From [Clostridium] clostridioforme AGR2157 (GTDB lineage: Bacteria; Bacillota; Clostridia; Lachnospirales; Lachnospiraceae): DNA of 60,662 nt. The DNA lies in assembly GCF_000424325.1 (NCBI RefSeq), contig NZ_AUJR01000035.1, forward strand, positions 1 through 60,662. Direction: 5' to 3'. The notes below the pieces were generated by a model. The model did no database searches. It was not told where the DNA came from and worked only from the letters and a program-made list of their open reading frames with translations. Within the stretch, counting starts at the first letter, position 1; every line of letters begins with the position of its first letter. The translations under genes were made by a program, and so were the position numbers. Below are positions 1 through 60,662 of this stretch, piece after piece.

Positions 1-349
1 ATATAGTAGCAAGAGTAGTTGAGAACTATGGGCGCAACAGCCTGATTAAAAGGCTACAAGCGAACAAATGCGAGTGGTGCGGCGCAGAGAATGTACCGCT
101 CGAAATACACCATGTACGAAAACTCAAAGATTTAAGTGGCAGAAAACAATGGGAAATCGCCATGATTGGGCGCAGGCGCAAGACAATGGCACTCTGTATT
201 GACTGTCACGATAAGTTACACGCAGGGAAATTAGACTGACATCTGGAGAGCCGGATACATCGAGAGGTGTAAGTCCGGTTCGGAGGGGAGTTCTCGGAAA
301 CCTGCCATAGCGATATGGCAAGGCGCTGGGTTCTTACCCTACTTGTGAC
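1..349 (+). mobile_element. Group II intron, 3' end (maturase C-terminus plus domains V/VI)
   Basis: The window opens inside an intron-encoded protein that stops at 239. After it comes a domain V-like hairpin starting with GAGCCGGATA (about 247) and closing with GTCCGGTTCGG, then a domain VI-like region with the stem GCCATA-gcga-TATGGC (304-319). The predicted 3' splice site is near 349, just after acttgtgac, by analogy with other bacterial group II introns. Downstream the reading frame of a virB6/trbL-like protein continues, so the intron sits inside that gene in sense orientation. The exact splice base is inferred. Confidence 0.8.
3..239 (+). CDS. ltrA: Group II intron-encoded reverse transcriptase/maturase, C-terminal HNH part (5' truncated by window)
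   Basis: 78 residues are readable in frame from base 3 to the TGA at 237-239. They contain two zinc-knuckle pairs (CEWC near residue 23 and CIDC near residue 67) and the EIHH motif, the signature of the H-N-H DNA endonuclease domain at the C-terminus of LtrA-type proteins. In this family the HNH domain cleaves the bottom strand of the target during retrohoming, while the reverse transcriptase and maturase domains upstream aid splicing and cDNA synthesis. Those domains lie outside the window. The stop codon is followed directly by intron domain V, as expected when the protein is encoded in domain IV. The family call is firm; activity of the whole protein cannot be judged. Confidence 0.85.
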   Translation: MVARVVENYGRNSLIKRLQANKCEWCGAENVPLEIHHVRKLKDLSGRKQWEIAMIGRRRKTMALCIDCHDKLHAGKLD

Positions 350-617
350 CTCGGTGGCCCCCATCCCTATGGCCACCATGATGGGCAAGGAATGGGGCGG
401 CATGGGCCAGAACTATCTGCGCTCGTTGATTGCCCTGGGCTTCCAGGCATTTCTCATCATCGTCTGTGTGGCGATCTACGCCGTGCTGGTGCAGAGTATC
501 GCCACCGAATCCGACATCATCATGGCCATCTGGAGCTGCGTGGGTTATACGGTCCTGTTGTGCTTTACCCTCTTTAAGACCGGCAGCCTCGCAAAGTCTG
601 TGTTCAATGCACACTAA
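350..617 (+). CDS. VirB6/TrbL-like conjugation membrane protein, 3' exon interrupted by group II intron
   Basis: About 88 residues remain after the intron. The segment begins with TSVAPIPMATM and contains two predicted membrane helices, about residues 28-55 (LIALGFQAFLIIV region) and 62-85 (IWSCVGYTVLLCF). The sequence resembles the C-terminus of the polytopic VirB6/TrbL-like inner-membrane protein of Tn1549-type ICEs, which helps form the conjugative channel. The ATG at 315 lies inside intron domain VI and is not the true start; the N-terminal exon is upstream of the window. The gene depends on intron splicing to make full-length protein. It is followed after 11 bases by the methylase gene with a strong AAGGAGGG site, so the two are probably cotranscribed. 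Confidence 0.75.
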
Positions 618-628
618 GGAGGGTCTGT

Positions 629-1165
629 ATGGGGAAATATCAAATCATTTATGCAGATCCTCCCTGGAGCTACCGGAGCGGCAAAGTAAGCGGGGCAGCC
701 CAAAACCATTACCCAACCATGCCGGATGAACAGCTGTACCAGCTTCCGGTATCTACGCTGGCAGCCGATACAAGTGTTTTGTTTCTGTGGTGTACCTTTC
801 CCAAACTGCCCGAAGCGCTGAAACTCATTACGGCGTGGGGATTCACTTTCAAAACCGTTGCGTTTGTCTGGCTCAAGCAGAATAAATCCGGCAGCGGTTT
901 CTTCTTGGGCCTTGGCTGGTGGACGCGAAGCAACGCTGAGATTTGTCTGCTGGCTGTGAAAGGAAAACCCAAGAGAAAGAGCGCCAGCGTCCGGCAGCTG
1001 GTTTTTGCACCTGTTGAGCAGCACAGCAAGAAACCCGACATTGTTAGGGATCGGATTGTGGAACTCATGGGTGATTTGCCGCGCATTGAGCTGTTTGCCC
1101 GTCAAACCGCACCAGGATGGGATGCGTGGGGCAACGAAGTAGACAGCTCGATTTCATTTCCATAA
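629..1165 (+). CDS. MT-A70 family adenine-N6 DNA methyltransferase
   Basis: 178 residues. The catalytic DPPW motif lies at residues 11-14 (YADPPWSY), as in MT-A70-type enzymes that transfer a methyl group from SAM to N6 of adenine. The motif LFLWCTFPKL and the C-terminal ELFARQTAPGWDAWGNE are also typical. Start ATG 629 follows AAGGAGGG. The gene sits between virB6-like and prgI-like genes, a position often held by such a methylase in Tn1549-type elements. There its likely role (inference) is to mark the incoming or resident element against host restriction, or to influence regulation. No cognate endonuclease is visible nearby, so it looks like an orphan methylase. Target sequence unknown. 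Confidence 0.85.
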   Translation: MGKYQIIYADPPWSYRSGKVSGAAQNHYPTMPDEQLYQLPVSTLAADTSVLFLWCTFPKLPEALKLITAWGFTFKTVAFVWLKQNKSGSGFFLGLGWWTRSNAEICLLAVKGKPKRKSASVRQLVFAPVEQHSKKPDIVRDRIVELMGDLPRIELFARQTAPGWDAWGNEVDSSISFP

Positions 1166-1182
1166 AGAAGGAGGTAATCCCA

Positions 1183-1569
1183 ATGGCTTATGTACCCGTA
1201 CCCAAGGATCTTACAAAAGTCAAAACCAAGGTCGCATTCAACTTGACCAAGAGGCAGCTGGTCTGCTTCGGCGGCGGGGCGCTCATCGGCGTACCGCTTT
1301 TCTTTTTGCTCCGGGGGCCTGTGGGAAACAGCGTGGCAGCCATGTGTATGATGCTGGTCATGCTACCCTTCTTCATGCTGGCGATGTATGAAAAGCACGG
1401 CCAGCCCCTGGAAAAGATCGTGGGCAACATCATCAAGGTGGCCGTTATCCGACCCAAGGAGCGCCCGTATAGGACCAACAACTTTTATGCCGTTCTGGAA
1501 CGGCAGGCAAAACTCGACAAGGAGGTGTATGACATTGTTCACCGCAAAGAAAAACCGGCAGGCCGATAA
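1183..1569 (+). CDS. PrgI family conjugation membrane protein
   Basis: 128 residues. Two hydrophobic stretches follow a short N-terminus, about residues 25-48 (VCFGGGALIGVPLFFLL) and 53-72 (MCMMLVMLPFFMLAMY), and the C-terminus is basic and cytoplasmic. This architecture and the phrase LTKRQLVCF match the PrgI family, which precedes the VirB4 ATPase in Gram-positive type IV secretion loci and probably fills a VirB3-like role at the membrane. I chose ATG 1183 over the upstream in-frame ATG 1117 because AAGGAGG (1168-1174) is well placed and 1117 overlaps the methylase. The next gene starts 41 bases before this one ends, which suggests translational coupling. Confidence 0.85.
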   Translation: MAYVPVPKDLTKVKTKVAFNLTKRQLVCFGGGALIGVPLFFLLRGPVGNSVAAMCMMLVMLPFFMLAMYEKHGQPLEKIVGNIIKVAVIRPKERPYRTNNFYAVLERQAKLDKEVYDIVHRKEKPAGR

Positions 1570-3979
1570 GGATGGCAAACAGCCGCCGGTTTCCAAAAAG
1601 AAACGATTGTCCCGTGCCGACAGAAGGCAGATCGAGGCCGCCATCGCCCGTGCCAACCGCACGGATCGGAAAGAAAAGTCGGCCCAGGACAGCATCCCTT
1701 ATGAGCGGATGTGGCCGGACGGCATCTGCCGTGTGGCAGGCAGCCGCTACACAAAGACCATCCAATTCCAGGACATCAACTATCAGCTCTCGCAGAACGA
1801 GGACAAGACGGCGATCTTCGAGGGCTGGTGCGATTTCCTCAACTACTTCGACAGCTCCATTCAGTTCCAGCTGTCCTTTTTGAACCTCGCAGCCTCCGAG
1901 GAAACTTTTGCCCGCGCCATCAACATTCCTCTCCAGGGGGATGATTTTGACAGCATCCGGGTGGAGTACACCACCATGCTGCAAAACCAGTTGGCAAGAG
2001 GCAACAACGGTCTTATCAAGACCAAGTACCTGACCTTCGGCATCGACGCCGACAGCCTCAAGGCCGCCAAGCCTCGCCTGGAGCGCATTGAGACCGACAT
2101 TCTCAATAACTTCAAGCGTCTGGGCGTGGCCGCCGAGACCCTGGACGGCAAGGCGCGACTGGCACAGCTCCACGGTATCTTCCACATGGATGAACAGGTG
2201 CCGTTCCGCTTTGAATGGGATTGGCTGGCTCCGTCTGGTCTGTCCACCAAGGACTTCATCGCCCCGTCCGGCTTCGAGTTCCGTACCGGCAAGCAGTTCC
2301 GTATGGGTAAGAAATACGGGGCTGTTTCTTTTTTGCAGATTCTCGCGCCGGAGCTGAATGACCGAATGCTGGCGGATTTCCTGGACATGGAATCCAGCCT
2401 GATTGTCAGCCTGCATATCCAGTCCGTGGACCAGATCAAGGCCATCAAGACGGTCAAGCGGAAAATCACCGACCTGGACCGTAGCAAGATTGAGGAACAG
2501 AAAAAGGCTGTCCGTGCCGGGTATGACATGGACATCATTCCCTCCGACCTTGCCACCTACGGTGCCGAGGCCAAGAAGCTCTTGCAGGACTTGCAGAGCC
2601 GGAACGAGCGAATGTTCCTTGTCACCTTCCTGGTGCTGAACACGGCGGACAATCCCCGGCAGCTGGACAACAATGTATTCCAGGCCAGCTCCATCGCACA
2701 GAAGTACAACTGCCAGCTGACAAGGCTTGACTTCCAGCAGGAAGAAGGGCTGATGTCCGCGCTGCCCCTGGGTCTCAATCAGATCGAGATTCAGCGAGGG
2801 CTGACCACCAGTTCCACAGCTATCTTTGTTCCGTTCACCACCCAGGAGCTTTTCCAGAACGGCAAAGAGGCGCTGTACTACGGGATCAACGCCCTGTCCA
2901 ACAACCTCATCATGGTGGACCGCAAGCTGCTGAAAAATCCCAACGGACTGATTCTCGGTACGCCGGGTTCCGGCAAGTCCTTCAGCGCCAAGCGCGAGAT
3001 CGCGAACTGTTTCCTGCTCACCAATGATGACATCATCATCTGTGACCCGGAGGCCGAGTACGCGCCCTTGGTGGAGCGCCTGCATGGGCAGGTCATTAAG
3101 ATTTCGCCCACCTCCACCAACTACATCAACCCGATGGACCTGAACCTGGACTATTCGGACGATGAAAGTCCGTTGTCCCTCAAGTCTGACTTCATCCTGT
3201 CTTTGTGTGAGCTGATCGTGGGCGGCAAGGAGGGCTTGCAGCCGGTACAGAAAACCATCATTGACCGCTGTGTGCGGCTGGTCTATCAGACCTATCTCAA
3301 TGACCCCCGCCCGGAGAATATGCCCATCTTGGAGGACCTTTACAACCTGCTGCGGACGCAGGAGGAAAAAGAGGCACAGTACATTGCCACGGCGCTGGAA
3401 ATCTATGTAACCGGCTCCCTCAATGTGTTCAACCACCAGAGTAATGTGGACATCAACAACCGCATTGTCTGCTATGACATCAAGGAGCTGGGCAAGCAGC
3501 TGAAAAAGATCGGTATGCTGGTGGTCCAGGACCAGGTGTGGAACCGCGTCACCATCAACCGTGCCGCCCACAAGTCCACCCGTTACTACATCGACGAGAT
3601 GCATCTGCTGCTGAAAGAAGAACAGACCGCCGCCTACACGGTGGAGATTTGGAAGCGATTCAGAAAGTGGGGCGGCATCCCCACCGGCATCACGCAGAAT
3701 GTCAAGGACCTGCTTTCTTCCCGCGAGGTGGAGAACATCTTTGAGAACTCCGACTTCGTGTATATGCTCAACCAGGCGGGTGGAGACCGGCAGATTCTCG
3801 CCAAGCAGCTGGGCATTTCCCCGCACCAGCTTTCCTATGTGACCCACTCCAGCGAGGGCGAGGGCCTGCTGTTCTATGGCTCCACGATCTTGCCTTTCGT
3901 GGATCACTTCCCGAAGAATACCGAGCTGTACCGCATTATGACCACCAAACCCCAGGAACTGAAAAAGGAGGATGAATGA
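1529..3979 (+). CDS. VirB4-like conjugation ATPase
   Basis: 816 residues. Walker A is GTPGSGKS near residue 476; an acidic DPEAEY segment follows near 505, and YYIDEMHLLL near 685 fits Walker B. The N-terminal half has the mixed alpha/beta character of VirB4/TraE ATPases. In this family the protein powers assembly of the type IV secretion channel and substrate passage at the inner membrane. ATG 1529 is the likely start because AAGGAGG ends four bases before it; the longer frame back to 1388 is only an overlap with prgI. The stop overlaps the next gene's ATG (ATGA-like). This is the central motor of the transfer module in the window. Confidence 0.92.
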   Translation: MTLFTAKKNRQADKDGKQPPVSKKKRLSRADRRQIEAAIARANRTDRKEKSAQDSIPYERMWPDGICRVAGSRYTKTIQFQDINYQLSQNEDKTAIFEGWCDFLNYFDSSIQFQLSFLNLAASEETFARAINIPLQGDDFDSIRVEYTTMLQNQLARGNNGLIKTKYLTFGIDADSLKAAKPRLERIETDILNNFKRLGVAAETLDGKARLAQLHGIFHMDEQVPFRFEWDWLAPSGLSTKDFIAPSGFEFRTGKQFRMGKKYGAVSFLQILAPELNDRMLADFLDMESSLIVSLHIQSVDQIKAIKTVKRKITDLDRSKIEEQKKAVRAGYDMDIIPSDLATYGAEAKKLLQDLQSRNERMFLVTFLVLNTADNPRQLDNNVFQASSIAQKYNCQLTRLDFQQEEGLMSALPLGLNQIEIQRGLTTSSTAIFVPFTTQELFQNGKEALYYGINALSNNLIMVDRKLLKNPNGLILGTPGSGKSFSAKREIANCFLLTNDDIIICDPEAEYAPLVERLHGQVIKISPTSTNYINPMDLNLDYSDDESPLSLKSDFILSLCELIVGGKEGLQPVQKTIIDRCVRLVYQTYLNDPRPENMPILEDLYNLLRTQEEKEAQYIATALEIYVTGSLNVFNHQSNVDINNRIVCYDIKELGKQLKKIGMLVVQDQVWNRVTINRAAHKSTRYYIDEMHLLLKEEQTAAYTVEIWKRFRKWGGIPTGITQNVKDLLSSREVENIFENSDFVYMLNQAGGDRQILAKQLGISPHQLSYVTHSSEGEGLLFYGSTILPFVDHFPKNTELYRIMTTKPQELKKEDE

Positions 3980-4350
3980 CCATGAAACCCAATACTGAAC
4001 TGAACACCATGATGTTTTTTGACGATGCCCTAGAGAGTGAGCGCACCTGTCTGCTCACCGAGCTGGCCGATGCCGTCAGCGAGACCCGCACGGCGGCGGA
4101 TCAGGCGGCGGAGCTGAACGAGGATGGCGAGGCGGGTCTGCTGCGCCTGACGGAAATCTGGTGCGCCATGAACGGTGTTCCCGCCATCGTCATCTTCGAG
4201 GGCAGCCAGTCTGAGCTGCTGGCCAATGTGGTGGCGCAGATCTACGCCCATCTGCTTCAGCACCCCTTCCATGACCCTGTGGGGCTGGCCGTCTGTGTGG
4301 AGCTGCGCTACATGATGGACGCCCTCATGCTGGGTGAATGGGTTGAATAA
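3976..4350 (+). CDS. Conserved ICE protein of unknown function
   Basis: 124 residues, acidic, mostly helical and without obvious membrane segments or signal peptide. It begins at ATG 3976, which overlaps the virB4 stop, with GGAGG at 3967-3971; ATG 3982 is an equally possible start with better spacing. It ends 17 bases past the start of the hydrolase gene. The steady position between virB4 and the CHAP hydrolase in related elements suggests a small cytoplasmic partner of the transfer apparatus, but nothing in the sequence gives a biochemical role. Confidence 0.65.
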   Translation: MTMKPNTELNTMMFFDDALESERTCLLTELADAVSETRTAADQAAELNEDGEAGLLRLTEIWCAMNGVPAIVIFEGSQSELLANVVAQIYAHLLQHPFHDPVGLAVCVELRYMMDALMLGEWVE

Positions 4351-6076
4351 GGAACCGCGCCTGCGCTTTACAGACGAGGAACGCTCTGACCCGGCGCTGG
4401 AGAAGCCCATTCGTAAGGCGGACAAGGCCGCCGCCAAAGCGGATAAGGCGCAGGCTAAAATTCCCAAAAAGCAGGTCCGGCAAAAGACGGTAGACCCGGA
4501 GACCGGTAAAGTGACCACCAAGCTGGTGCTGGAGGACAAGAAGAAGCCGCCCTCCAAGCTGTCCCATGCGGTGCGGGATACCCCCGCCAATGCCGCCCTG
4601 GGGAAAGTTCACAAGGAAATCCGGGAGACCGAACAGGACAATGTGGGCGTGGAGAGCGCCCACAAGTCCGAGGAGGCTGCTGAGACCGGCGCACGGTTGG
4701 TTCGGGAGGGCTACCGCAGCCACAAGTTGAAGCCCTACCGCAAGGCAGCCCAGGCCGAGCAGAAGCTGGAGAAGGCCAATGTGAACGCCCTGTATCAGAA
4801 GTCCCTGCGGGAAAATCCTCAGTTTGCCAGCAACCCCATTTCCCGCTGGCAGCAGAAACAGGCCATCAAAAAGGAATACGCTGCCGCCAAGCGCGCCGGT
4901 CAAACTGCCGGGAATACCGCAAGCGCAGCCCAAAAGACCGGCAAGGCCGCCAAGACGGTCAAGGAAAAGGCACAGGAGGCCGGGGCATTCGTCATGCGCC
5001 ACAAAAAGGGCTTTCTGATTGCTGGCGCGATCTTCCTGCTGGTCTGTATGCTGCTCAACACCATGTCCTCTTGCTCCATGATGGCGCAGAGCATCGGTTC
5101 TGTGGTGTCCGGCACCACCTACCCGTCGGATGACCCGGAGCTGGTGGCGGTGGAGGCGGACTACGCTGCCAAGGAAGCGGCGCTGCAAGTCGAGATCGAC
5201 AACATCGAAAGCAGCCATCCGGGGTATGACGAGTACCGCTACGACCTCGACATGATCGGGCATGACCCCCATGAGCTGGCGGCCTACCTGTCCGCTGTCT
5301 TGCAGGGCTACACCCGGCAGAGCGCCCAGGCAGAGCTGGAGCGTGTATTTGATGCCCAGTATCAGCTGACGCTCACCGAGGAAGTTGAAGTACGCTATCG
5401 GACGGAAACCCGGACTGACAGCGAGGGCAATAGCTACACCGTTCAGGTTCCTTACAACTACTACATTCTGAATGTGAAGCTCACCAGCAAGCCCATTTCG
5501 TCTGTTGCCTCGGAGCTGTTGACCCCGGAACAGCTGGAGATGTACCAGGTGTACCGGCAGACGCTGGGCAACAAGCCGCTGATTTTCGGCGGTGGTTCCT
5601 CCGACACCAGCGATTCCGAGAGTTTAGCTGGTGTTGAGTTCGTCAACGGCACCCGCCCCGGCAATCAGGCCGTGGTGGATATAGCCAAAAGCCAGGTGGG
5701 CAATGTGGGCGGTCAGCCCTACTGGAGCTGGTACGGCTTTAACAGTCGCGTGGAGTGGTGCGCCTGCTTTGTATCCTGGTGCTACGGCCAGATGGGGCTG
5801 TCCGAGCCGCGCTTTGCCGCCTGCCAGTCCCAGGGCATCCCGTGGTTCCAGTCTCACGGACAATGGGGCGGGCGTGATTACGCCAATATTGCCCCCGGCG
5901 ACGCCATCTTCTTCGATTGGGACCTGGATGGCAGCGCCGACCATGTGGGCCTTGTGGTCGGCACGGACGGCAGCCGGGTCTACACCGTGGAGGGCAATTC
6001 CGGCGACGCCTGCAAGATCAAGAGTTATTCCCTGACCTACGAGTGCATCAAGGGTTACGGCCTGATGAACTGGTAA
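4334..6076 (+). CDS. CHAP-domain peptidoglycan hydrolase of the conjugation machinery (CD1108-like)
   Basis: 580 residues, starting at a GTG that overlaps the preceding gene. Residues 1-215 are a charged, Lys/Ala-rich cytoplasmic region with coiled-coil character. A single membrane helix lies near residues 231-250 (FLIAGAIFLLVCMLLN), and the rest would be outside the cell. The C-terminal 140 residues form a CHAP/NlpC-like amidase domain, with the catalytic cysteine in WCACFVSW and histidine in ADHVGLVVG. This is the VirB1-like enzyme that opens the cell wall for the transfer channel. The GTG has no strong Shine-Dalgarno site and is probably translated by coupling. Confidence 0.88.
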   Translation: MNGLNKEPRLRFTDEERSDPALEKPIRKADKAAAKADKAQAKIPKKQVRQKTVDPETGKVTTKLVLEDKKKPPSKLSHAVRDTPANAALGKVHKEIRETEQDNVGVESAHKSEEAAETGARLVREGYRSHKLKPYRKAAQAEQKLEKANVNALYQKSLRENPQFASNPISRWQQKQAIKKEYAAAKRAGQTAGNTASAAQKTGKAAKTVKEKAQEAGAFVMRHKKGFLIAGAIFLLVCMLLNTMSSCSMMAQSIGSVVSGTTYPSDDPELVAVEADYAAKEAALQVEIDNIESSHPGYDEYRYDLDMIGHDPHELAAYLSAVLQGYTRQSAQAELERVFDAQYQLTLTEEVEVRYRTETRTDSEGNSYTVQVPYNYYILNVKLTSKPISSVASELLTPEQLEMYQVYRQTLGNKPLIFGGGSSDTSDSESLAGVEFVNGTRPGNQAVVDIAKSQVGNVGGQPYWSWYGFNSRVEWCACFVSWCYGQMGLSEPRFAACQSQGIPWFQSHGQWGGRDYANIAPGDAIFFDWDLDGSADHVGLVVGTDGSRVYTVEGNSGDACKIKSYSLTYECIKGYGLMNW

Positions 6077-6106
6077 GGCCGATTTATGAGAAAAGGAGTG
6101 ATTGAA

Positions 6107-6364
6107 ATGGCTAAGAACAAAATCCAGCGCATTGACCAGGAGATTGCCAAGGTCCGCGAGAAGATCGCGGAGTACCAGGATAAGCTGAAAGCCCTGGAGG
6201 CGCAGAAAACCGAGGCGGAGAACCTGGAGATCGTCCAGATGGTGCGCGCTCTGCGGCTGACCCCGGAGCAGCTGAACGCCATGCTCTCCGGCGGTACGGT
6301 CCCTGGCATGGCCGCTGCCTCCGCCAACTACAACGAACAGGAGGACACCGACCATGAAGAATAA
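6107..6364 (+). CDS. DUF4315 family protein
   Basis: 85 residues. The first 45 residues are a highly charged heptad-rich coiled coil (KIQRIDQEIAKVREKI), followed by a short LTPEQLNAML helix, matching the DUF4315 family found in Tn1549-like ICEs. The ATG at 6107 is preceded by AAAAGGAG at 6091-6098; the earlier in-frame ATG at 6086 lacks a site. It overlaps the next gene by 11 bases. No enzyme motif is present; a structural or adaptor role in the transfer complex is possible but unproven. Confidence 0.75.
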   Translation: MAKNKIQRIDQEIAKVREKIAEYQDKLKALEAQKTEAENLEIVQMVRALRLTPEQLNAMLSGGTVPGMAAASANYNEQEDTDHEE

Positions 6365-7127
6365 GAGAATTTTCAAAACCCTTTCGGCTCTCTGCGCCGC
6401 CCTGGTGCTGATGATGGGCCTTTCCGTGACCGCCTTTGCCCAGGGGACGGACCAGCCCCCGGCGGAGGACGCCACAAACGACGCCAATGTGGTGGTGGAG
6501 GAAACCGAGGACAGTCCGGCTCTGACCCCGGATGGCAACGCCGCCCTGGTGGATGATTTCGGCGGCAACAAGCAGCTCATCACCGTCACCACCAAGGCGG
6601 GCAACTATTTCTACATCCTCATTGACCGGGCCAACGAGGACAAGGAAACCGCTGTCCACTTCTTGAACCAGGTGGACGAGGCGGACCTGATGGCGCTGAT
6701 GGAGGACGGTCAGACCACCCAGGAGCAGCCCGCCACCTGTACCTGTACGGAGAAATGTGTAGCCGGTGCGGTCAATACCGCCTGCCCGGTGTGTGCCACC
6801 AATATGAGCAGCTGCACGGGCAAGGAGCCGGAACCGGAGACCCCGGAAGAAACCCCGGAGCTGGAAGAACCGGCGCAGAAACCCGCAGGACTGAATCCGG
6901 CCATTCTTTTGGCGGTGCTGGCTCTGATGGGTGGCGGCGGTGCTTTTGCCTACTTTAAGCTGGTGAAAAACAAACCCAAGACCAAGGGAAACGACAATTT
7001 GGACGATTATGACTACGGCGAGGATGATACCGACCAGGAGGACGAGGACTCCTGGGAGACCGAGGAATCTGACGAGCTGGACGCTGACGGGGGCGGCGAC
7101 GAGGAAAGCGAGGACAAGACGGTTTGA
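6354..7127 (+). CDS. DUF4366 family cell-surface protein (CD1107-like)
   Basis: 257 residues. A signal peptide is clear (LSALCAALVLMMGLSVTAFA, residues 9-28). The mature part has a conserved extracytoplasmic segment around YFYILIDRANEDKETAVHFL, then a Cys-rich patch (CTCTEKC, CPVC, near 123-143), a Pro/Glu linker, a C-terminal membrane helix (ILLAVLALMGGGGAFAYF, about 184-201) and a strongly acidic cytoplasmic tail. This layout matches DUF4366 proteins encoded next to DUF4315 in these elements. It is probably a surface component of the mating channel. The cysteines could bind metal or form disulfides. Confidence 0.8.
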   Translation: MKNKRIFKTLSALCAALVLMMGLSVTAFAQGTDQPPAEDATNDANVVVEETEDSPALTPDGNAALVDDFGGNKQLITVTTKAGNYFYILIDRANEDKETAVHFLNQVDEADLMALMEDGQTTQEQPATCTCTEKCVAGAVNTACPVCATNMSSCTGKEPEPETPEETPELEEPAQKPAGLNPAILLAVLALMGGGGAFAYFKLVKNKPKTKGNDNLDDYDYGEDDTDQEDEDSWETEESDELDADGGGDEESEDKTV

Positions 7128-7342
7128 CCCGCTTCACCGACAGCCCCTATGAACGCATGATGACACGCAGGCCGGAGGGCGGGATGGAAACTTCCCGTCC
7201 TCCTTCTTTATCTCCCGGCCACCCCTGTTATGGCTGCGGAAATTACCGTGACGGTCAGCCCTGCGTGGGATTCTGCCACCGGCAGCTGACCGCATGGCTG
7301 CGGGAAAGGAGGAAGAAAAACAATGAAGCTGGTGATCGCTGA
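7124..7342 (+). CDS. Small Cys-rich protein, unknown function
   Basis: 72 residues with a compact cysteine cluster (CYGCGNYRDGQPCVGFC, about residues 35-51) that could bind zinc, followed by a basic helix. The frame opens at a TTG overlapping the DUF4366 stop; ATG 7157 or 7160 are alternative starts and would remove 11-12 residues. It overlaps topB by 20 bases. Its position is typical of a minor conserved ORF of the element. A nucleic-acid-binding role would fit a zinc cluster beside a topoisomerase gene but is a guess. Confidence 0.5.
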   Translation: MTRFTDSPYERMMTRRPEGGMETSRPPSLSPGHPCYGCGNYRDGQPCVGFCHRQLTAWLRERRKKNNEAGDR

Positions 7343-9422
7343 GAAACCGTCCGTTGCCCAAAGTCTGGCCGCCGTGATCGGGGCCACCGCCCGCAAGGAC
7401 GGCTATCTGGAGGGCAGCGGCTGGCGAGTGAGCTGGTGTGTGGGCCATCTGGCTGGTCTGGCCGACGCCGACGCTTATAACCCGGACTACGCCAAGTGGC
7501 GCTATGACGATCTGCCCATTCTGCCGGAACCCTGGCAGATGGTGGTGAGCAAGGACAAGAAGAAACAGTTTGATGTGCTGAAACAGCTGATGAACGCCCC
7601 GGATGTGACCGAGGTGGTGAACGCCTGCGATGCCGGACGCGAGGGGGAGCTGATTTTCCGCGCCGTCTACGAGCTGGCGGGCTGCCAGAAGCCCATGAAG
7701 CGGCTCTGGATTTCCTCGATGGAGGATTCCGCCATCCGGGAGGGCTTTGCGAACCTGCGCCCCGGCGCGGACTATGACGGCCTGCGGGATGCGGCACTCT
7801 GCCGCGCCAAGGCGGATTGGCTGGTGGGTATCAATGCCACCCGGCTGTTTTCCGTGCTGTACCACCGGACCCTCAACATCGGGCGCGTCATGTCCCCAAC
7901 ACTGGCCCTCATTGTCCAGAGGGAGGCCGAGATCGACACCTTTAAGCCGGTGCCGTTTTACACGGTGACGCTGGAGCTGCCCGGTTTCTCTGTTTCAGGG
8001 GAACGCATGGCGGACAAGGTCGCCGCCCAGCAGCTGAAAACGGCCTGCCAGGGTGCGGCTGCTACGGTGAAAAAGGTGGAGCGCAAGGACAAATCCGAGA
8101 AGCCGCCCGCCCTCTATGACCTGACCACCCTCCAGCGGGACGCCAACCGGTTGCTGGGGTTCACAGCCCAGCAAACCCTGGACTATTTGCAGAACCTCTA
8201 TGAAAAGAAGCTCTGTACCTACCCCCGGACGGACAGCCGTTACCTGACTTCGGATATGGCAGCGAGTCTGCCGGAGCTGGTACGGCTCACTGCTGGGGCG
8301 CTGCCCTTTGCCGCTGGTATGGAGCTTGCCTGCAATGCGGCCCAGGTCATCAACGACAAGAAAGTGACCGACCACCATGCGGTGATCCCTACACGCAACC
8401 TCCAGGGCGCGGACCTGACCGGCCTGCCGATGGGTGAAAAGGCGGTACTGGAGCTGGTAGCCCTGCGGCTGCTGTGCGCTGTGGCCCAGCCCTATACCTT
8501 TGCGGAAACCGCCGTTGTTGTCGAGTGCGCCGGAGCGGAGTTTACTGCCAAGGGCCGCACAGTGAAAAATCACGGCTGGCGGGCGCTGGACGCTGCCTAT
8601 CGCGCAGAGCTGAAGAATGTGGAGCAGGACAAAGAAACCGAGGACAAGGCGTTGCCGGAGCTGTCTGAAGGTCAGACGCTGCCCCTTTCTGGTGCTGCCG
8701 TCAAGGAGGGCAAGACCACCCCGCCCAAGCACTTCACCGAAGATACGCTGCTTTCCGCGATGGAGACTGCCGGGAAGGACGATATGCCGGAGGATGCCGA
8801 GCGCAAGGGCCTGGGGACCCCGGCCACCCGCGCCGGGATTCTGGAAAAGCTGGTTTCCACCGGCTTTCTGGAGCGCAAAAAGAGCAAGAAAACCGTTCAG
8901 CTCATGCCCTCCCATGATGCGGTATCCCTTATCACCGTGTTGCCGGAGCAGCTGCAATCGCCCCTTCTGACTGCTGAGTGGGAGTACCGGCTGGGTGAAA
9001 TCGAGCGTGGCGAGCTGGCCCCGGAGGATTTCATGGCTGGGATTAGTGCCATGCTCAAAGAGCTGGTGGGAACCTATCGGATGATTAAAGGCACCGAGTA
9101 TCTGTTCACTCCGCCCCGCGAAGTGGTGGGCAAATGCCCCCGCTGCGGCGGCGATGTGGCGGAGCTGCAAAAAGGCTTCTTCTGCCAGAACGAGGGCTGT
9201 AAATTTGCCATTTGGAAAAACAACAAGTGGTGGGAGCTGAAGCACAAGCAACCTACCAAAGCCATCGTAACGGCACTGCTCAAAGATGGCCGCGCTCATG
9301 TGAGGGGCCTGTACTCCGAGAAAACCGGCAAGACCTACGATGCCACTGTGGTGCTGGAGGACGATGGGCAGTACGCCAATTTCAAGCTGGAGTTTGACCA
9401 GCAGAAAGGCGGCAAACGATGA
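7323..9422 (+). CDS. topB: DNA topoisomerase III (type IA)
   Basis: 699 residues. The TOPRIM domain opens with VIAEKPSVAQSL (Glu7) and has the DAGREGE motif near residues 102-108. The catalytic tyrosine is Tyr300 in CTYPRTDSRYL. A C-terminal zinc ribbon is visible (CPRCGG ... CQNEGC, about 603-627). The enzyme passes single strands to relax or decatenate DNA and in conjugative elements probably helps process single-stranded transfer or replication intermediates. ATG 7323 follows AAAGGAGG. The last bases overlap the next ORF (ATGA). All catalytic motifs are intact. Confidence 0.95.
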   Translation: MKLVIAEKPSVAQSLAAVIGATARKDGYLEGSGWRVSWCVGHLAGLADADAYNPDYAKWRYDDLPILPEPWQMVVSKDKKKQFDVLKQLMNAPDVTEVVNACDAGREGELIFRAVYELAGCQKPMKRLWISSMEDSAIREGFANLRPGADYDGLRDAALCRAKADWLVGINATRLFSVLYHRTLNIGRVMSPTLALIVQREAEIDTFKPVPFYTVTLELPGFSVSGERMADKVAAQQLKTACQGAAATVKKVERKDKSEKPPALYDLTTLQRDANRLLGFTAQQTLDYLQNLYEKKLCTYPRTDSRYLTSDMAASLPELVRLTAGALPFAAGMELACNAAQVINDKKVTDHHAVIPTRNLQGADLTGLPMGEKAVLELVALRLLCAVAQPYTFAETAVVVECAGAEFTAKGRTVKNHGWRALDAAYRAELKNVEQDKETEDKALPELSEGQTLPLSGAAVKEGKTTPPKHFTEDTLLSAMETAGKDDMPEDAERKGLGTPATRAGILEKLVSTGFLERKKSKKTVQLMPSHDAVSLITVLPEQLQSPLLTAEWEYRLGEIERGELAPEDFMAGISAMLKELVGTYRMIKGTEYLFTPPREVVGKCPRCGGDVAELQKGFFCQNEGCKFAIWKNNKWWELKHKQPTKAIVTALLKDGRAHVRGLYSEKTGKTYDATVVLEDDGQYANFKLEFDQQKGGKR

Positions 9423-9700
9423 AACTCTCCCTTTATGAACAGGAAACCATTATCCTCTACAACCAGGCCGAGGCTACCGCCGAAGTCTATACCCATGATT
9501 CCCGGCTGCTGGAGAAATTGCGACGGCTGGCGGAGAAATACCCGGACCAGATCGTGAAAAAGGACCGCCAAACCTTTCTCGTTCCCAAACGCTGCGTGTC
9601 TGTCCGGGAACCGTACAGCGCCGAGCGTCGTAAGGCTGCCAGTGAACGGGCCAAGGCTGCCGGGTACAGGCCGCCCACCCCCAAGAAAGGCAATGAGTAA
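9419..9700 (+). CDS. Small conserved ICE protein, unknown function
   Basis: 93 residues, basic at the C-terminus (AERRKAASERAKAAGYR). It starts at ATG 9419, overlapping the topB stop, and ends 2 bases before the next gene. No domain is recognised. The N-terminal half (LSLYEQETIILYNQAEATA) looks like a small alpha/beta fold. Small proteins of this kind follow topB in related elements; its constant linkage suggests a role in DNA processing, which remains unproven. Confidence 0.6.
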   Translation: MKLSLYEQETIILYNQAEATAEVYTHDSRLLEKLRRLAEKYPDQIVKKDRQTFLVPKRCVSVREPYSAERRKAASERAKAAGYRPPTPKKGNE

Positions 9701-9702
9701 GC

Positions 9703-12648
9703 ATGGCTGAAAGTGTCTTTGAGACCGTCAAGCAGTCCATCACCGTCCGGGAAGCGGCGCAGATGTATGGGATCGAGGTCAATCGGAGCGGTATGGCCTG
9801 TTGCCCGTTCCACGATGACAAAAATCCCAGCATGAAGCTGAATGAGGAATATTTCTACTGCTTTGGCTGCGGAGCCACCGGCGATGTGATTGACTTCACC
9901 GCGAGGCTCTACAATCTGTCCCCCAAAGAGGCCGCCGAGAAGCTGGCCCAGGATTTTGGCCTGGCTTATGACAGTCAGGCTCCTCCCCGGAGGCGCTATG
10001 TCCGGCAGAAATCCGAGGCCCAGAAATTCAAGGAGGACCGGGACCATACCTTTCGGGTTCTGGCCGACTACTTTCACTTGCTCCGCAAGTGGGAAACGGA
10101 CTATACACCCAAAACACCGGAGGAAAATCCCCACCCCCGGTTTATGGAAGCAATCCAACGAAAGGACTATGTGGGCTATCTGCTGGATTTTTTTCTGGAG
10201 GATACTCCCGATGAACAAAGACTGTGGATTGCCGAACATCATTCAGAAATCGCCAATTTGGAAAGGAGAGTGAAATTCATGGCTGATAAGCCCACCAACC
10301 GGGAACGGTTGCAGGAGATCACGGCGGGCATTGAACAGGGTATCAAGGAGCTGTTTGAGAGCGAGAAGTATATGCGCTATCTGTCCGTCATGTCCAAGTT
10401 CCACCGATATTCGGTCAACAACACCATGCTTATCTATATGCAGCGCCCGGACGCTACCCTGGTGGCCGGGTTCAACAAGTGGAAAAACCAGTTTGAGCGC
10501 CATGTGAAAAAGGGTGAGCATGGTATCACCATCATTGCCCCCACGCCCTACAAAAAGAAGATCGAGGAAATGAAGCGCGACCCGGATACTCATGCACCCA
10601 TCCTGGACGCGGATGGCAAGGCGGTCATGGAGGAAAAAGAAATTGAAATCCCCATGTTCCGTCCGGTGAAGGTGTTCGATGTGAGCCAGACGGACGGAAA
10701 GCCCCTGCCAGAGCTGGCCTCCAGCCTGTCCGGGACGGTGCCGCACTATGAGGCTTTCATGGAAGCTCTGCGCCGCTCCGCCCCGGTCCCCATCGAGTTT
10801 GAGCCGATGGCCGAGAACATGGACGGCTATTTCTCCTCTGACCAGCAGCGGATCGCAATCCGGGAAGGCATGAGCGAGGTGCAGACCGTTTCCGCCGCTG
10901 TCCATGAGACCGCGCACAGCAAGCTCCACGACCCCAAAAAGTATGAAGCGGAGCCGACCTGGAAGATCGTGATGGTGAGCGAGGGCGGCACCAAGCATGA
11001 CTTCCGTCTGGACTTCGCCACCGAGGCAGAGGCGGAACAGGCCGCCGCCGAGGAAGGCTGGCGCTTTGTGGACGAGAATCGGTTTGAGTGGCGGCTGGAG
11101 GTGGAGGAAGATCTGACGGCGGTGAAACAGGCCGCCAAGAACCGCAACACCGAGGAAGTAGAGGCCGAGAGCATTTCCTATGCGGTCTGTCAGTATTTCG
11201 GCATCCAGACCGGCGAGAACAGTTTTGGCTACATCGCTTCCTGGTCGAAGGACAAGGAGCTGAAGGAGCTGCGGGCCAGTCTGGAGACCATCAACAAGAC
11301 TTCCTGTGAGCTGATTAACGACATCGAGCGCAACTACAAGGAAATCTGCAAGGAGCGCGGCATTGACCTGACTGCCGCCCCGGACCCGGAGCAGACACCC
11401 CCGCAGGCTGCGGAAGAAGTATCTCAGCCCAGCGCCGAGTACCAGGAGGCCCTGCTGGTGTTGGATGATGCCACATATCTTCATGTTCAGCCCTGCGATA
11501 CCGGCTGGGACTACACGCTCTACGATGTGGCAACCATGAAGCAGATGGACGGCGGCCAGCTGGATGGACCGGACATGGGCCGTTCCGCAGCGGTCAGCCA
11601 CATCTGCAAGGACCTGGGGCTGGGTGACAAATCCATCAAGTATGCGCCGCTGTCCATGATCGAGACTTTGTATGAACAGGCCAGCCAGCAGACCGCAGAA
11701 GCCGCAGCCGCCCTGCTGCCGGATGCTCAGGAACAGGCGCTGGACGAATATCCCATGCCGGACCCGGTTCTGACCCAGGACGATCTGGAGAAATGCGGCT
11801 GCCTGGACAGCGACCTTTTGCCCCTCTCCAAAGAGAGAGCCTATGAGCTGATGGAGCGTGACCTGACCGTTTACATTATCCAGGAGGGCGAAAATCCGGT
11901 GATGGCCTTTGACACCGCTGATCTGGATGCCCATGACGGTATCTTTGCCCTGCCCCGCGAGGAATGGGAGGAAAGCCCGGAGTTTGATAAGCTGGTCAAG
12001 GATCGCATGGCCCACCAGGAGGAACGGGAGCAGGCGTTTCTCTCCCACAAGGGGGACTGCTTCGCTATTTATCAGGTGAAGCACACCGACGAGCTGCGGG
12101 ACATCCGCTATGAGGGCCTGGAATGGCTCCAGTCCATCGGGCAGACGGTGCAGCGGGACAACTATGAGTTGGTCTACACCGCTCCGCTGCTGCCCTCCGA
12201 TCTGAAAGGCGATACCGCCGAACAGCTCTTTTACCGCTTCAACAATGAACATCCCGCCGATTACCGCCATCCGTCCATGAGCGTAAGCGACATCGTTGCC
12301 ATTAAGCGGGATGGCAAGGTATCCTGTCATTACTGCGACAGCTTCGGCTTTGAGCAGGTTCCCGGATTCCTGCCGGACAATCCGCTGAAAAATGCGGAAA
12401 TGGTCGTGGAGGATGACTACGGTATGATCGACGGCATCATCAACAACGGACCCAAGGAGCCGACAGTGGCCCAGCTGGAACAGCAGGCCCGCAGCGGCCA
12501 GCCGATTTCTCTCATGGATTTGGCTGCCGCCGCCCACCGGGAGGACCGGGAAAAGAAAAAGTCCGTCATGGAGCAGCTGAAAAACCAGCCCAAGGCGGAA
12601 CACAAAAAGACAGCGCCCAAAAAGAGCGCGGAAAGTCTAATGGTATGA
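9703..12648 (+). CDS. CHC2 zinc finger-ArdC-like-YodL-DUF4316 fusion protein
   Basis: 981 residues. Residues 20-90 form a primase-type CHC2 zinc finger (Cys34, His37, Cys53, Cys56). From about residue 193 comes an ArdC-like N-terminal region (SVMSKFHRYSVNNTMLIY; family of ssDNA-binding anti-restriction proteins) and a zinc-peptidase-like HETAH motif near residue 400. A YodL-like domain follows near 785-870, and a DUF4316-like tail ends the protein. In related elements the zinc finger and the ArdC/YodL parts are often separate genes. Here they share one frame, but AAAGGAGAG plus ATG at 10279 can also start a 789-residue shorter product. Likely roles are protection and handling of single-stranded DNA on entry. 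Followed by an IS110 insertion. Confidence 0.8.
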   Translation: MAESVFETVKQSITVREAAQMYGIEVNRSGMACCPFHDDKNPSMKLNEEYFYCFGCGATGDVIDFTARLYNLSPKEAAEKLAQDFGLAYDSQAPPRRRYVRQKSEAQKFKEDRDHTFRVLADYFHLLRKWETDYTPKTPEENPHPRFMEAIQRKDYVGYLLDFFLEDTPDEQRLWIAEHHSEIANLERRVKFMADKPTNRERLQEITAGIEQGIKELFESEKYMRYLSVMSKFHRYSVNNTMLIYMQRPDATLVAGFNKWKNQFERHVKKGEHGITIIAPTPYKKKIEEMKRDPDTHAPILDADGKAVMEEKEIEIPMFRPVKVFDVSQTDGKPLPELASSLSGTVPHYEAFMEALRRSAPVPIEFEPMAENMDGYFSSDQQRIAIREGMSEVQTVSAAVHETAHSKLHDPKKYEAEPTWKIVMVSEGGTKHDFRLDFATEAEAEQAAAEEGWRFVDENRFEWRLEVEEDLTAVKQAAKNRNTEEVEAESISYAVCQYFGIQTGENSFGYIASWSKDKELKELRASLETINKTSCELINDIERNYKEICKERGIDLTAAPDPEQTPPQAAEEVSQPSAEYQEALLVLDDATYLHVQPCDTGWDYTLYDVATMKQMDGGQLDGPDMGRSAAVSHICKDLGLGDKSIKYAPLSMIETLYEQASQQTAEAAAALLPDAQEQALDEYPMPDPVLTQDDLEKCGCLDSDLLPLSKERAYELMERDLTVYIIQEGENPVMAFDTADLDAHDGIFALPREEWEESPEFDKLVKDRMAHQEEREQAFLSHKGDCFAIYQVKHTDELRDIRYEGLEWLQSIGQTVQRDNYELVYTAPLLPSDLKGDTAEQLFYRFNNEHPADYRHPSMSVSDIVAIKRDGKVSCHYCDSFGFEQVPGFLPDNPLKNAEMVVEDDYGMIDGIINNGPKEPTVAQLEQQARSGQPISLMDLAAAAHREDREKKKSVMEQLKNQPKAEHKKTAPKKSAESLMV
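10261..10281 (+). promoter_or_regulatory. Internal ribosome binding site and ATG inside the CHC2-ArdC gene
   Basis: GAAAGGAGAG (10261-10270) is followed after eight bases by ATG at 10279, in the same frame as the long gene. The product from here would begin MADKPTNRER and lack the CHC2 zinc finger. The spacing is near ideal, so both long and short forms may be made. Confidence 0.65.
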
Positions 12649-12792
12649 AGTCAAGAGGGTGATGGCAGGAAAAATCGAGAATAAATGCAGGAAAACAGTT
12701 GCGTAAGCAGAAAAAAGGCAACACCAACCTAAGCCCTGCCCCCTAAGATTTTTTGAAACAGGGCGGGAGCGCCAGAGCTGCGAGTGGTGTAC
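12649..12792. other. Non-coding stretch: downstream flank of the IS110 transposase
   Basis: No credible gene. It has a weak hairpin with GCCCTG (12733-12738) and CAGGGC (12759-12764) arms. A second hairpin, with AGAGCTG and CAGCTCT arms (12774-12780, 12794-12800), overlaps the transposase stop. The octamer TAAGCAGA at 12704-12711 recurs at 14334-14341 and may mark the element boundary. Confidence 0.4.
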
Positions 12793-14019
12793 TCAGCTCT
12801 CCGGCGGGATATACAGGCGGTTGTCCTTCAGCAGCCGAAAGACCAACCGAACCAGTTTTCTGGCAGTTAAAGCGAGTGCGCGTTTATGCTGGTACTTGTT
12901 GACCTCTTTGAATTTGAGGTCGTAGTAGCGCCGGAACTCGGAGTCGCATCTTCTCACAGAGTTGGCGGCTTCCAGCAGATAGTAGCGGAGATAGCGGTTG
13001 CCGGATTTAATCATTCGGGAATGCTCCGCTTCAAATTCACCGGACTGATTTTTGTGCCAGACAAGGCCGGCAAACTTGGCAACGGAGGCTTGAGAATCAA
13101 ACCGGTGAATGTCGCCGATTTCAGCGATGATGCCGGCGGAGTAAACCTTGCCAATGCCAGGAATGGAAGTCAGGGTATTGGGGATGATTTCAAACTGCTG
13201 CTCAATGGCCTTGTCCAAAACCTTGACTTGCTCTTTCAAGGCCCGCATAGAGGCAATGGAGACAGACATGGCCTGATTCACGGTGTCATTTACCGTTTTG
13301 GGCAGACGATAGGAGCCCTTGGCAGCAGCTCGCACCGCTTTGGCTGTGGCAGCTGGATCTGCAAATCTTCCACGTCCTGTTTCTGTAACGAAGGCGGTCA
13401 GTTCTTCCAGATCAGAGTTTGCCAGATCATCCACTGTTTCAAAGCGCTCCATGAGAGCAATCGTGGTGGAGCTGGAATTAGCAATATCCTTATCTTGGGC
13501 CATGCCGGAGCATTTGAGAAACAGGTAGTTGGCAAACCGCTGTTTTTCACGAGTCAGATTTTGAATGACCTCAAATCTGGCCCGCGTCAGGGTTTGGAGT
13601 GCTTTGTAACGGTAATCATCCATGTAGACCTCCCTGGCGATTCTGCCAAAACGCAGATGGTCGGCAATCACAAAGGCGTCCACCCAGTCGTTCTTAGGCA
13701 GGTCAGGATAGGCTTCCTTGAATTTCCGCACCTGCTTGGGGTTAAGAACATGAATCTTTCGCTGGAACTGCCCCAGTCTGCCATCTTCTCGGAGAGCGTA
13801 GACAAGGCTGTCCCCGTAGATAGAGGTGGCCTCCAGACCGATCACAACATCACTGAGCTGCATGGAGCCGAGTGCCGATACGATTCTTTCTGACAACAGT
13901 TTAGCCCCGCCAAGGTTGTTCTGCACAGAAAAACTGGAGTACTTGCTGCCGTCTGGTTTCATCAGGTAGGCCACATTGTTCCTGCTGCTCACATCAATAC
14001 CAACGAATAATGGGTTCAT
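12793..14019 (-). CDS. IS110 family transposase (DEDD recombinase)
   Basis: 408 residues. The N-terminus carries the RuvC-like DEDD signature (FVGIDVSSRNNVAYL, the Glu of IGLEATSIYG, and a DWVDAFVIADHL segment). The C-terminal Transposase_20-type domain contains SIPGIGKVYSAGIIAEIGDI and the YLRYYLLEAANSVRR region with the conserved serine. The ATG at 14019 is chosen because GGGGAGGTG lies just upstream; the open frame extends to 14142 through the non-coding RNA-like region. IS110 enzymes act with a structured RNA from the element's own non-coding end. Full length, no frameshift. Confidence 0.93.
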   Translation of the reverse strand: MNPLFVGIDVSSRNNVAYLMKPDGSKYSSFSVQNNLGGAKLLSERIVSALGSMQLSDVVIGLEATSIYGDSLVYALREDGRLGQFQRKIHVLNPKQVRKFKEAYPDLPKNDWVDAFVIADHLRFGRIAREVYMDDYRYKALQTLTRARFEVIQNLTREKQRFANYLFLKCSGMAQDKDIANSSSTTIALMERFETVDDLANSDLEELTAFVTETGRGRFADPAATAKAVRAAAKGSYRLPKTVNDTVNQAMSVSIASMRALKEQVKVLDKAIEQQFEIIPNTLTSIPGIGKVYSAGIIAEIGDIHRFDSQASVAKFAGLVWHKNQSGEFEAEHSRMIKSGNRYLRYYLLEAANSVRRCDSEFRRYYDLKFKEVNKYQHKRALALTARKLVRLVFRLLKDNRLYIPPES

Positions 14020-14390
14020 AATTTTCACCTCCCCGCATGGAGATTTCAGGCCAGCAGGCTTTGAGATACCCATGATAACCGGAGCATCCGCAACCTCGCC
14101 TATCAGAATCATTCCAGAGCAGGCCGATGCGATATCCCTCACTGCTGAAAGGGCGGCCTACACCCGGGCAAACAGCCAATGAGTTTGCAGCTAACTTCCG
14201 GCTCAGGGGAACGGACTTTCCGTGAAGCAACCTTTCGGTTCAACGGGAGATTTCAGAACTTAACCCTGCTGTCCTACAGCTATTGTATCATGGGCATCTC
14301 TAAGCCTGCTGATATCTAATCTAACAAGTGCACTAAGCAGACACACTTACAAAACGGTCTGCAAATCATATTATACGAGGGAGATTTGAT
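14020..14390. other. Non-coding end of IS110 and leader of the TTRAP gene
   Basis: No protein gene is credible here. Most of it is the 5' non-coding end of the IS110 element on the minus strand, with the long inverted repeat described separately. From about 14342 the backbone resumes, with GAGGGAG a few bases upstream of the TTRAP ATG at 14391. Confidence 0.55.
14052..14311 (-). ncRNA. Candidate bridge RNA region of IS110, enclosed by a 26-bp inverted repeat
   Basis: Arms at 14052-14077 and 14286-14311 are inverted copies matching at 24 of 26 bases, with a 208-nt loop between them. The segment lies directly upstream of the transposase, where IS110-group elements encode their bridge (seek) RNA. 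A transcript would fold with a long closing stem. That it is the bridge RNA is inference; an unrelated nested repeat is the alternative. Confidence 0.45.
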
Positions 14391-14606
14391 ATGGGAAACT
14401 TCACTTTTGAGGAAACGAACCTGCTTTGTATCTACAACACCGGCAGCCGCACCGGGCTGATCGAGGCTCTGACCGAGATGCGCGGCGAGCTTTCCCCGGA
14501 GGAAGCCGAGCTGCGGGAGCTGACGGACAGCGCCCTCTCCAAGCTCCGGGCTATGAGCGACGCCGAGTTTGCCGAGCTGGAGCTGTACCCGGATTTCGAC
14601 GAGTAA
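14391..14606 (+). CDS. TTRAP family (putative transposon-transfer assisting) protein
   Basis: 71 residues, acidic and helical. The pattern FTFEETNLLCIYNTGSRTGL at residues 4-23 and the C-terminal MSDAEFAELELYPDFDE match the TTRAP family of small proteins carried by Tn1549-like elements. Despite the family name the biochemical function is not established. ATG 14391 follows GAGGGAG. The IS110 insertion has separated it from its usual upstream neighbours, so its expression may now depend on a promoter in or beyond the IS end. Confidence 0.75.
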   Translation: MGNFTFEETNLLCIYNTGSRTGLIEALTEMRGELSPEEAELRELTDSALSKLRAMSDAEFAELELYPDFDE

Positions 14607-14683
14607 AAACCACACCAAGACCCAGCGGGGCGGCCTGATGTGCCGCCCCATTTCTATTTAACATGAAGGGAGGACAGAAAACC

Positions 14684-17600
14684 ATGCCATCCAAAGCTGA
14701 ATTTTACCGGCAGATGGCCGAGCAGGTATCGACCCGGCTTGTGGGAAGCTGGAAAGAATGGACAGCCTTTCTCACTACTGCCGCCCGCCTCTACAAATAC
14801 CCATTCCATGAACAGATGATGATTTACGCCCAGCGCCCGGACGCCACCGCCTGCGCCGAGTACGACCTGTGGAATGAAAAAATGGGACGGTATGTGCGCC
14901 GTGGCTCCAAGGGTATCGCCCTGGTGGACGATTCCGGCGACAGGCCCCGCCTGCGCTATGTGTTCGATATTTCCGACACCGGGACCCGTGAACATTCCCG
15001 CACCCCCTGGCTGTGGCAGCTGGAGGAACAGCACATCGGGCCTGTGTCGGCCATGCTGGAGCGCAACTACGGTGTTGCCGGTGACGATCTTGCCCAGCAG
15101 CTCACCGATGTGGCCGGAAAGCTGGCGAGTGAGTATTGGGACGAGCATCAGCAGGACTTCCGCTACATCGTTGACGGTTCGTTCCTGGAGGAGTACGATG
15201 AACTCAACATCGAAGTCCAATTTAAGTCCGCCGCCACCGTCAGCATTGCCTACGCCCTGATGTCCCGCTGCGGACTGGATACGGAACAATATTTCCAGCA
15301 TGAGGACTTCATGCCGATTTTCGATTTCAATACCCCGGCCACGGTTGGGGCGTTGGGAGCGGCGGTCAGCCAGATGAACCAGCAGGTGCTGCGGCAGATC
15401 GGCGTCACCATCCAGAACTATGAGCGCGAACAACTCGCGGAAAGGAGCGTTACACATGGAGAACAACCTGACTTACACGAGGAACGGCGATTACCTGATT
15501 CCCGACCTGAGCCTGAGCGAACAGCCGGAGAAGCCCCTGGGCAAGTACGGCAGGATGCGGAAAGCGTACCTGAAGGAACACCGGCCCCTGATCTACAACC
15601 AGCTGCTGCTGACCGAGAAGCTGTACCCGCACCTCATCGAGATCGACGAGACGGCGAACAGCCGTCTGGAGCAGATGATGCCCCAGCTGGCGGAGTCGGC
15701 GGGCGCGACGGAGGAGCTGAAAGCCCGCGATCCGATGCGCTGGGTGGGTCTGATGAACACCTGCAAGGCCCAAGTGGAGGAGATTTTGATGGCGGAGCTT
15801 ATCAACAGCTAACCCTAAACCTGTTCCTCTCCGAAGCGGAACAAATCCAAAGAATAGATGAAGCAGAGAATGTGAAAACATCCTCTGCTTTTTCTTTTGC
15901 CCAAGAACAGCCGCAGCCGGACCCGGCTGTGTGGGAATACAACGGTGTCAAGGAGCGACACCCGGATGATATGGTCCTGTATCAGATGGGCGATTTCTTC
16001 GAGATTTATGGCGAGGACGCCAAAGAAGCCGCGCCGGAGCTGGGGTTGCAACTGGTCTCCCGTGCTATCCCTGGCGGTGGCCGTGTGGAAATGTGCGGGT
16101 TCCCGGCAAACCGGCTGGAGCAGTACCTGGAACAGCTCAGGGCCAAGCATGATGTGACGGTCTCCGCCACCCTGGAGGGCAGCACCCAGCGCCGGGAGTA
16201 TTCCGTCCTCTCTATCGACCATGAGGCCGAACAGGACATCAACGCCCATGAAGCGGAGTATGGTGCTGACGGGTTCCGGGCGTTCCGGGACGAAGAAGCC
16301 ATCCAAGCCGCCACCCTCCGGGAGCTGCATGAGCAATACAAGCCCATCGTGCTGGAGGCTGTTACCCAGGACACCAGATACCGGAACGCCTGCGGACACA
16401 GTGATTACGAGAACGCCGTGATTGAGGGCAACGCCGCTATTCGTCGTGCTGTCCTGGGGTCCAGCAATATGGGCCTGCTTCGTCTCTATTCTGACACCCC
16501 GGAGTTCCGGCAGCGCCTGCACCGGGAGGTAATCGACGAGACCTATCCCAAACTCCATGAGCTGCTGCGCCCTCTTTCGGACAATGACATTGACCGGGCT
16601 ATCCAGGAGTGGAACGGCAAGATCGAGAGCAAACACGCCGTTGTTCGCTACATGAGGGACCATGCACGGGAGAAAGACACCGCTGCGTGGCTGGCCCATG
16701 AGTTTGACGGCGGCGACGGCAAAACTCCGTTTGCGGTCCGACCGGAAAGCCCCGAAGGAACGGTGCTGCCCTGGCCCAAGGTACAGCGCCGGATCGCCCA
16801 GCTCATCAAGGAGGATCGGTTCTACACCGAAGCGGAACAGGACCGATTTGACAACATCGACCCCATCGCCATCCGGGATGCGCTGGCCGAGCGCGGCATT
16901 GTGAATGGCGAGCTGGTGGACGAGGAAAAGCTGGATAATGACCCGTTCATCCAGCGTGTTATGGCAGATGTGGAGCAGATTGCCGCTGAAGAACAGGAGC
17001 AGTCGAACCAACCGCTCTCCGATGCCGAGTATGCCCGAAAGAACCTCATTCCGGGCAAAACCACCTTTGCGTTGGATGGACGTACTTTCCAGATCAGCAA
17101 GCTGGAACCGGATATTGGCCGGGTAGAGCTGCAAGATGTGACCTTTGCAAATGCGGTGGGATTCCCCATCTTCCGGGTGGAGCCGATTTCAGTGATCCGT
17201 CAGCATTTGGAGCAGGAACTGGAACCGCCTACACCTGCCGCCCAGCCGGAGAAAACCCTGGATGAGGTGCTGGACGAACACCCCGTTTCCATCCAGGTAA
17301 ACGGCGAGTGGCAGACTTTCCCTAATGTCAAAGCTGCCGAGAAAGCCTCCTATGAGGAATACAAGGCCAATCTGCGTCGCACCGCCGAGAATTTCCGTAT
17401 CACTGACGATCACCTGGGCGAAGGCGGCCCCAAGGCCAAGTTCCAGGCCAATGTCGAGGCAATCAAGCTGCTGAAATACCTGGAGGAAACCACCGGGCAG
17501 GCAACGCCGGAACAGCAGAAAATCCTTTCCCGGTATGTGGGCTGGGGCGGCCTTGCCGATGCTTTTGACCCCGACAAGGAAAGCTGGAGCAAGGAATATG

Positions 17601-20600
17601 CCCAGCTGAAGGAGCTGCTGACCCCGGAGGAATACGCTGCTGCCAGAGGTTCCACCCTCAACGCGCACTACACCAGCCCTACGGTCATCAAAGCGATTTA
17701 CGAGGCTGTGGGCCGCATGGGATTTGAGACCGGCAACATCCTGGAGCCGTCCTGTGGTGTAGGCAATTTCTTCGGTATGTTTCCGGAGGAAATGCGAAAC
17801 AGCCGTCTTTATGGCGTGGAGCTGGATTCCATCAGCGGGCGGATTGCCCAGCAGCTCTACCCCAAGGCCGACATCACCGTGGCAGGGTTTGAGACCACCG
17901 ACAGGCGGGATTTCTATGATCTGGCGGTGGGTAATGTTCCGTTTGGCCAGTATCAGGTTCGGGATAAAGCCTATGACAAGCTGAATTTCAGCATTCATAA
18001 CTACTTTTTTGCCAAGGCGTTGGACCAGGTGCGTCCCGGTGGCGTGGTGGCCTTTGTCACCAGCCGCTATACGATGGACGCCAAAGATTCCACCGTGCGC
18101 CGGTATCTGGCCCAGCGCGCCGAGCTGCTGGGGGCTATCCGTCTGCCCAACAATGCGTTCAAGGCCAATGCCGGGACCGAGGTTGTATCGGACATCATCT
18201 TCCTCCAAAAGCGAGATCGCCCGCTGGACATCGTGCCGGAGTGGACGCAGACCGGACAGACCGAGGACGGCTTTGCCATCAACCGCTATTTCCTGGACCA
18301 CCCGGAAATGGTGCTGGGCCGACAGGAGCCGGAAAGCACCGCACACGGCATGGACTACACCGTGAACCCCATCGAGGGCCTGGAGCTGGCCGATCAGCTG
18401 CATGATGCCGTGAAGTACATTCGCGGCACCTACCAGGAGGCCGAGCTGCCGGAGCTGGGCGAAGGCGAAGCCATCGACACCTCTATCCCCGCTGACCCCA
18501 ATGTGAAGAACTACTCCTATACCGTGGTGGACGGAGCTGTGTATTTCCGGGAGAACAGCCGCATGGTGCGCCCCGATCTCAACGCCACCGCCGAGGCCCG
18601 CATTAAAGGCATGGTGAGGCTGCGGGATTGTGTCCAGGAACTGATCGACCTGCAAATGGACGCAGCTACACCGGACAGCGACATTCGTGAGAAACAGGTG
18701 GAGCTGAACCAGCTCTATGACGATTTTTCCACCAAGCACGGCCTTATCAATGACCGGGCAAACCGGCTGGCCTTTGCTGATGATTCCAGCTACTATCTGC
18801 TCTGCGCGCTGGAAGTCATTGACGAGAATGGCCAACTGAAGCACAAAGCAGATATGTTCACAAAGCGCACCATCAAGCCCCATGAGGCGGTGACTTCCGT
18901 GGACACCGCAAGCGAAGCTCTGGCCGTATCCATCGCGGAAAAGGCCCGTGTGGACATGGAGTATATGGAACAACTCACCGGCAAGACCATTGACGAGCTG
19001 GCCGCCGAGCTGCAAGGCGTGATCTTCCGTCTGCCTGGGCCTGTGCCGGAGGGAGAACGGCCCACCTATGTGACCGCCGACGAATACCTTTCCGGCAATG
19101 TTCGGCGCAAGCTCCGTCAGGCACAGCGAGCCGCACAGCAGGACCCGGCCTTTGCCATCAATGTGGAGGCCCTGACCGCCGCCCAGCCCAAAGACCTGGA
19201 CGCTTCGGAGATCGAGGTGCGCCTGGGCGCTACCTGGATTGACAAGAAGTACATCCAGCAGTTCATGTATGAGACTTTCAACACCCCGAACTACCTTCAA
19301 CGCGCCATCCAGGTCAACTATACCTCCTATACCGCCGAGTGGCAGATCACGGGCAAAAGCTCTGTCTCCGAAAACAATGTGGCGGCCTACACCACTTACG
19401 GAACCAGCCGTGCCAACGCCTACAAGATTCTGGAGGACAGCCTGAATCTGCGGGATGTCCGCATTTACGACACCGTGGAGGACGCAGACGGCAAGGAACG
19501 CCGGGTGCTGAACGCCAAGGAGACCACTCTGGCCGCCCAAAAGCAGCAGGCCATCCGGGACGCTTTCCGTGATTGGATTTGGAGGGACCCGGAGCGCCGC
19601 CAGACCCTGGTGCGCCAGTACAACGAGGAAATGAACTCCACCCGGCCCCGTGAATACGACGGGTCCCACATCACCTTTGGCGGCATGAACCCGTCCATTA
19701 CCCTGCGGGATCACCAGCTGGGTGCTATTGCTCATGTGCTGTATGGCGGCAATACACTATTGGCACACGAGGTAGGCGCTGGCAAAACCTTTGAGATGGT
19801 GGCCGCTGCGATGGAATCCAAGCGCCTGGGGCTATGCCAGAAGTCCCTCTTTGTGGTGCCGAACCACCTGACAGAACAGTGGGCATCGGAGTTTCTGCGG
19901 CTTTATCCCTCTGCAAAAATCCTGGTCACGACCCGCAAGGATTTTGAGACCCACAACCGCAAAAAATTCTGTGCCAGAATTGCCACCGGAGACTACGATG
20001 CCGTTATCATCGGACATTCGCAGTTTGAAAAAATCCCCATCAGCCGGGAGCGCCAGGAACGGCTCCTCTACGAGCAGATCGACGAGATCACCGAGGGTAT
20101 TGCTGAGGTGCAGGCCAGCGGCGGTGAGCGTTTCACGGTCAAACAGCTGGAACGGACCCGCAAATCCCTGGAGGCCAGACTGGAAAAGCTCCAGGCTGAG
20201 AGCCGCAAGGACGATGTGGTGACTTTTGAGCAGCTTGGCGTGGACAGGTTATTTGTCGATGAAGCTCATAACTACAAAAATTTGTTCCTTTACACAAAAA
20301 TGAGGAATGTGGCGGGCCTCTCCACCAGCGATGCCCAAAAGTCCAGCGATATGTTCGCCAAGTGTCGCTACATGGACGAGATCACCGGCAGCCGAGGGGT
20401 TATCTTTGCCACCGGCACCCCGGTCAGCAACTCCATGACCGAGCTTTACACCATGCAGCGGTATCTCCAGTATGACCGCTTGCAGGAACTGAGTATGACC
20501 CACTTTGACTGCTGGGCGTCGCGCTTTGGTGAAACGACGACGGCGCTGGAGCTGGCACCGGAAGGCACCGGCTACCGGGCGCGCACCCGCTTCTCCAAGT

Positions 20601-22300
20601 TTTTCAATCTCCCGGAGCTGATGAACCTGTTCAAAGAGGTGGCGGACATTAAAACCGCCGATCAGCTTCATCTGCCCACCCCGGAGGTAGAATACCACAA
20701 CATCGTGGCCCAGCCCACCGAGCAGCAGCAGGAAATGGTGAAGGCGCTATCCGAGCGTGCTTCCCTGGTACACAGCGGCACGGTGGACCCCTCCCAGGAC
20801 AATATGCTCAAGATCACCAGCGATGGCCGCAAGCTGGGCCTGGACCAGCGCATTATCAATCAGGCGCTGCCGGACGAACCCGGCACCAAGGTCAACCAAT
20901 GTGTCGCAAACATCATGCAGATCTGGCGAGACGGCGAGGCTGACAAGCTGACCCAGCTGGTGTTCTGCGATATTTCCACGCCCCAGGCGGCCCCTTCCAA
21001 AAAGGCAGCCAAGGCGCTGGACAACCCCACGCTCCATGCGCTGGAACAGGCTGTGCCGCTGGAAGAGCCGGAGCCGGTCTTTACCATCTACGAGGACATC
21101 CGGCAAAAGCTCATCGCCCAGGGGATGCCCGCCGATCAAATTGCCTTTATCCATGAGGCCAACACCGAAGTGAGGAAAAAGGAACTGTTCGCCAAGGTCC
21201 GCACCGGCCAGGTGCGTGTCCTGCTGGGCAGCACCGCCAAGATGGGCGCTGGCACCAATGTGCAGGACCGGCTTGTGGCGCTCCATGACCTGGACTGCTC
21301 GTGGCGGCCGGGAGACCTTGCCCAGCGCAAGGGCCGTATCGAGCGCCAGGGCAACCAAAATCCCCTGGTCCATGTGTACCGCTATGTGACTGAGGGAACC
21401 TTTGACGCCTATTTGTGGCAGACAGTGGAGAACAAACAGAAATTCATCAGCCAGATTATGACTTCCAAATCGCCGGTGAGAAGCTGCGACGATGTGGACG
21501 AAACGGCATTGTCCTTTGCCGAGATCAAGGCCCTGTGCGCCGGAGACCCCCGTATCAAGGAGCGCATGGACCTGGATGTGGAGGTCTCCAAGCTGAAGCT
21601 GATGAAAGCCGACCACCAGAGCAAGCAGTATCGTCTGGAGGACCAGCTGCTGAAATACTTCCCGGAGGAAATCGAAAAGCACAAGGGCTTTATCCAGGGG
21701 TTTGAGGCAGACCTGGAGACCCTGGCCGCCCATCCTCACCCGGAGGATGGCTTTGCCGGGATGGAGATCCGGGGCGATGTGCTGACCGACAAAGAAAACG
21801 CCGGTGCAGCCCTGCTGGACGCCTGTAAGGAGGTCAAAGGCTCCGAACCGGTGCAGATCGGCAGTTACCGGGGCTTTACTATGTCCGTGGAGTTTTCCGC
21901 TTGGAAACAGGAATATACGCTCCTGTTGAAAGGCCAGATGACCCACCGGGCAAGCCTCGGCACAGACCCACGCGGCAACCTGACCCGCATTGACAATGCG
22001 CTCTCTCAAATGCCCCAGCGCCTGGAGGCGACCAAGGCCCAGCTGGACAATCTGTACCAGCAGCAGGCCGCCGCCAAGGAGGAAGTTGGCAAGCCTTTCT
22101 CTTATGAGGATGATCTGCGGGTAAAGTCCGCCCGTCTGGTGGAGCTGGACACGCTTCTGAATCTGGACGGCAAGGGCCGCTCTCAGCCGGAGTCCGTGAT
22201 TGCCAAGAGCGCACGGCCCTCGGTGCTGGACAGCTTGAAGCGTCCGGTGCCGCCCCGCAGCCCCGAAAAGAAACCGAAACAGCATGAGGAGGTGCGATAA
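14684..22300 (+). CDS. Giant N6-adenine methylase/SNF2-like helicase with ArdC- and MutS-I-like regions
   Basis: 2538 residues. Residues 1-250 resemble ArdC-like domains (PFHEQMMIYAQRPDATACA). Residues 257-376 are a Pro/Arg/Gly-rich linker that overlaps tnpV in another frame. Around 406-505 lies a MutS-I-like module (DMVLYQMGDFFEIYGEDA). A methylase domain has LEPSCGVGNF near 1019 and NVPFG, a variant NPPF motif, near 1085. The SNF2-type helicase has HEVGAGKT (about 1695), VDEAHNYKN (about 1859), ATGTPVSNSM and a C-terminal QRKGRIERQGNQ motif. Related proteins are common in conjugative elements and resemble phage P1 DarB-like anti-restriction factors. ATG 14684 is preferred over 14663 because the GGGAGG site lies between them. 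Confidence 0.88.
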   Translation: MPSKAEFYRQMAEQVSTRLVGSWKEWTAFLTTAARLYKYPFHEQMMIYAQRPDATACAEYDLWNEKMGRYVRRGSKGIALVDDSGDRPRLRYVFDISDTGTREHSRTPWLWQLEEQHIGPVSAMLERNYGVAGDDLAQQLTDVAGKLASEYWDEHQQDFRYIVDGSFLEEYDELNIEVQFKSAATVSIAYALMSRCGLDTEQYFQHEDFMPIFDFNTPATVGALGAAVSQMNQQVLRQIGVTIQNYEREQLAERSVTHGEQPDLHEERRLPDSRPEPERTAGEAPGQVRQDAESVPEGTPAPDLQPAAADREAVPAPHRDRRDGEQPSGADDAPAGGVGGRDGGAESPRSDALGGSDEHLQGPSGGDFDGGAYQQLTLNLFLSEAEQIQRIDEAENVKTSSAFSFAQEQPQPDPAVWEYNGVKERHPDDMVLYQMGDFFEIYGEDAKEAAPELGLQLVSRAIPGGGRVEMCGFPANRLEQYLEQLRAKHDVTVSATLEGSTQRREYSVLSIDHEAEQDINAHEAEYGADGFRAFRDEEAIQAATLRELHEQYKPIVLEAVTQDTRYRNACGHSDYENAVIEGNAAIRRAVLGSSNMGLLRLYSDTPEFRQRLHREVIDETYPKLHELLRPLSDNDIDRAIQEWNGKIESKHAVVRYMRDHAREKDTAAWLAHEFDGGDGKTPFAVRPESPEGTVLPWPKVQRRIAQLIKEDRFYTEAEQDRFDNIDPIAIRDALAERGIVNGELVDEEKLDNDPFIQRVMADVEQIAAEEQEQSNQPLSDAEYARKNLIPGKTTFALDGRTFQISKLEPDIGRVELQDVTFANAVGFPIFRVEPISVIRQHLEQELEPPTPAAQPEKTLDEVLDEHPVSIQVNGEWQTFPNVKAAEKASYEEYKANLRRTAENFRITDDHLGEGGPKAKFQANVEAIKLLKYLEETTGQATPEQQKILSRYVGWGGLADAFDPDKESWSKEYAQLKELLTPEEYAAARGSTLNAHYTSPTVIKAIYEAVGRMGFETGNILEPSCGVGNFFGMFPEEMRNSRLYGVELDSISGRIAQQLYPKADITVAGFETTDRRDFYDLAVGNVPFGQYQVRDKAYDKLNFSIHNYFFAKALDQVRPGGVVAFVTSRYTMDAKDSTVRRYLAQRAELLGAIRLPNNAFKANAGTEVVSDIIFLQKRDRPLDIVPEWTQTGQTEDGFAINRYFLDHPEMVLGRQEPESTAHGMDYTVNPIEGLELADQLHDAVKYIRGTYQEAELPELGEGEAIDTSIPADPNVKNYSYTVVDGAVYFRENSRMVRPDLNATAEARIKGMVRLRDCVQELIDLQMDAATPDSDIREKQVELNQLYDDFSTKHGLINDRANRLAFADDSSYYLLCALEVIDENGQLKHKADMFTKRTIKPHEAVTSVDTASEALAVSIAEKARVDMEYMEQLTGKTIDELAAELQGVIFRLPGPVPEGERPTYVTADEYLSGNVRRKLRQAQRAAQQDPAFAINVEALTAAQPKDLDASEIEVRLGATWIDKKYIQQFMYETFNTPNYLQRAIQVNYTSYTAEWQITGKSSVSENNVAAYTTYGTSRANAYKILEDSLNLRDVRIYDTVEDADGKERRVLNAKETTLAAQKQQAIRDAFRDWIWRDPERRQTLVRQYNEEMNSTRPREYDGSHITFGGMNPSITLRDHQLGAIAHVLYGGNTLLAHEVGAGKTFEMVAAAMESKRLGLCQKSLFVVPNHLTEQWASEFLRLYPSAKILVTTRKDFETHNRKKFCARIATGDYDAVIIGHSQFEKIPISRERQERLLYEQIDEITEGIAEVQASGGERFTVKQLERTRKSLEARLEKLQAESRKDDVVTFEQLGVDRLFVDEAHNYKNLFLYTKMRNVAGLSTSDAQKSSDMFAKCRYMDEITGSRGVIFATGTPVSNSMTELYTMQRYLQYDRLQELSMTHFDCWASRFGETTTALELAPEGTGYRARTRFSKFFNLPELMNLFKEVADIKTADQLHLPTPEVEYHNIVAQPTEQQQEMVKALSERASLVHSGTVDPSQDNMLKITSDGRKLGLDQRIINQALPDEPGTKVNQCVANIMQIWRDGEADKLTQLVFCDISTPQAAPSKKAAKALDNPTLHALEQAVPLEEPEPVFTIYEDIRQKLIAQGMPADQIAFIHEANTEVRKKELFAKVRTGQVRVLLGSTAKMGAGTNVQDRLVALHDLDCSWRPGDLAQRKGRIERQGNQNPLVHVYRYVTEGTFDAYLWQTVENKQKFISQIMTSKSPVRSCDDVDETALSFAEIKALCAGDPRIKERMDLDVEVSKLKLMKADHQSKQYRLEDQLLKYFPEEIEKHKGFIQGFEADLETLAAHPHPEDGFAGMEIRGDVLTDKENAGAALLDACKEVKGSEPVQIGSYRGFTMSVEFSAWKQEYTLLLKGQMTHRASLGTDPRGNLTRIDNALSQMPQRLEATKAQLDNLYQQQAAAKEEVGKPFSYEDDLRVKSARLVELDTLLNLDGKGRSQPESVIAKSARPSVLDSLKRPVPPRSPEKKPKQHEEVR
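15456..15812 (+). CDS. tnpV: TnpV family protein, nested in another frame of the helicase gene
   Basis: 118 residues, starting ATG 15456 after AAAGGAG. The protein has the TnpV pattern: TYTRNGDYLIPDL, then GKYGRMRKAYLKEHRP, then MRWVGLMNTCKAQVEEI. It lies wholly within the methylase-helicase gene in a different frame, where the helicase reads as a low-complexity linker. Its own frame uses GC-rich codons such as ctg, aag, gag and ctc, like a principal coding frame. TnpV is a small protein of unknown function named from transposons of the Tn4451/Tn1549 group. Both frames appear to be used. Confidence 0.8.
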   Translation: MENNLTYTRNGDYLIPDLSLSEQPEKPLGKYGRMRKAYLKEHRPLIYNQLLLTEKLYPHLIEIDETANSRLEQMMPQLAESAGATEELKARDPMRWVGLMNTCKAQVEEILMAELINS

Positions 22301-22301
22301 C

Positions 22302-23366
22302 ATGAATACCAACGATCTGAATACGGCCCTCTATGAGAAGATGGCCGCTGAACAGGACAAATACCGGGACTGGCTGAAAAGCCAGCCCCCGGCAGAGGTC
22401 CTGAACCATGCCTATGAGTACACTGTTCGGGAGGACATCGTGATGGCGATGGAGCAGCTGGAGCTGACCGACGCCCAGGCCCAGGCCCTCTTGGATTCGC
22501 CCACACCGCTGGCCGATGTGTACCGTCACTTTGAGAAGCTGGAGACCGGCTACATGGATGTGATCCGGGACAGCATTGAGAACCGGGCCGATGATGCTTG
22601 CAAGGCCCAGGCGGAGCTGCGGAAAGCCGCCATTTACCCTCACTCTGCTGTGTATGCGAAAGAGCATGGGGAGCTGGAACAGTACCGGGCTTCCAATAAC
22701 GCCAATCTCCAATGCAAGGAGGCCATTGAAGCAGCGGTGCGGGAACACTTCGACGGGATGTATCTCAGTCACGATGCCGCCAAGGGTGTAATTGAGACCT
22801 ACGGCATGGACCGGGTCATGCTGGTCCTTGCCAACACCGTCCAGCTCCAGGACTGGGATGGGCGCTACTCGCCCCGCAACAAGGAATGGGCAAAGACCAT
22901 CCCCAACTACAACTCCGATACCGTCCGGTGTGGGTATGCCCTGAACAGCCACCCTGCTGTTTTGAACGGGTTTATTGATCTGGTGCGCGAGGAACATCTG
23001 CGCCGCCAACCCTTGACGGCAGGGGACATCCAGGCAGAGGCAGAACGGATTTTGCGGGAGCTGCGCGCACCGGATATGCCGAACAGCCCCCACGGGACCC
23101 ATTACATGGCCCGCATTTCCCCGGAGTTTCTGAATCGTGCCGGGAGCAAAGACCATGATCGGCTGATGAATCTCCTGCCGTTTCGCAGTCTGGCGTTTAC
23201 CGGTATGAAGGGACTTCCTGGGACCTATGCCACCATCCTGGCCAGCGAGGACCGCTCCAAGGAGCTGCGCCAGCCCCGGCCTTCTGTCCGGGAGCATTTG
23301 AAGCAGGAACCGAAACAGGCAGCCCCCAAAGCTCCGGGCCATAAGAAACGGGAGCCGGAACGGTGA
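22302..23366 (+). CDS. DUF3848/DUF3849 domain protein
   Basis: 354 residues. The N-terminal part (LNTALYEKMAAEQDKYRDWL, then HAYEYTVREDIVMAME) fits DUF3848; residues about 110-200 (YPHSAVYAKEHGELEQYRAS, then NTVQLQDWDGRYS) fit DUF3849. The C-terminal region is Pro/Lys-rich. ATG 22302 sits directly after the helicase stop with GAGGAGGTG upstream. It overlaps mobC by GTGA. These domains occur nearly only in Firmicutes conjugative elements; their function is unknown. Placement between the helicase and mobC suggests a link to DNA processing. Confidence 0.78.
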   Translation: MNTNDLNTALYEKMAAEQDKYRDWLKSQPPAEVLNHAYEYTVREDIVMAMEQLELTDAQAQALLDSPTPLADVYRHFEKLETGYMDVIRDSIENRADDACKAQAELRKAAIYPHSAVYAKEHGELEQYRASNNANLQCKEAIEAAVREHFDGMYLSHDAAKGVIETYGMDRVMLVLANTVQLQDWDGRYSPRNKEWAKTIPNYNSDTVRCGYALNSHPAVLNGFIDLVREEHLRRQPLTAGDIQAEAERILRELRAPDMPNSPHGTHYMARISPEFLNRAGSKDHDRLMNLLPFRSLAFTGMKGLPGTYATILASEDRSKELRQPRPSVREHLKQEPKQAAPKAPGHKKREPER

Positions 23367-23707
23367 GCGCCCCAAAGCGCAAACGGGAGGTCCAGGTGAA
23401 TTTTCGGGTCTCCCCGGAGGAGCTGGCGCTGATCGAGCAGAAAATGTCCCAACTTGGGACGAAGAACCGAGAAGCCTATCTGCGGAAGATGGCCCTGGAC
23501 GGTTATGTGGTGCAGCTGGACTTGCCGGAGCTGAAGGAGCTGGTGTCTCTGCTGCGCCGGAGCAGCAACAACCTGAACCAGCTCACCCGCCGAGTGCATG
23601 AGACCGGGCGTGTCTACGACGCTGACCTGGAGGATATAGCCCAGCGTCAGGAACAGCTATGGGAGGGCGTGAAGGAAATCCTGACCCAGCTCTCCAATCT
23701 ATCGTGA
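23363..23707 (+). CDS. mobC: MobC-like relaxosome accessory protein
   Basis: 114 residues beginning at GTG 23363, which overlaps the previous stop. The N-terminus (KREVQVNFRVSPEELALI) is a ribbon-helix-helix-like DNA-binding segment, followed by the MobC helix region (LLRRSSNNLNQLTRRVHETG). MobC proteins bind oriT and help the relaxase melt and nick DNA. It is followed by a strong intrinsic terminator, so it ends the long transfer operon. The relaxase is encoded about 1.7 kb further, after four small genes. Confidence 0.88.
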   Translation: MSAPKRKREVQVNFRVSPEELALIEQKMSQLGTKNREAYLRKMALDGYVVQLDLPELKELVSLLRRSSNNLNQLTRRVHETGRVYDADLEDIAQRQEQLWEGVKEILTQLSNLS

Positions 23708-23727
23708 CCGGGGTATATATCCCATCT

Positions 23728-23781
23728 GCGGAGGGAGGAACGGCGTTCTTTTCGCCGCGCCTCCCTCCGCTTTTTCTTTTT
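23728..23781 (+). terminator. Intrinsic terminator after mobC
   Basis: Perfect 11-bp arms GCGGAGGGAGG (23728-23738) and CCTCCCTCCGC (23760-23770), with an inner CGGCG/CGCCG stem, are followed by TTTTTCTTTTT. This is the strongest terminator in the first half of the window and closes the backbone operon. Confidence 0.9.
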
Positions 23782-23871
23782 GTCCGCATCCTTGCCTTTT
23801 GACAGGGCTTGCCGGATAATAAAGGCAGATAGCAAAATGTTCTCACATCTCACAAAGGAGTTGAGATACCG

Positions 23872-24183
23872 ATGTTGACCTTTGAAAAGGTTTTAGAGAT
23901 TTTCGAGGACTATCTGGCGCAGGATATGGAGCTGGAAGTCTACAAGAGCCGGTACGGATATGTCTGCGTGTCCTTCAACGGCTCGCCCCCGGACCCGCCC
24001 TATTGCGAGGGTGATGTGTGCCGGACCCCGGAGGAACTGTTTAACCATCTGCTGGTTGAGTACGAATCCTTTGCCTCCATTCAGCTGACAAAGGGACGCC
24101 GGGAAGAAAACGAGGCCGACGAGGAACAGGTCCGCCGTCTGTGCCAGAAGTATTTGGATCGTCGAGAGGAGGCCATGAAATGA
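23872..24183 (+). CDS. Conserved small acidic protein, unknown function
   Basis: 103 residues, rich in Glu/Asp, without membrane helices. It starts at ATG 23872 after AAAGGAG and overlaps the following gene by ATGA. The middle has a CVSFNGSPPDPPYCEGDVC segment with cysteines. No known domain is recognised. It forms a two-gene unit with the next membrane protein. Confidence 0.6.
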   Translation: MLTFEKVLEIFEDYLAQDMELEVYKSRYGYVCVSFNGSPPDPPYCEGDVCRTPEELFNHLLVEYESFASIQLTKGRREENEADEEQVRRLCQKYLDRREEAMK

Positions 24184-24479
24184 CCGTATTGAAGCTGATT
24201 ATGAAGATTGTGATTGCGCCGGTGATCCTGCTGCTCACCCTGGCCATCTGGATTTGCGTGGGGCTGGTCTATGTATCTGGCCTGGTGCTGGGGCTGCTCA
24301 GTACGGTGATCGCCCTGCTGGGCGTGGCCGTCCTGATGACATACTCCCCGCAGAACGGCCTTATTCTGTTGGTAATCGCGTTTCTCATAAGCCCCTTTGG
24401 GCTGCCGAAGCTGGCCTTTTGGCTGCTGGGCAAGGTGCAGGATTTGAAATATGCAATACAGGATTTGGTTTACGGTTAA
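24180..24479 (+). CDS. Small membrane protein (CD1845-like), unknown function
   Basis: 99 residues, almost entirely hydrophobic: two or three predicted helices (VILLLTLAIWICVGLVYVSG, then LGLLSTVIALLGVAVLM, then LILLVIAFLISPFGL). The start ATG 24180 overlaps the previous stop as ATGA with GAGGAGG upstream. Small membrane proteins of this sort accompany MobC/relaxase regions in clostridial elements; a role in the transfer apparatus or in entry exclusion is possible but not shown. Confidence 0.6.
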   Translation: MTVLKLIMKIVIAPVILLLTLAIWICVGLVYVSGLVLGLLSTVIALLGVAVLMTYSPQNGLILLVIAFLISPFGLPKLAFWLLGKVQDLKYAIQDLVYG

Positions 24480-24483
24480 AAAG

Positions 24484-24512
24484 ACACCCTCTCCCGTTGG
24501 TGGAGAGGGTGT
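24484..24512 (-). terminator. Terminator hairpin between the converging membrane-protein and XRE genes
   Basis: Arms ACACCCTCTCC (24484-24494) and GGAGAGGGTGT (24502-24512) are perfect. On the minus strand the hairpin is followed by CTTTTTAACC, so it mainly serves the XRE gene, and may also act on the plus strand. A second hairpin (24525-24555) lies between it and the XRE gene and overlaps the XRE stop codon. Confidence 0.7.
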
Positions 24513-24553
24513 TCGGCTTATGATAAGACCTCCGGCGAAGCTCGTCGGAGGTC

Positions 24554-24799
24554 TTATGGTTCCAGATTATCTTCTTTGAAAAGTGGCGAAGCAAAAAAGG
24601 TGTCTATTCCAATTCCCAGCCCCTGGCACATCTCATGGATGATCCGCAGCTTCACGGAATCGTAAGAACAGTTGATGATATTGCCGATGGTGGACTTGGG
24701 AACACCGCTTTTCATATACAGCTGATACTGCGTCATCTTACGCTCCTCCAGCAATTCTGAAAGGCGTCTGCTGACCGCCTGATTTAGCTTCAATCGCAC
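24554..24799 (-). CDS. XRE-family HTH regulator
   Basis: 81 residues: a single Cro/C1-type helix-turn-helix (RKMTQYQLYMKSGVPKSTIG) with a short C-terminus. The frame opens at GTG 24799; TTG 24793, giving MKLNQAVSRR, is an alternative, and the ribosome site is weak for either. It is divergent from the SLOG-domain gene. Two 19-bp direct repeats in the shared promoter region are probable operators. It likely represses itself and its divergent partner. Confidence 0.82.
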   Translation of the reverse strand: MRLKLNQAVSRRLSELLEERKMTQYQLYMKSGVPKSTIGNIINCSYDSVKLRIIHEMCQGLGIGIDTFFASPLFKEDNLEP

Positions 24800-24804
24800 T
24801 CACC

Positions 24805-24873
24805 GTCCCTGTCCCTGTACTAAAGTTATTATATGGGCAGGCGTGTGAAAATTAGTCCCTGTACCTGTACTAA
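24805..24873. promoter_or_regulatory. Pair of 19-bp direct repeats, candidate XRE operators
   Basis: GTCCCTGTCCCTGTACTAA (24805-24823) and GTCCCTGTACCTGTACTAA (24855-24873) match at 18 of 19 bases and are spaced 50 bp, about five helical turns. The second copy also forms an imperfect palindrome, TAGT-4-GTAC-4-ACTA. They occupy the divergent promoter region between the XRE and SLOG genes. Confidence 0.7.
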
Positions 24874-24912
24874 TGGCGCTATTTGCGCTATGATGGAATC
24901 AGGGGTGTTTTT

Positions 24913-25350
24913 ATGACTGTGACCTTTTGCGGTCATGCACAGATTTCGCAGAGCAAGAAAATTGAGCAATGGTTATGCGATGTTACGCAGAAACTGATTG
25001 AGCAAGGCGCGATTACCTTTTACCTGGGTGGCTATGGAGCTTTTGACAGCTTGGCAGCGTCTGTTCTGAGATCGCAGAAAAAGCGGTATCCACAGATTGA
25101 GCTGATTCTTGTCTTGGCCTATCTTAACACCGGGAGAGACACTTCCGGTTACGATAGCACGGTGTACCCACCGCTGGAGACTGTGCCGCGCCGTTTCGCA
25201 ATTTCGCATAGGAACCGCTGGATGGTAGAATCCGCTGATGTGGTAGTAGCGTATGTCCTCCATGATTGGGGTGGAGCTGCCACAACGCTGCGGTGCGCCA
25301 AACAGAAAAAGAAACAGATTATTTCATACCGTGACGAGATGGGCAGCTGA
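24913..25350 (+). CDS. SLOG-domain (DUF1273/YpsA-like) protein
   Basis: 145 residues. The Rossmann-like SLOG fold is suggested by FCGHAQIS near the start, the glycine-rich LGGYGAFDSLAASVL at about 40-54, and NRWMVESADVVVAYV with a following GGAATTLRCA segment. SLOG proteins bind nucleotides or nucleotide-derived ligands, and some act in phage defence or stress signalling. ATG 24913 is favoured over the upstream in-frame ATG 24883, which lies against the operator. The relaxase follows 33 bases later. Divergent from an XRE repressor. Function here is unknown. Confidence 0.75.
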   Translation: MTVTFCGHAQISQSKKIEQWLCDVTQKLIEQGAITFYLGGYGAFDSLAASVLRSQKKRYPQIELILVLAYLNTGRDTSGYDSTVYPPLETVPRRFAISHRNRWMVESADVVVAYVLHDWGGAATTLRCAKQKKKQIISYRDEMGS

Positions 25351-25383
25351 GGCTGCCCATTTTTTTGAAGGGAGGGAAACTTC

Positions 25384-26787
25384 ATGGCAACCACACGCAT
25401 CATACCGCTGCATATCGGCAAGGGCCGGACCGAGAGCCGAGCCATCAGCGCGATTATCGACTATGTGGCCAACCCGCAAAAGACAGACCACGGCAGGCTC
25501 ATCACCGGCTATGAGTGCGACAGCCGCGTGGCCGATGCCGAGTTCATGCTGGCCAAGCGCCAGTATATTGCCGCCACCGGACGGGTCCGTGGCGCGGACG
25601 ATGTGATCGCCTACCATGTTCGCCAGTCCTTCTGTCCTGGGGAGATCACCCCGGAGGACGCCAACCGGCTGGGCGTGGAATTTGCCAAACGGTTCACCAA
25701 GGGCAAACACGCCTTTATCGTCTGCACTCACATTGACAAGGCCCATGTCCATAATCATATCATTTGGAGTTCGGTCAACCTGGACTGTGACCGGAAGTTC
25801 CGCAACTTTTGGGGCAGCACAAAAGCCGTCTGTCGATTGAGCGACACCATCTGCATTGAGAACGGACTGTCCATTGTTGAGAACCCAAAGCCCCACGGTA
25901 AAAGTTACGACCAATGGCTGGGCGATCAGGCGAAGCCCTCCCATCGGGAATTGCTCCGTGCTGCCATTGACAACGCCCTGGCACAAAAGCCTGCTGACCT
26001 GGACGAGCTGCTGAAGCTGCTCCGGGAATCCGGCTGTGAAGTGTCCAAGCGCGGAAAATCCTACCGTTTGAAGCTCCCTGGCTGGGGTAAAGTGTCCCGC
26101 TTGGACAGTTTGGGCGACGGCTACACCCTGGAGGACCTGCTGGCTGTCCTCGCCGGACAAAAGGAGCATACACCCCGTCGGAAGCTGGTCAAGCAAGCAG
26201 ATCCGCCGAAGGTCAATCTGCTGGTTGACATCCAGGCAAAGCTCCAGGCTGGAAAAGGTGCCGGATATGCGAGATGGGCCAAGGTCTTTAATCTGAAACA
26301 GATGGCACAGACCGTAAACTATCTCACGGAGCATAACCTGTTGGAGTATGCGGTTCTGGAGGAAAAGGCTGCGGCAGCCACGGCCCACCATAATGAGCTA
26401 TCCGCAAAAATCAAGGCAGCGGAGAAACGCATGGCGGAGATCGCCGTCCTGCGGACCCATATCATCAACTATGCCAAAACTCGTGACACCTATGTGGCCT
26501 ACCGGAAGTCCGGTTACTCCAAGAAATTCCGAGAGGAACATGAGGAGGAAATCCTGCTCCATCAGGCTGCTAAAAATGCCTTTGATGATATGGGGGTCAA
26601 GAAGCTCCCCAAAGTTAAGGAGCTGCAAGCTGAGTACGCCCGGCTCCTGGATGAAAAGAAAAAGACCTATGCCGAGTACCGGCGCTCCCGTGAGGAAATG
26701 CGGGAGCTGCTGGCGGCAAAGGCCAATGTGGATCGGCTTATGAGTATGGAGAAAGAAAGGCAAGTAGAACAAGAGAACGAACGCTAA
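25384..26787 (+). CDS. MOBP-type relaxase
   Basis: 467 residues. The N-terminal relaxase domain has a probable catalytic Tyr near residue 27 (AIIDYVANPQKT) and the metal-binding motif HIDKAHVHNHIIW at about 119-131 (three-histidine signature). The C-terminal third is a long charged coiled coil. The enzyme nicks oriT, stays covalently bound to the 5' end and pilots the strand into the recipient. ATG 25384 follows GAAGGGAGG. Its partner MobC lies 1.7 kb upstream. A hairpin terminator follows the gene. Confidence 0.93.
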   Translation: MATTRIIPLHIGKGRTESRAISAIIDYVANPQKTDHGRLITGYECDSRVADAEFMLAKRQYIAATGRVRGADDVIAYHVRQSFCPGEITPEDANRLGVEFAKRFTKGKHAFIVCTHIDKAHVHNHIIWSSVNLDCDRKFRNFWGSTKAVCRLSDTICIENGLSIVENPKPHGKSYDQWLGDQAKPSHRELLRAAIDNALAQKPADLDELLKLLRESGCEVSKRGKSYRLKLPGWGKVSRLDSLGDGYTLEDLLAVLAGQKEHTPRRKLVKQADPPKVNLLVDIQAKLQAGKGAGYARWAKVFNLKQMAQTVNYLTEHNLLEYAVLEEKAAAATAHHNELSAKIKAAEKRMAEIAVLRTHIINYAKTRDTYVAYRKSGYSKKFREEHEEEILLHQAAKNAFDDMGVKKLPKVKELQAEYARLLDEKKKTYAEYRRSREEMRELLAAKANVDRLMSMEKERQVEQENER

Positions 26788-26820
26788 GAATACTAATATT
26801 TTAATAATAAGAACAATAAA

Positions 26821-26855
26821 GAAGCGCCTGTAACCTTGTAAGTTACAGGCGCTTC
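26821..26855. terminator. Bidirectional terminator between relaxase and PadR genes
   Basis: Perfect 14-bp arms GAAGCGCCTGTAAC (26821-26834) and GTTACAGGCGCTTC (26842-26855) flank a 7-nt loop. It lies between converging genes; the T-runs on both sides are modest. Confidence 0.75.
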
Positions 26856-26872
26856 TCCATTTTGCCAATAGT

Positions 26873-27394
26873 TTAACCAATATTCAAAGAGGAAATCCAG
26901 GTTTGAATTGCTTCCACCAGTACATACTGCTGACGCAAGACGGCCATACCTGTCGTTGGAATACTGGGGTCATTTCCTTTTTCCCGTAAATTATCTTCCA
27001 GATAGGATTTTAGGAGACTAACATTTTCCTGAATCTCTGCTATGCACGATTTTTGTTTTTCGGGCGGCAAGGAATCTAAATTCACAATAACAGCGTTAAA
27101 GTCCAGAAAAATGTTAATCGGCTTTGCGGAAATCTCAAACATAAGGCGTTCAAATTCTGCTTCTCCGGCTTCCGTTAGGGAGTAAATTGCTTTTTCTGGC
27201 ATCTTTCCTTCCTTTACGATTTCGCCTCGTATTAGTCCTTTTTCTTCCAGCTGGATAGCCTTTTTATAAATTGAGGGGGTGCTGATTTTTACCCATTTTG
27301 ATATATTTCTATATTCTACCAACTTTTGAATATCGTAGGCACTCATTGGCTCCTTTTTCAAAATTCCCAACACGATTAAATCTATGGTAGCCAT
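26873..27394 (-). CDS. PadR family transcriptional regulator (1)
   Basis: 173 residues. The N-terminal winged helix (DLIVLGILKKEPMSAYDIQK, then SIYKKAIQLEEKGLI) and the C-terminal dimerisation helices match PadR. PadR proteins repress detoxification or efflux genes until a phenolic or drug-like ligand binds. ATG 27394 begins the conserved MATIDLIVLG; the frame extends upstream without a better site. It is divergent from a MATE pump whose promoter holds a palindrome. A paralogue lies at 29055. Confidence 0.9.
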   Translation of the reverse strand: MATIDLIVLGILKKEPMSAYDIQKLVEYRNISKWVKISTPSIYKKAIQLEEKGLIRGEIVKEGKMPEKAIYSLTEAGEAEFERLMFEISAKPINIFLDFNAVIVNLDSLPPEKQKSCIAEIQENVSLLKSYLEDNLREKGNDPSIPTTGMAVLRQQYVLVEAIQTWISSLNIG

Positions 27395-27506
27395 GTGGAT
27401 CACGCCCTTTCGCTTTGTTCTCTGCATAAAAGAATACTGTCAAATTCACTATAAAATATAGTATTAGATTTTATAGTATTTGTCAAGGCAAATCGCTTTG
27501 CCTCTC

Positions 27507-27535
27507 TTGACATATACTATAAATTATAGTAGTAT
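27507..27535 (+). promoter_or_regulatory. Promoter of the MATE gene with PadR-type operator in the spacer
   Basis: -35 TTGACA (27507-27512), 17-bp spacer, -10 TAGTAT (27530-27535). The 15-bp odd-centred palindrome ACTATAAATTATAGT (27516-27530) fills the spacer. Similar AT-rich half-sites recur at about 27450-27480 and 27560. A bound PadR protein would block polymerase directly. Confidence 0.75.
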
Positions 27536-27608
27536 GATTTATACGGTGGTGTGCTATAATTTATACTACTGTAAATTACACTCGCAAGGAGCGAAAGGAG
27601 TATTAACA

Positions 27609-28985
27609 ATGAGTGAACGTAACAGCAAACTTGAGCTTTTGGGAAGTGCGCCCATACCAAAAGCTCTGATGGCGCTCGGCGTACCGATTATGATTGGGAT
27701 GTTAATCAACGCCCTATATAATCTGGTGGATGCCTATTTTGTGGGCGGACTGGGCAGAAGTCAAATGGGAGCTATTTCCATCGTTTTTCCGTTGGGGCAA
27801 GTCGTGGTTGGTTTGGGCCTTATGTTTGGCAACGGAGCCGCATCCTATCTGTCAAGACTTCTGGGACGTGGCGATAAGGATACTGCCAACAAAGTGGCAA
27901 GTACAGCCCTGTATAGCAGCCTTCTGATTGGTGCTATTATCATCCTTTTTTCTACGATCTTCCTCAAACCAATTTTGACCATGTTAGGCGCGACAGAAAC
28001 TATCATGCCGTATGCCCTGACGTACTCAAGAATTTATATACTGTCCTGTGTTTTCAACGTGTTTAACGTAACCATGAACAACATTGTGAGCAGCGAAGGT
28101 GCAGCAAAGACAACTATGTGTGCGTTACTGCTGGGAGCTGTCTTGAATATCGGATTAGACCCTCTTTTTATTTACACTTTTAACATGGGGGTTGCCGGTG
28201 CAGCAATCGCCACCGCGATTTCGCAGATGGTATCTACACTTGTTTATCTTACATACGTTCTGCGGAAAAGAAGCGCATTTTCTTTCAGCGTAAAAGCATT
28301 TTCTCCAACTGGGCAAATGATGGTGGAAATCTTGAAAATCGGTATCCCTACTTTGGTGTTCCAGTTGCTTACAAGTCTTTCGATTACACTGATTAACCGT
28401 GCAGCCAGCGATTATGGTGATTCCGTCATTGCAGGCATGGGGGCGGTTACACGAATTACTTCTATGGGAACACTGGTTGTCTTTGGCTTTCTGAAAGGAT
28501 TCCAGCCTATTGCCGGATTCAGCTATGGGGCAAAGAAGTTTGACCGTCTGCGCGAAGCAATCAAAACCTCGATCATTTGGTCTACAAGTTTCTGCTTGGT
28601 TGTGGGCTTGGCAATGGCCATTTTCTCCACACAGATTATCTCTCAATTTACTGATGGAGATACCCAAATGATTTTAGCTGGTCAAAAATCACTGTTTGCA
28701 AATGGGATCACATTCATTCTTTTTGGTTTCTACACGGTATATTCCTCTCTATTCCTTGCATTGGGAAAAGGTGCAGCAGGCTTCTTTTTGGGAGCGTGCC
28801 GACAAGGCATCTGTTTTGTTCCTGTCATTCTGTTGCTGCCTATGGTATGGGACATGAATGGTATTTTGTATGCTCAACCTATCGCTGATGTGCTTTCCGT
28901 AGTGATTACTGTATTTATGGCGGTACATCTTCACAAAGAACTATCTATTGCTGAAAAAAAGGCGACGGCTAACTCCGAAAAGTGA
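27609..28985 (+). CDS. MATE family multidrug efflux transporter (1)
   Basis: 458 residues with about twelve hydrophobic helices and MATE-type internal repeats (ALGVPIMIGMLINALYNLVD near the start, and LKIGIPTLVFQLLTSLSITL mid-protein). The protein would export cationic or aromatic compounds using a sodium or proton gradient. ATG 27609 follows GAAAGGAG; the open frame back to 27480 crosses the promoter. It is divergent from PadR(1) and upstream of PadR(2). Confidence 0.92.
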   Translation: MSERNSKLELLGSAPIPKALMALGVPIMIGMLINALYNLVDAYFVGGLGRSQMGAISIVFPLGQVVVGLGLMFGNGAASYLSRLLGRGDKDTANKVASTALYSSLLIGAIIILFSTIFLKPILTMLGATETIMPYALTYSRIYILSCVFNVFNVTMNNIVSSEGAAKTTMCALLLGAVLNIGLDPLFIYTFNMGVAGAAIATAISQMVSTLVYLTYVLRKRSAFSFSVKAFSPTGQMMVEILKIGIPTLVFQLLTSLSITLINRAASDYGDSVIAGMGAVTRITSMGTLVVFGFLKGFQPIAGFSYGAKKFDRLREAIKTSIIWSTSFCLVVGLAMAIFSTQIISQFTDGDTQMILAGQKSLFANGITFILFGFYTVYSSLFLALGKGAAGFFLGACRQGICFVPVILLLPMVWDMNGILYAQPIADVLSVVITVFMAVHLHKELSIAEKKATANSEK

Positions 28986-28996
28986 GGGAAAGCCTC

Positions 28997-29035
28997 TTGA
29001 CTTTTACTATCGTCAATAGTACTATTGATAATAGT
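28997..29035 (+). promoter_or_regulatory. Promoter and double operator of the second padR gene
   Basis: -35 TTGACT (28997-29002), 17-bp spacer, -10 TACTAT (29020-29025). Two 15-bp palindrome-like units lie side by side, ACTATCGTCAATAGT (29006-29020) and ACTATTGATAATAGT (29021-29035). They resemble the site in the MATE promoter, so autoregulation by PadR is likely. Confidence 0.75.
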
Positions 29036-29054
29036 GAAAGTTGGAGGTGTCATT

Positions 29055-29579
29055 ATGTCGTCAATCGATTTGGTCATACTTGGTATTGTATTGGAGAAAC
29101 CGCAAAGCGCCTATGACATTCAAAAGGATGTGGAGTACCACCATTTTTCGCGCTGGACAAAAATAAGCGTACCTTCTATTTATCGTAAGGTACTCCAGTT
29201 GAGCGAGAAGGGGTATCTGCAAAGCGACATTGTTAAAGGTGATAAGTTTGCGGATAAGGCCATCTATTCTATTACCGATCAGGGCAGAGCGTATTTCAAG
29301 GAGCTGATGGCCTCTTGCGCCGCTGGCCCCGTACCCTTGTTATTCGATTTCAATGTGGTAATTACCAATTTGAACAAGATGGACAAAGCTGAAGCGTTGG
29401 AGCTGGTTTCGGCTTTGCGCCGGAGCATACAGTCCTCGGCTGAATCGAATGAGGGCTATGCGCAGGAATTTGCAGACATTCCTTTGGTTGGGAGAACGAT
29501 TTTTGAGCAACAGCAGCTTCTCTATCGCGCCCTACTGGAATGGCTGGATCACTTTGAAGGGCAGTTCTTAAAAGAATGA
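29055..29579 (+). CDS. PadR family transcriptional regulator (2)
   Basis: 174 residues, clearly homologous to the PadR at 26873: IDLVILGIVLEKPQSAYDIQ and WTKISVPSIYRKVLQLSEKG align along the winged helix. ATG 29055 follows GGAGGTG. It overlaps the YjdF gene by ATGA, so regulator and effector are translationally coupled. Its promoter carries two operator-like palindromes. Confidence 0.9.
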   Translation: MSSIDLVILGIVLEKPQSAYDIQKDVEYHHFSRWTKISVPSIYRKVLQLSEKGYLQSDIVKGDKFADKAIYSITDQGRAYFKELMASCAAGPVPLLFDFNVVITNLNKMDKAEALELVSALRRSIQSSAESNEGYAQEFADIPLVGRTIFEQQQLLYRALLEWLDHFEGQFLKE

Positions 29580-29998
29580 GTACGGCTCCCCAAAGCAGTT
29601 TGACCATCCTGTTTGAAGCTCCGTTTTGGATAGGTCTATACGAAAGAACGGATAACGGTAGGTACGAGGTATGCAAAATAACTTTTGGCTCAGAGCCTAA
29701 AGACTATGAGGTCTATGAGTTTCTGCTTAAAAATTGGCACAAGTTGAAATTCAGTCCCCCGATCCAGGCCGAAGTAGCCATAGAGAGAAAAGTCAATCCC
29801 AAACGTATGCAGCGTGAAATTCAAAGCCAGCTGCAAGATAAAGGCATTGGAACAAAGGCGCAGCAGGCGTTGAAACTCCAGCATGAGCAATGTAAGCTGG
29901 AACGGAAAACCAAGAGCCGTGAGCAGAAAGAGGCGGAGAAAGACCGCCAGTTTGCCATACGGCAGGAAAAGAAGAAAGCCAAGCACAGAGGAAGATAA
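29576..29998 (+). CDS. yjdF: YjdF family protein
   Basis: 140 residues. The N-terminal ILFEAPFWIGLYER and the central FGSEPKDYEVYEFLL, together with the basic C-terminus (SREQKEAEKDRQFAIRQEKK), match the YjdF (DUF2992) family. In many Firmicutes yjdF is controlled by the yjdF riboswitch, which senses azaaromatic compounds. Here it sits instead in an operon with a PadR repressor, and no riboswitch is evident. The protein's own biochemical role is not established; a part in tolerance of aromatic xenobiotics is likely. Confidence 0.85.
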   Translation: MSTAPQSSLTILFEAPFWIGLYERTDNGRYEVCKITFGSEPKDYEVYEFLLKNWHKLKFSPPIQAEVAIERKVNPKRMQREIQSQLQDKGIGTKAQQALKLQHEQCKLERKTKSREQKEAEKDRQFAIRQEKKKAKHRGR

Positions 29999-29999
29999 C

Positions 30000-30185
30000 A
30001 TGAAGATAGAATGGATTTTATGCCCTTTTTGTGGCAGCAAAACGCGATTGAAAATCCGCGATGATACGGTGCTGGAAAACTTTCCGCTATATTGTCCCAA
30101 GTGTAAGCACGAAACCTTGATTGCGGTGAGACAACTTAATCTATCCATCATCCAAGAGCCAGACGCTAAGACGCAGAGCCGATAA
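30000..30185 (+). CDS. Cysteine-rich KTR domain protein
   Basis: 61 residues with two CxxC pairs (CPFCGSKTRLKIR near residue 8 and CPKC near residue 32), forming a small zinc ribbon with the KTR motif. Such proteins are frequent in clostridial conjugative elements and are probably zinc-binding. ATG 30000 lies 2 bases after the yjdF stop with GAGGAAG upstream. The following hairpin overlaps its last codons and ends the operon. Confidence 0.8.
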   Translation: MKIEWILCPFCGSKTRLKIRDDTVLENFPLYCPKCKHETLIAVRQLNLSIIQEPDAKTQSR

Positions 30186-30227
30186 CCCAGAGGAAAAACC
30201 TCGCAGGGTATCGGCTCCATTTTTATA
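30176..30227 (+). terminator. Terminator of the padR-yjdF-KTR operon
   Basis: Arms GAGCCGATA (30176-30184) and TATCGGCTC (30209-30217), then CATTTTTATATT. Confidence 0.7.
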
Positions 30228-30658
30228 TTCTCTATAATCTGCCCGGCGGCAGAAAAGAAAAAAACCGTTGCCGGGCAGGGTGGTTTCGTGCGCTTACTCC
30301 AAATATCCCAGCGGCGGTTTTGAGAAATCAAGGCCGCCGCTTTCTTTATACCTGAAGGAGTGTGATACCAGAATCGGCGGCCAGCTGAGGGAGCCGCCAT
30401 GAAAATAATAGTATGTAGTTTATCAAAAAAAGCCTTGCTCATGCCTCGACTCCTTACGCACCGGTATCGGCATTATCCTACTGGTTGATCGGCAATCAGA
30501 AGGTATGGAATAAGTATGACGCCAGTTTCCTGCTTTGGGATGCTGGCGTTTTTGCTTGTCCTTTTTTGTGGAAGGGACCCGTATTATGCCGGTGTCGTTC
30601 TCCGCCCCATTTCGGCTCACTCGCCAACTGGACCTGTGAACCGAAATGGAGGTACATA
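30218..30658 (+). other. Non-coding, hairpin-rich leader before the sigma-like gene
   Basis: No gene seen. Successive stems: CTGCCCGGC/GCCGGGCAG (30239-30278), AGCGGCGG/CCGCCGCT followed by TTCTTTAT (30310-30349), ACGCCAG/CTGGCGT followed by TTTTTGC (30519-30553), and CCATTTCGG/CCGAAATGG (30607-30649), which overlaps the ribosome site of the sigma-like gene. The order terminator-like hairpin then ribosome-site hairpin suggests attenuation. Confidence 0.55.
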
Positions 30659-31078
30659 ATGCAGAAAATCAATCTCCGGGAACTGTATCCCGATATTTAT
30701 AAAACGGACACTTTTTTGGAAGTGACCGATGAAGTTCAGGCGGTGTTCCTGGCCGACAAACGAGCTGAAGCACGCTACCTGCGCCAGATGTATAACTACA
30801 AAGCGCACTACTCTCTGGACTGCGACAATGGCATTGAGAAGGCACTGGTGCAGCACCCGCCGACCCCGGAAGAAATCCTGGAGGACAAGCAGCTGCGCGA
30901 TCAGCTCTATGCTGCGGTGATGGAGCTGCCGGACAAACAAGCCAAGTGGATCTATGCCCGGTTTTACCTGGGCATGACCGTCAAGGAAATTGCCCAGGCT
31001 GAAAGTGTTGATCTCAGCTGGGTATATAAGAGCATAAAGCGCGGTTTGAAGCGCCTGACCAAGAGCTTTTCTGAATAA
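30659..31078 (+). CDS. Sigma-70 region 4-like factor (1)
   Basis: 139 residues. The C-terminal 55 residues form a sigma region 4-type helix-turn-helix (LPDKQAKWIYARFYLGMTVK, then EIAQAESVDLSWVYKSIKRG). The N-terminus (INLRELYPDIYKTDTFLEVT) is a conserved ICE-specific segment. There is no region 2, so it may act as an atypical activator rather than a full sigma factor. ATG 30659 follows TGGAGGT; the open frame to 30485 runs through the leader. A paralogue at 49965 has the same layout and precedes the recombinases. Likely controls element genes. Confidence 0.8.
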   Translation: MQKINLRELYPDIYKTDTFLEVTDEVQAVFLADKRAEARYLRQMYNYKAHYSLDCDNGIEKALVQHPPTPEEILEDKQLRDQLYAAVMELPDKQAKWIYARFYLGMTVKEIAQAESVDLSWVYKSIKRGLKRLTKSFSE

Positions 31079-31133
31079 AACTCTCAGCTTAAATAGGCTG
31101 TTTCTGCTAACAGCAATCAGCCTATAATTTGCA

Positions 31134-31175
31134 GAATGCGGTCCCGTTTTGCGGGCCGCATTCTTTTTCTGTTTT
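31134..31175 (+). terminator. Terminator after sigma-like factor (1)
   Basis: GAATGCGG (31134-31141) and CCGCATTC (31156-31163) with an inner CCCG/CGGG stem, then TTTTTCTGTTTT. Confidence 0.85.
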
Positions 31176-31207
31176 GCGTGATTTCAAAATCCGCACAAAT
31201 AGAAAAA

Positions 31208-31314
31208 GACCACGGCCAGCGGTGCGCTGGTCATGGTCGAAAGCGTCCATCGGACGCGCAGCCGCAGAATAAAATTCTGCGTTCATGGGGGCTTGGGGGA
31301 TACCCTCAACAAGC
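31208..31314. other. Cluster of four hairpins, candidate oriT or structured site
   Basis: Four inverted repeats follow each other in 107 bp: GACCA..GCCAGCG/CGCTGG..TGGTC (31208-31238), GCGTCC/GGACGC (31243-31257), GCAGAAT/ATTCTGC (31264-31280) and GCTTG..GGG/CCC..CAAGC (31291-31314). There is no ORF, promoter or T-run. Stacked stems beside a short unpaired G-rich stretch are typical of relaxase target regions. The relaxase gene ends 4.4 kb upstream, with cargo between. No nic site is recognised. Confidence 0.35.
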
Positions 31315-31407
31315 AGCGCCGGGAGCCGAATGGCTATCCAGGGGCATTGCTTGCCAGTTTTGTCCTTTCGTGCTTCGAATAGACAATAAACTGTTTACGC
31401 ATTCTCG

Positions 31408-31794
31408 TTACTCTTGCAACAGTTTATTATCCCCATAAGGATTTACATAATCCGGCGGGCAGAGATTTGTTTCACTCCACAACATCATCTGATTTAAGAT
31501 TGGAACAAAGCTCTGCCCCATTTCTGTCAAAGAATACTCTACTTTTGGCGGTATCTCTTTATAAATTTCACGGTGTAAAAAGCCGTCCTGTTCCAATTCA
31601 CGAAGCTGCTTTGTCAGCGAAGATTGAGTAATACCATCCAAACGACGCATTAACTCGTTGAATCTTTGGACTTTATAAAAAGCAATGTACCACAAAATCA
31701 ATATTTTCCATTTTCCACCTAACACAGCTTGAAGGCTACTCATTGGTACACATCTGGTCATCATATCAGGATTCATAAATTTGTTTTCTGCCAT
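31408..31794 (-). CDS. HxlR family transcriptional regulator (1)
   Basis: 128 residues with an HxlR/MarR-type winged helix (SLQAVLGGKWKILILWYIAF, RRLDGITQSSLTKQLRELEQ). HxlR proteins often sense electrophiles, aldehydes or redox change through cysteines; here Cys14 or so (MTRCVPMSS) is the only N-terminal one. ATG 31794 follows GGAGGTG (minus strand). It is divergent from the metK-radical SAM operon and probably controls it. A hairpin with AATAAACTGTT/AACAGTTTATT arms (31385-31428) overlaps the end of the gene. Confidence 0.88.
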   Translation of the reverse strand: MAENKFMNPDMMTRCVPMSSLQAVLGGKWKILILWYIAFYKVQRFNELMRRLDGITQSSLTKQLRELEQDGFLHREIYKEIPPKVEYSLTEMGQSFVPILNQMMLWSETNLCPPDYVNPYGDNKLLQE

Positions 31795-31866
31795 ATCGCT
31801 ATACACCTCCACTAACAGTATATCATATACAGCGCAGAATTTCAATGTACACAACATTTTCACTAT

Positions 31867-31886
31867 TAGTATGAAAAATAATACTA
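31867..31886. promoter_or_regulatory. Candidate HxlR operator in the HxlR/metK divergent region
   Basis: Inverted repeat TAGTAT (31867-31872) and ATACTA (31881-31886), 8-bp spacer, in an AT-rich divergent promoter region. Binding by the adjacent HxlR is inferred. Confidence 0.5.
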
Positions 31887-31969
31887 CTACTAAAAAAGTT
31901 GCGTACTTGAAAAAATTGTTGCATAACAGTACCATTGAAGCAAGCAAAAAGAAAAGGAGTTGATTGCTT

Positions 31970-33157
31970 ATGGAAAACAGACTTTTTACTTCGGAATCGG
32001 TTACAGAGGGACATCCTGATAAAGTATGCGACCAAGTTTCAGATGCTGTTCTTGATGCGATTTTAGCGATAGAACCCGAAGCACATGTGGCTTGTGAAGT
32101 ATCTGCTACAACTGGAGTGATTGTCCTGATGGGCGAGATTTCTGCGAATGCTCTGAATCATGTTGATGTGGAGCAGGTTGTCCGGGATACCGTCAGAAAT
32201 ATTGGTTATTTCGGTAATGATTTCGGTTTTAATGCCGATGGAATCGCAGTAATTTCTGCGCTACATGCTCAATCGCCAGATATTGCACAGGGCGTAAATA
32301 ATGCGTTGGAAACACGCTCTGGCAAAGATGCTGATATTGGCGCAGGTGATCAGGGTATGGTCTTCGGTTATGCGACGGATGAAACAGAAACATTCATGCC
32401 AACCCCTATTTATCTGGCGCATCGGCTTACCCGAAAACTGGCAGAAGTTCGCAAAACTGGCACAATCCCTTATTTGGGGCCGGATGGAAAGGCTCAAGTT
32501 TCCGTCGAATATGCAGGACGTAAAGCTGTGAGGGTAGATAGCGTGGTTTTGTCTACGCAGCATTTACCAAATGTGTCCCACGAAATGATTGAGAAAGATA
32601 TTATTAACAAAGTAATCGTTCCTGTCATTCCGAAAGAATTATTAGACAAGAATACTCGTTACCTTATCAACCCTACCGGGCGTTTTGTTGTAGGTGGCCC
32701 ACAGGGAGATACTGGACTGACTGGACGAAAAATAATTGTAGATACTTATGGAGGCTTTGCCCGCCACGGCGGTGGTGCTTTTTCAGGAAAAGACCCGACC
32801 AAAGTTGACCGCAGTGCTGCTTATGCGGCTCGCTATGTTGCAAAAAATCTGGTGGCCGCCGGTATCGCACACCAATGTGAGATTCAGATTGCCTATGCGA
32901 TTGGGGTAGCAAAGCCTGTCTCTGTTTTCGTTGATACCTTTGGTACTGGCATTATACCAGACGAACAAATATTAAAGTTGGTTATGGAGCATTTTGATCT
33001 TCGTCCATCTGCCATTATGAAAGAACTCAATCTTCGCAGACCGATTTACAAACCAACTGCTGCCTATGGTCACTTCGGCAGAGACGATTTATCTCTCCCG
33101 TGGGAACAGATAAATAAAGCCGACATTTTACGGCAGGAATTACTTAAAAACGCATGA
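31970..33157 (+). CDS. metK: S-adenosylmethionine synthetase
   Basis: 395 residues, full length. The signature motifs are intact: [13 protein letters not shown] (ATP/methionine loop) at about 14-26, [15 protein letters not shown] at about 117-131, and [16 protein letters not shown] at about 265-280. The enzyme makes SAM from ATP and methionine. A metK gene on a mobile element, heading an operon with two radical SAM enzymes, suggests it supplies cofactor locally. It starts at ATG 31970 after AAAAGGAG, and the AT-rich codon use differs from the ICE backbone, which points to separate acquisition. It is not likely the host's only copy. Confidence 0.95.
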
Positions 33158-33178
33158 TTTTGAAAGGAGAAATGATTT

Positions 33179-34063
33179 ATGCACTACGATGGAACGATTT
33201 GGCGGCCGCCATATGAAGCCTATTCTTTATTGATTCAGGTCACAGCAGGATGTACGCACCATTCCTGCAAATTCTGTACCTTGTACGAGGACTTGCCTTT
33301 CAAATTCCGAATGTCCCCACTGTCGGAAGTGAAAGAAGATCTCGCAGAAGCAAGCCATTATGTAAGGAACACTCCCCGAATTTTCTTTACTGGCGCAAAC
33401 CCGTTTGTTCTTAGCACAGACAAGCTGAAAACACTGGCAAAGATGGTAAAGGAATATTATCCGAATTACAAGTCGATTGGGTGCTTTGGACGCATAACTG
33501 ATGTGAAAAATAAAACGGTGGAAGAATTGAAAGAGCTCCGTGCTCTTGGCTATGATGGAATTACCTTTGGTGTGGAAACTGGAGATGATGAAGCCCTTGC
33601 TTTTATGAATAAAGGGTATCGGCGGGAAGATATTATTGAACAATGTAAGAAAATGGAAGAATCGGGTATTAGCTACAATTTCTTCTATCTGACCGGAATT
33701 TCTGGTGCGGGCCGTGGAGAAATTGGAGCTAAAGCAACCGCAGAGGTCTTTAACCAGTGTCATCCCAAAATCATTGACGCTTCTATGATGACAATTTACA
33801 AGACTTCTGAATTGTATAAAGAAATTCAGAAAGGGAATTGGAAAGAAGAAAGCGAGATTGAAAAACTTGCCGAGCTGAAAACCCTGATTGAAAATCTTAC
33901 TGTAGAAGCCAGATTTGCTACTGATGGCGCCTCCAATCTAATTCAGGTTCGCGGCAACCTCCCTGAAGATCAGAAAAAGCTGGTCAAATATCTGGAACGA
34001 TTGATTGCAACTGCTGATGAAGCAGCTTTGCGGGAATACAGAGTCAACTTGAAGCACTTATAA
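33179..34063 (+). CDS. Radical SAM protein (1), CX4CX2C type
   Basis: 294 residues. The 4Fe-4S binding motif is GCTHHSCKFC near residues 24-33, with CX4CX2C spacing instead of the usual CX3CX2C. Downstream come FFTGANPFVLS, a beta-strand motif, and GYDGITFGVETGDDE, which fits the SAM-binding ETGDD-type loop. No B12, TRAM or SPASM domain is seen. It is 22 bases after metK with GAAAGGAG upstream. A paralogue follows two genes later. The substrate is unknown; the enzyme would generate a 5'-deoxyadenosyl radical from SAM. Confidence 0.88.
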   Translation: MHYDGTIWRPPYEAYSLLIQVTAGCTHHSCKFCTLYEDLPFKFRMSPLSEVKEDLAEASHYVRNTPRIFFTGANPFVLSTDKLKTLAKMVKEYYPNYKSIGCFGRITDVKNKTVEELKELRALGYDGITFGVETGDDEALAFMNKGYRREDIIEQCKKMEESGISYNFFYLTGISGAGRGEIGAKATAEVFNQCHPKIIDASMMTIYKTSELYKEIQKGNWKEESEIEKLAELKTLIENLTVEARFATDGASNLIQVRGNLPEDQKKLVKYLERLIATADEAALREYRVNLKHL

Positions 34064-34074
34064 GGGACATAAGT

Positions 34075-34905
34075 ATGATACAGGATATTTTCCCTAATAT
34101 TTATGACAGAACATATTCTAATGAAATCCCGTCTCCTGATGATATGATAATTGCTTTTCGTAACGGCATGGTATTACTTGTTAATACCATGCCCGGAAAG
34201 CTCCGTATTCCGCAATTTTCGGATTTTAAGACTGGCTGTAAAACAAAATACCTATTCCGTATCAATACCAGAAAACTCTTTTTGGCAGAGGGATATAAGG
34301 AATCAGATTTAGACTGTAAAACAATAGACTGGTATAGTTTAGAAATGGTCTTTACACAATTTCCTGAATGGACACAATTCGCAGTAGTGACGGCCAGACA
34401 TCTATCAGATTGGTATTACAGAAACCGTTATTGCGGCTGTTGTGGTTCCCTTATGCGGGCTCATTATTCCGAAAGAGCTATGGTATGTTCTGAATGTGGA
34501 GATATCGTCTATCCAGTTATTTCTCCGGTTATCATTGTAGGCGTAACTGACCATGACAAACTGCTTCTTACCAAATATGCCAATAATGAATTTAAGATGC
34601 ACGGATTGATTGCCGGGTATGTAGAAATCGGAGAAACTTTAGAGGCCGCTGTGATACGTGAAGTACGCGAAGAAGTAGGACTTGCAATCAAAAATCTCCG
34701 CTATTTTGGAAGTCAGCCTTGGGGTTTAACACATATACTGATTGCTGGATTCTTTGCTGAAGTAGATGGAAACAGCCAGATTCATTTGGATGAAAAGGAA
34801 TTATCTAAGGGCATTTGGGTTTCAAGGGATGAACTGCCACATGAATTAAATGATATAAGTATCACATACGAGATGATAGAAGCATTTCGTAATAATCAAA
34901 TATAG
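34075..34905 (+). CDS. NudC-like Nudix hydrolase with zinc ribbon
   Basis: 276 residues. A four-cysteine zinc ribbon (CGCCGSLM near 121, CSECG near 140) precedes a full Nudix box, GYVEIGETLEAAVIREVREE, near 181-200 (GX5EX7REUXEEXGU pattern). SQPWGLTHILI follows, a variant of the SQPWPFP motif that marks NADH pyrophosphatases. The enzyme probably hydrolyses NADH-like dinucleotides or NAD-capped RNA to monophosphates. The altered SQPW motif may mean a different substrate. It lies between the two radical SAM genes with gaps of 11 and 13 bases, a strong sign of one pathway. Confidence 0.85.
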   Translation: MIQDIFPNIYDRTYSNEIPSPDDMIIAFRNGMVLLVNTMPGKLRIPQFSDFKTGCKTKYLFRINTRKLFLAEGYKESDLDCKTIDWYSLEMVFTQFPEWTQFAVVTARHLSDWYYRNRYCGCCGSLMRAHYSERAMVCSECGDIVYPVISPVIIVGVTDHDKLLLTKYANNEFKMHGLIAGYVEIGETLEAAVIREVREEVGLAIKNLRYFGSQPWGLTHILIAGFFAEVDGNSQIHLDEKELSKGIWVSRDELPHELNDISITYEMIEAFRNNQI

Positions 34906-34918
34906 AAAGGGGATGCTT

Positions 34919-35797
34919 ATGCACTTTACAGGTCGTACATGGCGCCCACCATATGAAGCGAGCTCATTTATTGTTCAGGTCACCTCCGGCTGTACCCATA
35001 ATAAATGTCATTTTTGCAGTCTTTACAAAAACGAATGTTTTCGGATGTCGCCTATTCAAGAATTTGAAGAAGATTTGGCTGAACTTCAAAAATATCAGCC
35101 AACAGCCCGACGCATTTTCCTGACAGGAGCTAACCCGTTTGTAATGAGCTATGAGAATTTAGTGAAGAGGGCACTTCTGGTGCATGACTATCTTGTGGAA
35201 TGCCAAAACATAGCGATGTTCTCAAGCATCCGGGATATAAAAAGCAAAAAGGTGTGGCAGTTAAGACGATTGCGGGCGTTGGGTATTAACGGACTTAGCA
35301 TCGGTACAGAATCCGGCGATGATGCGACCTTGCTACTTGCAAATAAAGGTTACACAGCAAAAGAATTAATTGAACAATGCCGAAAACTGGACGATGCAAG
35401 AATGGAATATTACTTTGTCTACATGACAGGACTTGCCGGGAAAGGGAATAGCTATCGAAATGCCGTCAACAGTGCAAAAGTATTCAGTAAAGTAAATCCC
35501 CGATTCATTTCCGTTGATTCACTGACCCTATTTCCTGATACTGAACTATACCAAATGGCACAGCGAGGCGAGTTTATTCCCGCTGGAGAAAAAGAACGAA
35601 TTGAAGAATTACAGGTTTTTATCAGTAATCTTCAAATTCGTACACACCTGTTTGCAAATTCCAAATCTAATTATTATCCAGTGACCGCATACTTGCCCAA
35701 TGAGCGCGAAAAAGTGATTGGACAATTACAATATATCCTGGATACTGTGGATGAATCAGAGATGGTTGAATATAGAAACAACCTAAAATCATTATAA
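34919..35797 (+). CDS. Radical SAM protein (2), CX4CX2C type
   Basis: 292 residues, paralogous to the protein at 33179: shared WRPPYEA near the N-terminus, CTHNKCHFC cluster motif, LTGANPFVMS, and GINGLSIGTESGDDA. ATG 34919 is used because AAAGGGG at 34906-34912 gives proper spacing; ATG 34913 does not. The two copies have diverged widely, mainly in the C-terminal half, so they may act as a heterodimer or on successive steps. Last gene of the metK operon. Confidence 0.87.
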   Translation: MHFTGRTWRPPYEASSFIVQVTSGCTHNKCHFCSLYKNECFRMSPIQEFEEDLAELQKYQPTARRIFLTGANPFVMSYENLVKRALLVHDYLVECQNIAMFSSIRDIKSKKVWQLRRLRALGINGLSIGTESGDDATLLLANKGYTAKELIEQCRKLDDARMEYYFVYMTGLAGKGNSYRNAVNSAKVFSKVNPRFISVDSLTLFPDTELYQMAQRGEFIPAGEKERIEELQVFISNLQIRTHLFANSKSNYYPVTAYLPNEREKVIGQLQYILDTVDESEMVEYRNNLKSL

Positions 35798-35827
35798 TAA
35801 AAAACATCTGCCGCAATGCCCAGAATT

Positions 35828-36184
35828 TTACTTTTGGTTTTGGCTACAAAGGAGCTGGACATCCAGACCGTCCAGATAGCGGTTTCCCCATTGGCACATT
35901 GCATCCAGAATGGGAACAATGCTCTGTCCAAATTGGGTAAGGGAATATACCGTCTTGGGCGGCTTTTCTGGAATCACTTCTCGATGAATCATGCCGCTGT
36001 TTTCCAGGTCGTGAAGCTGCTGCGAAAGCATCTTCGGCGTGGCGTTTGGAATCAACCGCTGCAACTCCATATAGTGTAATGGATGGTCAATCAGATGCCA
36101 GAGGATTAACGGCTTATACTTGCCGCCGATCAAAGACAAGGTTGCCTCCACCGGGCAGTTGAATTGATTTTTTTCACATTTCAT
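35828..36184 (-). CDS. HxlR family transcriptional regulator (2)
   Basis: 118 residues, winged helix (LSLIGGKYKPLILWHLIDHP, then MLSQQLHDLENSGMI). Cys3 and Cys10 near the N-terminus (KCEKNQFNCPVE) resemble the redox-sensing cysteine of HypR/YodB-type regulators. It is convergent with the metK operon and divergent from the nitroreductase gene, which it probably controls in response to electrophile or quinone-like stress. Start ATG 36184 has GGAG upstream on the minus strand. Confidence 0.88.
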   Translation of the reverse strand: MKCEKNQFNCPVEATLSLIGGKYKPLILWHLIDHPLHYMELQRLIPNATPKMLSQQLHDLENSGMIHREVIPEKPPKTVYSLTQFGQSIVPILDAMCQWGNRYLDGLDVQLLCSQNQK

Positions 36185-36249
36185 AAAATGAATCTCCTTT
36201 CCCGCAAGGTGCTATCTTTTTGGGAAGTATCTTCCGAAAAGGTGCATTC

Positions 36250-36277
36250 TTGCGGATTTGTTTTCAAGTGCTACAAT
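36250..36277 (+). promoter_or_regulatory. Probable nitroreductase promoter
   Basis: -35 TTGCGG (36250-36255), 16-bp spacer, -10 TACAAT (36272-36277), in the region divergent from HxlR(2). Confidence 0.5.
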
Positions 36278-36334
36278 TAGGTCAATGGTTGATTTGATAT
36301 GTTCAAAATAAAAATAATGAAAGGACTTTATACT

Positions 36335-36853
36335 ATGGATTTTGTTACGATTGCAAAGCAGCGTATGTCGGTACGCGATTACAAGGAAACGAAGGTGGAG
36401 CCTGAGAAGCTGGAGAAGATTCTGGAGGCTGCTCATGTGGCCCCGACCGCCGCCAACCTTCAGCCGGTTCGTCTGATCGCTGTTCAGAGCGAGGAAGGTC
36501 TTGCGAAGATCAGCAAAGCGGCCAACATCTATGGTGCGCCCCTGGCCATCATTGTTTGCGCCGATCACGACAAGGCGTGGGTACGGCCTTTCGATCAGAA
36601 GCAGACCGGCGACATTGACGCCTCCATCCTGACCGACCACATGATGCTCCAGGCCACGGAGCTGGGCCTTGGAACGGTGTGGGTGTGCTACTTCAAACCC
36701 GATGTTCTGCGTAAGGAATTTGACCTTCCGGCCAACCTGGAGCCGGTCAACATTCTGGTTGTCGGCTATTCCGATGAAGGAACCGGCGACCCCAATCGTT
36801 TCGATAAGCAGCGCATCCCGATGAGCCAGTTGGTTTCCTACGAAACTCTGTAA
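36335..36853 (+). CDS. Nitroreductase family FMN-dependent oxidoreductase
   Basis: 172 residues. The N-terminal RMSVRDYKETKVEPEKLEKI and HVAPTAANLQPVRLI segments are the FMN-binding signature of the family, and GLGTVWVCYFKPD is the usual C-terminal core. It is short, as in the single-domain NfnB/Frp-like members. It could reduce nitroaromatics, quinones or flavins with NAD(P)H. Located next to HxlR(2), which suggests induction by electrophiles. GC-rich codons unlike the metK operon, so the two were likely acquired separately. Confidence 0.9.
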   Translation: MDFVTIAKQRMSVRDYKETKVEPEKLEKILEAAHVAPTAANLQPVRLIAVQSEEGLAKISKAANIYGAPLAIIVCADHDKAWVRPFDQKQTGDIDASILTDHMMLQATELGLGTVWVCYFKPDVLRKEFDLPANLEPVNILVVGYSDEGTGDPNRFDKQRIPMSQLVSYETL

Positions 36854-36865
36854 TTGAATAACCGG

Positions 36866-36903
36866 CGCAGCCCCTGCAAAACAGCACAGGGGCTGCGTTT
36901 TTA
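36866..36903. terminator. Terminator after the nitroreductase gene
   Basis: CGCAGCCCCTG (36866-36876) and CAGGGGCTGCG (36887-36897), perfect arms, then TTTTTATC. It lies between converging genes and may act both ways. Confidence 0.88.
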
Positions 36904-37218
36904 TCTTTCTGAAATATGGGCGTAGGTTTCTTCAAGAATCCACCGGATATGTTCGTCCTGCAAGGAATAGATCACATTTTTCCCGGCTTTACGCGATTGC
37001 ACTAATCGGACGATCCGAAGCGCACGAAGCTGGTGGGATATGGCCGATTCTGTAACCTCCATCTTTTGTGCCAGCTCACTGACACAGGAATCTTTCTGCA
37101 TCAGATACCAAAGTATCCGCATCCGTGTGTAGTCTCCCATAGCTTTGTGAAGTTCGGTTAGTTGTTCCAATTCTCTGGGGCTTGGAACGGAAAAGGTTGT
37201 TTTCTCTGTTTCGTTCAT
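36901..37218 (-). CDS. ArsR/SmtB family metal-responsive repressor (1)
   Basis: 105 residues: winged helix with SCVSELAQKMEVTESAISHQ (recognition helix) and RKAGKNVIYSLQDEHIRWIL. One cysteine sits in the CVSELA position, where CadC/SmtB-type sensors have CVCDLA, so the classical two-cysteine alpha-3 site is incomplete. It is divergent from ArsR(2). GGAG lies upstream of ATG 37218. Likely senses Zn, Cd or another thiophilic metal and controls the local metal genes. Confidence 0.88.
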   Translation of the reverse strand: MNETEKTTFSVPSPRELEQLTELHKAMGDYTRMRILWYLMQKDSCVSELAQKMEVTESAISHQLRALRIVRLVQSRKAGKNVIYSLQDEHIRWILEETYAHISER

Positions 37219-37247
37219 GTATTTTCTCCAATCTACAATGAAGCTGT

Positions 37248-37276
37248 TTGACAGGCAAGAGTTATGTCGGTATCAT
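37248..37276 (+). promoter_or_regulatory. Promoter of arsR (2)
   Basis: -35 TTGACA (37248-37253), 17-bp spacer, -10 TATCAT (37271-37276), 24 bases upstream of the ATG at 37301. Confidence 0.65.
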
Positions 37277-37300
37277 AGTCAAAGGAAGGAGCTGATCTTT

Positions 37301-37666
37301 ATGCCGCATTATAATCTACCCCACAACCACGGACAGAATATTGAAAAGGTATTAAATAAAATGCCCTCTGCGGAAGGCTTTAAGGATATAGCGTTTCTAT
37401 TTCAGCAGCTTGGCGATCCGACCCGGCTGCGGATTCTATGGCTGCTGTGCCATTGCGAGGAATGTGTATGTAATCTTGCGGTGGCTGTGGATATGAGCGC
37501 CCCTGCTGTGTCGCATCATTTGCGAATACTAAAAAAGAGCGGGATCATTTCAAGCCGGAGGGACGGAAAAGAAGTCTATTATTCTTTGTCGGATACGCCG
37601 CAGGCAAAGCTCCTGCACCGCTCCATAGATGCACTGTTTGAAATATCATGTCCGACTGAAATATAA
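37301..37666 (+). CDS. ArsR/SmtB family metal-responsive repressor (2)
   Basis: 121 residues. A His-rich N-terminus (MPHYNLPHNHGQ) and a cysteine cluster CHCEECVCNLA at residues 50-60 in the alpha-3 region are typical of CadC/CmtR-like sensors of Cd, Pb or Zn. The recognition helix is MSAPAVSHHLRILKKSG. ATG 37301 is preceded by GAAGGAG; the open frame upstream crosses its promoter. It probably represses cadA and the HMA gene as well as itself. It converges with cadA across a perfect terminator. Confidence 0.9.
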   Translation: MPHYNLPHNHGQNIEKVLNKMPSAEGFKDIAFLFQQLGDPTRLRILWLLCHCEECVCNLAVAVDMSAPAVSHHLRILKKSGIISSRRDGKEVYYSLSDTPQAKLLHRSIDALFEISCPTEI

Positions 37667-37669
37667 TAA

Positions 37670-37709
37670 AGAAATGCGCCGCAGCGTTTGAAAGTTGCGG
37701 CGCATTTCT
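37670..37709. terminator. Bidirectional terminator between arsR (2) and the P-type ATPase
   Basis: Perfect 14-bp arms AGAAATGCGCCGCA (37670-37683) and TGCGGCGCATTTCT (37696-37709) between converging genes. Confidence 0.85.
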
Positions 37710-37716
37710 ATTGCGC

Positions 37717-39597
37717 TTAACCCTGATCCCGGCTGCCCGCTGGCATATCCGGCAGCTTAACCCGCATAGCGCGGATCGCATTGAGAATAGCAATAATAGA
37801 AACGCCTACATCAGCGAACACAGCCGCCCACATATTCGCATAACCCAGCGCACCCAAAATCAGAACCAGGAACTTAACGCCCAGGGCAAAGACGATGTTC
37901 TGATTTGCAATGCGGATTGTTTTGCGGGCAATCTTCATAACTGCGGCAATTTTGGACGGTTCATCCGTCATAAGAACAACGTCGGCAGCTTCAATGGCCG
38001 CATCGGAACCCAAGTCGCCCATAGCAATACCTACATCGGCCCTCGCCAGTACGGGAGCGTCATTGATACCATCCCCGACAAAGGCCAGCGTACCTTTTTC
38101 GCTTTTCTGATTCAGCAGGCTTTCCACACGGTCAACCTTATCAGCCGGAAGTAGCTCTGTATAAGCCTGATCCAGCCCCAGCCGCCCCGCGACTTTCTTA
38201 CCAACGGCATCTGCATCACCGGTCAACATGACCGTTTTGCGGATACCGGCAGATTTCAGAAGCTTGATTGCCGCCGGAGCGTCGCTCTTGATCTCGTCCT
38301 CAATGACGATACATCCAGCGTATTTCCCGTCACAGGCCAGATAGACCACGGTGCCGACAGCGGAGGATGGCGTGTACTTAATATGTTCTTTCTCCATCAG
38401 CTTGGTGTTTCCGGCCAGAATCGTTTTCCCGTCAATCACGGCCTGTACGCCGTGACCGGCAATTTCCTGGACATCGGAAACCCGGCTGTTGTCGATTTTC
38501 TCTCCATAGGCGTTCTTGATAGAAAGAGAAATCGGGTGGTTGGAGTAATCCTCTGCGTATGCGGCCAGCTCCAAAAGCTGCGCTTCCTCCATGCCGACAG
38601 GGTGGATCTCGCTGACCGCAAAGGAGCCTTTTGTCAGTGTGCCGGTCTTATCAAAGACCACGACCTCGGTATTTGCCAGCGCCTCCAGATAGTTGCTGCC
38701 CTTTACCAGAACGCCGATCTTGGATGCGCCGCCGATGCCTCCGAAGAAACTAAGCGGAATGGAAATGACCAGCGCACAGGGGCAGGAAATCACCAGGAAG
38801 GTCAAGGCCCGGTAAATCCAGGTGCTGAATGGCTGCTGGGTAATCAATGGCGGCAGGATCGCCAGCGCCAGAGCAGCGAATACCACTACCGGGGTGTAGT
38901 ACCTGGCAAAGCGCGTGATGAAATTCTCAATACGGCCCTTCTTATCGCTTGCGTTTTCCACAAGGTCAAGGATTTTGGCTACGGTGGATTCTCCAAATTC
39001 CTTTGTGGTCTGGATGTTCAGGATGCCGGTCTGGTTGATACAGCCACTGATGACCTCCATTCCCGGCTCCACCTCGCGGGACATGGATTCTCCGGTCAGG
39101 GCCGAAGTGTCCAGGGTGGAAAAGCCTTTGAGAATCGTACCGTCCAGCGGGATGCGCTCTCCAGGTTTCACAACAATGGTTTCTCCGATCTGAACCTCGT
39201 CCGGGTCAACCTGAACCAGCTTTCCGTCCCTTTCGATGTTGGCATAGTCCGGGCGAATGTCCATCAGGCTTGCGATAGATTTTCTGGACTTGGACACCGC
39301 ATAGGACTGGAACCATTCGCCCACCTGATAAAACAGCATAACGGCAACGCCTTCGGAATGTTCTCCTAAAATCAGTGCGCCGATGGTGGCAATCGTCATA
39401 AGGAAATTTTCGTCAAACACCTGTCCATGCAGGATGTTTGTGATCGCTTTCCACACAATATCCCATCCGACAACTGCATAGCAGACGAGAAAGACGATCA
39501 TCTCCGCCAATTCGGGAAGATGGAGCAAACTGCCAGCAAGAAACAGCACTGCCGCCACGATAATGCGGGCGAGTAAGTGCTTTTGTTTTCGTGTCAT
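37717..39597 (-). CDS. cadA: Cd/Zn/Pb-exporting P1B-type ATPase
   Basis: 626 residues. The metal-binding CPC motif ([11 protein letters not shown]) in the sixth helix, the phosphorylation motif DKTGTLTKG, TGES in the actuator domain, the HP locus (SNHPISLS) and [10 protein letters not shown] are all intact, as in ZntA/CadA exporters of divalent soft metals. It lacks an N-terminal HMA domain; a separate HMA protein is encoded just upstream. ATG 39597 follows AAAGGAG on the minus strand. Regulation by the nearby ArsR proteins is likely. Confidence 0.93.
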   Translation of the reverse strand: MTRKQKHLLARIIVAAVLFLAGSLLHLPELAEMIVFLVCYAVVGWDIVWKAITNILHGQVFDENFLMTIATIGALILGEHSEGVAVMLFYQVGEWFQSYAVSKSRKSIASLMDIRPDYANIERDGKLVQVDPDEVQIGETIVVKPGERIPLDGTILKGFSTLDTSALTGESMSREVEPGMEVISGCINQTGILNIQTTKEFGESTVAKILDLVENASDKKGRIENFITRFARYYTPVVVFAALALAILPPLITQQPFSTWIYRALTFLVISCPCALVISIPLSFFGGIGGASKIGVLVKGSNYLEALANTEVVVFDKTGTLTKGSFAVSEIHPVGMEEAQLLELAAYAEDYSNHPISLSIKNAYGEKIDNSRVSDVQEIAGHGVQAVIDGKTILAGNTKLMEKEHIKYTPSSAVGTVVYLACDGKYAGCIVIEDEIKSDAPAAIKLLKSAGIRKTVMLTGDADAVGKKVAGRLGLDQAYTELLPADKVDRVESLLNQKSEKGTLAFVGDGINDAPVLARADVGIAMGDLGSDAAIEAADVVLMTDEPSKIAAVMKIARKTIRIANQNIVFALGVKFLVLILGALGYANMWAAVFADVGVSIIAILNAIRAMRVKLPDMPAGSRDQG

Positions 39598-39653
39598 AGT
39601 ATGTTCTCCTTTCGTCGCAGCAAAAGCGTGTCACGCTTCTGCTGTGTATTGAT

Positions 39654-39688
39654 GAAAAAACACCGGCTACCAGGTTGGCAGCCGGTGT
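39654..39688 (-). terminator. Intercistronic terminator between the HMA gene and cadA
   Basis: Arms ACACCGGCT (39660-39668) and AGCCGGTGT (39680-39688). On the minus strand the stem is followed by TTTTTT. Partial read-through would give more HMA protein than ATPase. Confidence 0.8.
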
Positions 39689-39699
39689 CCAGCTTTTCA

Positions 39700-39918
39700 T
39701 TACGCCTTAACAGTTACATCCGGCTCGATCTTCTTAATCAGCGCCTTTGCTTCGGCCAGAACAGCGTCAAACTGATCGTCCGGCGCTTCCAGAATCATCT
39801 TCTGGCCCAGGAAGTTGACGGATACGCTGGTCACGCCATCGATCTTCTTTACGGCGTTCTGGATTTTGTCAGCACAATGACCGCAGTCCAGGTCAATCAG
39901 TTTAATGGTCTTTTTCAT
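39700..39918 (-). CDS. Stand-alone heavy-metal-associated (HMA) domain protein
   Basis: 72 residues with a ferredoxin-like HMA fold: metal site DLDCGHCADKI at about 9-19 and GVTSVSVNFLGQKMIL after it. It probably binds Cd, Zn or Pb and either buffers the metal or hands it to the adjacent ATPase, which has no HMA domain of its own. Divided domains of this sort are common in Firmicutes cad loci. ATG 39918 follows AAAGGGGGC. Confidence 0.88.
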   Translation of the reverse strand: MKKTIKLIDLDCGHCADKIQNAVKKIDGVTSVSVNFLGQKMILEAPDDQFDAVLAEAKALIKKIEPDVTVKA

Positions 39919-39964
39919 GGAGAAAGCCCCCTTTCATTTTGATATTTGGTTGGTTTGATATGGT

Positions 39965-39994
39965 TGAACAATTAAAAGATTGTTTAATCGTTCA
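39965..39994 (-). promoter_or_regulatory. ArsR-type operator upstream of HMA-cadA
   Basis: Nested inverted repeats: TGAAC/GTTCA (39965-39969, 39990-39994) around AACAAT-6-ATTGTT (39967-39984). It lies between the -10 box and the HMA start codon. Confidence 0.65.
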
Positions 39995-40001
39995 TGCTGC
40001 C

Positions 40002-40030
40002 AGTATATTCACGAAAGCCCTCAAAGTCAA
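40002..40030 (-). promoter_or_regulatory. Promoter of HMA-cadA operon
   Basis: On the minus strand: -35 TTGACT (40030-40025), 17-bp spacer, -10 TATACT (40007-40002). The ArsR-type operator begins 8 bp downstream. Confidence 0.75.
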
Positions 40031-40216
40031 TGGATTCGGGAGCGGTTCTGCCCTTTGGATTGGAAAACCTGCTGATTGGATTTTCTGCAAAAAAATCCGT
40101 TTCTCTTTGGATGAAAAAAGATCCATTTGGATGAAAAAAGATCCATTATGGAGCGGACTGGAACAAAAGTTATCTTGTATAATGAAATTTAACCATATAG
40201 TTAGGAGATACAAGAC
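40031..40216. repeat. Short spacer with a perfect 20-bp tandem duplication
   Basis: No gene. Positions 40106-40125 and 40126-40145 are identical 20-mers (tttggatgaaaaaagatcca); each also carries GGAT/ATCC inverted ends. Function unknown; replication slippage is the simplest explanation. Confidence 0.7.
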
Positions 40217-40369
40217 TTGAAATTATTTGTAGCTGTTCTGCTTGGCTTGATAAGTGCCGCTGTCGGTATCTGGTTCTCGTTTTTTAATCCCGGTATGGGG
40301 CCGGTAATGTCGATCAGTATTATTGGGGCCGGAATTATATACGTTCTATCGCAGAAGAAGGATAGTTGA
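40217..40369 (+). CDS. Small membrane protein, unknown function
   Basis: 50 residues starting at TTG 40217 with TTAGGAG upstream. Two hydrophobic stretches (LFVAVLLGLISAAVGIWFSF and MSISIIGAGIIYVL) flank a short PGMGP turn; the end is basic (SQKKDS). No family recognised. The hydrophobic pattern and ribosome site support it, but the start codon is weak. Confidence 0.5.
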   Translation: MKLFVAVLLGLISAAVGIWFSFFNPGMGPVMSISIIGAGIIYVLSQKKDS

Positions 40370-40398
40370 TAAAATTTGAGAATGGGGAGAGATAAAGC

Positions 40399-40589
40399 AT
40401 GGATAGTAACACAAAAGTTCTTTTTGGCATCTTTTGCTTGATGCTCACGCTTATATTTCTATACGCTTTAACGGCGGTGGGTTTGACGGCAACGATTCGG
40501 CTTTCATAGTTCTTATTTTAGCGGTAATATCCTTGATAGTCGGTTTGATTTCCGGCATTTCGGGTTTTATTTCAAGTCGGAAAAAATAA
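40399..40589 (+). pseudogene. Small two-helix membrane protein, frameshifted
   Basis: ATG 40399 follows GGGGAGAG and opens a 36-residue frame that stops at 40509. A single-base shift near 40470 would join its first helix (LFGIFCLMLTLIFLYA) to a second frame reading NGGGFDGNDSAF, then a second helix (VLILAVISLIVGLISG) and a basic end (SSRKK) at 40589. The joined product of about 63 residues has a natural two-helix layout. Either a real frameshift mutation or a sequence error; short form possible. Confidence 0.45.
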
Positions 40590-40606
40590 TAATGCTCTGT
40601 CACACG

Positions 40607-40646
40607 GGGGAGTTTGCTGTTGAAGCAAGCTCCCCTTGTTCTTTTC
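40607..40646 (+). terminator. Terminator upstream of copA
   Basis: GGGGAGTTTGCT (40607-40618) and AGCAAGCTCCCC (40624-40635) with one internal mismatch, then TTGTTCTTTT. Confidence 0.75.
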
Positions 40647-40813
40647 AGAAAACAGCTAAATGGAGTTGAAAGCCTGCCCATCAGAGCGGACAAAAAGCCA
40701 TGCTGGCCGCTATAATGAAAATCGTTCAAAGACCTTGTGCGTAGACTTTATGATCGGGGCTGTGGCATCTTTCCCCCAAGGTGTCAAACGCCCCTTTTCA
40801 TAACAGTATTTAG

Positions 40814-40833
40814 TTCCCTACGGGGGAGGGGTA
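40814..40833 (+). promoter_or_regulatory. Candidate CsoR operator upstream of copA
   Basis: The G/C-rich sequence TTCCCTACGGGGGAGGGGTA resembles the C- and G-tract palindromes bound by CsoR. The csoR gene lies downstream in the same operon. No clear -35/-10 pair was assigned. Confidence 0.4.
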
Positions 40834-40862
40834 CTCGCACAAATCTTCATAAGAAAGAAGGG

Positions 40863-43442
40863 ATGATTTTGCAAAAGGAGCAATTTGACATTACGGGTAT
40901 GACTTGCTCGGCCTGCTCTACCAGAGTGGAAAAGAACGTGGCAAAGCTACCTGGCATCAAAGAAGTGTCCGTCAACCTGTTAAAAAACAGCATGGTTGCT
41001 TCTTATGATGAATCCGTTTTGGATACGGCGGGAATCGTCCAGGCCGTTGAAAAGGCCGGTTATGGTGCTATTCCCAAAGCCTCCACACAAAACAAGAGCC
41101 GCACGACTACACCGGCAGCAAAACCGGAGGTCAGTACGGCGCAGGCAGAATACAAGCAGATGAAACAGCGGCTGCTGCTTTCTGCCCTGTTCACAATTCC
41201 GCTGTTCTATATATCTATGGGTCACATGATGGGATGGCCGCTCCCCGGCTTCCTGCTGGGGATGGAAAATGCAATCAGCTTTGCATTTACCCAATTCCTG
41301 CTGCTGATCCCGGTAGTGTTTATCAACTTCAAATACTACCGGATGGGCTTCAAGACCCTGTTCCACGGTTCGCCTAACATGGATTCGCTGATTGCGATAG
41401 GTTCCAGCGCCGCAATCGTTTATGGCGTTTACGCCATTTACAAAATCGGCATTGGATTCGGTCATAGTGATATGGCTACGGTTCACAGCTTTATGATGGA
41501 TTTGTATTTTGAATCCGCAGGCATGATCCTGACCCTCATTACCCTGGGCAAAACCTTGGAGGCCCGCGCAAAGGGTAAGACTTCGGATGCAATCACAAAG
41601 CTGATGAATCTGGCTCCCAAAACGGCTACCGTGGAGCGGGACGGGAAAGAGCTTCAAGTGCCTGTGGAAGAAGTGCAGTTGGGCGAAACCCTGATTGTCA
41701 AGGCCGGTGAGTCTGTGGCGGTGGATGGTATTGTCATAGAGGGCTTTTCTTCCGTTGATGAATCTGCTCTGACCGGCGAGAGCATTCCGGTGGAGAAGCA
41801 TATCGGGGACAAAGTGATCGGCGCAACCACAAGTAAGTCCGGCTATTTCAAGATGCAGGCTACCAAGGTGGGTGACGATACCACGCTGGCACAGATCGTC
41901 CGGCTGGTGGATGAAGCGACCAGTTCCAAGGCCCCTATTGCGAAACTGGCCGATAAGGTCAGCGGCATGTTTGTGCCGGTAGTCATCAGCATTGCGCTGA
42001 TCGCGGTTGTTGTTTGGCTGCTGTTGGGATACGGATTTGAATTTGCCCTGTCAATCGGTATTTCCGTCCTGGTTATTTCCTGCCCCTGTGCGCTGGGACT
42101 TGCAACGCCTACGGCCATTATGGTCGGGACCGGAAAGGGTGCAAATAACGGTATCCTGATTAAGTCGGCGGAGGCCCTGGAAACGGCTCATAGTATTGAT
42201 ACGGTTGTTCTGGATAAGACCGGAACAATCACCCAGGGAACGCCCATCGTGACAAGTATGCTCTGCAAGGAGGGCATCCGGCAAAAAGAGCTGCTGCGGA
42301 TCGCCGCCTCGCTGGAGAAGCTGTCCGAGCATCCTTTGGCGGACGCGATTGTGGCGGAGGCTGAAAAAGCAGAGCTTTCTTTCCTCCCGGTGGATGATTT
42401 CAAGCAGATTCCCGGCCAGGGCCTTGTCGGTCAGATTAAAAATGAAACCTGTCTTGCCGGAAACCGCCGACTGATGGCGGCAAATGGTATCAACGGCGGC
42501 TCACTCCTTCCATTAGGTGAGGAAATGGCTGTTGACGGGAAAACACCGCTGTTCTTTGCCCGTGGCGGGCAGCTCATTGGTGTCATTGCCGTGGCAGATG
42601 TAGTCAAGCCTACCAGCAAGCAGGCCATAGCGGAATTGACCGGCATGGGCATTGAGGTGATCATGCTGACCGGCGATAATGCGAAAACCGCAGAAGCAAT
42701 TCGCCGTCAGGTCGGCGTGGATCGTGTCGTGGCAGAGGTATTTCCCCAGGACAAGGAAAAGGAGATCCGCCGTTTACAGAACGCCGGTAAGAAAGTGGCG
42801 ATGGTCGGTGACGGTATCAACGATGCTCCGGCTCTTGCCAGAGCTGATGTTGGCATTGCCATCGGAGCCGGTACAGATGTGGCGATTGAATCAGCGGATA
42901 TTGTTTTGATGAAAAGCGATCTGCTGGATGTGTCTACGGCGATCCAGCTTAGTAAGGCGGTTATCCGCAACATCAAGCAAAATCTGTTTTGGGCTTTTAT
43001 CTACAACATCATCGGGATTCCGGTGGCGGCAGGCGTGTTCTATCTGCCCTTTGCATTGAAGCTGAACCCCATGATCGGCGCTTTTGCCATGAGCTTCAGC
43101 TCGGTATTTGTGGTGTCCAATGCCCTGCGGCTGCGGTGGTTCAAGGCAAAACACATCTCTCACATAGAGCCGAATATGGTTCAGATGGGTCAATCGACAG
43201 TTATCAAAAAAGAACGAAAAGGAGCAATTCAAATGGAAAAAGTATTGAACATCGAAGGTATGGTTTGCGGAAACTGTGTAAAGCACGTTGATAAGGCGCT
43301 GCGGGGCATCCAGGGGGTCAAGGATGTAGCGGTTCACCTGGAGAGCAAGTCGGCCCAGGTGCAGCTTAACCAAGATGTGCCGGATGATGTGCTGAAAACT
43401 GCCATCGAGGATGCTGGCTATCAGCTCGTCAGTATCCAGTGA
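40863..43442 (+). CDS. copA: Cu(I)-exporting P1B-type ATPase with N- and C-terminal HMA domains
   Basis: 859 residues. An N-terminal HMA domain has GMTCSACS near residue 13, a CPC motif lies in [11 protein letters not shown], and [22 protein letters not shown] and [11 protein letters not shown] are intact. This set is typical of CopA. Unusually, the frame continues through [10 protein letters not shown] into a second HMA domain ([15 protein letters not shown]) at the C-terminus, which in relatives is a separate CopZ gene. ATG 40863 is the best annotated start but is close to its purine-rich site; TTG 40869 is possible. The csoR repressor follows 10 bases later. Confidence 0.9.
43233..43442 (+). 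CDS. copZ: CopZ-like copper chaperone, nested in-frame at the 3' end of copA
   Basis: 69 residues from an internal ATG at 43233, in frame with copA. AAAAGGAG (43217-43224) is placed eight bases before it. The product is a complete HMA domain with the copper site GMVCGNC. In bacteria CopZ carries Cu(I) to CopA and to the repressor. Here it may be made both as a fused domain of CopA and as a free protein. The internal ribosome site is seen; its use is inferred. Confidence 0.65.
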
Positions 43443-43452
43443 CGGGCCGTTT

Positions 43453-43716
43453 ATGAAGGCAAAAAAAGGCGATATTACGCATAAGCTAAAGATCGCCAGA
43501 GGACAATTAGACGGTATCCTGCAAATGGTCGAGGAAGATCGTTATTGCGTGGATATTTCCAATCAGCTTCTTGCTACGCAGGCGTTATTAAAAAGCGCCA
43601 ATCAGCAGATTTTGCAGGCCCATATACGAAGCTGCGTCCGAGAGGCCCTGCAAACGGACGCTGTAAATCCAAAACTGGAAGAAGCCCTGAAACTGCTGGA
43701 AAAAATGATACAGTAA
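43453..43716 (+). CDS. csoR: CsoR-type copper-sensing repressor
   Basis: 87 residues, all-helical DUF156 fold. The copper ligand triad is present at Cys32, His57 and Cys61 (YCVDI, HIRSC). CsoR leaves DNA when it binds Cu(I), and so induces copA. ATG 43453 lies 10 bases after the copA stop. A strong hairpin follows. Confidence 0.93.
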   Translation: MKAKKGDITHKLKIARGQLDGILQMVEEDRYCVDISNQLLATQALLKSANQQILQAHIRSCVREALQTDAVNPKLEEALKLLEKMIQ

Positions 43717-43721
43717 CACTG

Positions 43722-43765
43722 GGAGCGGAAAGGGATTGTGTGCCTTTCCGCTCCTGATTTTGTTT
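43722..43765 (+). terminator. Terminator after csoR
   Basis: GGAGCGGAAAGG (43722-43733) and CCTTTCCGCTCC (43743-43754), perfect, then TGATTTTGTTT. Confidence 0.85.
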
Positions 43766-43798
43766 CAGATTGGATTGCAAATTCTGCGATTAGGAGCG
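43762..43798 (+). promoter_or_regulatory. 37-nt element shared with the araC upstream region
   Basis: Nearly the same 37-nt sequence occurs at 47926-47962, just upstream of the araC-family gene. About 30 of 37 positions match without gaps, more with one compensating indel. Placement before the MATE-feoAB unit and before the regulator suggests a binding site for the AraC-type protein. Confidence 0.6.
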
Positions 43799-43878
43799 TA
43801 CAAAGAAGCCCGGATTTTATATACTTTATATGGTTGGTTAGACATGGCTAATAAATATAGACCAGGAGGAATAGAGTG

Positions 43879-45252
43879 ATGAAACAGGCACTTGACACAA
43901 GAACAAAACTTTTAACAAAAAGTCCCTGGCCCCTTATGATTGAACTTAGCATCCCTGCGGTTCTCGGTATGGTGGTTGTTGGGCTTTATAACATGATGGA
44001 TTCCATCTTTGTCGGCCAAATGGTCGGTGATGTGCAGATGGGAGCCATATCGGTATCTTATCCATTGACGCTGATAAATGCCGGATCAGCGGCCATGCTG
44101 GGCGTGGGTTCTGCATCGGTGCTGTCCCGCGCTATCGGCAAGAAGGACGAAAACACGATTAAGAAGATCATGGGCAATCTGGTTGCGATGGTTCTTCTGC
44201 TGTCCGTTATTTACACCGTTGTGGGTATGGTGTTCACCCGCCAGCTCCTGTCCCTGACCGGAGCCAGCGACAACATTCTGAATTACGCTGAGAAATATCT
44301 GCGGATCGTGTTCGCCGGTTCTCTGTTCGTAAACTTCTTCCAGAGCGCCAACATGGTAATCCGTGGAGAAGGTCAGCTCAAAAAGGCAATGACGATTATT
44401 GCCAGCGGCGCTATTTTGAACATCATCCTTGACCCCATTTTTATCAGCATCCTGAATCCTTATGGTATGGGAATTGAAGCCGCTGCTTATGCAACGATTT
44501 TCTCCCAATTTGTCCAGGCCGCGATTACTCTGTGGTATTTCAAGAAGAAAAGCCCTCATGTGAAGATCGGACGCGTCCGCATTGACGGAGAGCTGCTTCC
44601 CCAGGTTCTTTCTGTTGGCGTATCTGCCCTGTTAATGCAGATTTTGACCCTGGTACAGCAGACGGTGATCTATCGTGTGGCCGCGGGTTATGGCGGTGAA
44701 ACTTCACAGCTCCTGTTGAGCGCGGCTCTCCGCTTCTGGAATTTCTCTTTTGTCCCGCTGTGGGGTATCAGTCAGGGCTTCCAGCCTGCCGCCGGTACAA
44801 ACTACGGTGCAAAGGACTATGACCGGGTAAAGACCCTGACCAGAGTTTTCATTACCGCTGCAACGCTGCTATCTCTGGTATTCTATATCCCCGCCGAGCT
44901 GTTCCCGGAAAAGATTTTGTCCATGTTCCTGACAACGCCGGGTATCGCCGCATCGGGTGCTACAAACTTCCGTATCATGTTCAGCACCTATGTCCTGCAA
45001 GGCAGCTTTATGATTGCCGTAACCCTGTTCCAGTCTTTGGGTAAGGCGAAAAAGGCAACCTGGCTGGTGCTGTTCCGTCAGATCATCCTGTTTATCCCGC
45101 TCTGTGTGGTTCTGCCGATGATCGGCGGCATGGGTATCCGTGGTGTCTGGCTGGCGATTGCTCTGACCGATGCAATCCTAGTTGTCATTACCGTTTCCAT
45201 GATGCTTTTTGAGTTCCGTAAGCTGCCAGCGACTTCTTCCGTGAACCGGTAA
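43879..45252 (+). CDS. MATE family efflux transporter (2)
   Basis: 457 residues with about twelve hydrophobic helices. MATE repeats are recognisable (LMIELSIPAVLGMVVVGLYN near the start, VLSVGVSALLMQILTLVQQT mid-protein). AGGAGG precedes GTG 43876 and ATG 43879, either of which could start. It is only distantly related to MATE(1). Followed by feoA after 13 bases, so pump and iron uptake probably share an mRNA; the pump may export a siderophore-like or metal-linked compound, which is inference. Confidence 0.9.
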   Translation: MKQALDTRTKLLTKSPWPLMIELSIPAVLGMVVVGLYNMMDSIFVGQMVGDVQMGAISVSYPLTLINAGSAAMLGVGSASVLSRAIGKKDENTIKKIMGNLVAMVLLLSVIYTVVGMVFTRQLLSLTGASDNILNYAEKYLRIVFAGSLFVNFFQSANMVIRGEGQLKKAMTIIASGAILNIILDPIFISILNPYGMGIEAAAYATIFSQFVQAAITLWYFKKKSPHVKIGRVRIDGELLPQVLSVGVSALLMQILTLVQQTVIYRVAAGYGGETSQLLLSAALRFWNFSFVPLWGISQGFQPAAGTNYGAKDYDRVKTLTRVFITAATLLSLVFYIPAELFPEKILSMFLTTPGIAASGATNFRIMFSTYVLQGSFMIAVTLFQSLGKAKKATWLVLFRQIILFIPLCVVLPMIGGMGIRGVWLAIALTDAILVVITVSMMLFEFRKLPATSSVNR

Positions 45253-45265
45253 GGAGGGAACGCTT

Positions 45266-45481
45266 ATGTACCTTTGCGATGGAAAAATAGGAAACGAATA
45301 TAAAGTTGAGGATATTGAGCTGCCTACCAATATAGAAAAGCGCCTGGAGGCCCTGGGGATGACCCGTGGAACCTCTGTCGCTGTTCTGAACAGTAAAAAT
45401 CACGGTGTCTTGATTGTGAAAGTAAGGGGGACACGTTTTGCACTTGGGCGCAATATCACAAAGAATATTTTAGTGGGGTAA
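45266..45481 (+). CDS. feoA: FeoA ferrous iron transport accessory protein
   Basis: 71 residues, SH3-like FeoA fold. The RLEALGMTRGTSVAVLN and GVLIVKVRGTRFALGRNI segments are diagnostic. It lies 7 bases upstream of feoB with AAGGAGG at its start. FeoA is thought to interact with FeoB and modulate Fe(II) import. Confidence 0.92.
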   Translation: MYLCDGKIGNEYKVEDIELPTNIEKRLEALGMTRGTSVAVLNSKNHGVLIVKVRGTRFALGRNITKNILVG

Positions 45482-45488
45482 AATTCCG

Positions 45489-47528
45489 ATGAGAGAAAAT
45501 TTGACTATCGGCTTCATCGGAAATCCGAACTGCGGAAAGACAACGCTTTTCAACGCTTACACCGGCGCAAACCTGAAAGTGGCAAACTGGCCCGGTGTAA
45601 CCGTTGAGAAAGTGGAGGGTGCTATCAAAGACCACGACATGAACATTCGTCTGGTTGATCTTCCCGGTACTTATAGCCTGACTTCTTACACGATGGAGGA
45701 GCAGGTTTCCCGGCAGTTTATACTTAGTGATGAAGTCGATGTAATTATTGATGTTGCAGATGCCTCCGCTCTGGAGCGTAATCTGTATTTGACCTTGCAA
45801 CTCTTGGAGTTGGGCAAGCCGGTTGTGCTGGCTCTGAACATGATGGACATTGTAGAAAAACGCGGTATGGAGATCGACACGCACAGGCTCCCGGAAATGC
45901 TGGGGATTCCAGTTATCCCGGTTTCAGCCAGAAAGCGGACGGGCCTGGATGTGCTGCTACATGCGGCGGCGCACCATAAGGACTGCAAAGACCCGGACTG
46001 CCTGATCCATCATCACAATTATACTTCAAAGCACCGGCACGACCACCATTCCGAGTATGCGATGGTTTACAGCGATGCTATTGAGGACAAAATCGACCTT
46101 ATCATGGTGGAGCTGAAAAAGAAATACCCTGGTCTGACAAACTATCGCTGGTATGCAATCAAGCTGTTGGAACAGGATAAGGAAATTACAGCCAATTACC
46201 CAGTGAGTCTGCCCGATGTGCTGGATCGCAATTATGAATCGGACATCATCAACCAGAAATATGATTTTATTCAGGAGATCATTCGGGAAGTGCTGGTGAA
46301 TAAAGACCGGCAGGATGCCCTGACGGAAAAAGTGGATCGCGTACTGACGCATAAAGTGTGGAGCATCCCTATTTTCCTTGTTATTATGGCCGCGGTATTT
46401 TTCTTGACTTTTACGATTGGGGACTGGCTGAAAGGGTACTTTGAGATGGGGATTGAAAGCCTGTCTGCCTTAATCGATGACGGGTTGGCCGCTGCCGGTG
46501 TCAATGAGATGCTATGCTCCCTGCTGGTAGATGGCATTATCGCTGGTGTAGGTGGTATCCTGACCTTTTTGCCAAACATTTTTATCCTGTTCCTTGCTTT
46601 GGCATTTCTTGAGGACAGCGGCTATATGGCTCGTGTTGCCTATGTTATGGAGGGAATTATGAGCAAGCTGGGATTATCCGGCAGGGCTTTTATTCCTATG
46701 ATCTTAGGGTTTGGCTGTACGGTTCCGGCAATTATGGCATCACGGACGCTGGAAAACCGGCGTGACCGATTTAAGGTCATGCTGGTTACTCCCTTTATGA
46801 GTTGTAGCGCCCGTCTGCCAATTTACATACTGTTTGCGGAAATGTTTTTTGCCGAACAAGCTATGCTGGTAGCGTACTCCATGTACCTGATTGGTTTGAT
46901 GGTTGCGATCCTTGTAGCTGCGGTAATTCATCTGATTGACCGGAAAACTTCGGAAAACTATTTGCTGATCGAGCTGCCGGAATACAAAGCGCCAAGTGGC
47001 CGAACCGTTGCCATTTATGTATGGGAAAAAGTAAAGGATTATCTTACCAAGGCCGGAACCACAATTTTTATGGCTTCTATCCTCATGTGGGTCATTCTGA
47101 ACTTTGGTCCTCATGGTTACACCACGGAAATGACAGAGAGTTTCGGAGCCATTCTGGGGCACTGGCTGGTGCCGTTCTTTGCGCCGGTGGGATTAGGCTT
47201 CTGGCAGATCGCCGTTGCTTTGATTGCCGGTATCTCTGCAAAAGAGGTTGTAGTATCCAGTTGCGCCGTCTTGTTTGGAGTACCGAATATCAACTCTGAG
47301 GCAGGTATGAATACGCTGGTAGGTATTTTGGGGACTGCTGGTTTTGGACAGCTCAATGCCTTCTGCCTGATGATTTTCTGCCTGCTCTACGTTCCCTGCG
47401 CGGCGGCATTGGCCACGATCCGTAAGGAGTCTGGCAGTACAAAGTGGATGCTGTTCTCGGCCCTGTTCCAGTTGGTTGTGGCCTGGGGTGTTACCTTTGT
47501 TGTTTATCGTGTTGGACTTTTATTGTGA
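45489..47528 (+). CDS. feoB: FeoB ferrous iron permease
   Basis: 679 residues. The N-terminal GTPase has G1 GNPNCGKTTL, G3 DLPGTYSL and G4 NMMD; the transmembrane part has the two Gate motifs (ILGFGCTVPAIMASRTLENR and an equivalent later). A His-rich stretch HHHNYTSKHRHDHH near residues 178-191, between the G domain and the membrane part, is an addition that may bind metal. Imports Fe(II) across the membrane. Complete, with a strong feoA-feoB linkage. Confidence 0.95.
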   Translation: MRENLTIGFIGNPNCGKTTLFNAYTGANLKVANWPGVTVEKVEGAIKDHDMNIRLVDLPGTYSLTSYTMEEQVSRQFILSDEVDVIIDVADASALERNLYLTLQLLELGKPVVLALNMMDIVEKRGMEIDTHRLPEMLGIPVIPVSARKRTGLDVLLHAAAHHKDCKDPDCLIHHHNYTSKHRHDHHSEYAMVYSDAIEDKIDLIMVELKKKYPGLTNYRWYAIKLLEQDKEITANYPVSLPDVLDRNYESDIINQKYDFIQEIIREVLVNKDRQDALTEKVDRVLTHKVWSIPIFLVIMAAVFFLTFTIGDWLKGYFEMGIESLSALIDDGLAAAGVNEMLCSLLVDGIIAGVGGILTFLPNIFILFLALAFLEDSGYMARVAYVMEGIMSKLGLSGRAFIPMILGFGCTVPAIMASRTLENRRDRFKVMLVTPFMSCSARLPIYILFAEMFFAEQAMLVAYSMYLIGLMVAILVAAVIHLIDRKTSENYLLIELPEYKAPSGRTVAIYVWEKVKDYLTKAGTTIFMASILMWVILNFGPHGYTTEMTESFGAILGHWLVPFFAPVGLGFWQIAVALIAGISAKEVVVSSCAVLFGVPNINSEAGMNTLVGILGTAGFGQLNAFCLMIFCLLYVPCAAALATIRKESGSTKWMLFSALFQLVVAWGVTFVVYRVGLLL

Positions 47529-47537
47529 AGTAAGAAT

Positions 47538-47630
47538 ATGACATTTGGAAAAGTTTTTCTTTCAGCGGCCATTTTATCAGTGGTTGGCGTTGGACTTTAC
47601 ATTTTGAAGAATCTTCTTTGCGAGGATTAG
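47538..47630 (+). CDS. 30-residue membrane peptide downstream of feoB
   Basis: Starts at ATG 47538, ten bases after feoB, with GAAG upstream. It is almost one hydrophobic helix (VFLSAAILSVVGVGLYIL) with a C-terminal Cys-Glu-Asp. No family recognised. It could be a small Feo-associated membrane subunit. The weak ribosome site lowers confidence. Confidence 0.4.
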   Translation: MTFGKVFLSAAILSVVGVGLYILKNLLCED

Positions 47631-47689
47631 ACATAAAATATAGGAGAAAGCTAGCAGGCAAAGGGATTCCGGTCAGAAAGGAGTTTAAG

Positions 47690-47833
47690 ATGATCGTTAC
47701 AGGTATAATCGTCGTTGGGGTTGTTATTTACGCAATATGGGCTGTTCGGAAAATCCATCGGGATCGCAAAAATGGCTCCTGTTGCGGTGATAGCTGCTCT
47801 GGTTGTGCAGGAAAAGAGTATTGCAGCAAATAA
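47690..47833 (+). CDS. FeoB-associated Cys-rich membrane protein
   Basis: 47 residues: one N-terminal membrane helix (VTGIIVVGVVIYAIWAV) and a cysteine-rich tail (CCGDSCSGCAGKEYC). This is the FeoB_associated pattern found after feoB in many Firmicutes. It may take FeoC's place and bind iron or an Fe-S cluster. ATG 47690 follows GAAAGGAG. Confidence 0.85.
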   Translation: MIVTGIIVVGVVIYAIWAVRKIHRDRKNGSCCGDSCSGCAGKEYCSK

Positions 47834-47843
47834 AATCTACATA

Positions 47844-47883
47844 AAGCCGATGCTTTTCCGGTTGGAGGGCATCGACTTTTTTC
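47844..47883 (+). terminator. Terminator of the MATE-feo operon
   Basis: CGATGC (about 47847-47852) pairs with GCATCG (about 47868-47873), then ACTTTTTT. Confidence 0.6.
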
Positions 47884-47925
47884 TCCGTTTGCACAGTTAG
47901 CGAGGATGTAATATAATCTAATTTG

Positions 47926-47962
47926 GTTTCAAATTGGATTGTAAATCCTGCTGATTGGAGCG
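47926..47962 (+). promoter_or_regulatory. Second copy of the 37-nt element, upstream of the AraC-family gene
   Basis: Matches 43762-43798 (about 30 of 37). It ends 8 bases before ATG 47970 and includes the ribosome site, so regulation of translation as well as transcription is possible. Confidence 0.6.
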
Positions 47963-47969
47963 GAGTAAA

Positions 47970-49007
47970 ATGCAAAAAAACTATATAATAAAAGATACTA
48001 GGAGAATCCTGGCAGAACAAATACGAGATACCGGAAGGAATACTATGAACGAAAACCCTATTACCAACGCTACGGGGTTGTCTGCGGTTATTCCAAAAGA
48101 TAATGACGGATATTGTACCGTCTATAAAATGGACTGTGCAGATGGCCTGGGGCTTATGACGGTCTATCAGGTTTATCCCGGTATTCAGCTCATTTATAAT
48201 GATTTTGAGGCAACAAGCTGTTATTGGGATGGAAACCTTGGTAAAAACACACTGGAGATCAATCACTGCCGGGAAGGACGGGAAGGGAGTAAATTACAAA
48301 GAGGCTCCTGCCTGTATCTTGGCGAAGGTGATCTTTCCATTCACACAATGGATAACTGTGCCTCTGAAATGTCCTTCCCTTTGAAGCATTACCGTGGAAT
48401 CTCTGTGGTGCTTGATCTGGAGACTGTTTCACAAAATCCGCCTGGAATCCTTGCGGAGAGCGGTGTTGACATTACAGACTTCAAAGAGAAATTCTGTGCA
48501 GACGGAGCCTGCTTTGTCATGCGGGCAAAGGACGAGATTGAGCATATCTTTTCTGAGCTTTATTCTGTACCGGATTGTCTGCAAAAACCGTATTTCATGC
48601 TGAAAGTTCAGGAGTTGATCTTATTCCTGTGCATGGTGGATGTGAAGAAAGAAAAACAGCGGGAATTATACACTTCTCCGCAGGTGGAGATTGTACGGGA
48701 GATTCATAAACGGTTGACTACCAACTTGCAGGAGCGTCCAACGATTGATGAGCTTTCCAAAGAATACCTTATCAATACTGCGACGTTAAAAGATACGTTC
48801 AAAGGGGTCTATGGACAGCCCATTGGAACCTATATGAAAACGTATCGCATTAAGCAGGCCGCTGTACTTCTCCGTCAGACACAGGCAACCATAGCAGAAA
48901 TTGCGAACCAGGTCGGATATGAGAATCAGAGTAAGTTTGCAACGGCATTTCGAGATGTCTTGAAGATTGCACCGGCTGAATACCGGAAACAGAACGTCAG
49001 TGATTGA
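47970..49007 (+). CDS. AraC family transcriptional regulator
   Basis: 345 residues. The C-terminal AraC DNA-binding domain is clear: QERPTIDELSKEYLINTATL (first HTH) and ATIAEIANQVGYENQSKFAT (second HTH), with the PAEYR end motif. The N-terminal half is a cupin-like ligand domain resembling PchR/YbtA-type iron regulators. ATG 47970 is used; ATG 48045 (MNENPITNATG) is an alternative shorter start. It probably regulates the neighbouring iron and MATE operon through the 37-nt repeat and its own gene. Confidence 0.88.
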   Translation: MQKNYIIKDTRRILAEQIRDTGRNTMNENPITNATGLSAVIPKDNDGYCTVYKMDCADGLGLMTVYQVYPGIQLIYNDFEATSCYWDGNLGKNTLEINHCREGREGSKLQRGSCLYLGEGDLSIHTMDNCASEMSFPLKHYRGISVVLDLETVSQNPPGILAESGVDITDFKEKFCADGACFVMRAKDEIEHIFSELYSVPDCLQKPYFMLKVQELILFLCMVDVKKEKQRELYTSPQVEIVREIHKRLTTNLQERPTIDELSKEYLINTATLKDTFKGVYGQPIGTYMKTYRIKQAAVLLRQTQATIAEIANQVGYENQSKFATAFRDVLKIAPAEYRKQNVSD

Positions 49008-49075
49008 TAAGTAGTGCTGAAATTTGCTTGTTGTATATTTCGATATATTCCCTTGCAATCGTGCAGGAGTAGAAA

Positions 49076-49123
49076 AAATGAAGCCAGTGGGCAAGGGTAT
49101 TTCCTCACCTGCTGGCTTCATTT
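49076..49123. terminator. Bidirectional terminator between araC and XRE genes
   Basis: AAATGAAGCCAG (49076-49087) and CTGGCTTCATTT (49112-49123), perfect, with flanking A and T tracts. Overlaps the stop of the XRE gene. Confidence 0.7.
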
Positions 49124-49477
49124 GTTAGATTCATGTTCTAGGTTTGTGTCCATCAGCTCATTGGCTAAGGCCCGTGTAGTGGCTGCAATCAACCGCTTTC
49201 CATTAGGAGGACAAGCCTTATACAGACTTACGATTTCCTGAAGCTCTGCGCCCTCCTTATCCGTTGCCGGATTGTAGAAAGCATCGAAAGAGATTCCGAG
49301 AGCTGTTATCAGTTTCTCCAGTATATCAAAAGACGGATTGATAACACCCTTTTCAATTTTAGCTATATGACGGACAGAAACGCCAGACGCATCAGACAAC
49401 CGCTCCTGAGTGAAGCCACGGCTTTTCCGGGCATTTCTCATAGCGTTGCCAAGTTTTGAAAAATCACCTTCCGGCAT
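49118..49477 (-). CDS. XRE-family HTH regulator (2)
   Basis: 119 residues with a Cro/C1-type HTH (SRGFTQERLSDASGVSVRHI, then EKGVINPSFDILEKLITALG) and a C-terminal helical extension. Start ATG 49477 with GAAGGTG-like site. It is divergent from the sigma-like gene's long leader and may control the recombination module. Not closely similar to the XRE at 24554. Confidence 0.85.
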   Translation of the reverse strand: MPEGDFSKLGNAMRNARKSRGFTQERLSDASGVSVRHIAKIEKGVINPSFDILEKLITALGISFDAFYNPATDKEGAELQEIVSLYKACPPNGKRLIAATTRALANELMDTNLEHESNK

Positions 49478-49964
49478 AATCGTTCACCTCAATAGTATTA
49501 TATCGTTCTGGAAGGTGAAATTTAATCACCTTATCAAACTGGTAAACCGGTATTATTGTTCAGGTTTTGGAGGATGATATTCTAAAAATCATCCCAGGCA
49601 GCCGTTAAAAAAAACGGCAGCTATCTGGGACGTTTTTGTACGCTCAAATTTAAGTAGCCGCCATTGGAGGCGGCTATGATCTTTTTACCCCATTTCTTCA
49701 TCGTTCTCGCAGCTCACCTTTCTGGTGAACTGCAAAAAAAATCCCAGGTTATTCCCCGCCCCTTTATACCCATGAACCAGAACGATTAACGTATGTAAAT
49801 CAGAATAATCCGTCTAGCAGGAGTTTTTACGCCGGATGCTCTATAAGAGTATCCGGCGCTTTTTGTCGAAAACGGGGGATTCATGTTGGCTCCTATGGGT
49901 GCCGCTCTCCGCCGCTTCCGTTTCAGTTACCCTTTGTCCCCAACAACTGAAATGGAGGAAAATT
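49478..49964 (+). other. Non-coding leader before sigma-like factor (2)
   Basis: No gene seen. It holds hairpins AGCCGCC/GGCGGCT (about 49653-49673), a terminator-like GCCGGAT/ATCCGGC stem followed by CTTTTTG (about 49832-49865), and TTTCAGTT/AACTGAAA (49921-49928, 49945-49952) directly before the ribosome site. The leader of the first sigma-like gene has the same arrangement. Confidence 0.55.
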
Positions 49965-50390
49965 ATGACCAAGATCAATCTGCGGGAGCAGTATCCCGAT
50001 TATTATAAGACCGATTACATTATCGAGGTTCCTGACGAAGTAGCCGCTGTTATGAAGGAGCATGACCGCCTGGAAGCTGCATACCGTCGCCGTACATATT
50101 ACAACAAGGCCCATTATTCCCTGGATCGGGGAGACAGAATTGAGTATGATGCTCTTTTCGTTTCCATGACCCCTTATGAGCTGTATGAGCGCAAGGTGAC
50201 GATGGAGCAGCTTCACGCGGCGATTGCCGCTTTGCCGTACAAGCAGGCCAAGCGCATCTACGCTCATTACTTCCTGGGGCTGACGGAATCAGCAATTGCC
50301 AAGAGTGAAGGAGTCAGCGTTGCATCGATCAGCGAATCCATTCAGCGTGGCCTTCGGAACTTGGAGGTTTTTCTGAAAAATCGTCTATAA
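49965..50390 (+). CDS. Sigma-70 region 4-like factor (2)
   Basis: 141 residues, paralogous to the protein at 30659: INLREQYPDYYKTDYIIEVP at the N-terminus, then a region 4 HTH (LPYKQAKRIYAHYFLGLTES, then IAKSEGVSVASISESIQRGL). No region 2. ATG 49965 follows TGGAGG. It precedes the boxA-led untranslated region and the recombinases and probably activates their expression. Divergence between the two copies is moderate, so they may serve two element modules. Confidence 0.82.
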   Translation: MTKINLREQYPDYYKTDYIIEVPDEVAAVMKEHDRLEAAYRRRTYYNKAHYSLDRGDRIEYDALFVSMTPYELYERKVTMEQLHAAIAALPYKQAKRIYAHYFLGLTESAIAKSEGVSVASISESIQRGLRNLEVFLKNRL

Positions 50391-50456
50391 TGCCCCTGAA
50401 TTAAGGCTCCAAAGTCTCACGGTTATTAGAAGGACACGCTATCCGCGTGACCTCAC

Positions 50457-50471
50457 GATCTTTGAAAACTG
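50457..50471 (+). promoter_or_regulatory. boxA-like antitermination motif
   Basis: GATCTTTGAAAACTG closely resembles the TGTTCTTTGAAAACT boxA of Gram-positive rRNA operons, which recruits NusB/NusE for antitermination. Such a motif is unusual outside rRNA leaders. No rRNA gene is present here. Confidence 0.55.
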
Positions 50472-50743
50472 AATATTACGGTATTACAGGTACGAAACCC
50501 GCGTGAGTAGCGGCATAAGACCCGGCGCGATGACGGCAGCTTGCAAGGAGGTGAAGCAGACAAGCTCCAGAGCGATGAACGGAAGTCTTAGACCCGGATT
50601 GGCAATCCGGGCGCGATGACAGCGTGGGGGCTAACGATACTTTCTCACGACCTCCCACAGACTTGAGGGGGAACCCTGCGGCGCACGAGTGAAACGACGC
50701 TGTGGAGTTATGACAGCCCTGCCAAGGGCGGCCTGTAATATTC
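50471..50743 (+). ncRNA. Candidate structured RNA closed by a long-range stem
   Basis: TATTACAGG (50482-50490) pairs with CCTGTAATA (50732-50740); alternatively GAATATTAC (50471-50479) pairs with GTAATATTC (50735-50743). Inside are a perfect CCCGGATT/AATCCGGG stem and three recurrences of a GCGATGAC- or TTATGAC-type motif. It follows the boxA-like motif directly. A structured leader or trans-acting RNA is likely; no named class was recognised. Confidence 0.5.
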
Positions 50744-50944
50744 CCATCGTCAGGGGCGCGTGGCAAATGTGACGAATGCAACGGATGAAATCTGAGAGTG
50801 CTGCGTCCATTTGCTGTTAGCAACAACAGGCCATGATTTGGGTGCAGTCCTTTCTTTTCAAAGTCAGATACCATGCGCTGGCAGCTCTGGTTGCCAGCGC
50901 ATTCATGTGATTTTGAAAGCCACAACAAGGAAAGGAGAATCCTT

Positions 50945-51169
50945 ATGAGCAAATTGACACAAACCAGTACACAAGTGGCAGCCGATGAATTGGTTGATAT
51001 CCGCGAAGTCACAGTGGACAAAGACCTCCCCAAAGAGGAGCGGATCACGGCCTTTCTTCGCCAGATCAAAAACCCATATCGCTTTCGCTGCGGCGATTTT
51101 GTGGTAAACGCCGCATTTGCCAGCAACGGGGTCACATTGGAGGAGTGCCTGCAAGGGATTTTAAGGTAA
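50945..51169 (+). CDS. Small DUF6870-like protein upstream of recombinases
   Basis: 74 residues. DIREVTVDKDLPKEERITAF and QIKNPYRFRCGDFVVNAAFA form a small alpha/beta unit as in the family annotated DUF6870, which commonly precedes serine recombinases in clostridial elements. ATG 50945 has AAAGGAG upstream. It may be a recombination directionality or accessory factor, but this is inference from position only. Confidence 0.6.
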   Translation: MSKLTQTSTQVAADELVDIREVTVDKDLPKEERITAFLRQIKNPYRFRCGDFVVNAAFASNGVTLEECLQGILR

Positions 51170-51291
51170 TCGACATCCTCGCTCTTTTTCCAAAAGCGTG
51201 CTACGATGTGTATGGAAAAGGATGAAAACTGAAAACCTCGAAATCCACTCTTTTCTTGCGGGAGCTTCCGGGAGGAAAGGAGTGCTTTTTC

Positions 51292-52920
51292 ATGCCAAAA
51301 TATCAGGCGACAGCTTACATTCGGCTCTCTTACACAGATGATCGCTCCAGCGAAAGCGACAGCGTTACCAACCAGCGGAAGCTGATTGAGAACTTCATTG
51401 AACGAAACCCGGACATCCAAATCGTATCCGAAAAAATCGACGATGGTTACAGCGGTATCATTTTTGACCGTCCGGCGTTTAAGGAAATGATGCAGGACAT
51501 CACCGATGGCAAGATCAACTGCGTCATTGTAAAGGACCTCTCCCGCCTGGGACGAGAGTACATCGAAACCGGCCGCTACCTGCGCCGGGTATTCCCCGCT
51601 TACGGGGTGCGCTTTATTGCCATCACGGATAACATCGACACCGCCCAGGAAGGCAGCGGTGACGATCTGACGGTATCTGTCAAAAACATTATGAATGAAG
51701 CCTACTGCCGGGATATTTCCATCAAGACCCGTACCTCTTTGGATATAAAGCGACGTAACGGAGATTTTGTTGGAGCCTTTCCCGTTTACGGCTATATGAA
51801 GTCCGAAGAAAATAAAAACCTACTTGTACCTGACCCATATGCTTCCCGCGTTGTCCGGGACATCTTCCGTATGCGTCTGGATGGAACAAGCGCCCTGCGG
51901 ATTGCCACCGTGCTGAACAATATGAGCATCCTCTCCCCGCTGGCCTATAAGAAAAACAATGGTTTTCCTTATGCCAAGCACGGCTATGCCGACAAAGAGG
52001 ATTGCAAGTGGTCCGCCACAACAATCATCCGCATTTTACAGGATGAGACCTATATCGGCACCCTGGTACAGGGTAAGCAAGGCACACCGCACTACAAGAT
52101 CAAGCAGATGGAGCAGCGGCCATCCTCTGAATGGATTCGCGTCCCCGACGCTCATGAGCCGCTGGTTCCCAAGCAGGATTTTGAACTGGTCCAGCGTATC
52201 CGCAGACTGGATACCCGGACTTCTCCCAAGCAAGATACGGTGTATCTGTTCTCTGGCGTCCTGATCTGCGGCTGCTGCGGGAACCGCATGACACGAAAGA
52301 CAAACCGGGTCAAAGGCAAGGAATACCACTACTATTACTGCCCAACCGGAAAAAAGCATGGCTGTGACAACCCGGTGATGCTCAAGGAAAGCGATCTGGT
52401 GGAGTGCGTCAAGGACAGTCTGAAGGGCTACATTGACAATGTGAGCTGCCTGCAAGCCATTCTGGACGGTATCGACCAGAGTAGCATCAATCAGGCGCTC
52501 GCTAACGAATATGCCTCCCACATCGCCGCGAATGAGCAGCAGGTGGAACAGGCGCTGGAATTTAAGGCGCGTCTGTACGAAAGCCTGATTACCGGCACAA
52601 TCAGCAAAGAGGAATATACCGATTATAAGGCCAGATACGCGAGAATTGCAGAAAATGCAAAAGAAAGTATCCGGGTCTTAAAGGAAAAGCTGGCTGATGT
52701 CCTGGAGAACCGGAGCGAACGGAACCGCTGGATTTCCCACTTCACACAGTTTTCCACGATGGAAACCCTGGACCGCAAGGCTGTGGTTCACATGATACAG
52801 AGCATCCGGGTGATCGGAAAAAAGGAATTGGAGATCACTTTCACATACCAGGATGAATACCAGAAAGCGATCCAGCTGATTCAGCTGGCAGAGCAAACAA
52901 GCCAAAGAAAGGTGGGATGA
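51292..52920 (+). CDS. Large serine recombinase (1)
   Basis: 542 residues. The catalytic serine is Ser13 in AYIRLSYTDD, followed by the resolvase core (FIERNPDIQIVSEKIDDGYS, VKDLSRLGREYIETGRYL), a recombinase domain, a zinc ribbon (CGCCGNRM ... YYYCPTGKKHGC) and a coiled coil. Large serine integrases cut both strands and join att sites with no need for host factors. ATG 51292 follows AAAGGAG; the frame runs on upstream. First of three tandem recombinases. Confidence 0.93.
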   Translation: MPKYQATAYIRLSYTDDRSSESDSVTNQRKLIENFIERNPDIQIVSEKIDDGYSGIIFDRPAFKEMMQDITDGKINCVIVKDLSRLGREYIETGRYLRRVFPAYGVRFIAITDNIDTAQEGSGDDLTVSVKNIMNEAYCRDISIKTRTSLDIKRRNGDFVGAFPVYGYMKSEENKNLLVPDPYASRVVRDIFRMRLDGTSALRIATVLNNMSILSPLAYKKNNGFPYAKHGYADKEDCKWSATTIIRILQDETYIGTLVQGKQGTPHYKIKQMEQRPSSEWIRVPDAHEPLVPKQDFELVQRIRRLDTRTSPKQDTVYLFSGVLICGCCGNRMTRKTNRVKGKEYHYYYCPTGKKHGCDNPVMLKESDLVECVKDSLKGYIDNVSCLQAILDGIDQSSINQALANEYASHIAANEQQVEQALEFKARLYESLITGTISKEEYTDYKARYARIAENAKESIRVLKEKLADVLENRSERNRWISHFTQFSTMETLDRKAVVHMIQSIRVIGKKELEITFTYQDEYQKAIQLIQLAEQTSQRKVG

Positions 52921-52923
52921 TTT

Positions 52924-54582
52924 GTGGCAAGAAAAAGCAGAAAAGAAACAGCGGTGCTTCCTGCACCGGAGATAGATACCACTTGCCGCGCCGGGATTTA
53001 TGTGCGGCTTTCCGTTGAGGATAAGCATACCCACACTGCGTCTATCGAGACCCAGCAGTTGATTGTCTCCCGGTATCTGGAGCAGAACCCGGAAATTATT
53101 GTGGTCCAGACCTACATTGACAATGGTGCAACGGGTACGAACTTCCATCGTCCCGGTTTCCAACAGATGCTTTCCGATATTGAATCGGGCCTTATCAACT
53201 GCGTCATTGTAAAAGACTTATCCCGCCTGGGGCGAAATGTCATCGACACCGGCTATTATATCGAGCGTTACTTCCCCATGCAGAAGGTCCGGTTTATTGC
53301 CGTGAATGACCGTTATGATTCCGCTTCGCCGGACAACGCCCATGACGGTATCGTCATCCCGCTGCGGAACATGATAAACGAAGCCTATGCGCTGGATATT
53401 GCCAGAAAAATCAAAGCCCAGCAGCGGCAGGCTATGAAAGACGGTAAGTATGTTGGTGCACGTACACCCTATGGATATTTGAAATCCCCCGATGACTGCC
53501 ATCAGCTGATTGTTGATCCGGTGGCTGCCGAGGTAGTCAAAACCATGTTTCAATGGGCCGCCGAGGGCGCAGGATTAAACACCATCGCGGTACGCCTGAA
53601 CGAGGCCGGGTATCTCGCTCCCAGCCACTACAAGAGAACCTTGGGAGAGATCACCCACGAGAATCTGGTGGGCAATGGGCATTGGCAAACCCGCACCGTT
53701 TCCAAAATCCTCCGGGCAGAAGTTTATACCGGCGATCTTGTGCAAGGAGTATCTAAAATCATTGATCACAAGCAGGTCAGAGCCAGCGCCGATGAATGGA
53801 CGACTGTACGTGGCACACATGAAGCTATTGTCAGCCGGGAACTATTTGATGCCGTTCAAAAAGCATTGGACCAGGCCGCACAGCAGGCCAAAGACAGGGA
53901 CATACATTCCTGGTCCCCAAATCTTCTGAAAGGAAAAATCTTCTGTGCCCACTGCGGACACAGCCTTCACCGGCAAAAATGCGTTCGTAAAAAGACGCCG
54001 GAGGTGTATGTCTACCACTGTATCAGCAATAACCGCATCAAAAAGGGCATCTGTCCCGGTGTCTTTATCTTTGAAAAAGAACTGCTGGATGCTCTGGCCG
54101 ATATGATACAGGAACAGCTTGATACCACATTAGGGCAATACTCTCTCGGTTTGGAAAACCTTTCACAAGAAGCCGAGGAGCAGAAAAACATACAGGATAA
54201 AATCTCCAGCCGGAAACAGGAAATTCAACAGCTGCGTACCTACCAGCGCGGATTGTATGAGGGCCTGATCCAGAACCATCTGTCAAAAGACGAGTATTTT
54301 ACTTTGAAAGAGAAATACGAAGCCAAAATCGAAACAAACAGTAAGGAAATCGAACAGCTGAAAGCAGGACTTACAATCATCGCCAAGCAGCTGGAGCAGT
54401 ATAAAATGCTGTCTCAGGATGCACAGCACATCAAGGAAGATCGCCAGCTAACGGCAGCTCTGATTGACCGCCTGATTGACCGTGTAGAGGTTTCAAGAGA
54501 AAAAAGGATCACTGTTCATTTCCGTTTCCAGAGTGAATTTGAGCATTGCAAGGAGGTGTTGAGCCAGTGCAGAAATATGTGA
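52924..54582 (+). CDS. Large serine recombinase (2)
   Basis: 552 residues, starting at GTG 52924, 3 bases after the first recombinase. Catalytic Ser30 lies in GIYVRLSVEDK. Resolvase core (VKDLSRLGRNVIDTGYYIER), zinc ribbon (CAHCGHSLHRQKC ... YHC ... IC) and a long coiled coil follow. Its N-terminal MARKSRK is shared with the truncated recombinase at 60264. It overlaps the third gene by 16 bases. Confidence 0.92.
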   Translation: MARKSRKETAVLPAPEIDTTCRAGIYVRLSVEDKHTHTASIETQQLIVSRYLEQNPEIIVVQTYIDNGATGTNFHRPGFQQMLSDIESGLINCVIVKDLSRLGRNVIDTGYYIERYFPMQKVRFIAVNDRYDSASPDNAHDGIVIPLRNMINEAYALDIARKIKAQQRQAMKDGKYVGARTPYGYLKSPDDCHQLIVDPVAAEVVKTMFQWAAEGAGLNTIAVRLNEAGYLAPSHYKRTLGEITHENLVGNGHWQTRTVSKILRAEVYTGDLVQGVSKIIDHKQVRASADEWTTVRGTHEAIVSRELFDAVQKALDQAAQQAKDRDIHSWSPNLLKGKIFCAHCGHSLHRQKCVRKKTPEVYVYHCISNNRIKKGICPGVFIFEKELLDALADMIQEQLDTTLGQYSLGLENLSQEAEEQKNIQDKISSRKQEIQQLRTYQRGLYEGLIQNHLSKDEYFTLKEKYEAKIETNSKEIEQLKAGLTIIAKQLEQYKMLSQDAQHIKEDRQLTAALIDRLIDRVEVSREKRITVHFRFQSEFEHCKEVLSQCRNM

Positions 54583-56093
54583 TTGCCCTTTATATCCGCC
54601 TTTCCCTGGAGGATTACAAATACGACAGCATGAGCATTGAGAACCAGCACCTTGCGCTGAATGAGTTTGTTTCTTCCATGCCGGAGTCCGTCAATGCGGA
54701 GGTCCTGGAGTTTATCGACAACGGGTATAGCGGGACAAACTTCGAGCGTCCCAAAGTTCAGGAATTGATCGAGCTGGTGCGGGCAAATAAGATTGACTGC
54801 ATCATCGTAAAAGACTTTTCCCGGTTTGGACGAAACAGCATTGAGACTGGATACTTCATTGAGCGTGTGTTCCCACTGTTTCACACGCGGTTCATCTCGA
54901 TCAATGATGATTTTGACAGCGACAAGCATAAGGGCGATACCGGGGGCATGGATGTGGCTTTCAAGTATCTTATCAGCGAGTATTACAGCCGGGATATGTC
55001 CATCAAGACGAAAAGCGCCAAGTACGCCAAAATGCAGCGTGGTGAATACCAGAGCAAGGTTTGCCCTTATGGGTATCGCAAAAGCACCGATGGCAGAATG
55101 GAGCCGAACCCGGAAACCGCTGCGGTGGTGCAACTCATTTTCCAACTTGCCGCAACAGGCATTGGCGCGGCGGCAATCACCAGAGAATTGTTCAAGCGAG
55201 ACATTCCAACCCCCGGTGAATATAAAGCAGCCCACGGTCAACAGTACCATGATGTTTCCCGTACCCGTGGACGCTGGAGTGGTTCTACGGTTCTCCGCAT
55301 TCTGGAGGATGAACGCTATATCGGCTCCTATGTCATCGGGCGGCGCGCCGTTATTGAAGTGGGGGGCACACGGAGCCGCTTGAAAGACCGTGACAAGTGG
55401 TTCATTATTCCCGACCATCACCCGGCAATCATTGACAAAGAGCTGTTTGAGCAGGTTCAAGCTGTACAGCGACGGTTTTCCTTGCCTACCAGGAAAACCA
55501 GGGATTACCCATTGAAAGGTAAAGTCTATTGTGGCTGCTGCGATCACACGCTCTCCCGCATCACACAAAAGAAACCGTTTTATATGTGCCGCCACTCTAC
55601 TGCCGATGTGAACAGCAGTTGCCGTGATGTGCGGGCAGATGCTGCCGCTCTTGAAGAAGCGGTTCTCCTCACTTTGAAAAAGCAGCTGGAAATCCTGCTG
55701 CCCGTGCATGAGGACGGCACCATTCACCTGGAAGCCACCGCTGCCAAATGCTCCGAGTATGAGAAGCAGCTGGAAGCTCTGAAGGATCAGAAGCAAGCCC
55801 TCTTTGAACAGTATCTCTTGGGTCGGATTGAGTTGAATACCTACAAATCCGAGAAAGCTGTTTATGACGCAGAAATTCTAAAGGTCAAAAACGCTTATGC
55901 AACTGTCACCGCCCAGGCAAAGCTGAAGCGTGAAGAACAGTCCCGCCAAAGCAGCCGACAAGAGATTGCACACTCAATTGCTGAAGCCGATGTGCTGACT
56001 TCGGAGCTGACTGAGCTTCTGATTGAAAAGGTGTATGTATTCCCCGATAATCGCATTGAGATTGTTTACAAGGTTCATGACCTCTTTGAATAA
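54567..56093 (+). CDS. Large serine recombinase (3)
   Basis: 508 residues. Start GTG 54567 (MQKYVIALYIRLSLED, catalytic Ser13) is preferred because AAGGAGG is 10 bases upstream; the open frame back to TTG 54546 has no site. Core motif VKDFSRFGRNSIETGYFIER, zinc ribbon CGCCDHTLSR ... YMC ... SC, then a coiled coil. The zinc ribbon is shorter than in the other two. Three recombinases in one operon probably act together in excision and integration. Confidence 0.92.
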   Translation: MQKYVIALYIRLSLEDYKYDSMSIENQHLALNEFVSSMPESVNAEVLEFIDNGYSGTNFERPKVQELIELVRANKIDCIIVKDFSRFGRNSIETGYFIERVFPLFHTRFISINDDFDSDKHKGDTGGMDVAFKYLISEYYSRDMSIKTKSAKYAKMQRGEYQSKVCPYGYRKSTDGRMEPNPETAAVVQLIFQLAATGIGAAAITRELFKRDIPTPGEYKAAHGQQYHDVSRTRGRWSGSTVLRILEDERYIGSYVIGRRAVIEVGGTRSRLKDRDKWFIIPDHHPAIIDKELFEQVQAVQRRFSLPTRKTRDYPLKGKVYCGCCDHTLSRITQKKPFYMCRHSTADVNSSCRDVRADAAALEEAVLLTLKKQLEILLPVHEDGTIHLEATAAKCSEYEKQLEALKDQKQALFEQYLLGRIELNTYKSEKAVYDAEILKVKNAYATVTAQAKLKREEQSRQSSRQEIAHSIAEADVLTSELTELLIEKVYVFPDNRIEIVYKVHDLFE

Positions 56094-56108
56094 TTGAAAA
56101 TGCAAAAA

Positions 56109-56160
56109 CAGAAAACCCAGGCTATCAAATTCATCTTGGTGGCTTGGGTTTTCTGCTTTT
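56109..56160 (+). terminator. Terminator after the recombinase operon
   Basis: CAGAAAACCCA (56109-56119) and TGGGTTTTCTG (56145-56155), then CTTTTC. A close copy of this stem is at 60050-60104. Confidence 0.85.
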
Positions 56161-56214
56161 CGGCGCTTTTATAGATAAGTAATAAGTGGTACAATATGTA
56201 AAGGGGGTGAAGCA

Positions 56215-58233
56215 ATGTACATATCTAAGATAACAATTAGAAATTTTAGAATATTCGATGAAATAGGCATAACAGCTTTTTTTAAAAGGGGCGTTAATGC
56301 TATTATTAGCGAAAATAATTGTGGTAAAACAGCGATAATTGATGCAATGCGAATCGCATTTTCCACAGTACCATATAAAAAAGACATATATTTCAACTTA
56401 TCGGACTTTCATGTCCGTAATGATGGCGTTCGTTCTGATGAAGCGTTTATTAGTGTTTATTTTGATGAAATATCACCGGATTTTTTTGAGATTTGGGACC
56501 CTGAGAATCCATCCAAAGGAGAATTTCATATTCGGTATTATACGATAAAAACTCCTGAGGGAAAGGAAAAAATTCGCTATAATATTTGGGGAGGCCCTGT
56601 TGAAGGTAATCCCGTTTCTGCTGATATTTTTGAAGCAATTCAGTTAGTGTTTCTTGGCGCATTAAGAGATGCCGAAACTGAGATGCGTCCTTCTCGGTCA
56701 AGTAAGTTAGCCTCGCTATTTAGTACTGCCACAAATACAGACGAAGCGAAGGAAGAAATCATAAATGTTTTGCGCATGGCAAACAGTGAAATTTTAAAAA
56801 GGGATTCTTTAATTCGAGTGGGGCACATAGTCAACGATAACCTTTCAACGATTGAACAGGATGTTTTAAAGCAAAGTATAGAACTTGGCTTAGTAGAGCC
56901 GCGTTTTGAGGCCATTGCAGGAGCCTTAAGAGCATGGATCAAGCCCCGTTGGGTGTACTTACGAAAAGATCATTCGGAATTTCAGATGCTCAAGGATTCA
57001 TATTCTGAAGAAGAATGGACGAAAAACACTTCAGAAGACGAGACGGGAGCATATCTTGACATCTTGGCACTAAGACAACTGAAAAAGGATCTCCCAGCTG
57101 CTGTTGTAATGCTATTAGACACATTATCATTAAATTCTTTTGAGCTTTTTCAAAACGGCTTAGGTTATAATAATATTTTGTTTATGTCCACTGTATTAGG
57201 AGACATGAAAACAAGCGCAGACACTGCATTATTCAACCTTTTATTGGTCGAAGAACCAGAAGCCCATCTGCACCCACAATTACAGGAATTAGTACATGGC
57301 TTTTTTGATAAAAACTCAAACCGTGAAAGTTTTCAGGTAATATATACATCGCACTCTCCCACATTGGTTTCGCGTATTGGGATAGATAAACTTGTGCTTC
57401 TTTATGAGCAAAAACATCGAGTAAATTGTCTTTCTCTGTCACAAAGTAATATTGATGAAGATGATAGAGATAATCTTGAACGGTATCTTGATGTTACAAA
57501 ATCTCAAATGCTTTTTGCAAAAGGAATTTTGTTTGTAGAGGGAATTAGCGAGGCGCTATTACTCCCAATCTTTGCTGAATATTTAAATCGTCCCCTAGAT
57601 AAATACGCAGTTGAGGTTATCAATGTAGATGGTGTTTCTTTTAAACCCTTTGCAAATCTGTTATGTTATGCAAATGATACTCACCAAGTAACTATTAAAG
57701 CAACCATTATTACCGATGATGACAGGTGTACTAACAAAGAAGATAAAGAAACCTATATTGTGAAAGACATTGATTATGACACAGACGATATTGATTCCAT
57801 TGTTTTGAAACTCAAATCAACTACGCCCTCTGAACGTTTTCAAAGTATTGATGCCTTATGTCAAACAGCGCACGTAAATATTTTTGGAGCCCGAAAAACT
57901 TTCGAGTACGAACTTGCTGCTTATCCGGAAAATATTCCTTATCTTCTTGAGGCAATTATTCAGGCTCAGCCTGTAGCTGGTAAGAGACTAGCCTCTGTTC
58001 TTGCGAAGCTTCATACTGATGAAGAAAAGGCCGCGTGTCTGTGGTTGTATATTCGAGATCGATCTAAATATAAAGGCGAAATAGCACAAAACCTTGCTCG
58101 TCGATTAAAAAGAGAATTAACCACTATGCTATGGCCACGTCCTGAAAGCTCTGATATTTGCGCCATTACTAAACCGTTTATTGTTCCAGATTACATTAAA
58201 AAAGCAGTATATTCTGTAACGGAGGAAGCATAA
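56215..58233 (+). CDS. gajA: GajA-type OLD-family ATPase-nuclease (Gabija)
   Basis: 672 residues. An ABC-type ATPase head starts with KITIRNFRIFDE; the P-loop SENNCGKT (residues 32-39) departs from the usual GxNGxGKT. Walker B VEEPEAHLHPQLQEL and the H-loop YTSHSPTLVS follow. The C-terminal TOPRIM nuclease has LFVEGISEALLLP (metal-binding Glu) and TDDDR. GajA of Gabija cuts DNA in a nucleotide-sensitive way after phage infection. AT-rich codons contrast with the ICE. GGGGGTG precedes ATG 56215. It is somewhat longer than the classic member. Confidence 0.85.
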   Translation: MYISKITIRNFRIFDEIGITAFFKRGVNAIISENNCGKTAIIDAMRIAFSTVPYKKDIYFNLSDFHVRNDGVRSDEAFISVYFDEISPDFFEIWDPENPSKGEFHIRYYTIKTPEGKEKIRYNIWGGPVEGNPVSADIFEAIQLVFLGALRDAETEMRPSRSSKLASLFSTATNTDEAKEEIINVLRMANSEILKRDSLIRVGHIVNDNLSTIEQDVLKQSIELGLVEPRFEAIAGALRAWIKPRWVYLRKDHSEFQMLKDSYSEEEWTKNTSEDETGAYLDILALRQLKKDLPAAVVMLLDTLSLNSFELFQNGLGYNNILFMSTVLGDMKTSADTALFNLLLVEEPEAHLHPQLQELVHGFFDKNSNRESFQVIYTSHSPTLVSRIGIDKLVLLYEQKHRVNCLSLSQSNIDEDDRDNLERYLDVTKSQMLFAKGILFVEGISEALLLPIFAEYLNRPLDKYAVEVINVDGVSFKPFANLLCYANDTHQVTIKATIITDDDRCTNKEDKETYIVKDIDYDTDDIDSIVLKLKSTTPSERFQSIDALCQTAHVNIFGARKTFEYELAAYPENIPYLLEAIIQAQPVAGKRLASVLAKLHTDEEKAACLWLYIRDRSKYKGEIAQNLARRLKRELTTMLWPRPESSDICAITKPFIVPDYIKKAVYSVTEEA

Positions 58234-58238
58234 CGCCT

Positions 58239-59987
58239 ATGGGACTAACCGTGGAGCAACAAGATTTTTTGGCTGCTGAGGGGCGTATTGTGCTATGCGC
58301 AGTCCCTGGAAGTGGCAAAACTTTTATCGTTGCAAAAAAAATAATTAAATATTTAGAAGATTGGTGCTTTCCACACCGGGGAGTTGCAGCACTTTCGTTT
58401 ACAAATGTAGCTAGTGACGAGATACGAAATCAAGTATCAGATACAACTTATGCGTATAGCGACATCGGGTATCCCCATTTTGTTGGTACGCTGGATAGCT
58501 TCATAAACAATTTTATTCTTCTTAGGTTTGGCTATCTAATGCAAAAAGAGAATCGTACGCGTCCAATAATTGTGCATGAAAATTTCAGCAAACTTACATT
58601 TCAATCGAAATATGCAGTTTGTCATAAACAAATGTGTACACAACACCCAGAATGGTTTCACTGGTCAACGACAAAGCTCTTAAAAGAAGGAAAAATTATT
58701 GATTGTGATGTTTCTCCCAAACCTTGCGTCCTCTACAAAAGAAGTTTGCTAAAACGTGGGATGGTGTTCCAACGCGAGGCTCCAGCACTTTCTTTGCTGT
58801 TAATGAAGAAATATCCGCAAATTGCCAAAGAGGTTGCCTATCGATTTCCGGTCATTATTGTTGACGAAGCACAAGACACATCCTGTGAACAAATGGAGAT
58901 ATTAGAGTGTCTTGCACAGGCTGGCGTTCAGACAATGATACTGGTAGGAGATCCAGATCAATCATTGTATGAATGGCGAGATGCTACTCCTGAATACTTT
59001 CTCAAGAAAATGAGCGATGCAAATTGGCATTGTATGTATTTAACATATAATTTCCGCAGCTCACAATTAATTTGCAATGCAGTTCAACCGTTTTCGAGTA
59101 TCCTTTCTGAACCTGGAAAATCACCAGCTCTTGCAAAAGGAGAAAATGCAGCTTTTGCTAGTAAACCAGTGCTTCTACAAGTTTCTAAAGGAAAAAGCAA
59201 AGACGATATTATAGAGATGTTTTTAAAAATATGCTGTAAAAACAGCATTACCATTTCTCCACAAAATGTTGCGATCTTAACACGAGGGAAAATCCATTCT
59301 GACATTATTTCTGATGCGTGGAAAACGCCCGAAACGGAATTGCTAGCCAAAGCCTCATACTTATGGCATTGCTCAGATCGAAAAGAGGCATATCGAATTT
59401 GCGAAAAAGTACTCTATGAAATTGAAATTGGTAACCCTATTGGGCTATCTCGTAATGAAATTACTGCTATATCTGAAGAAAGATTTACACCAACTCTTTG
59501 GAAAAATAAAATTATCAATCTGCTAAAAGTATTACCACATCCCACTCTTACTCTAGTGGATTGGAAAGACCAAATGACTGTGAGCATTTCCCACCAAATA
59601 GATTCCGGCACAATAAAACCATATGATAGTAAATGCGCCCCAGATATAATCAAGATAAAGTCTAGGGATAAAAAACAACCAGATTTTAAAGAGCATAGGA
59701 TAATAGAGTACTTTGAAAAACGAGCAGAAACCAATTATACACTTTCTTCTGTACACGGCGTAAAAGGCGAGACTTTTGACGCAACTTTGCTAATTGTTGA
59801 TAGTACGAGAGGCGCAAATACATTAACTCCTACGGTGCTTAATAGTGGAAATCTGAACACAGAGCTTATTCGCATAGCATATGTTGCAATGACGCGTCCT
59901 CGAAAACTTTTGGTGGTTTCGGTTCCTAAAACAAAAACTACACTATCTAGATTTTCTACAGCCTTGTGGGATTATCAAGAACTTTAA
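58239..59987 (+). CDS. gajB: GajB-type UvrD-like helicase (Gabija)
   Basis: 582 residues. Superfamily 1 helicase motifs in order: Q-motif and Walker A AVPGSGKTF (about 24-32), VDEAQDTSCEQM (motif II), VGDPDQSLYEWRDA (motif III), NFRSSQLIC (motif IV), VHGVKGETFDATLLI (motif V) and YVAMTRPRKLLVV (motif VI). It starts 5 bases after gajA. In Gabija GajB is activated by DNA ends and works with GajA to stop phage growth. All motifs appear intact. Confidence 0.88.
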   Translation: MGLTVEQQDFLAAEGRIVLCAVPGSGKTFIVAKKIIKYLEDWCFPHRGVAALSFTNVASDEIRNQVSDTTYAYSDIGYPHFVGTLDSFINNFILLRFGYLMQKENRTRPIIVHENFSKLTFQSKYAVCHKQMCTQHPEWFHWSTTKLLKEGKIIDCDVSPKPCVLYKRSLLKRGMVFQREAPALSLLLMKKYPQIAKEVAYRFPVIIVDEAQDTSCEQMEILECLAQAGVQTMILVGDPDQSLYEWRDATPEYFLKKMSDANWHCMYLTYNFRSSQLICNAVQPFSSILSEPGKSPALAKGENAAFASKPVLLQVSKGKSKDDIIEMFLKICCKNSITISPQNVAILTRGKIHSDIISDAWKTPETELLAKASYLWHCSDRKEAYRICEKVLYEIEIGNPIGLSRNEITAISEERFTPTLWKNKIINLLKVLPHPTLTLVDWKDQMTVSISHQIDSGTIKPYDSKCAPDIIKIKSRDKKQPDFKEHRIIEYFEKRAETNYTLSSVHGVKGETFDATLLIVDSTRGANTLTPTVLNSGNLNTELIRIAYVAMTRPRKLLVVSVPKTKTTLSRFSTALWDYQEL

Positions 59988-60049
59988 ATAAAAATAGCGA
60001 ATTTAAGGTATCTAGCCATTTATGATCTGCTCTACGTCAATTACAAAAG

Positions 60050-60104
60050 CAGAAAACCCAGATTATTAGGTCAATTCTCTGATAGTTTGGGTTTTCTACT
60101 TTTC
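60050..60104 (+). terminator. Terminator after gajB, similar to the one after recombinase (3)
   Basis: CAGAAAACCCA (60050-60060) and TGGGTTTTCTA (60088-60098), then CTTTTC. Both arms nearly match the terminator at 56109-56155; the loops differ. Confidence 0.8.
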
Positions 60105-60148
60105 AGAATTATATTTTTTGTCGTGTGCTTGACATACGGGTGACTAAG

Positions 60149-60202
60149 CTCGTGGAAGCGACAAATGGATATTCCCTCGTGGAAGCGGAAAATGACATAT
60201 GG
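60149..60202 (+). repeat. 27-bp tandem repeat, two copies
   Basis: Both units begin CTCGTGGAAGCG (60149 and 60176) and continue with xxAAATGxxATAT-like sequence. They abut exactly. Position upstream of the recombinase remnant suggests a protein-binding or recombination site. Confidence 0.65.
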
Positions 60203-60263
60203 TATGATATTGCCAGTGGCTACGGTTTTTGCCGTAGCCTTTTCTATTGAAAGGGGTATTTTC

Positions 60264-60377
60264 ATGGCACGAAAAAGCAGGAAACATCAATATACAGAAG
60301 GACTGAAATCTTCTGCCCCTGTTGCAGTAGGATATATTCGACTTTCAGTTGCAGAGGGTATGAAAAAAAGTCTGTAA
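60264..60377 (+). pseudogene. Truncated serine recombinase (4), N-terminal stump
   Basis: 37 residues from ATG 60264: MARKSRK as in recombinase (2), then VAVGYIRLSVAEG with the catalytic serine, then an early TAA. The rest of the resolvase core is missing; downstream sequence in any frame does not continue it. AAAGGGG precedes the ATG. This is a broken recombinase gene, left either by deletion or by insertion of other DNA at this point, possibly at the element's edge. Confidence 0.75.
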
Positions 60378-60532
60378 ATTGAAATCTTCTATGATAGGTT
60401 AATGAGAAAGGTAGGTGGCTGTCGTGACCACCTACCTTTACTATACGGATGCTTTTGGCTTCTGTCAAGATATTTTGGAAAGATCTATCAAATGTGGTAC
60501 ACTTCTGATATAAGATCATCAGGAGGTATCTC
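60378..60532. other. Spacer with hairpin and promoter before the last ORF
   Basis: Perfect hairpin AAAGGTAGGTGG (60407-60418) with CCACCTACCTTT (60428-60439). It is followed by a promoter, -35 TTGGAA (60475-60480), 17-bp spacer, -10 TACACT (60498-60503). Confidence 0.6.
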
Positions 60533-60662
60533 ATGAAGCTAAAAACAGACGAACCCTTTGTGCCAGAAAATATCAGGGTAAAAATCAATAAACTGCAGGC
60601 TTTGCTGGATCAGGCCGCAGACTTATATAATGATATCTATGAATGGTACGACCGCGAACTGA
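60533..60662 (+). CDS. Unknown protein, 3' truncated by window end
   Basis: 43 residues are visible from ATG 60533, which follows AGGAGG. The sequence is helical and charged (VPENIRVKINKLQALLDQAA, then YNDIYEWYDREL). No family recognised from this fragment. It has its own promoter and may belong to the next module of the ICE or to flanking DNA. Confidence 0.55.
   Translation, partial: MKLKTDEPFVPENIRVKINKLQALLDQAADLYNDIYEWYDREL

Follow-up and report, generated by a model that had tools for sequence, protein, structure and literature searches.

What does a methionine adenosyltransferase gene do in an operon with two radical SAM enzymes and a Nudix hydrolase, next to a divergent HxlR regulator? 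The question is raised by a locus in [Clostridium] clostridioforme AGR2157, in a stretch of 60,662 nucleotides analysed here as a whole (contig NZ_AUJR01000035.1, hereafter the window). The HxlR (MarR/DUF24) regulator, of 128 aa and with a cysteine at position 15, is encoded on the reverse strand at 31408–31794 (ATG at 31794; PF01638, 104.8 bits against a cut-off of 20.8). The four genes on the forward strand are metK, for a methionine adenosyltransferase paralogue (31970–33157; three MetK Pfam domains; TIGR01034, 567.1 bits, cut-off 309.4); rSAM1, for a radical SAM enzyme of 294 aa with a CX4CX2C motif (33179–34063; PF04055, 65.6 bits, cut-off 29.5); a gene for a NudC-like Nudix hydrolase (34075–34905; PF00293, 64.8 bits); and rSAM2, for a second CX4CX2C radical SAM enzyme (34919–35797, ATG at 34919; PF04055, 47.2 bits, cut-off 29.5). 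Between HxlR and metK lie an operator-like palindrome, TAGTAT-N8-ATACTA (31867–31886), and, on the metK side, a second conserved box, AAAAAAGTTGCGTACTTG (31892–31909), perhaps an operator or −35 region. Recomputation bore out this order and these coordinates, which had been given in the initial annotation, and returned the same gaps of 21, 11 and 13 bases. The five genes are AT-rich, as had also been claimed, with 38–45% G+C compared to 57% at positions 1–25000 of the window. A linked module adjoins the operon, consisting of a second HxlR regulator, HxlR2 (35828–36184, reverse strand; PF01638, 100.9 bits), and a nitroreductase-family flavoenzyme, NTR (36299–36853, forward strand; PF00881, 99.6 bits).

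The initial annotation described metK-rSAM1-Nudix-rSAM2 as one tight operon and called for a search of genome neighbourhoods. We compared the window with 70 related loci (n = 71 in all) encoding an rSAM1 of >120 aa with at least 47% identity, short loci having been swapped for longer ones from the same place. These 70 loci are related rather than independent: some are near-identical (L011/L012, L152/L153), and the same species may recur. The exact four-gene set was found in the window only. rSAM2 was present in 22 of the 71 loci (downstream of rSAM1 in 21 of the other 70), while metK, Nudix and pyrD, which encodes dihydroorotate dehydrogenase, were each present in five, in differing combinations: DUF1934-metK-rSAM1-Nudix-pyrK-pyrD (L145), DUF1934-metK-rSAM1-pyrK-pyrD (L143), pyrD-rSAM1-Nudix (L144, with a partial Nudix gene that ends at the contig edge), pyrD-rSAM1 (L016 and L039), metK-rSAM1-Nudix (L071) and rSAM1-Nudix-rSAM2 (L010). 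Nine loci had any of these three genes and 62 had none, and those that did were confined to one 13-row group of the rSAM1 tree (SH-aLRT 84).

A divergent HxlR gene, on the other hand, accompanied rSAM1 at 66 of the 71 loci, or 65/70 with the window left aside. (This is the final recount, which included L041, a 126-aa rSAM1 fragment without HxlR that lies outside the 70; counts by overlong ORF starts were 59/67 within 1 kb upstream and 61/65 for genes of >230 aa.) The five exceptions were L038, which has a gene fragment, L071 and L075, which are at contig ends, and L159 and L175. Among distant rSAM genes, most of them seen with 1.5 kb of flank, only 3/52 had a divergent HxlR, and these came from two loci. 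The association goes beyond chance, with the reservation that the loci are related. The full four-gene set rarely co-occurs, an outcome that the initial annotation itself had regarded as telling against its proposal; judged by sequence comparison, the conserved core of the module is HxlR divergent from rSAM1, and the other genes are modular.

The same comparison showed that the control region was retained across loci although the first gene of the operon varies, the second box or a close variant of it being found before rSAM1, metK, pyrD or DUF1934. Its pattern, AAAAA-N1..6-GTACTT, occurred in 47 of 61 HxlR intergenic regions and in none of 50 shuffles. The palindrome pattern TAGTA-N10-TACTA occurred in 17/61, compared to a mean of 0.02 in 50 shuffles, a contrast that does not amount to a probability, as the 61 regions are related by descent. 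The column of Cys15 was cysteine in 66/66 divergent HxlR proteins, that of the window included. The residue two places further on was Pro (33), Thr (23), Ser (6) or Ala (4), and never Lys. In the B. subtilis formaldehyde sensor HxlR, a Lys at that distance (Cys11-x-Lys13) is required, according to an excerpt of PMC7835342; the formaldehyde-sensor type was therefore rejected for these 66 proteins. HypR, YodB and CatR use an N-terminal cysteine to sense quinones, diamide and HOCl, and the nitroreductase YodC belongs to regulons of this type (PMC6943732, in extract). Certain HxlR-family members are activators, among them HypR (PMC6943732) and HxlR (PMC7835342), again as excerpted.

rSAM1 and rSAM2 are 42% identical to each other. 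Their three motif cysteines were invariant across 59 aligned sequences, spaced as CX4CX2C instead of the canonical CX3CX2C of the radical SAM superfamily, which is known to include variants of the cysteine motif. In a tree that excluded L012, L153 and alternate distant rows, 19 rSAM2 rows formed one clade (SH-aLRT 100). Within the same phylum, 80 of 398 genomes had a CX4CX2C radical SAM match at E 1e-40 or better; records of Fusobacterium, Vibrio and Sulfuricurvum gave weaker ones. No characterised radical SAM equivalog in NCBIfam scored over its cut-off, the best reaching 42 and 38.2 bits against 577.6 and 360, and comparison of rSAM1 with the sequences of solved structures gave mostly distant radical SAM matches (Elp3, OxsB, HemN and one uncharacterised). 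The distant similarity of the core to the Elp3 chains (profile E about 1e-13) might suggest an RNA- or nucleotide-modifying enzyme that confers antibiotic resistance in the manner of Cfr or MiaB. However, Pfam gives the Radical_SAM domain alone, the motif is not CX3CX2C, and the RNA-modifying equivalogs all score under cut-off; we consider such a role very unlikely. The nucleotide or RNA modification offered by the initial annotation found no direct support either, the neighbours indicating flavin oxidoreductases and cofactor supply instead. RiPP maturation also seems unlikely, since gaps of 11–21 bases are too short for a precursor gene.

MetK of the window retains the active-site motifs GAGDQG and GGGAFSGKD and is, by profile, a probable methionine adenosyltransferase. 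The idea that SAM supply is tied to the radical SAM enzyme holds in so far as metK immediately precedes rSAM1 in the window and four other loci (5/71), and four of these five copies clade apart from housekeeping metK, the window copy grouping with three others (96/92). AU tests on a single origin of the operon copies gave p = 0.328 for MetK and 0.121 for PyrD, values compatible with one origin or several. Residue comparison, in which four MetK and four PyrD outliers were omitted, showed Ile or Val at MetK position 92 in 4/5 operon copies (Ile in the window) and Cys in 25/26 others. Position 276 was Pro in all five operon copies, and Cys in 22 and Pro in four of the 26 others. The operon MetKs contain 3, 3, 3, 4 and 5 cysteines, compared to 5–8 in 23 of 24 other copies and none in one. 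The solved chain 7ock, which we take to be E. coli MetK, also has Pro at position 276.

Mammalian MAT I/III is inactivated by NEM, NO donors and oxidants, according to the part of PMC11942099 consulted. Together with the low cysteine content of the operon MetKs and their lack of cysteine at position 276 and, in four of the five, at position 92, this sensitivity would fit an island of hardened spares, in which HxlR responds to thiol stress by switching on resistant stand-ins for MetK, PyrD and NudC, and rSAM1 is another protective enzyme rather than their consumer. Pro276, however, may be ancestral, given its presence in 7ock and in 4/26 others. The operon PyrD, which is found in relatives and absent from the window, matches class 1B by profile (NF005574, 428–443 bits against 269 in the four copies scanned) and retains its catalytic cysteine motif NISCPN in 5/5 copies. 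A PyrK-like gene adjoins it in 2/5 loci, with the Fe-S domain over the Pfam cut-off and the PyrK equivalog score under its own. Residue comparison found no cysteine depletion in operon PyrD or Nudix, and we regard the hardened-spares account as quite improbable.

The designation of the Nudix enzyme as NudC-like stood by profile (NF001299, 190.9 bits against 158), but the NADH signature is only partly retained. In the alignment, the Nudix box and four zinc-ribbon cysteines are conserved (the Pfam zinc-ribbon model falls slightly below cut-off, at 22.4 against 24.8), and SQPWGLTHI is found where SQPWPFPxS is usual. The window sequence QPWGLT thus departs from the signature Q[PQ]W[PA]xP described for NudC-type enzymes in an excerpt of PMC6856373; the other aligned homologues also deviate at the last Pro. 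Four operon copies formed a clade of their own (99/99) in a tree without the partial L144 copy.

The surroundings of rSAM1 and its relatives include several flavin-linked genes. In 8/71 loci (the window and 7/70 others) NTR is no more than 3 kb away from rSAM1, and histidine phosphatases are found near NTR. ECF S components occur in L144 and L151, accompanied in L151 by a riboflavin kinase. Some sister rSAM genes have flavin oxidoreductase genes in their operons; the flavin enzymes beside such genes comprise two of the NMO family, together with HxlR (L171), OYE-family and FMN_red enzymes (L173) and a nitroreductase (L178), and in L257 a nitroreductase gene is followed by rSAM3, beside HxlR2. 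These neighbours, together with PyrD (5/71) and PyrK (two loci), raise the possibility that the target of the radical SAM enzymes is not a xenobiotic but a flavin, or another cofactor, used by partner flavoenzymes, which they would modify or repair, with Nudix, histidine phosphatase, transporter and riboflavin kinase moving the FAD, FMN and riboflavin pool. Against this, 62/71 loci lack metK, pyrD and Nudix altogether, only the ECF S component of L144 is above the cut-off of the Pfam riboflavin model (its L151 homologue fits the folate family, below cut-off), and profile searches turned up no radical SAM enzyme of this type that modifies flavins. We think a flavin-centred role unlikely. Flavoenzyme linkage across the whole rSAM family was rejected, as only some relatives show such neighbours: next to distant rSAM genes lay 32 co-directional genes, of which 15 were identified (12 by Pfam, three by record annotation), the flavoenzymes among them having partly been picked for scanning because of earlier matches, and about half of the 15 were non-flavin (DegV, two PhoU-like, SDR, isochorismatase, YitT, XdhC family, exonuclease and DUF3795).

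The view that the operon is imported cargo was upheld: in E. porci, HxlR-metK-rSAM1 is 95.8% identical, whereas the rest of the 16.9 kb compared has no DNA match to the window, and comparison thus shows movement. Plasmid records gave no close match to the operon at the DNA level; distant rSAM proteins only were found in 11 plasmid and two phage records, and viral contigs yielded one locus (L123). A role in anti-phage defence found no support, as PADLOC profiles matched none of seven of the eight proteins, and the eighth, Nudix, gave 25.6 bits over the Nudix domain only. Mobility also admits a looser arrangement, in which HxlR and rSAM1 (with rSAM2) are the only functionally linked genes and metK, Nudix, pyrD and NTR are chance pick-ups. 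The rarity of metK, Nudix and pyrD, their restriction to one rSAM1 tree group and the reduction of Nudix to a remnant in E. porci are consistent with this. Yet members of these three housekeeping families turn up repeatedly, in varied orders but with small gaps, within one operon, and belong to lineages distinct from the housekeeping copies, and chance accumulation seems an improbable account.

Our preferred explanation, held tentatively, is an HxlR-controlled, mobile, radical-SAM-centred cassette directed against reactive electrophiles in anaerobes. We favour it because of the HxlR pairing (66/71 compared to 3/52), the invariant cysteine (66/66) and the retained control region; because of the varied accessory sets with their dedicated clades, the nearby NTR and the flavin enzymes beside sister rSAM genes; and because of the loss of Cys at MetK position 92 (4/5) and the parallel with YodB, HypR and CatR, as far as the excerpted account of those regulators goes. 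Several observations weigh against it. metK, pyrD and Nudix, present in only nine loci of one 13-row group, may be hitchhikers; about half of the identified neighbours of distant rSAM genes are non-flavin; some HxlR-family proteins activate; and the operon PyrD and Nudix are not depleted of cysteine.

For the inducer, the substrate class, the detoxification chemistry and the role in cofactor supply, we infer the following course of events. HxlR would bind the operator between its own gene and the operon and, by analogy with its family, respond through the N-terminal cysteine. rSAM1, joined in some loci by rSAM2, would perform the central radical chemistry, most likely removing or rearranging a small electrophile of the nitro, quinone or enone type, or the resulting damage. 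It would work alongside FMN oxidoreductases, namely the adjacent nitroreductase and, in relatives, the product of pyrD within the operon. metK would provide SAM through an isoform without a conserved cysteine, and Nudix, together with pyrK/pyrD and riboflavin genes in relatives, would sustain the nicotinamide, flavin or electron supply.

Gut anaerobes encounter quinones, nitro drugs and plant electrophiles. A bolder form of the electrophile reading, possible but doubtful, is that the cassette represents a new class of anaerobic electrophile response, in which an HxlR-controlled radical SAM enzyme, rather than a flavin reductase alone, is the central detoxifier or repairer, equipped with its own hardened SAM synthetase and flavin or nicotinamide support, and spread among gut bacteria on conjugative elements. 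The HxlR-family regulons known to us are built on reductases. If the reading is correct, a radical SAM core under HxlR control would bring a further chemistry into bacterial stress response and drug metabolism, provide an entry point to a large uncharacterised rSAM family, and exemplify how a mobile cassette can bring along a SAM source of its own. Pairing with HxlR offers a handle, as the inducer of the operon would indicate the likely substrate class.

The initial annotation knew of no described system with this set, and searches of the open-licence literature likewise brought up no recognisable paper on an HxlR-radical SAM operon, on metK combined with a radical SAM gene in a conjugative element or on a CX4CX2C radical SAM of this kind. 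The closest relatives of rSAM1 and rSAM2 are small uncharacterised CX4CX2C radical SAM proteins, presumably COG1032-like, of the same size and domain and ≈28–44% identity. Whereas rSAM1 and rSAM2 carry GANPF and GASN/SxSN, the distant relatives differ, for example with DGDAL in 18/52 and NHASN in 16/52. The operon Nudix shares zinc-ribbon cysteines, Nudix box and an above-cut-off profile with the NudC NAD(+)/NADH diphosphatase, but differs in its QPWGLT and in its clade, which is separate from the 18 top-ranking other Lachnospiraceae-family homologues. According to an excerpt of PMC4207490, the ancillary proteins of glycyl-radical microcompartment (GRM) loci include SAM synthetase, and in the host genome one metK sits amid BMC shell genes (L180); its product is 51–53% identical and falls outside the operon MetK clade, and the operon, unlike GRM loci, has neither a shell protein nor a glycyl radical enzyme. 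With the B. subtilis HxlR/DUF24 electrophile regulons (YodB, HypR and CatR, with targets yodC, azoR1, hypO and catDE), as covered by the excerpted source, the cassette shares the N-terminal cysteine of the regulator, and their nitroreductase target YodC parallels NTR beside HxlR2 in the window. In contrast to those regulons, the tightest partner of HxlR in the cassette is a radical SAM enzyme, with genes for SAM synthetase, a NudC-like enzyme or DHODH as optional additions.

Gene calls and domain profiles bore out the five genes of the initial annotation, with their order, strands and gaps: metK, rSAM1, a NudC-like Nudix gene and rSAM2, with an HxlR regulator gene divergent from them. (rSAM1 and rSAM2 encode paralogous radical SAM proteins with a CX4CX2C motif.) HxlR starts at 31794, and the region between it and metK contains an inverted repeat, TAGTAT-N8-ATACTA (31867–31886), followed by a box, AAAAAAGTTGCGTACTTG (31892–31909). 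The host genome (4.9 Mb, 133 contigs) carries the operon among conjugative-element genes, which encode a TraG-type ATPase, a topoisomerase, a relaxase, two large serine recombinases and a 2545-aa protein. The last, a single open frame (14663–22300) lying among the conjugation genes, combines a domain related to SNF2 with one resembling MutS domain I. Resistance- and metal-type cargo is found in the same element (26873–47528): a MATE-like transporter (27480–28985, assigned by eye) beside a PadR regulator (29025–29579), a zinc/cadmium-type P-type ATPase (37717–39597), a likely copper ATPase (40737–43442, by eye), a MatE protein (43876–45252) and FeoB (45489–47528). A pair resembling a Gabija-type defence system (56215–59987) follows two serine recombinase genes; its first gene encodes an OLD-family AAA/TOPRIM protein of 672 aa and its second a UvrD-like helicase of 582 aa.

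The best match of the window rSAM1 was in Eisenbergiella porci (98%), which puts the host genome near this species and, presumably, in the Lachnospiraceae, the family referred to below. At the DNA level, the match began at base 31407, where HxlR ends, and reached 34087 with 95.8% identity; a Nudix remnant followed it, and no further match to the window appeared in the 16.9 kb of E. porci sequence compared (threshold E 1e-10). The cassette thus moves apart from its surroundings here and is partly decayed in E. porci.

Scanning genome contigs with a pattern gave 33 loci with relatives of rSAM1; phylum, family and class samples added others, as did viral contigs (one locus), and wider flanks were taken for many. 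The resulting core set comprised 70 loci with rSAM1 identity of at least 47%, or 71 with the window; those with taxon names include Lachnospiraceae, Oscillospiraceae, Eggerthellaceae and Phascolarctobacterium. HxlR was divergent from rSAM1 at 65 of the 70 loci (66/71 with the window), and all 66 of these regulators have an N-terminal cysteine. In contrast, a divergent HxlR was present at only 3 of 52 more distant genes of the rSAM family (at two loci), for many of which the comparison covered only ≈1.5 kb of flank. The HxlR pairing thus marks the rSAM1 subfamily. At E < 1e-90, and counting the window's genome in both, the family sample yielded rSAM1 in 24 of 397 genomes and the class sample in 5 of 391. 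The operon is real; the exact four-gene set is one rare version of a module that is wider spread and more modular than the window by itself could reveal.

Apart from the window, rSAM2 is downstream of rSAM1 at 21 of the 70 loci, metK occurs at four (L009, L071, L143, L145) and Nudix at four (L010, L071, L144, L145); pyrD, encoding dihydroorotate dehydrogenase, occurs at five (L016, L039, L143, L144, L145). The fullest locus is L145, in which HxlR is divergent from DUF1934, metK, rSAM1, Nudix, pyrK and pyrD. Including the window, nine loci have metK, pyrD or Nudix, and all of them belong to one group of 13 rSAM1 rows (SH-aLRT 84). Four operon Nudix copies group together in the tree (99/99), separate from 18 other high-scoring homologues in the family. 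Four operon MetKs also form a clade (96/92), with the fifth (L071) elsewhere on a long branch, and the operon PyrDs fall into two clades; AU tests did not reject a single origin of either operon MetK (p = 0.328) or operon PyrD (p = 0.121). Active-site motifs are kept in the four MetKs and five PyrDs examined, as are the cysteines in two PyrKs.

Control-region patterns were counted in 61 intergenic regions and compared with 50 shuffles. TAGTA-N10-TACTA was present in 17 regions (shuffle mean 0.02) and AAAAA-N1..6-GTACTT in 47 (shuffle mean 0), counts that express conservation rather than a probability, since the regions share descent. The box or a close variant precedes rSAM1 in most loci, metK in the window and L009, pyrD in L016, L039 and L144, and DUF1934 in L143 and L145; the control region is thus constant and the first gene varies.

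The operon MetKs contain 3, 3, 3, 4 and 5 cysteines; among 24 other MetKs, 23 have 5–8 and one lacks cysteine altogether. At position 92, 25 of 26 non-operon copies carry Cys, whereas four of the five operon copies carry Ile or Val and the L071 protein keeps Cys. By alignment, this position corresponds to Cys90 of the solved chain 7ock, which we take to be E. coli MetK, with Cys90 presumably an N-ethylmaleimide-reactive residue of that enzyme; a literature search found no paper on such reactivity of E. coli MetK Cys90. For mammalian MAT I/III, PMC11942099 describes loss of activity with N-ethylmaleimide, NO donors and oxidants. The cysteine pattern would suit a SAM synthetase adapted to thiol stress, but it concerns a single position in a small number of sequences that are related. 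The same comparison revealed no comparable cysteine loss in operon PyrD and Nudix. Elsewhere in the host genome, a third metK (L180, G000:C41:4000-15000) has microcompartment genes around it (shell, phosphate propanoyltransferase, aldehyde dehydrogenase), and a fourth (L181, G000:C36:10500-21500) adjoins a sortase gene and an open frame of 1206 aa.

In the window, a nitroreductase with its own regulator, HxlR2, lies 30 bases past rSAM2, and a homologue is found within 3 kb of rSAM1 at seven of the 70 other loci. Near the nitroreductase, L144 has an ECF S component above the Pfam riboflavin-transporter cut-off, while L151 has an ECF S homologue with a folate-family score, below cut-off, and, at 4267–4962, a fusion of a riboflavin kinase domain with a DNA-binding domain of the response-regulator type (Trans_reg_C), possibly a flavin-sensing regulator. 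Histidine phosphatases are nearby in L144, L151, L011 and L012. In a separate survey, the nitroreductase was found in 37 of 200 family genomes at E < 1e-30. Four of 20 neighbourhoods fetched (L243, L247, L257, L258) contained a third paralogue, rSAM3, which in L257 is 9 bases downstream of the nitroreductase on the same strand; a histidine phosphatase was seen in L248 and, partially, in L255. rSAM3 (≈340 aa) was observed beside HxlR2 and nitroreductase in these four loci and in L011–L013. Sister rSAM genes accompany two NMO-family genes and HxlR (L171), OYE-family and FMN_red genes (L173) or a nitroreductase (L178), or, in Ilyobacter (L100), follow the gene of an NAD(P)H-dependent oxidoreductase. 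Other distant rSAM genes, however, neighbour DegV, PhoU-like, SDR, isochorismatase, YitT, XdhC-family and exonuclease genes; 15 of 32 co-directional neighbours were identified. The flavin link is thus seen in a part of the rSAM family, not the whole.

PMC6943732 describes three HxlR-family regulators, YodB, CatR and HypR, whose N-terminal cysteine senses quinones, diamide and HOCl; the reductases under their control include the nitroreductase YodC. The formaldehyde sensor has a Cys-x-Lys pair (PMC7835342), whereas the HxlR regulators of the rSAM1 loci lack such a pair. On these grounds, we favour the reading of an electrophile-response cassette in which the radical SAM enzyme would be the core effector and the modular genes would supply SAM, flavin or nicotinamide, and reducing power. 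Detoxification is its likeliest role because of the regulator, the partners and the mobile cargo, that is, from context rather than chemistry. As far as literature searches reach, a radical SAM core is new among HxlR-controlled stress operons. A precedent for a SAM synthetase travelling with a radical-enzyme locus is provided by the GRM microcompartment loci (PMC4207490).
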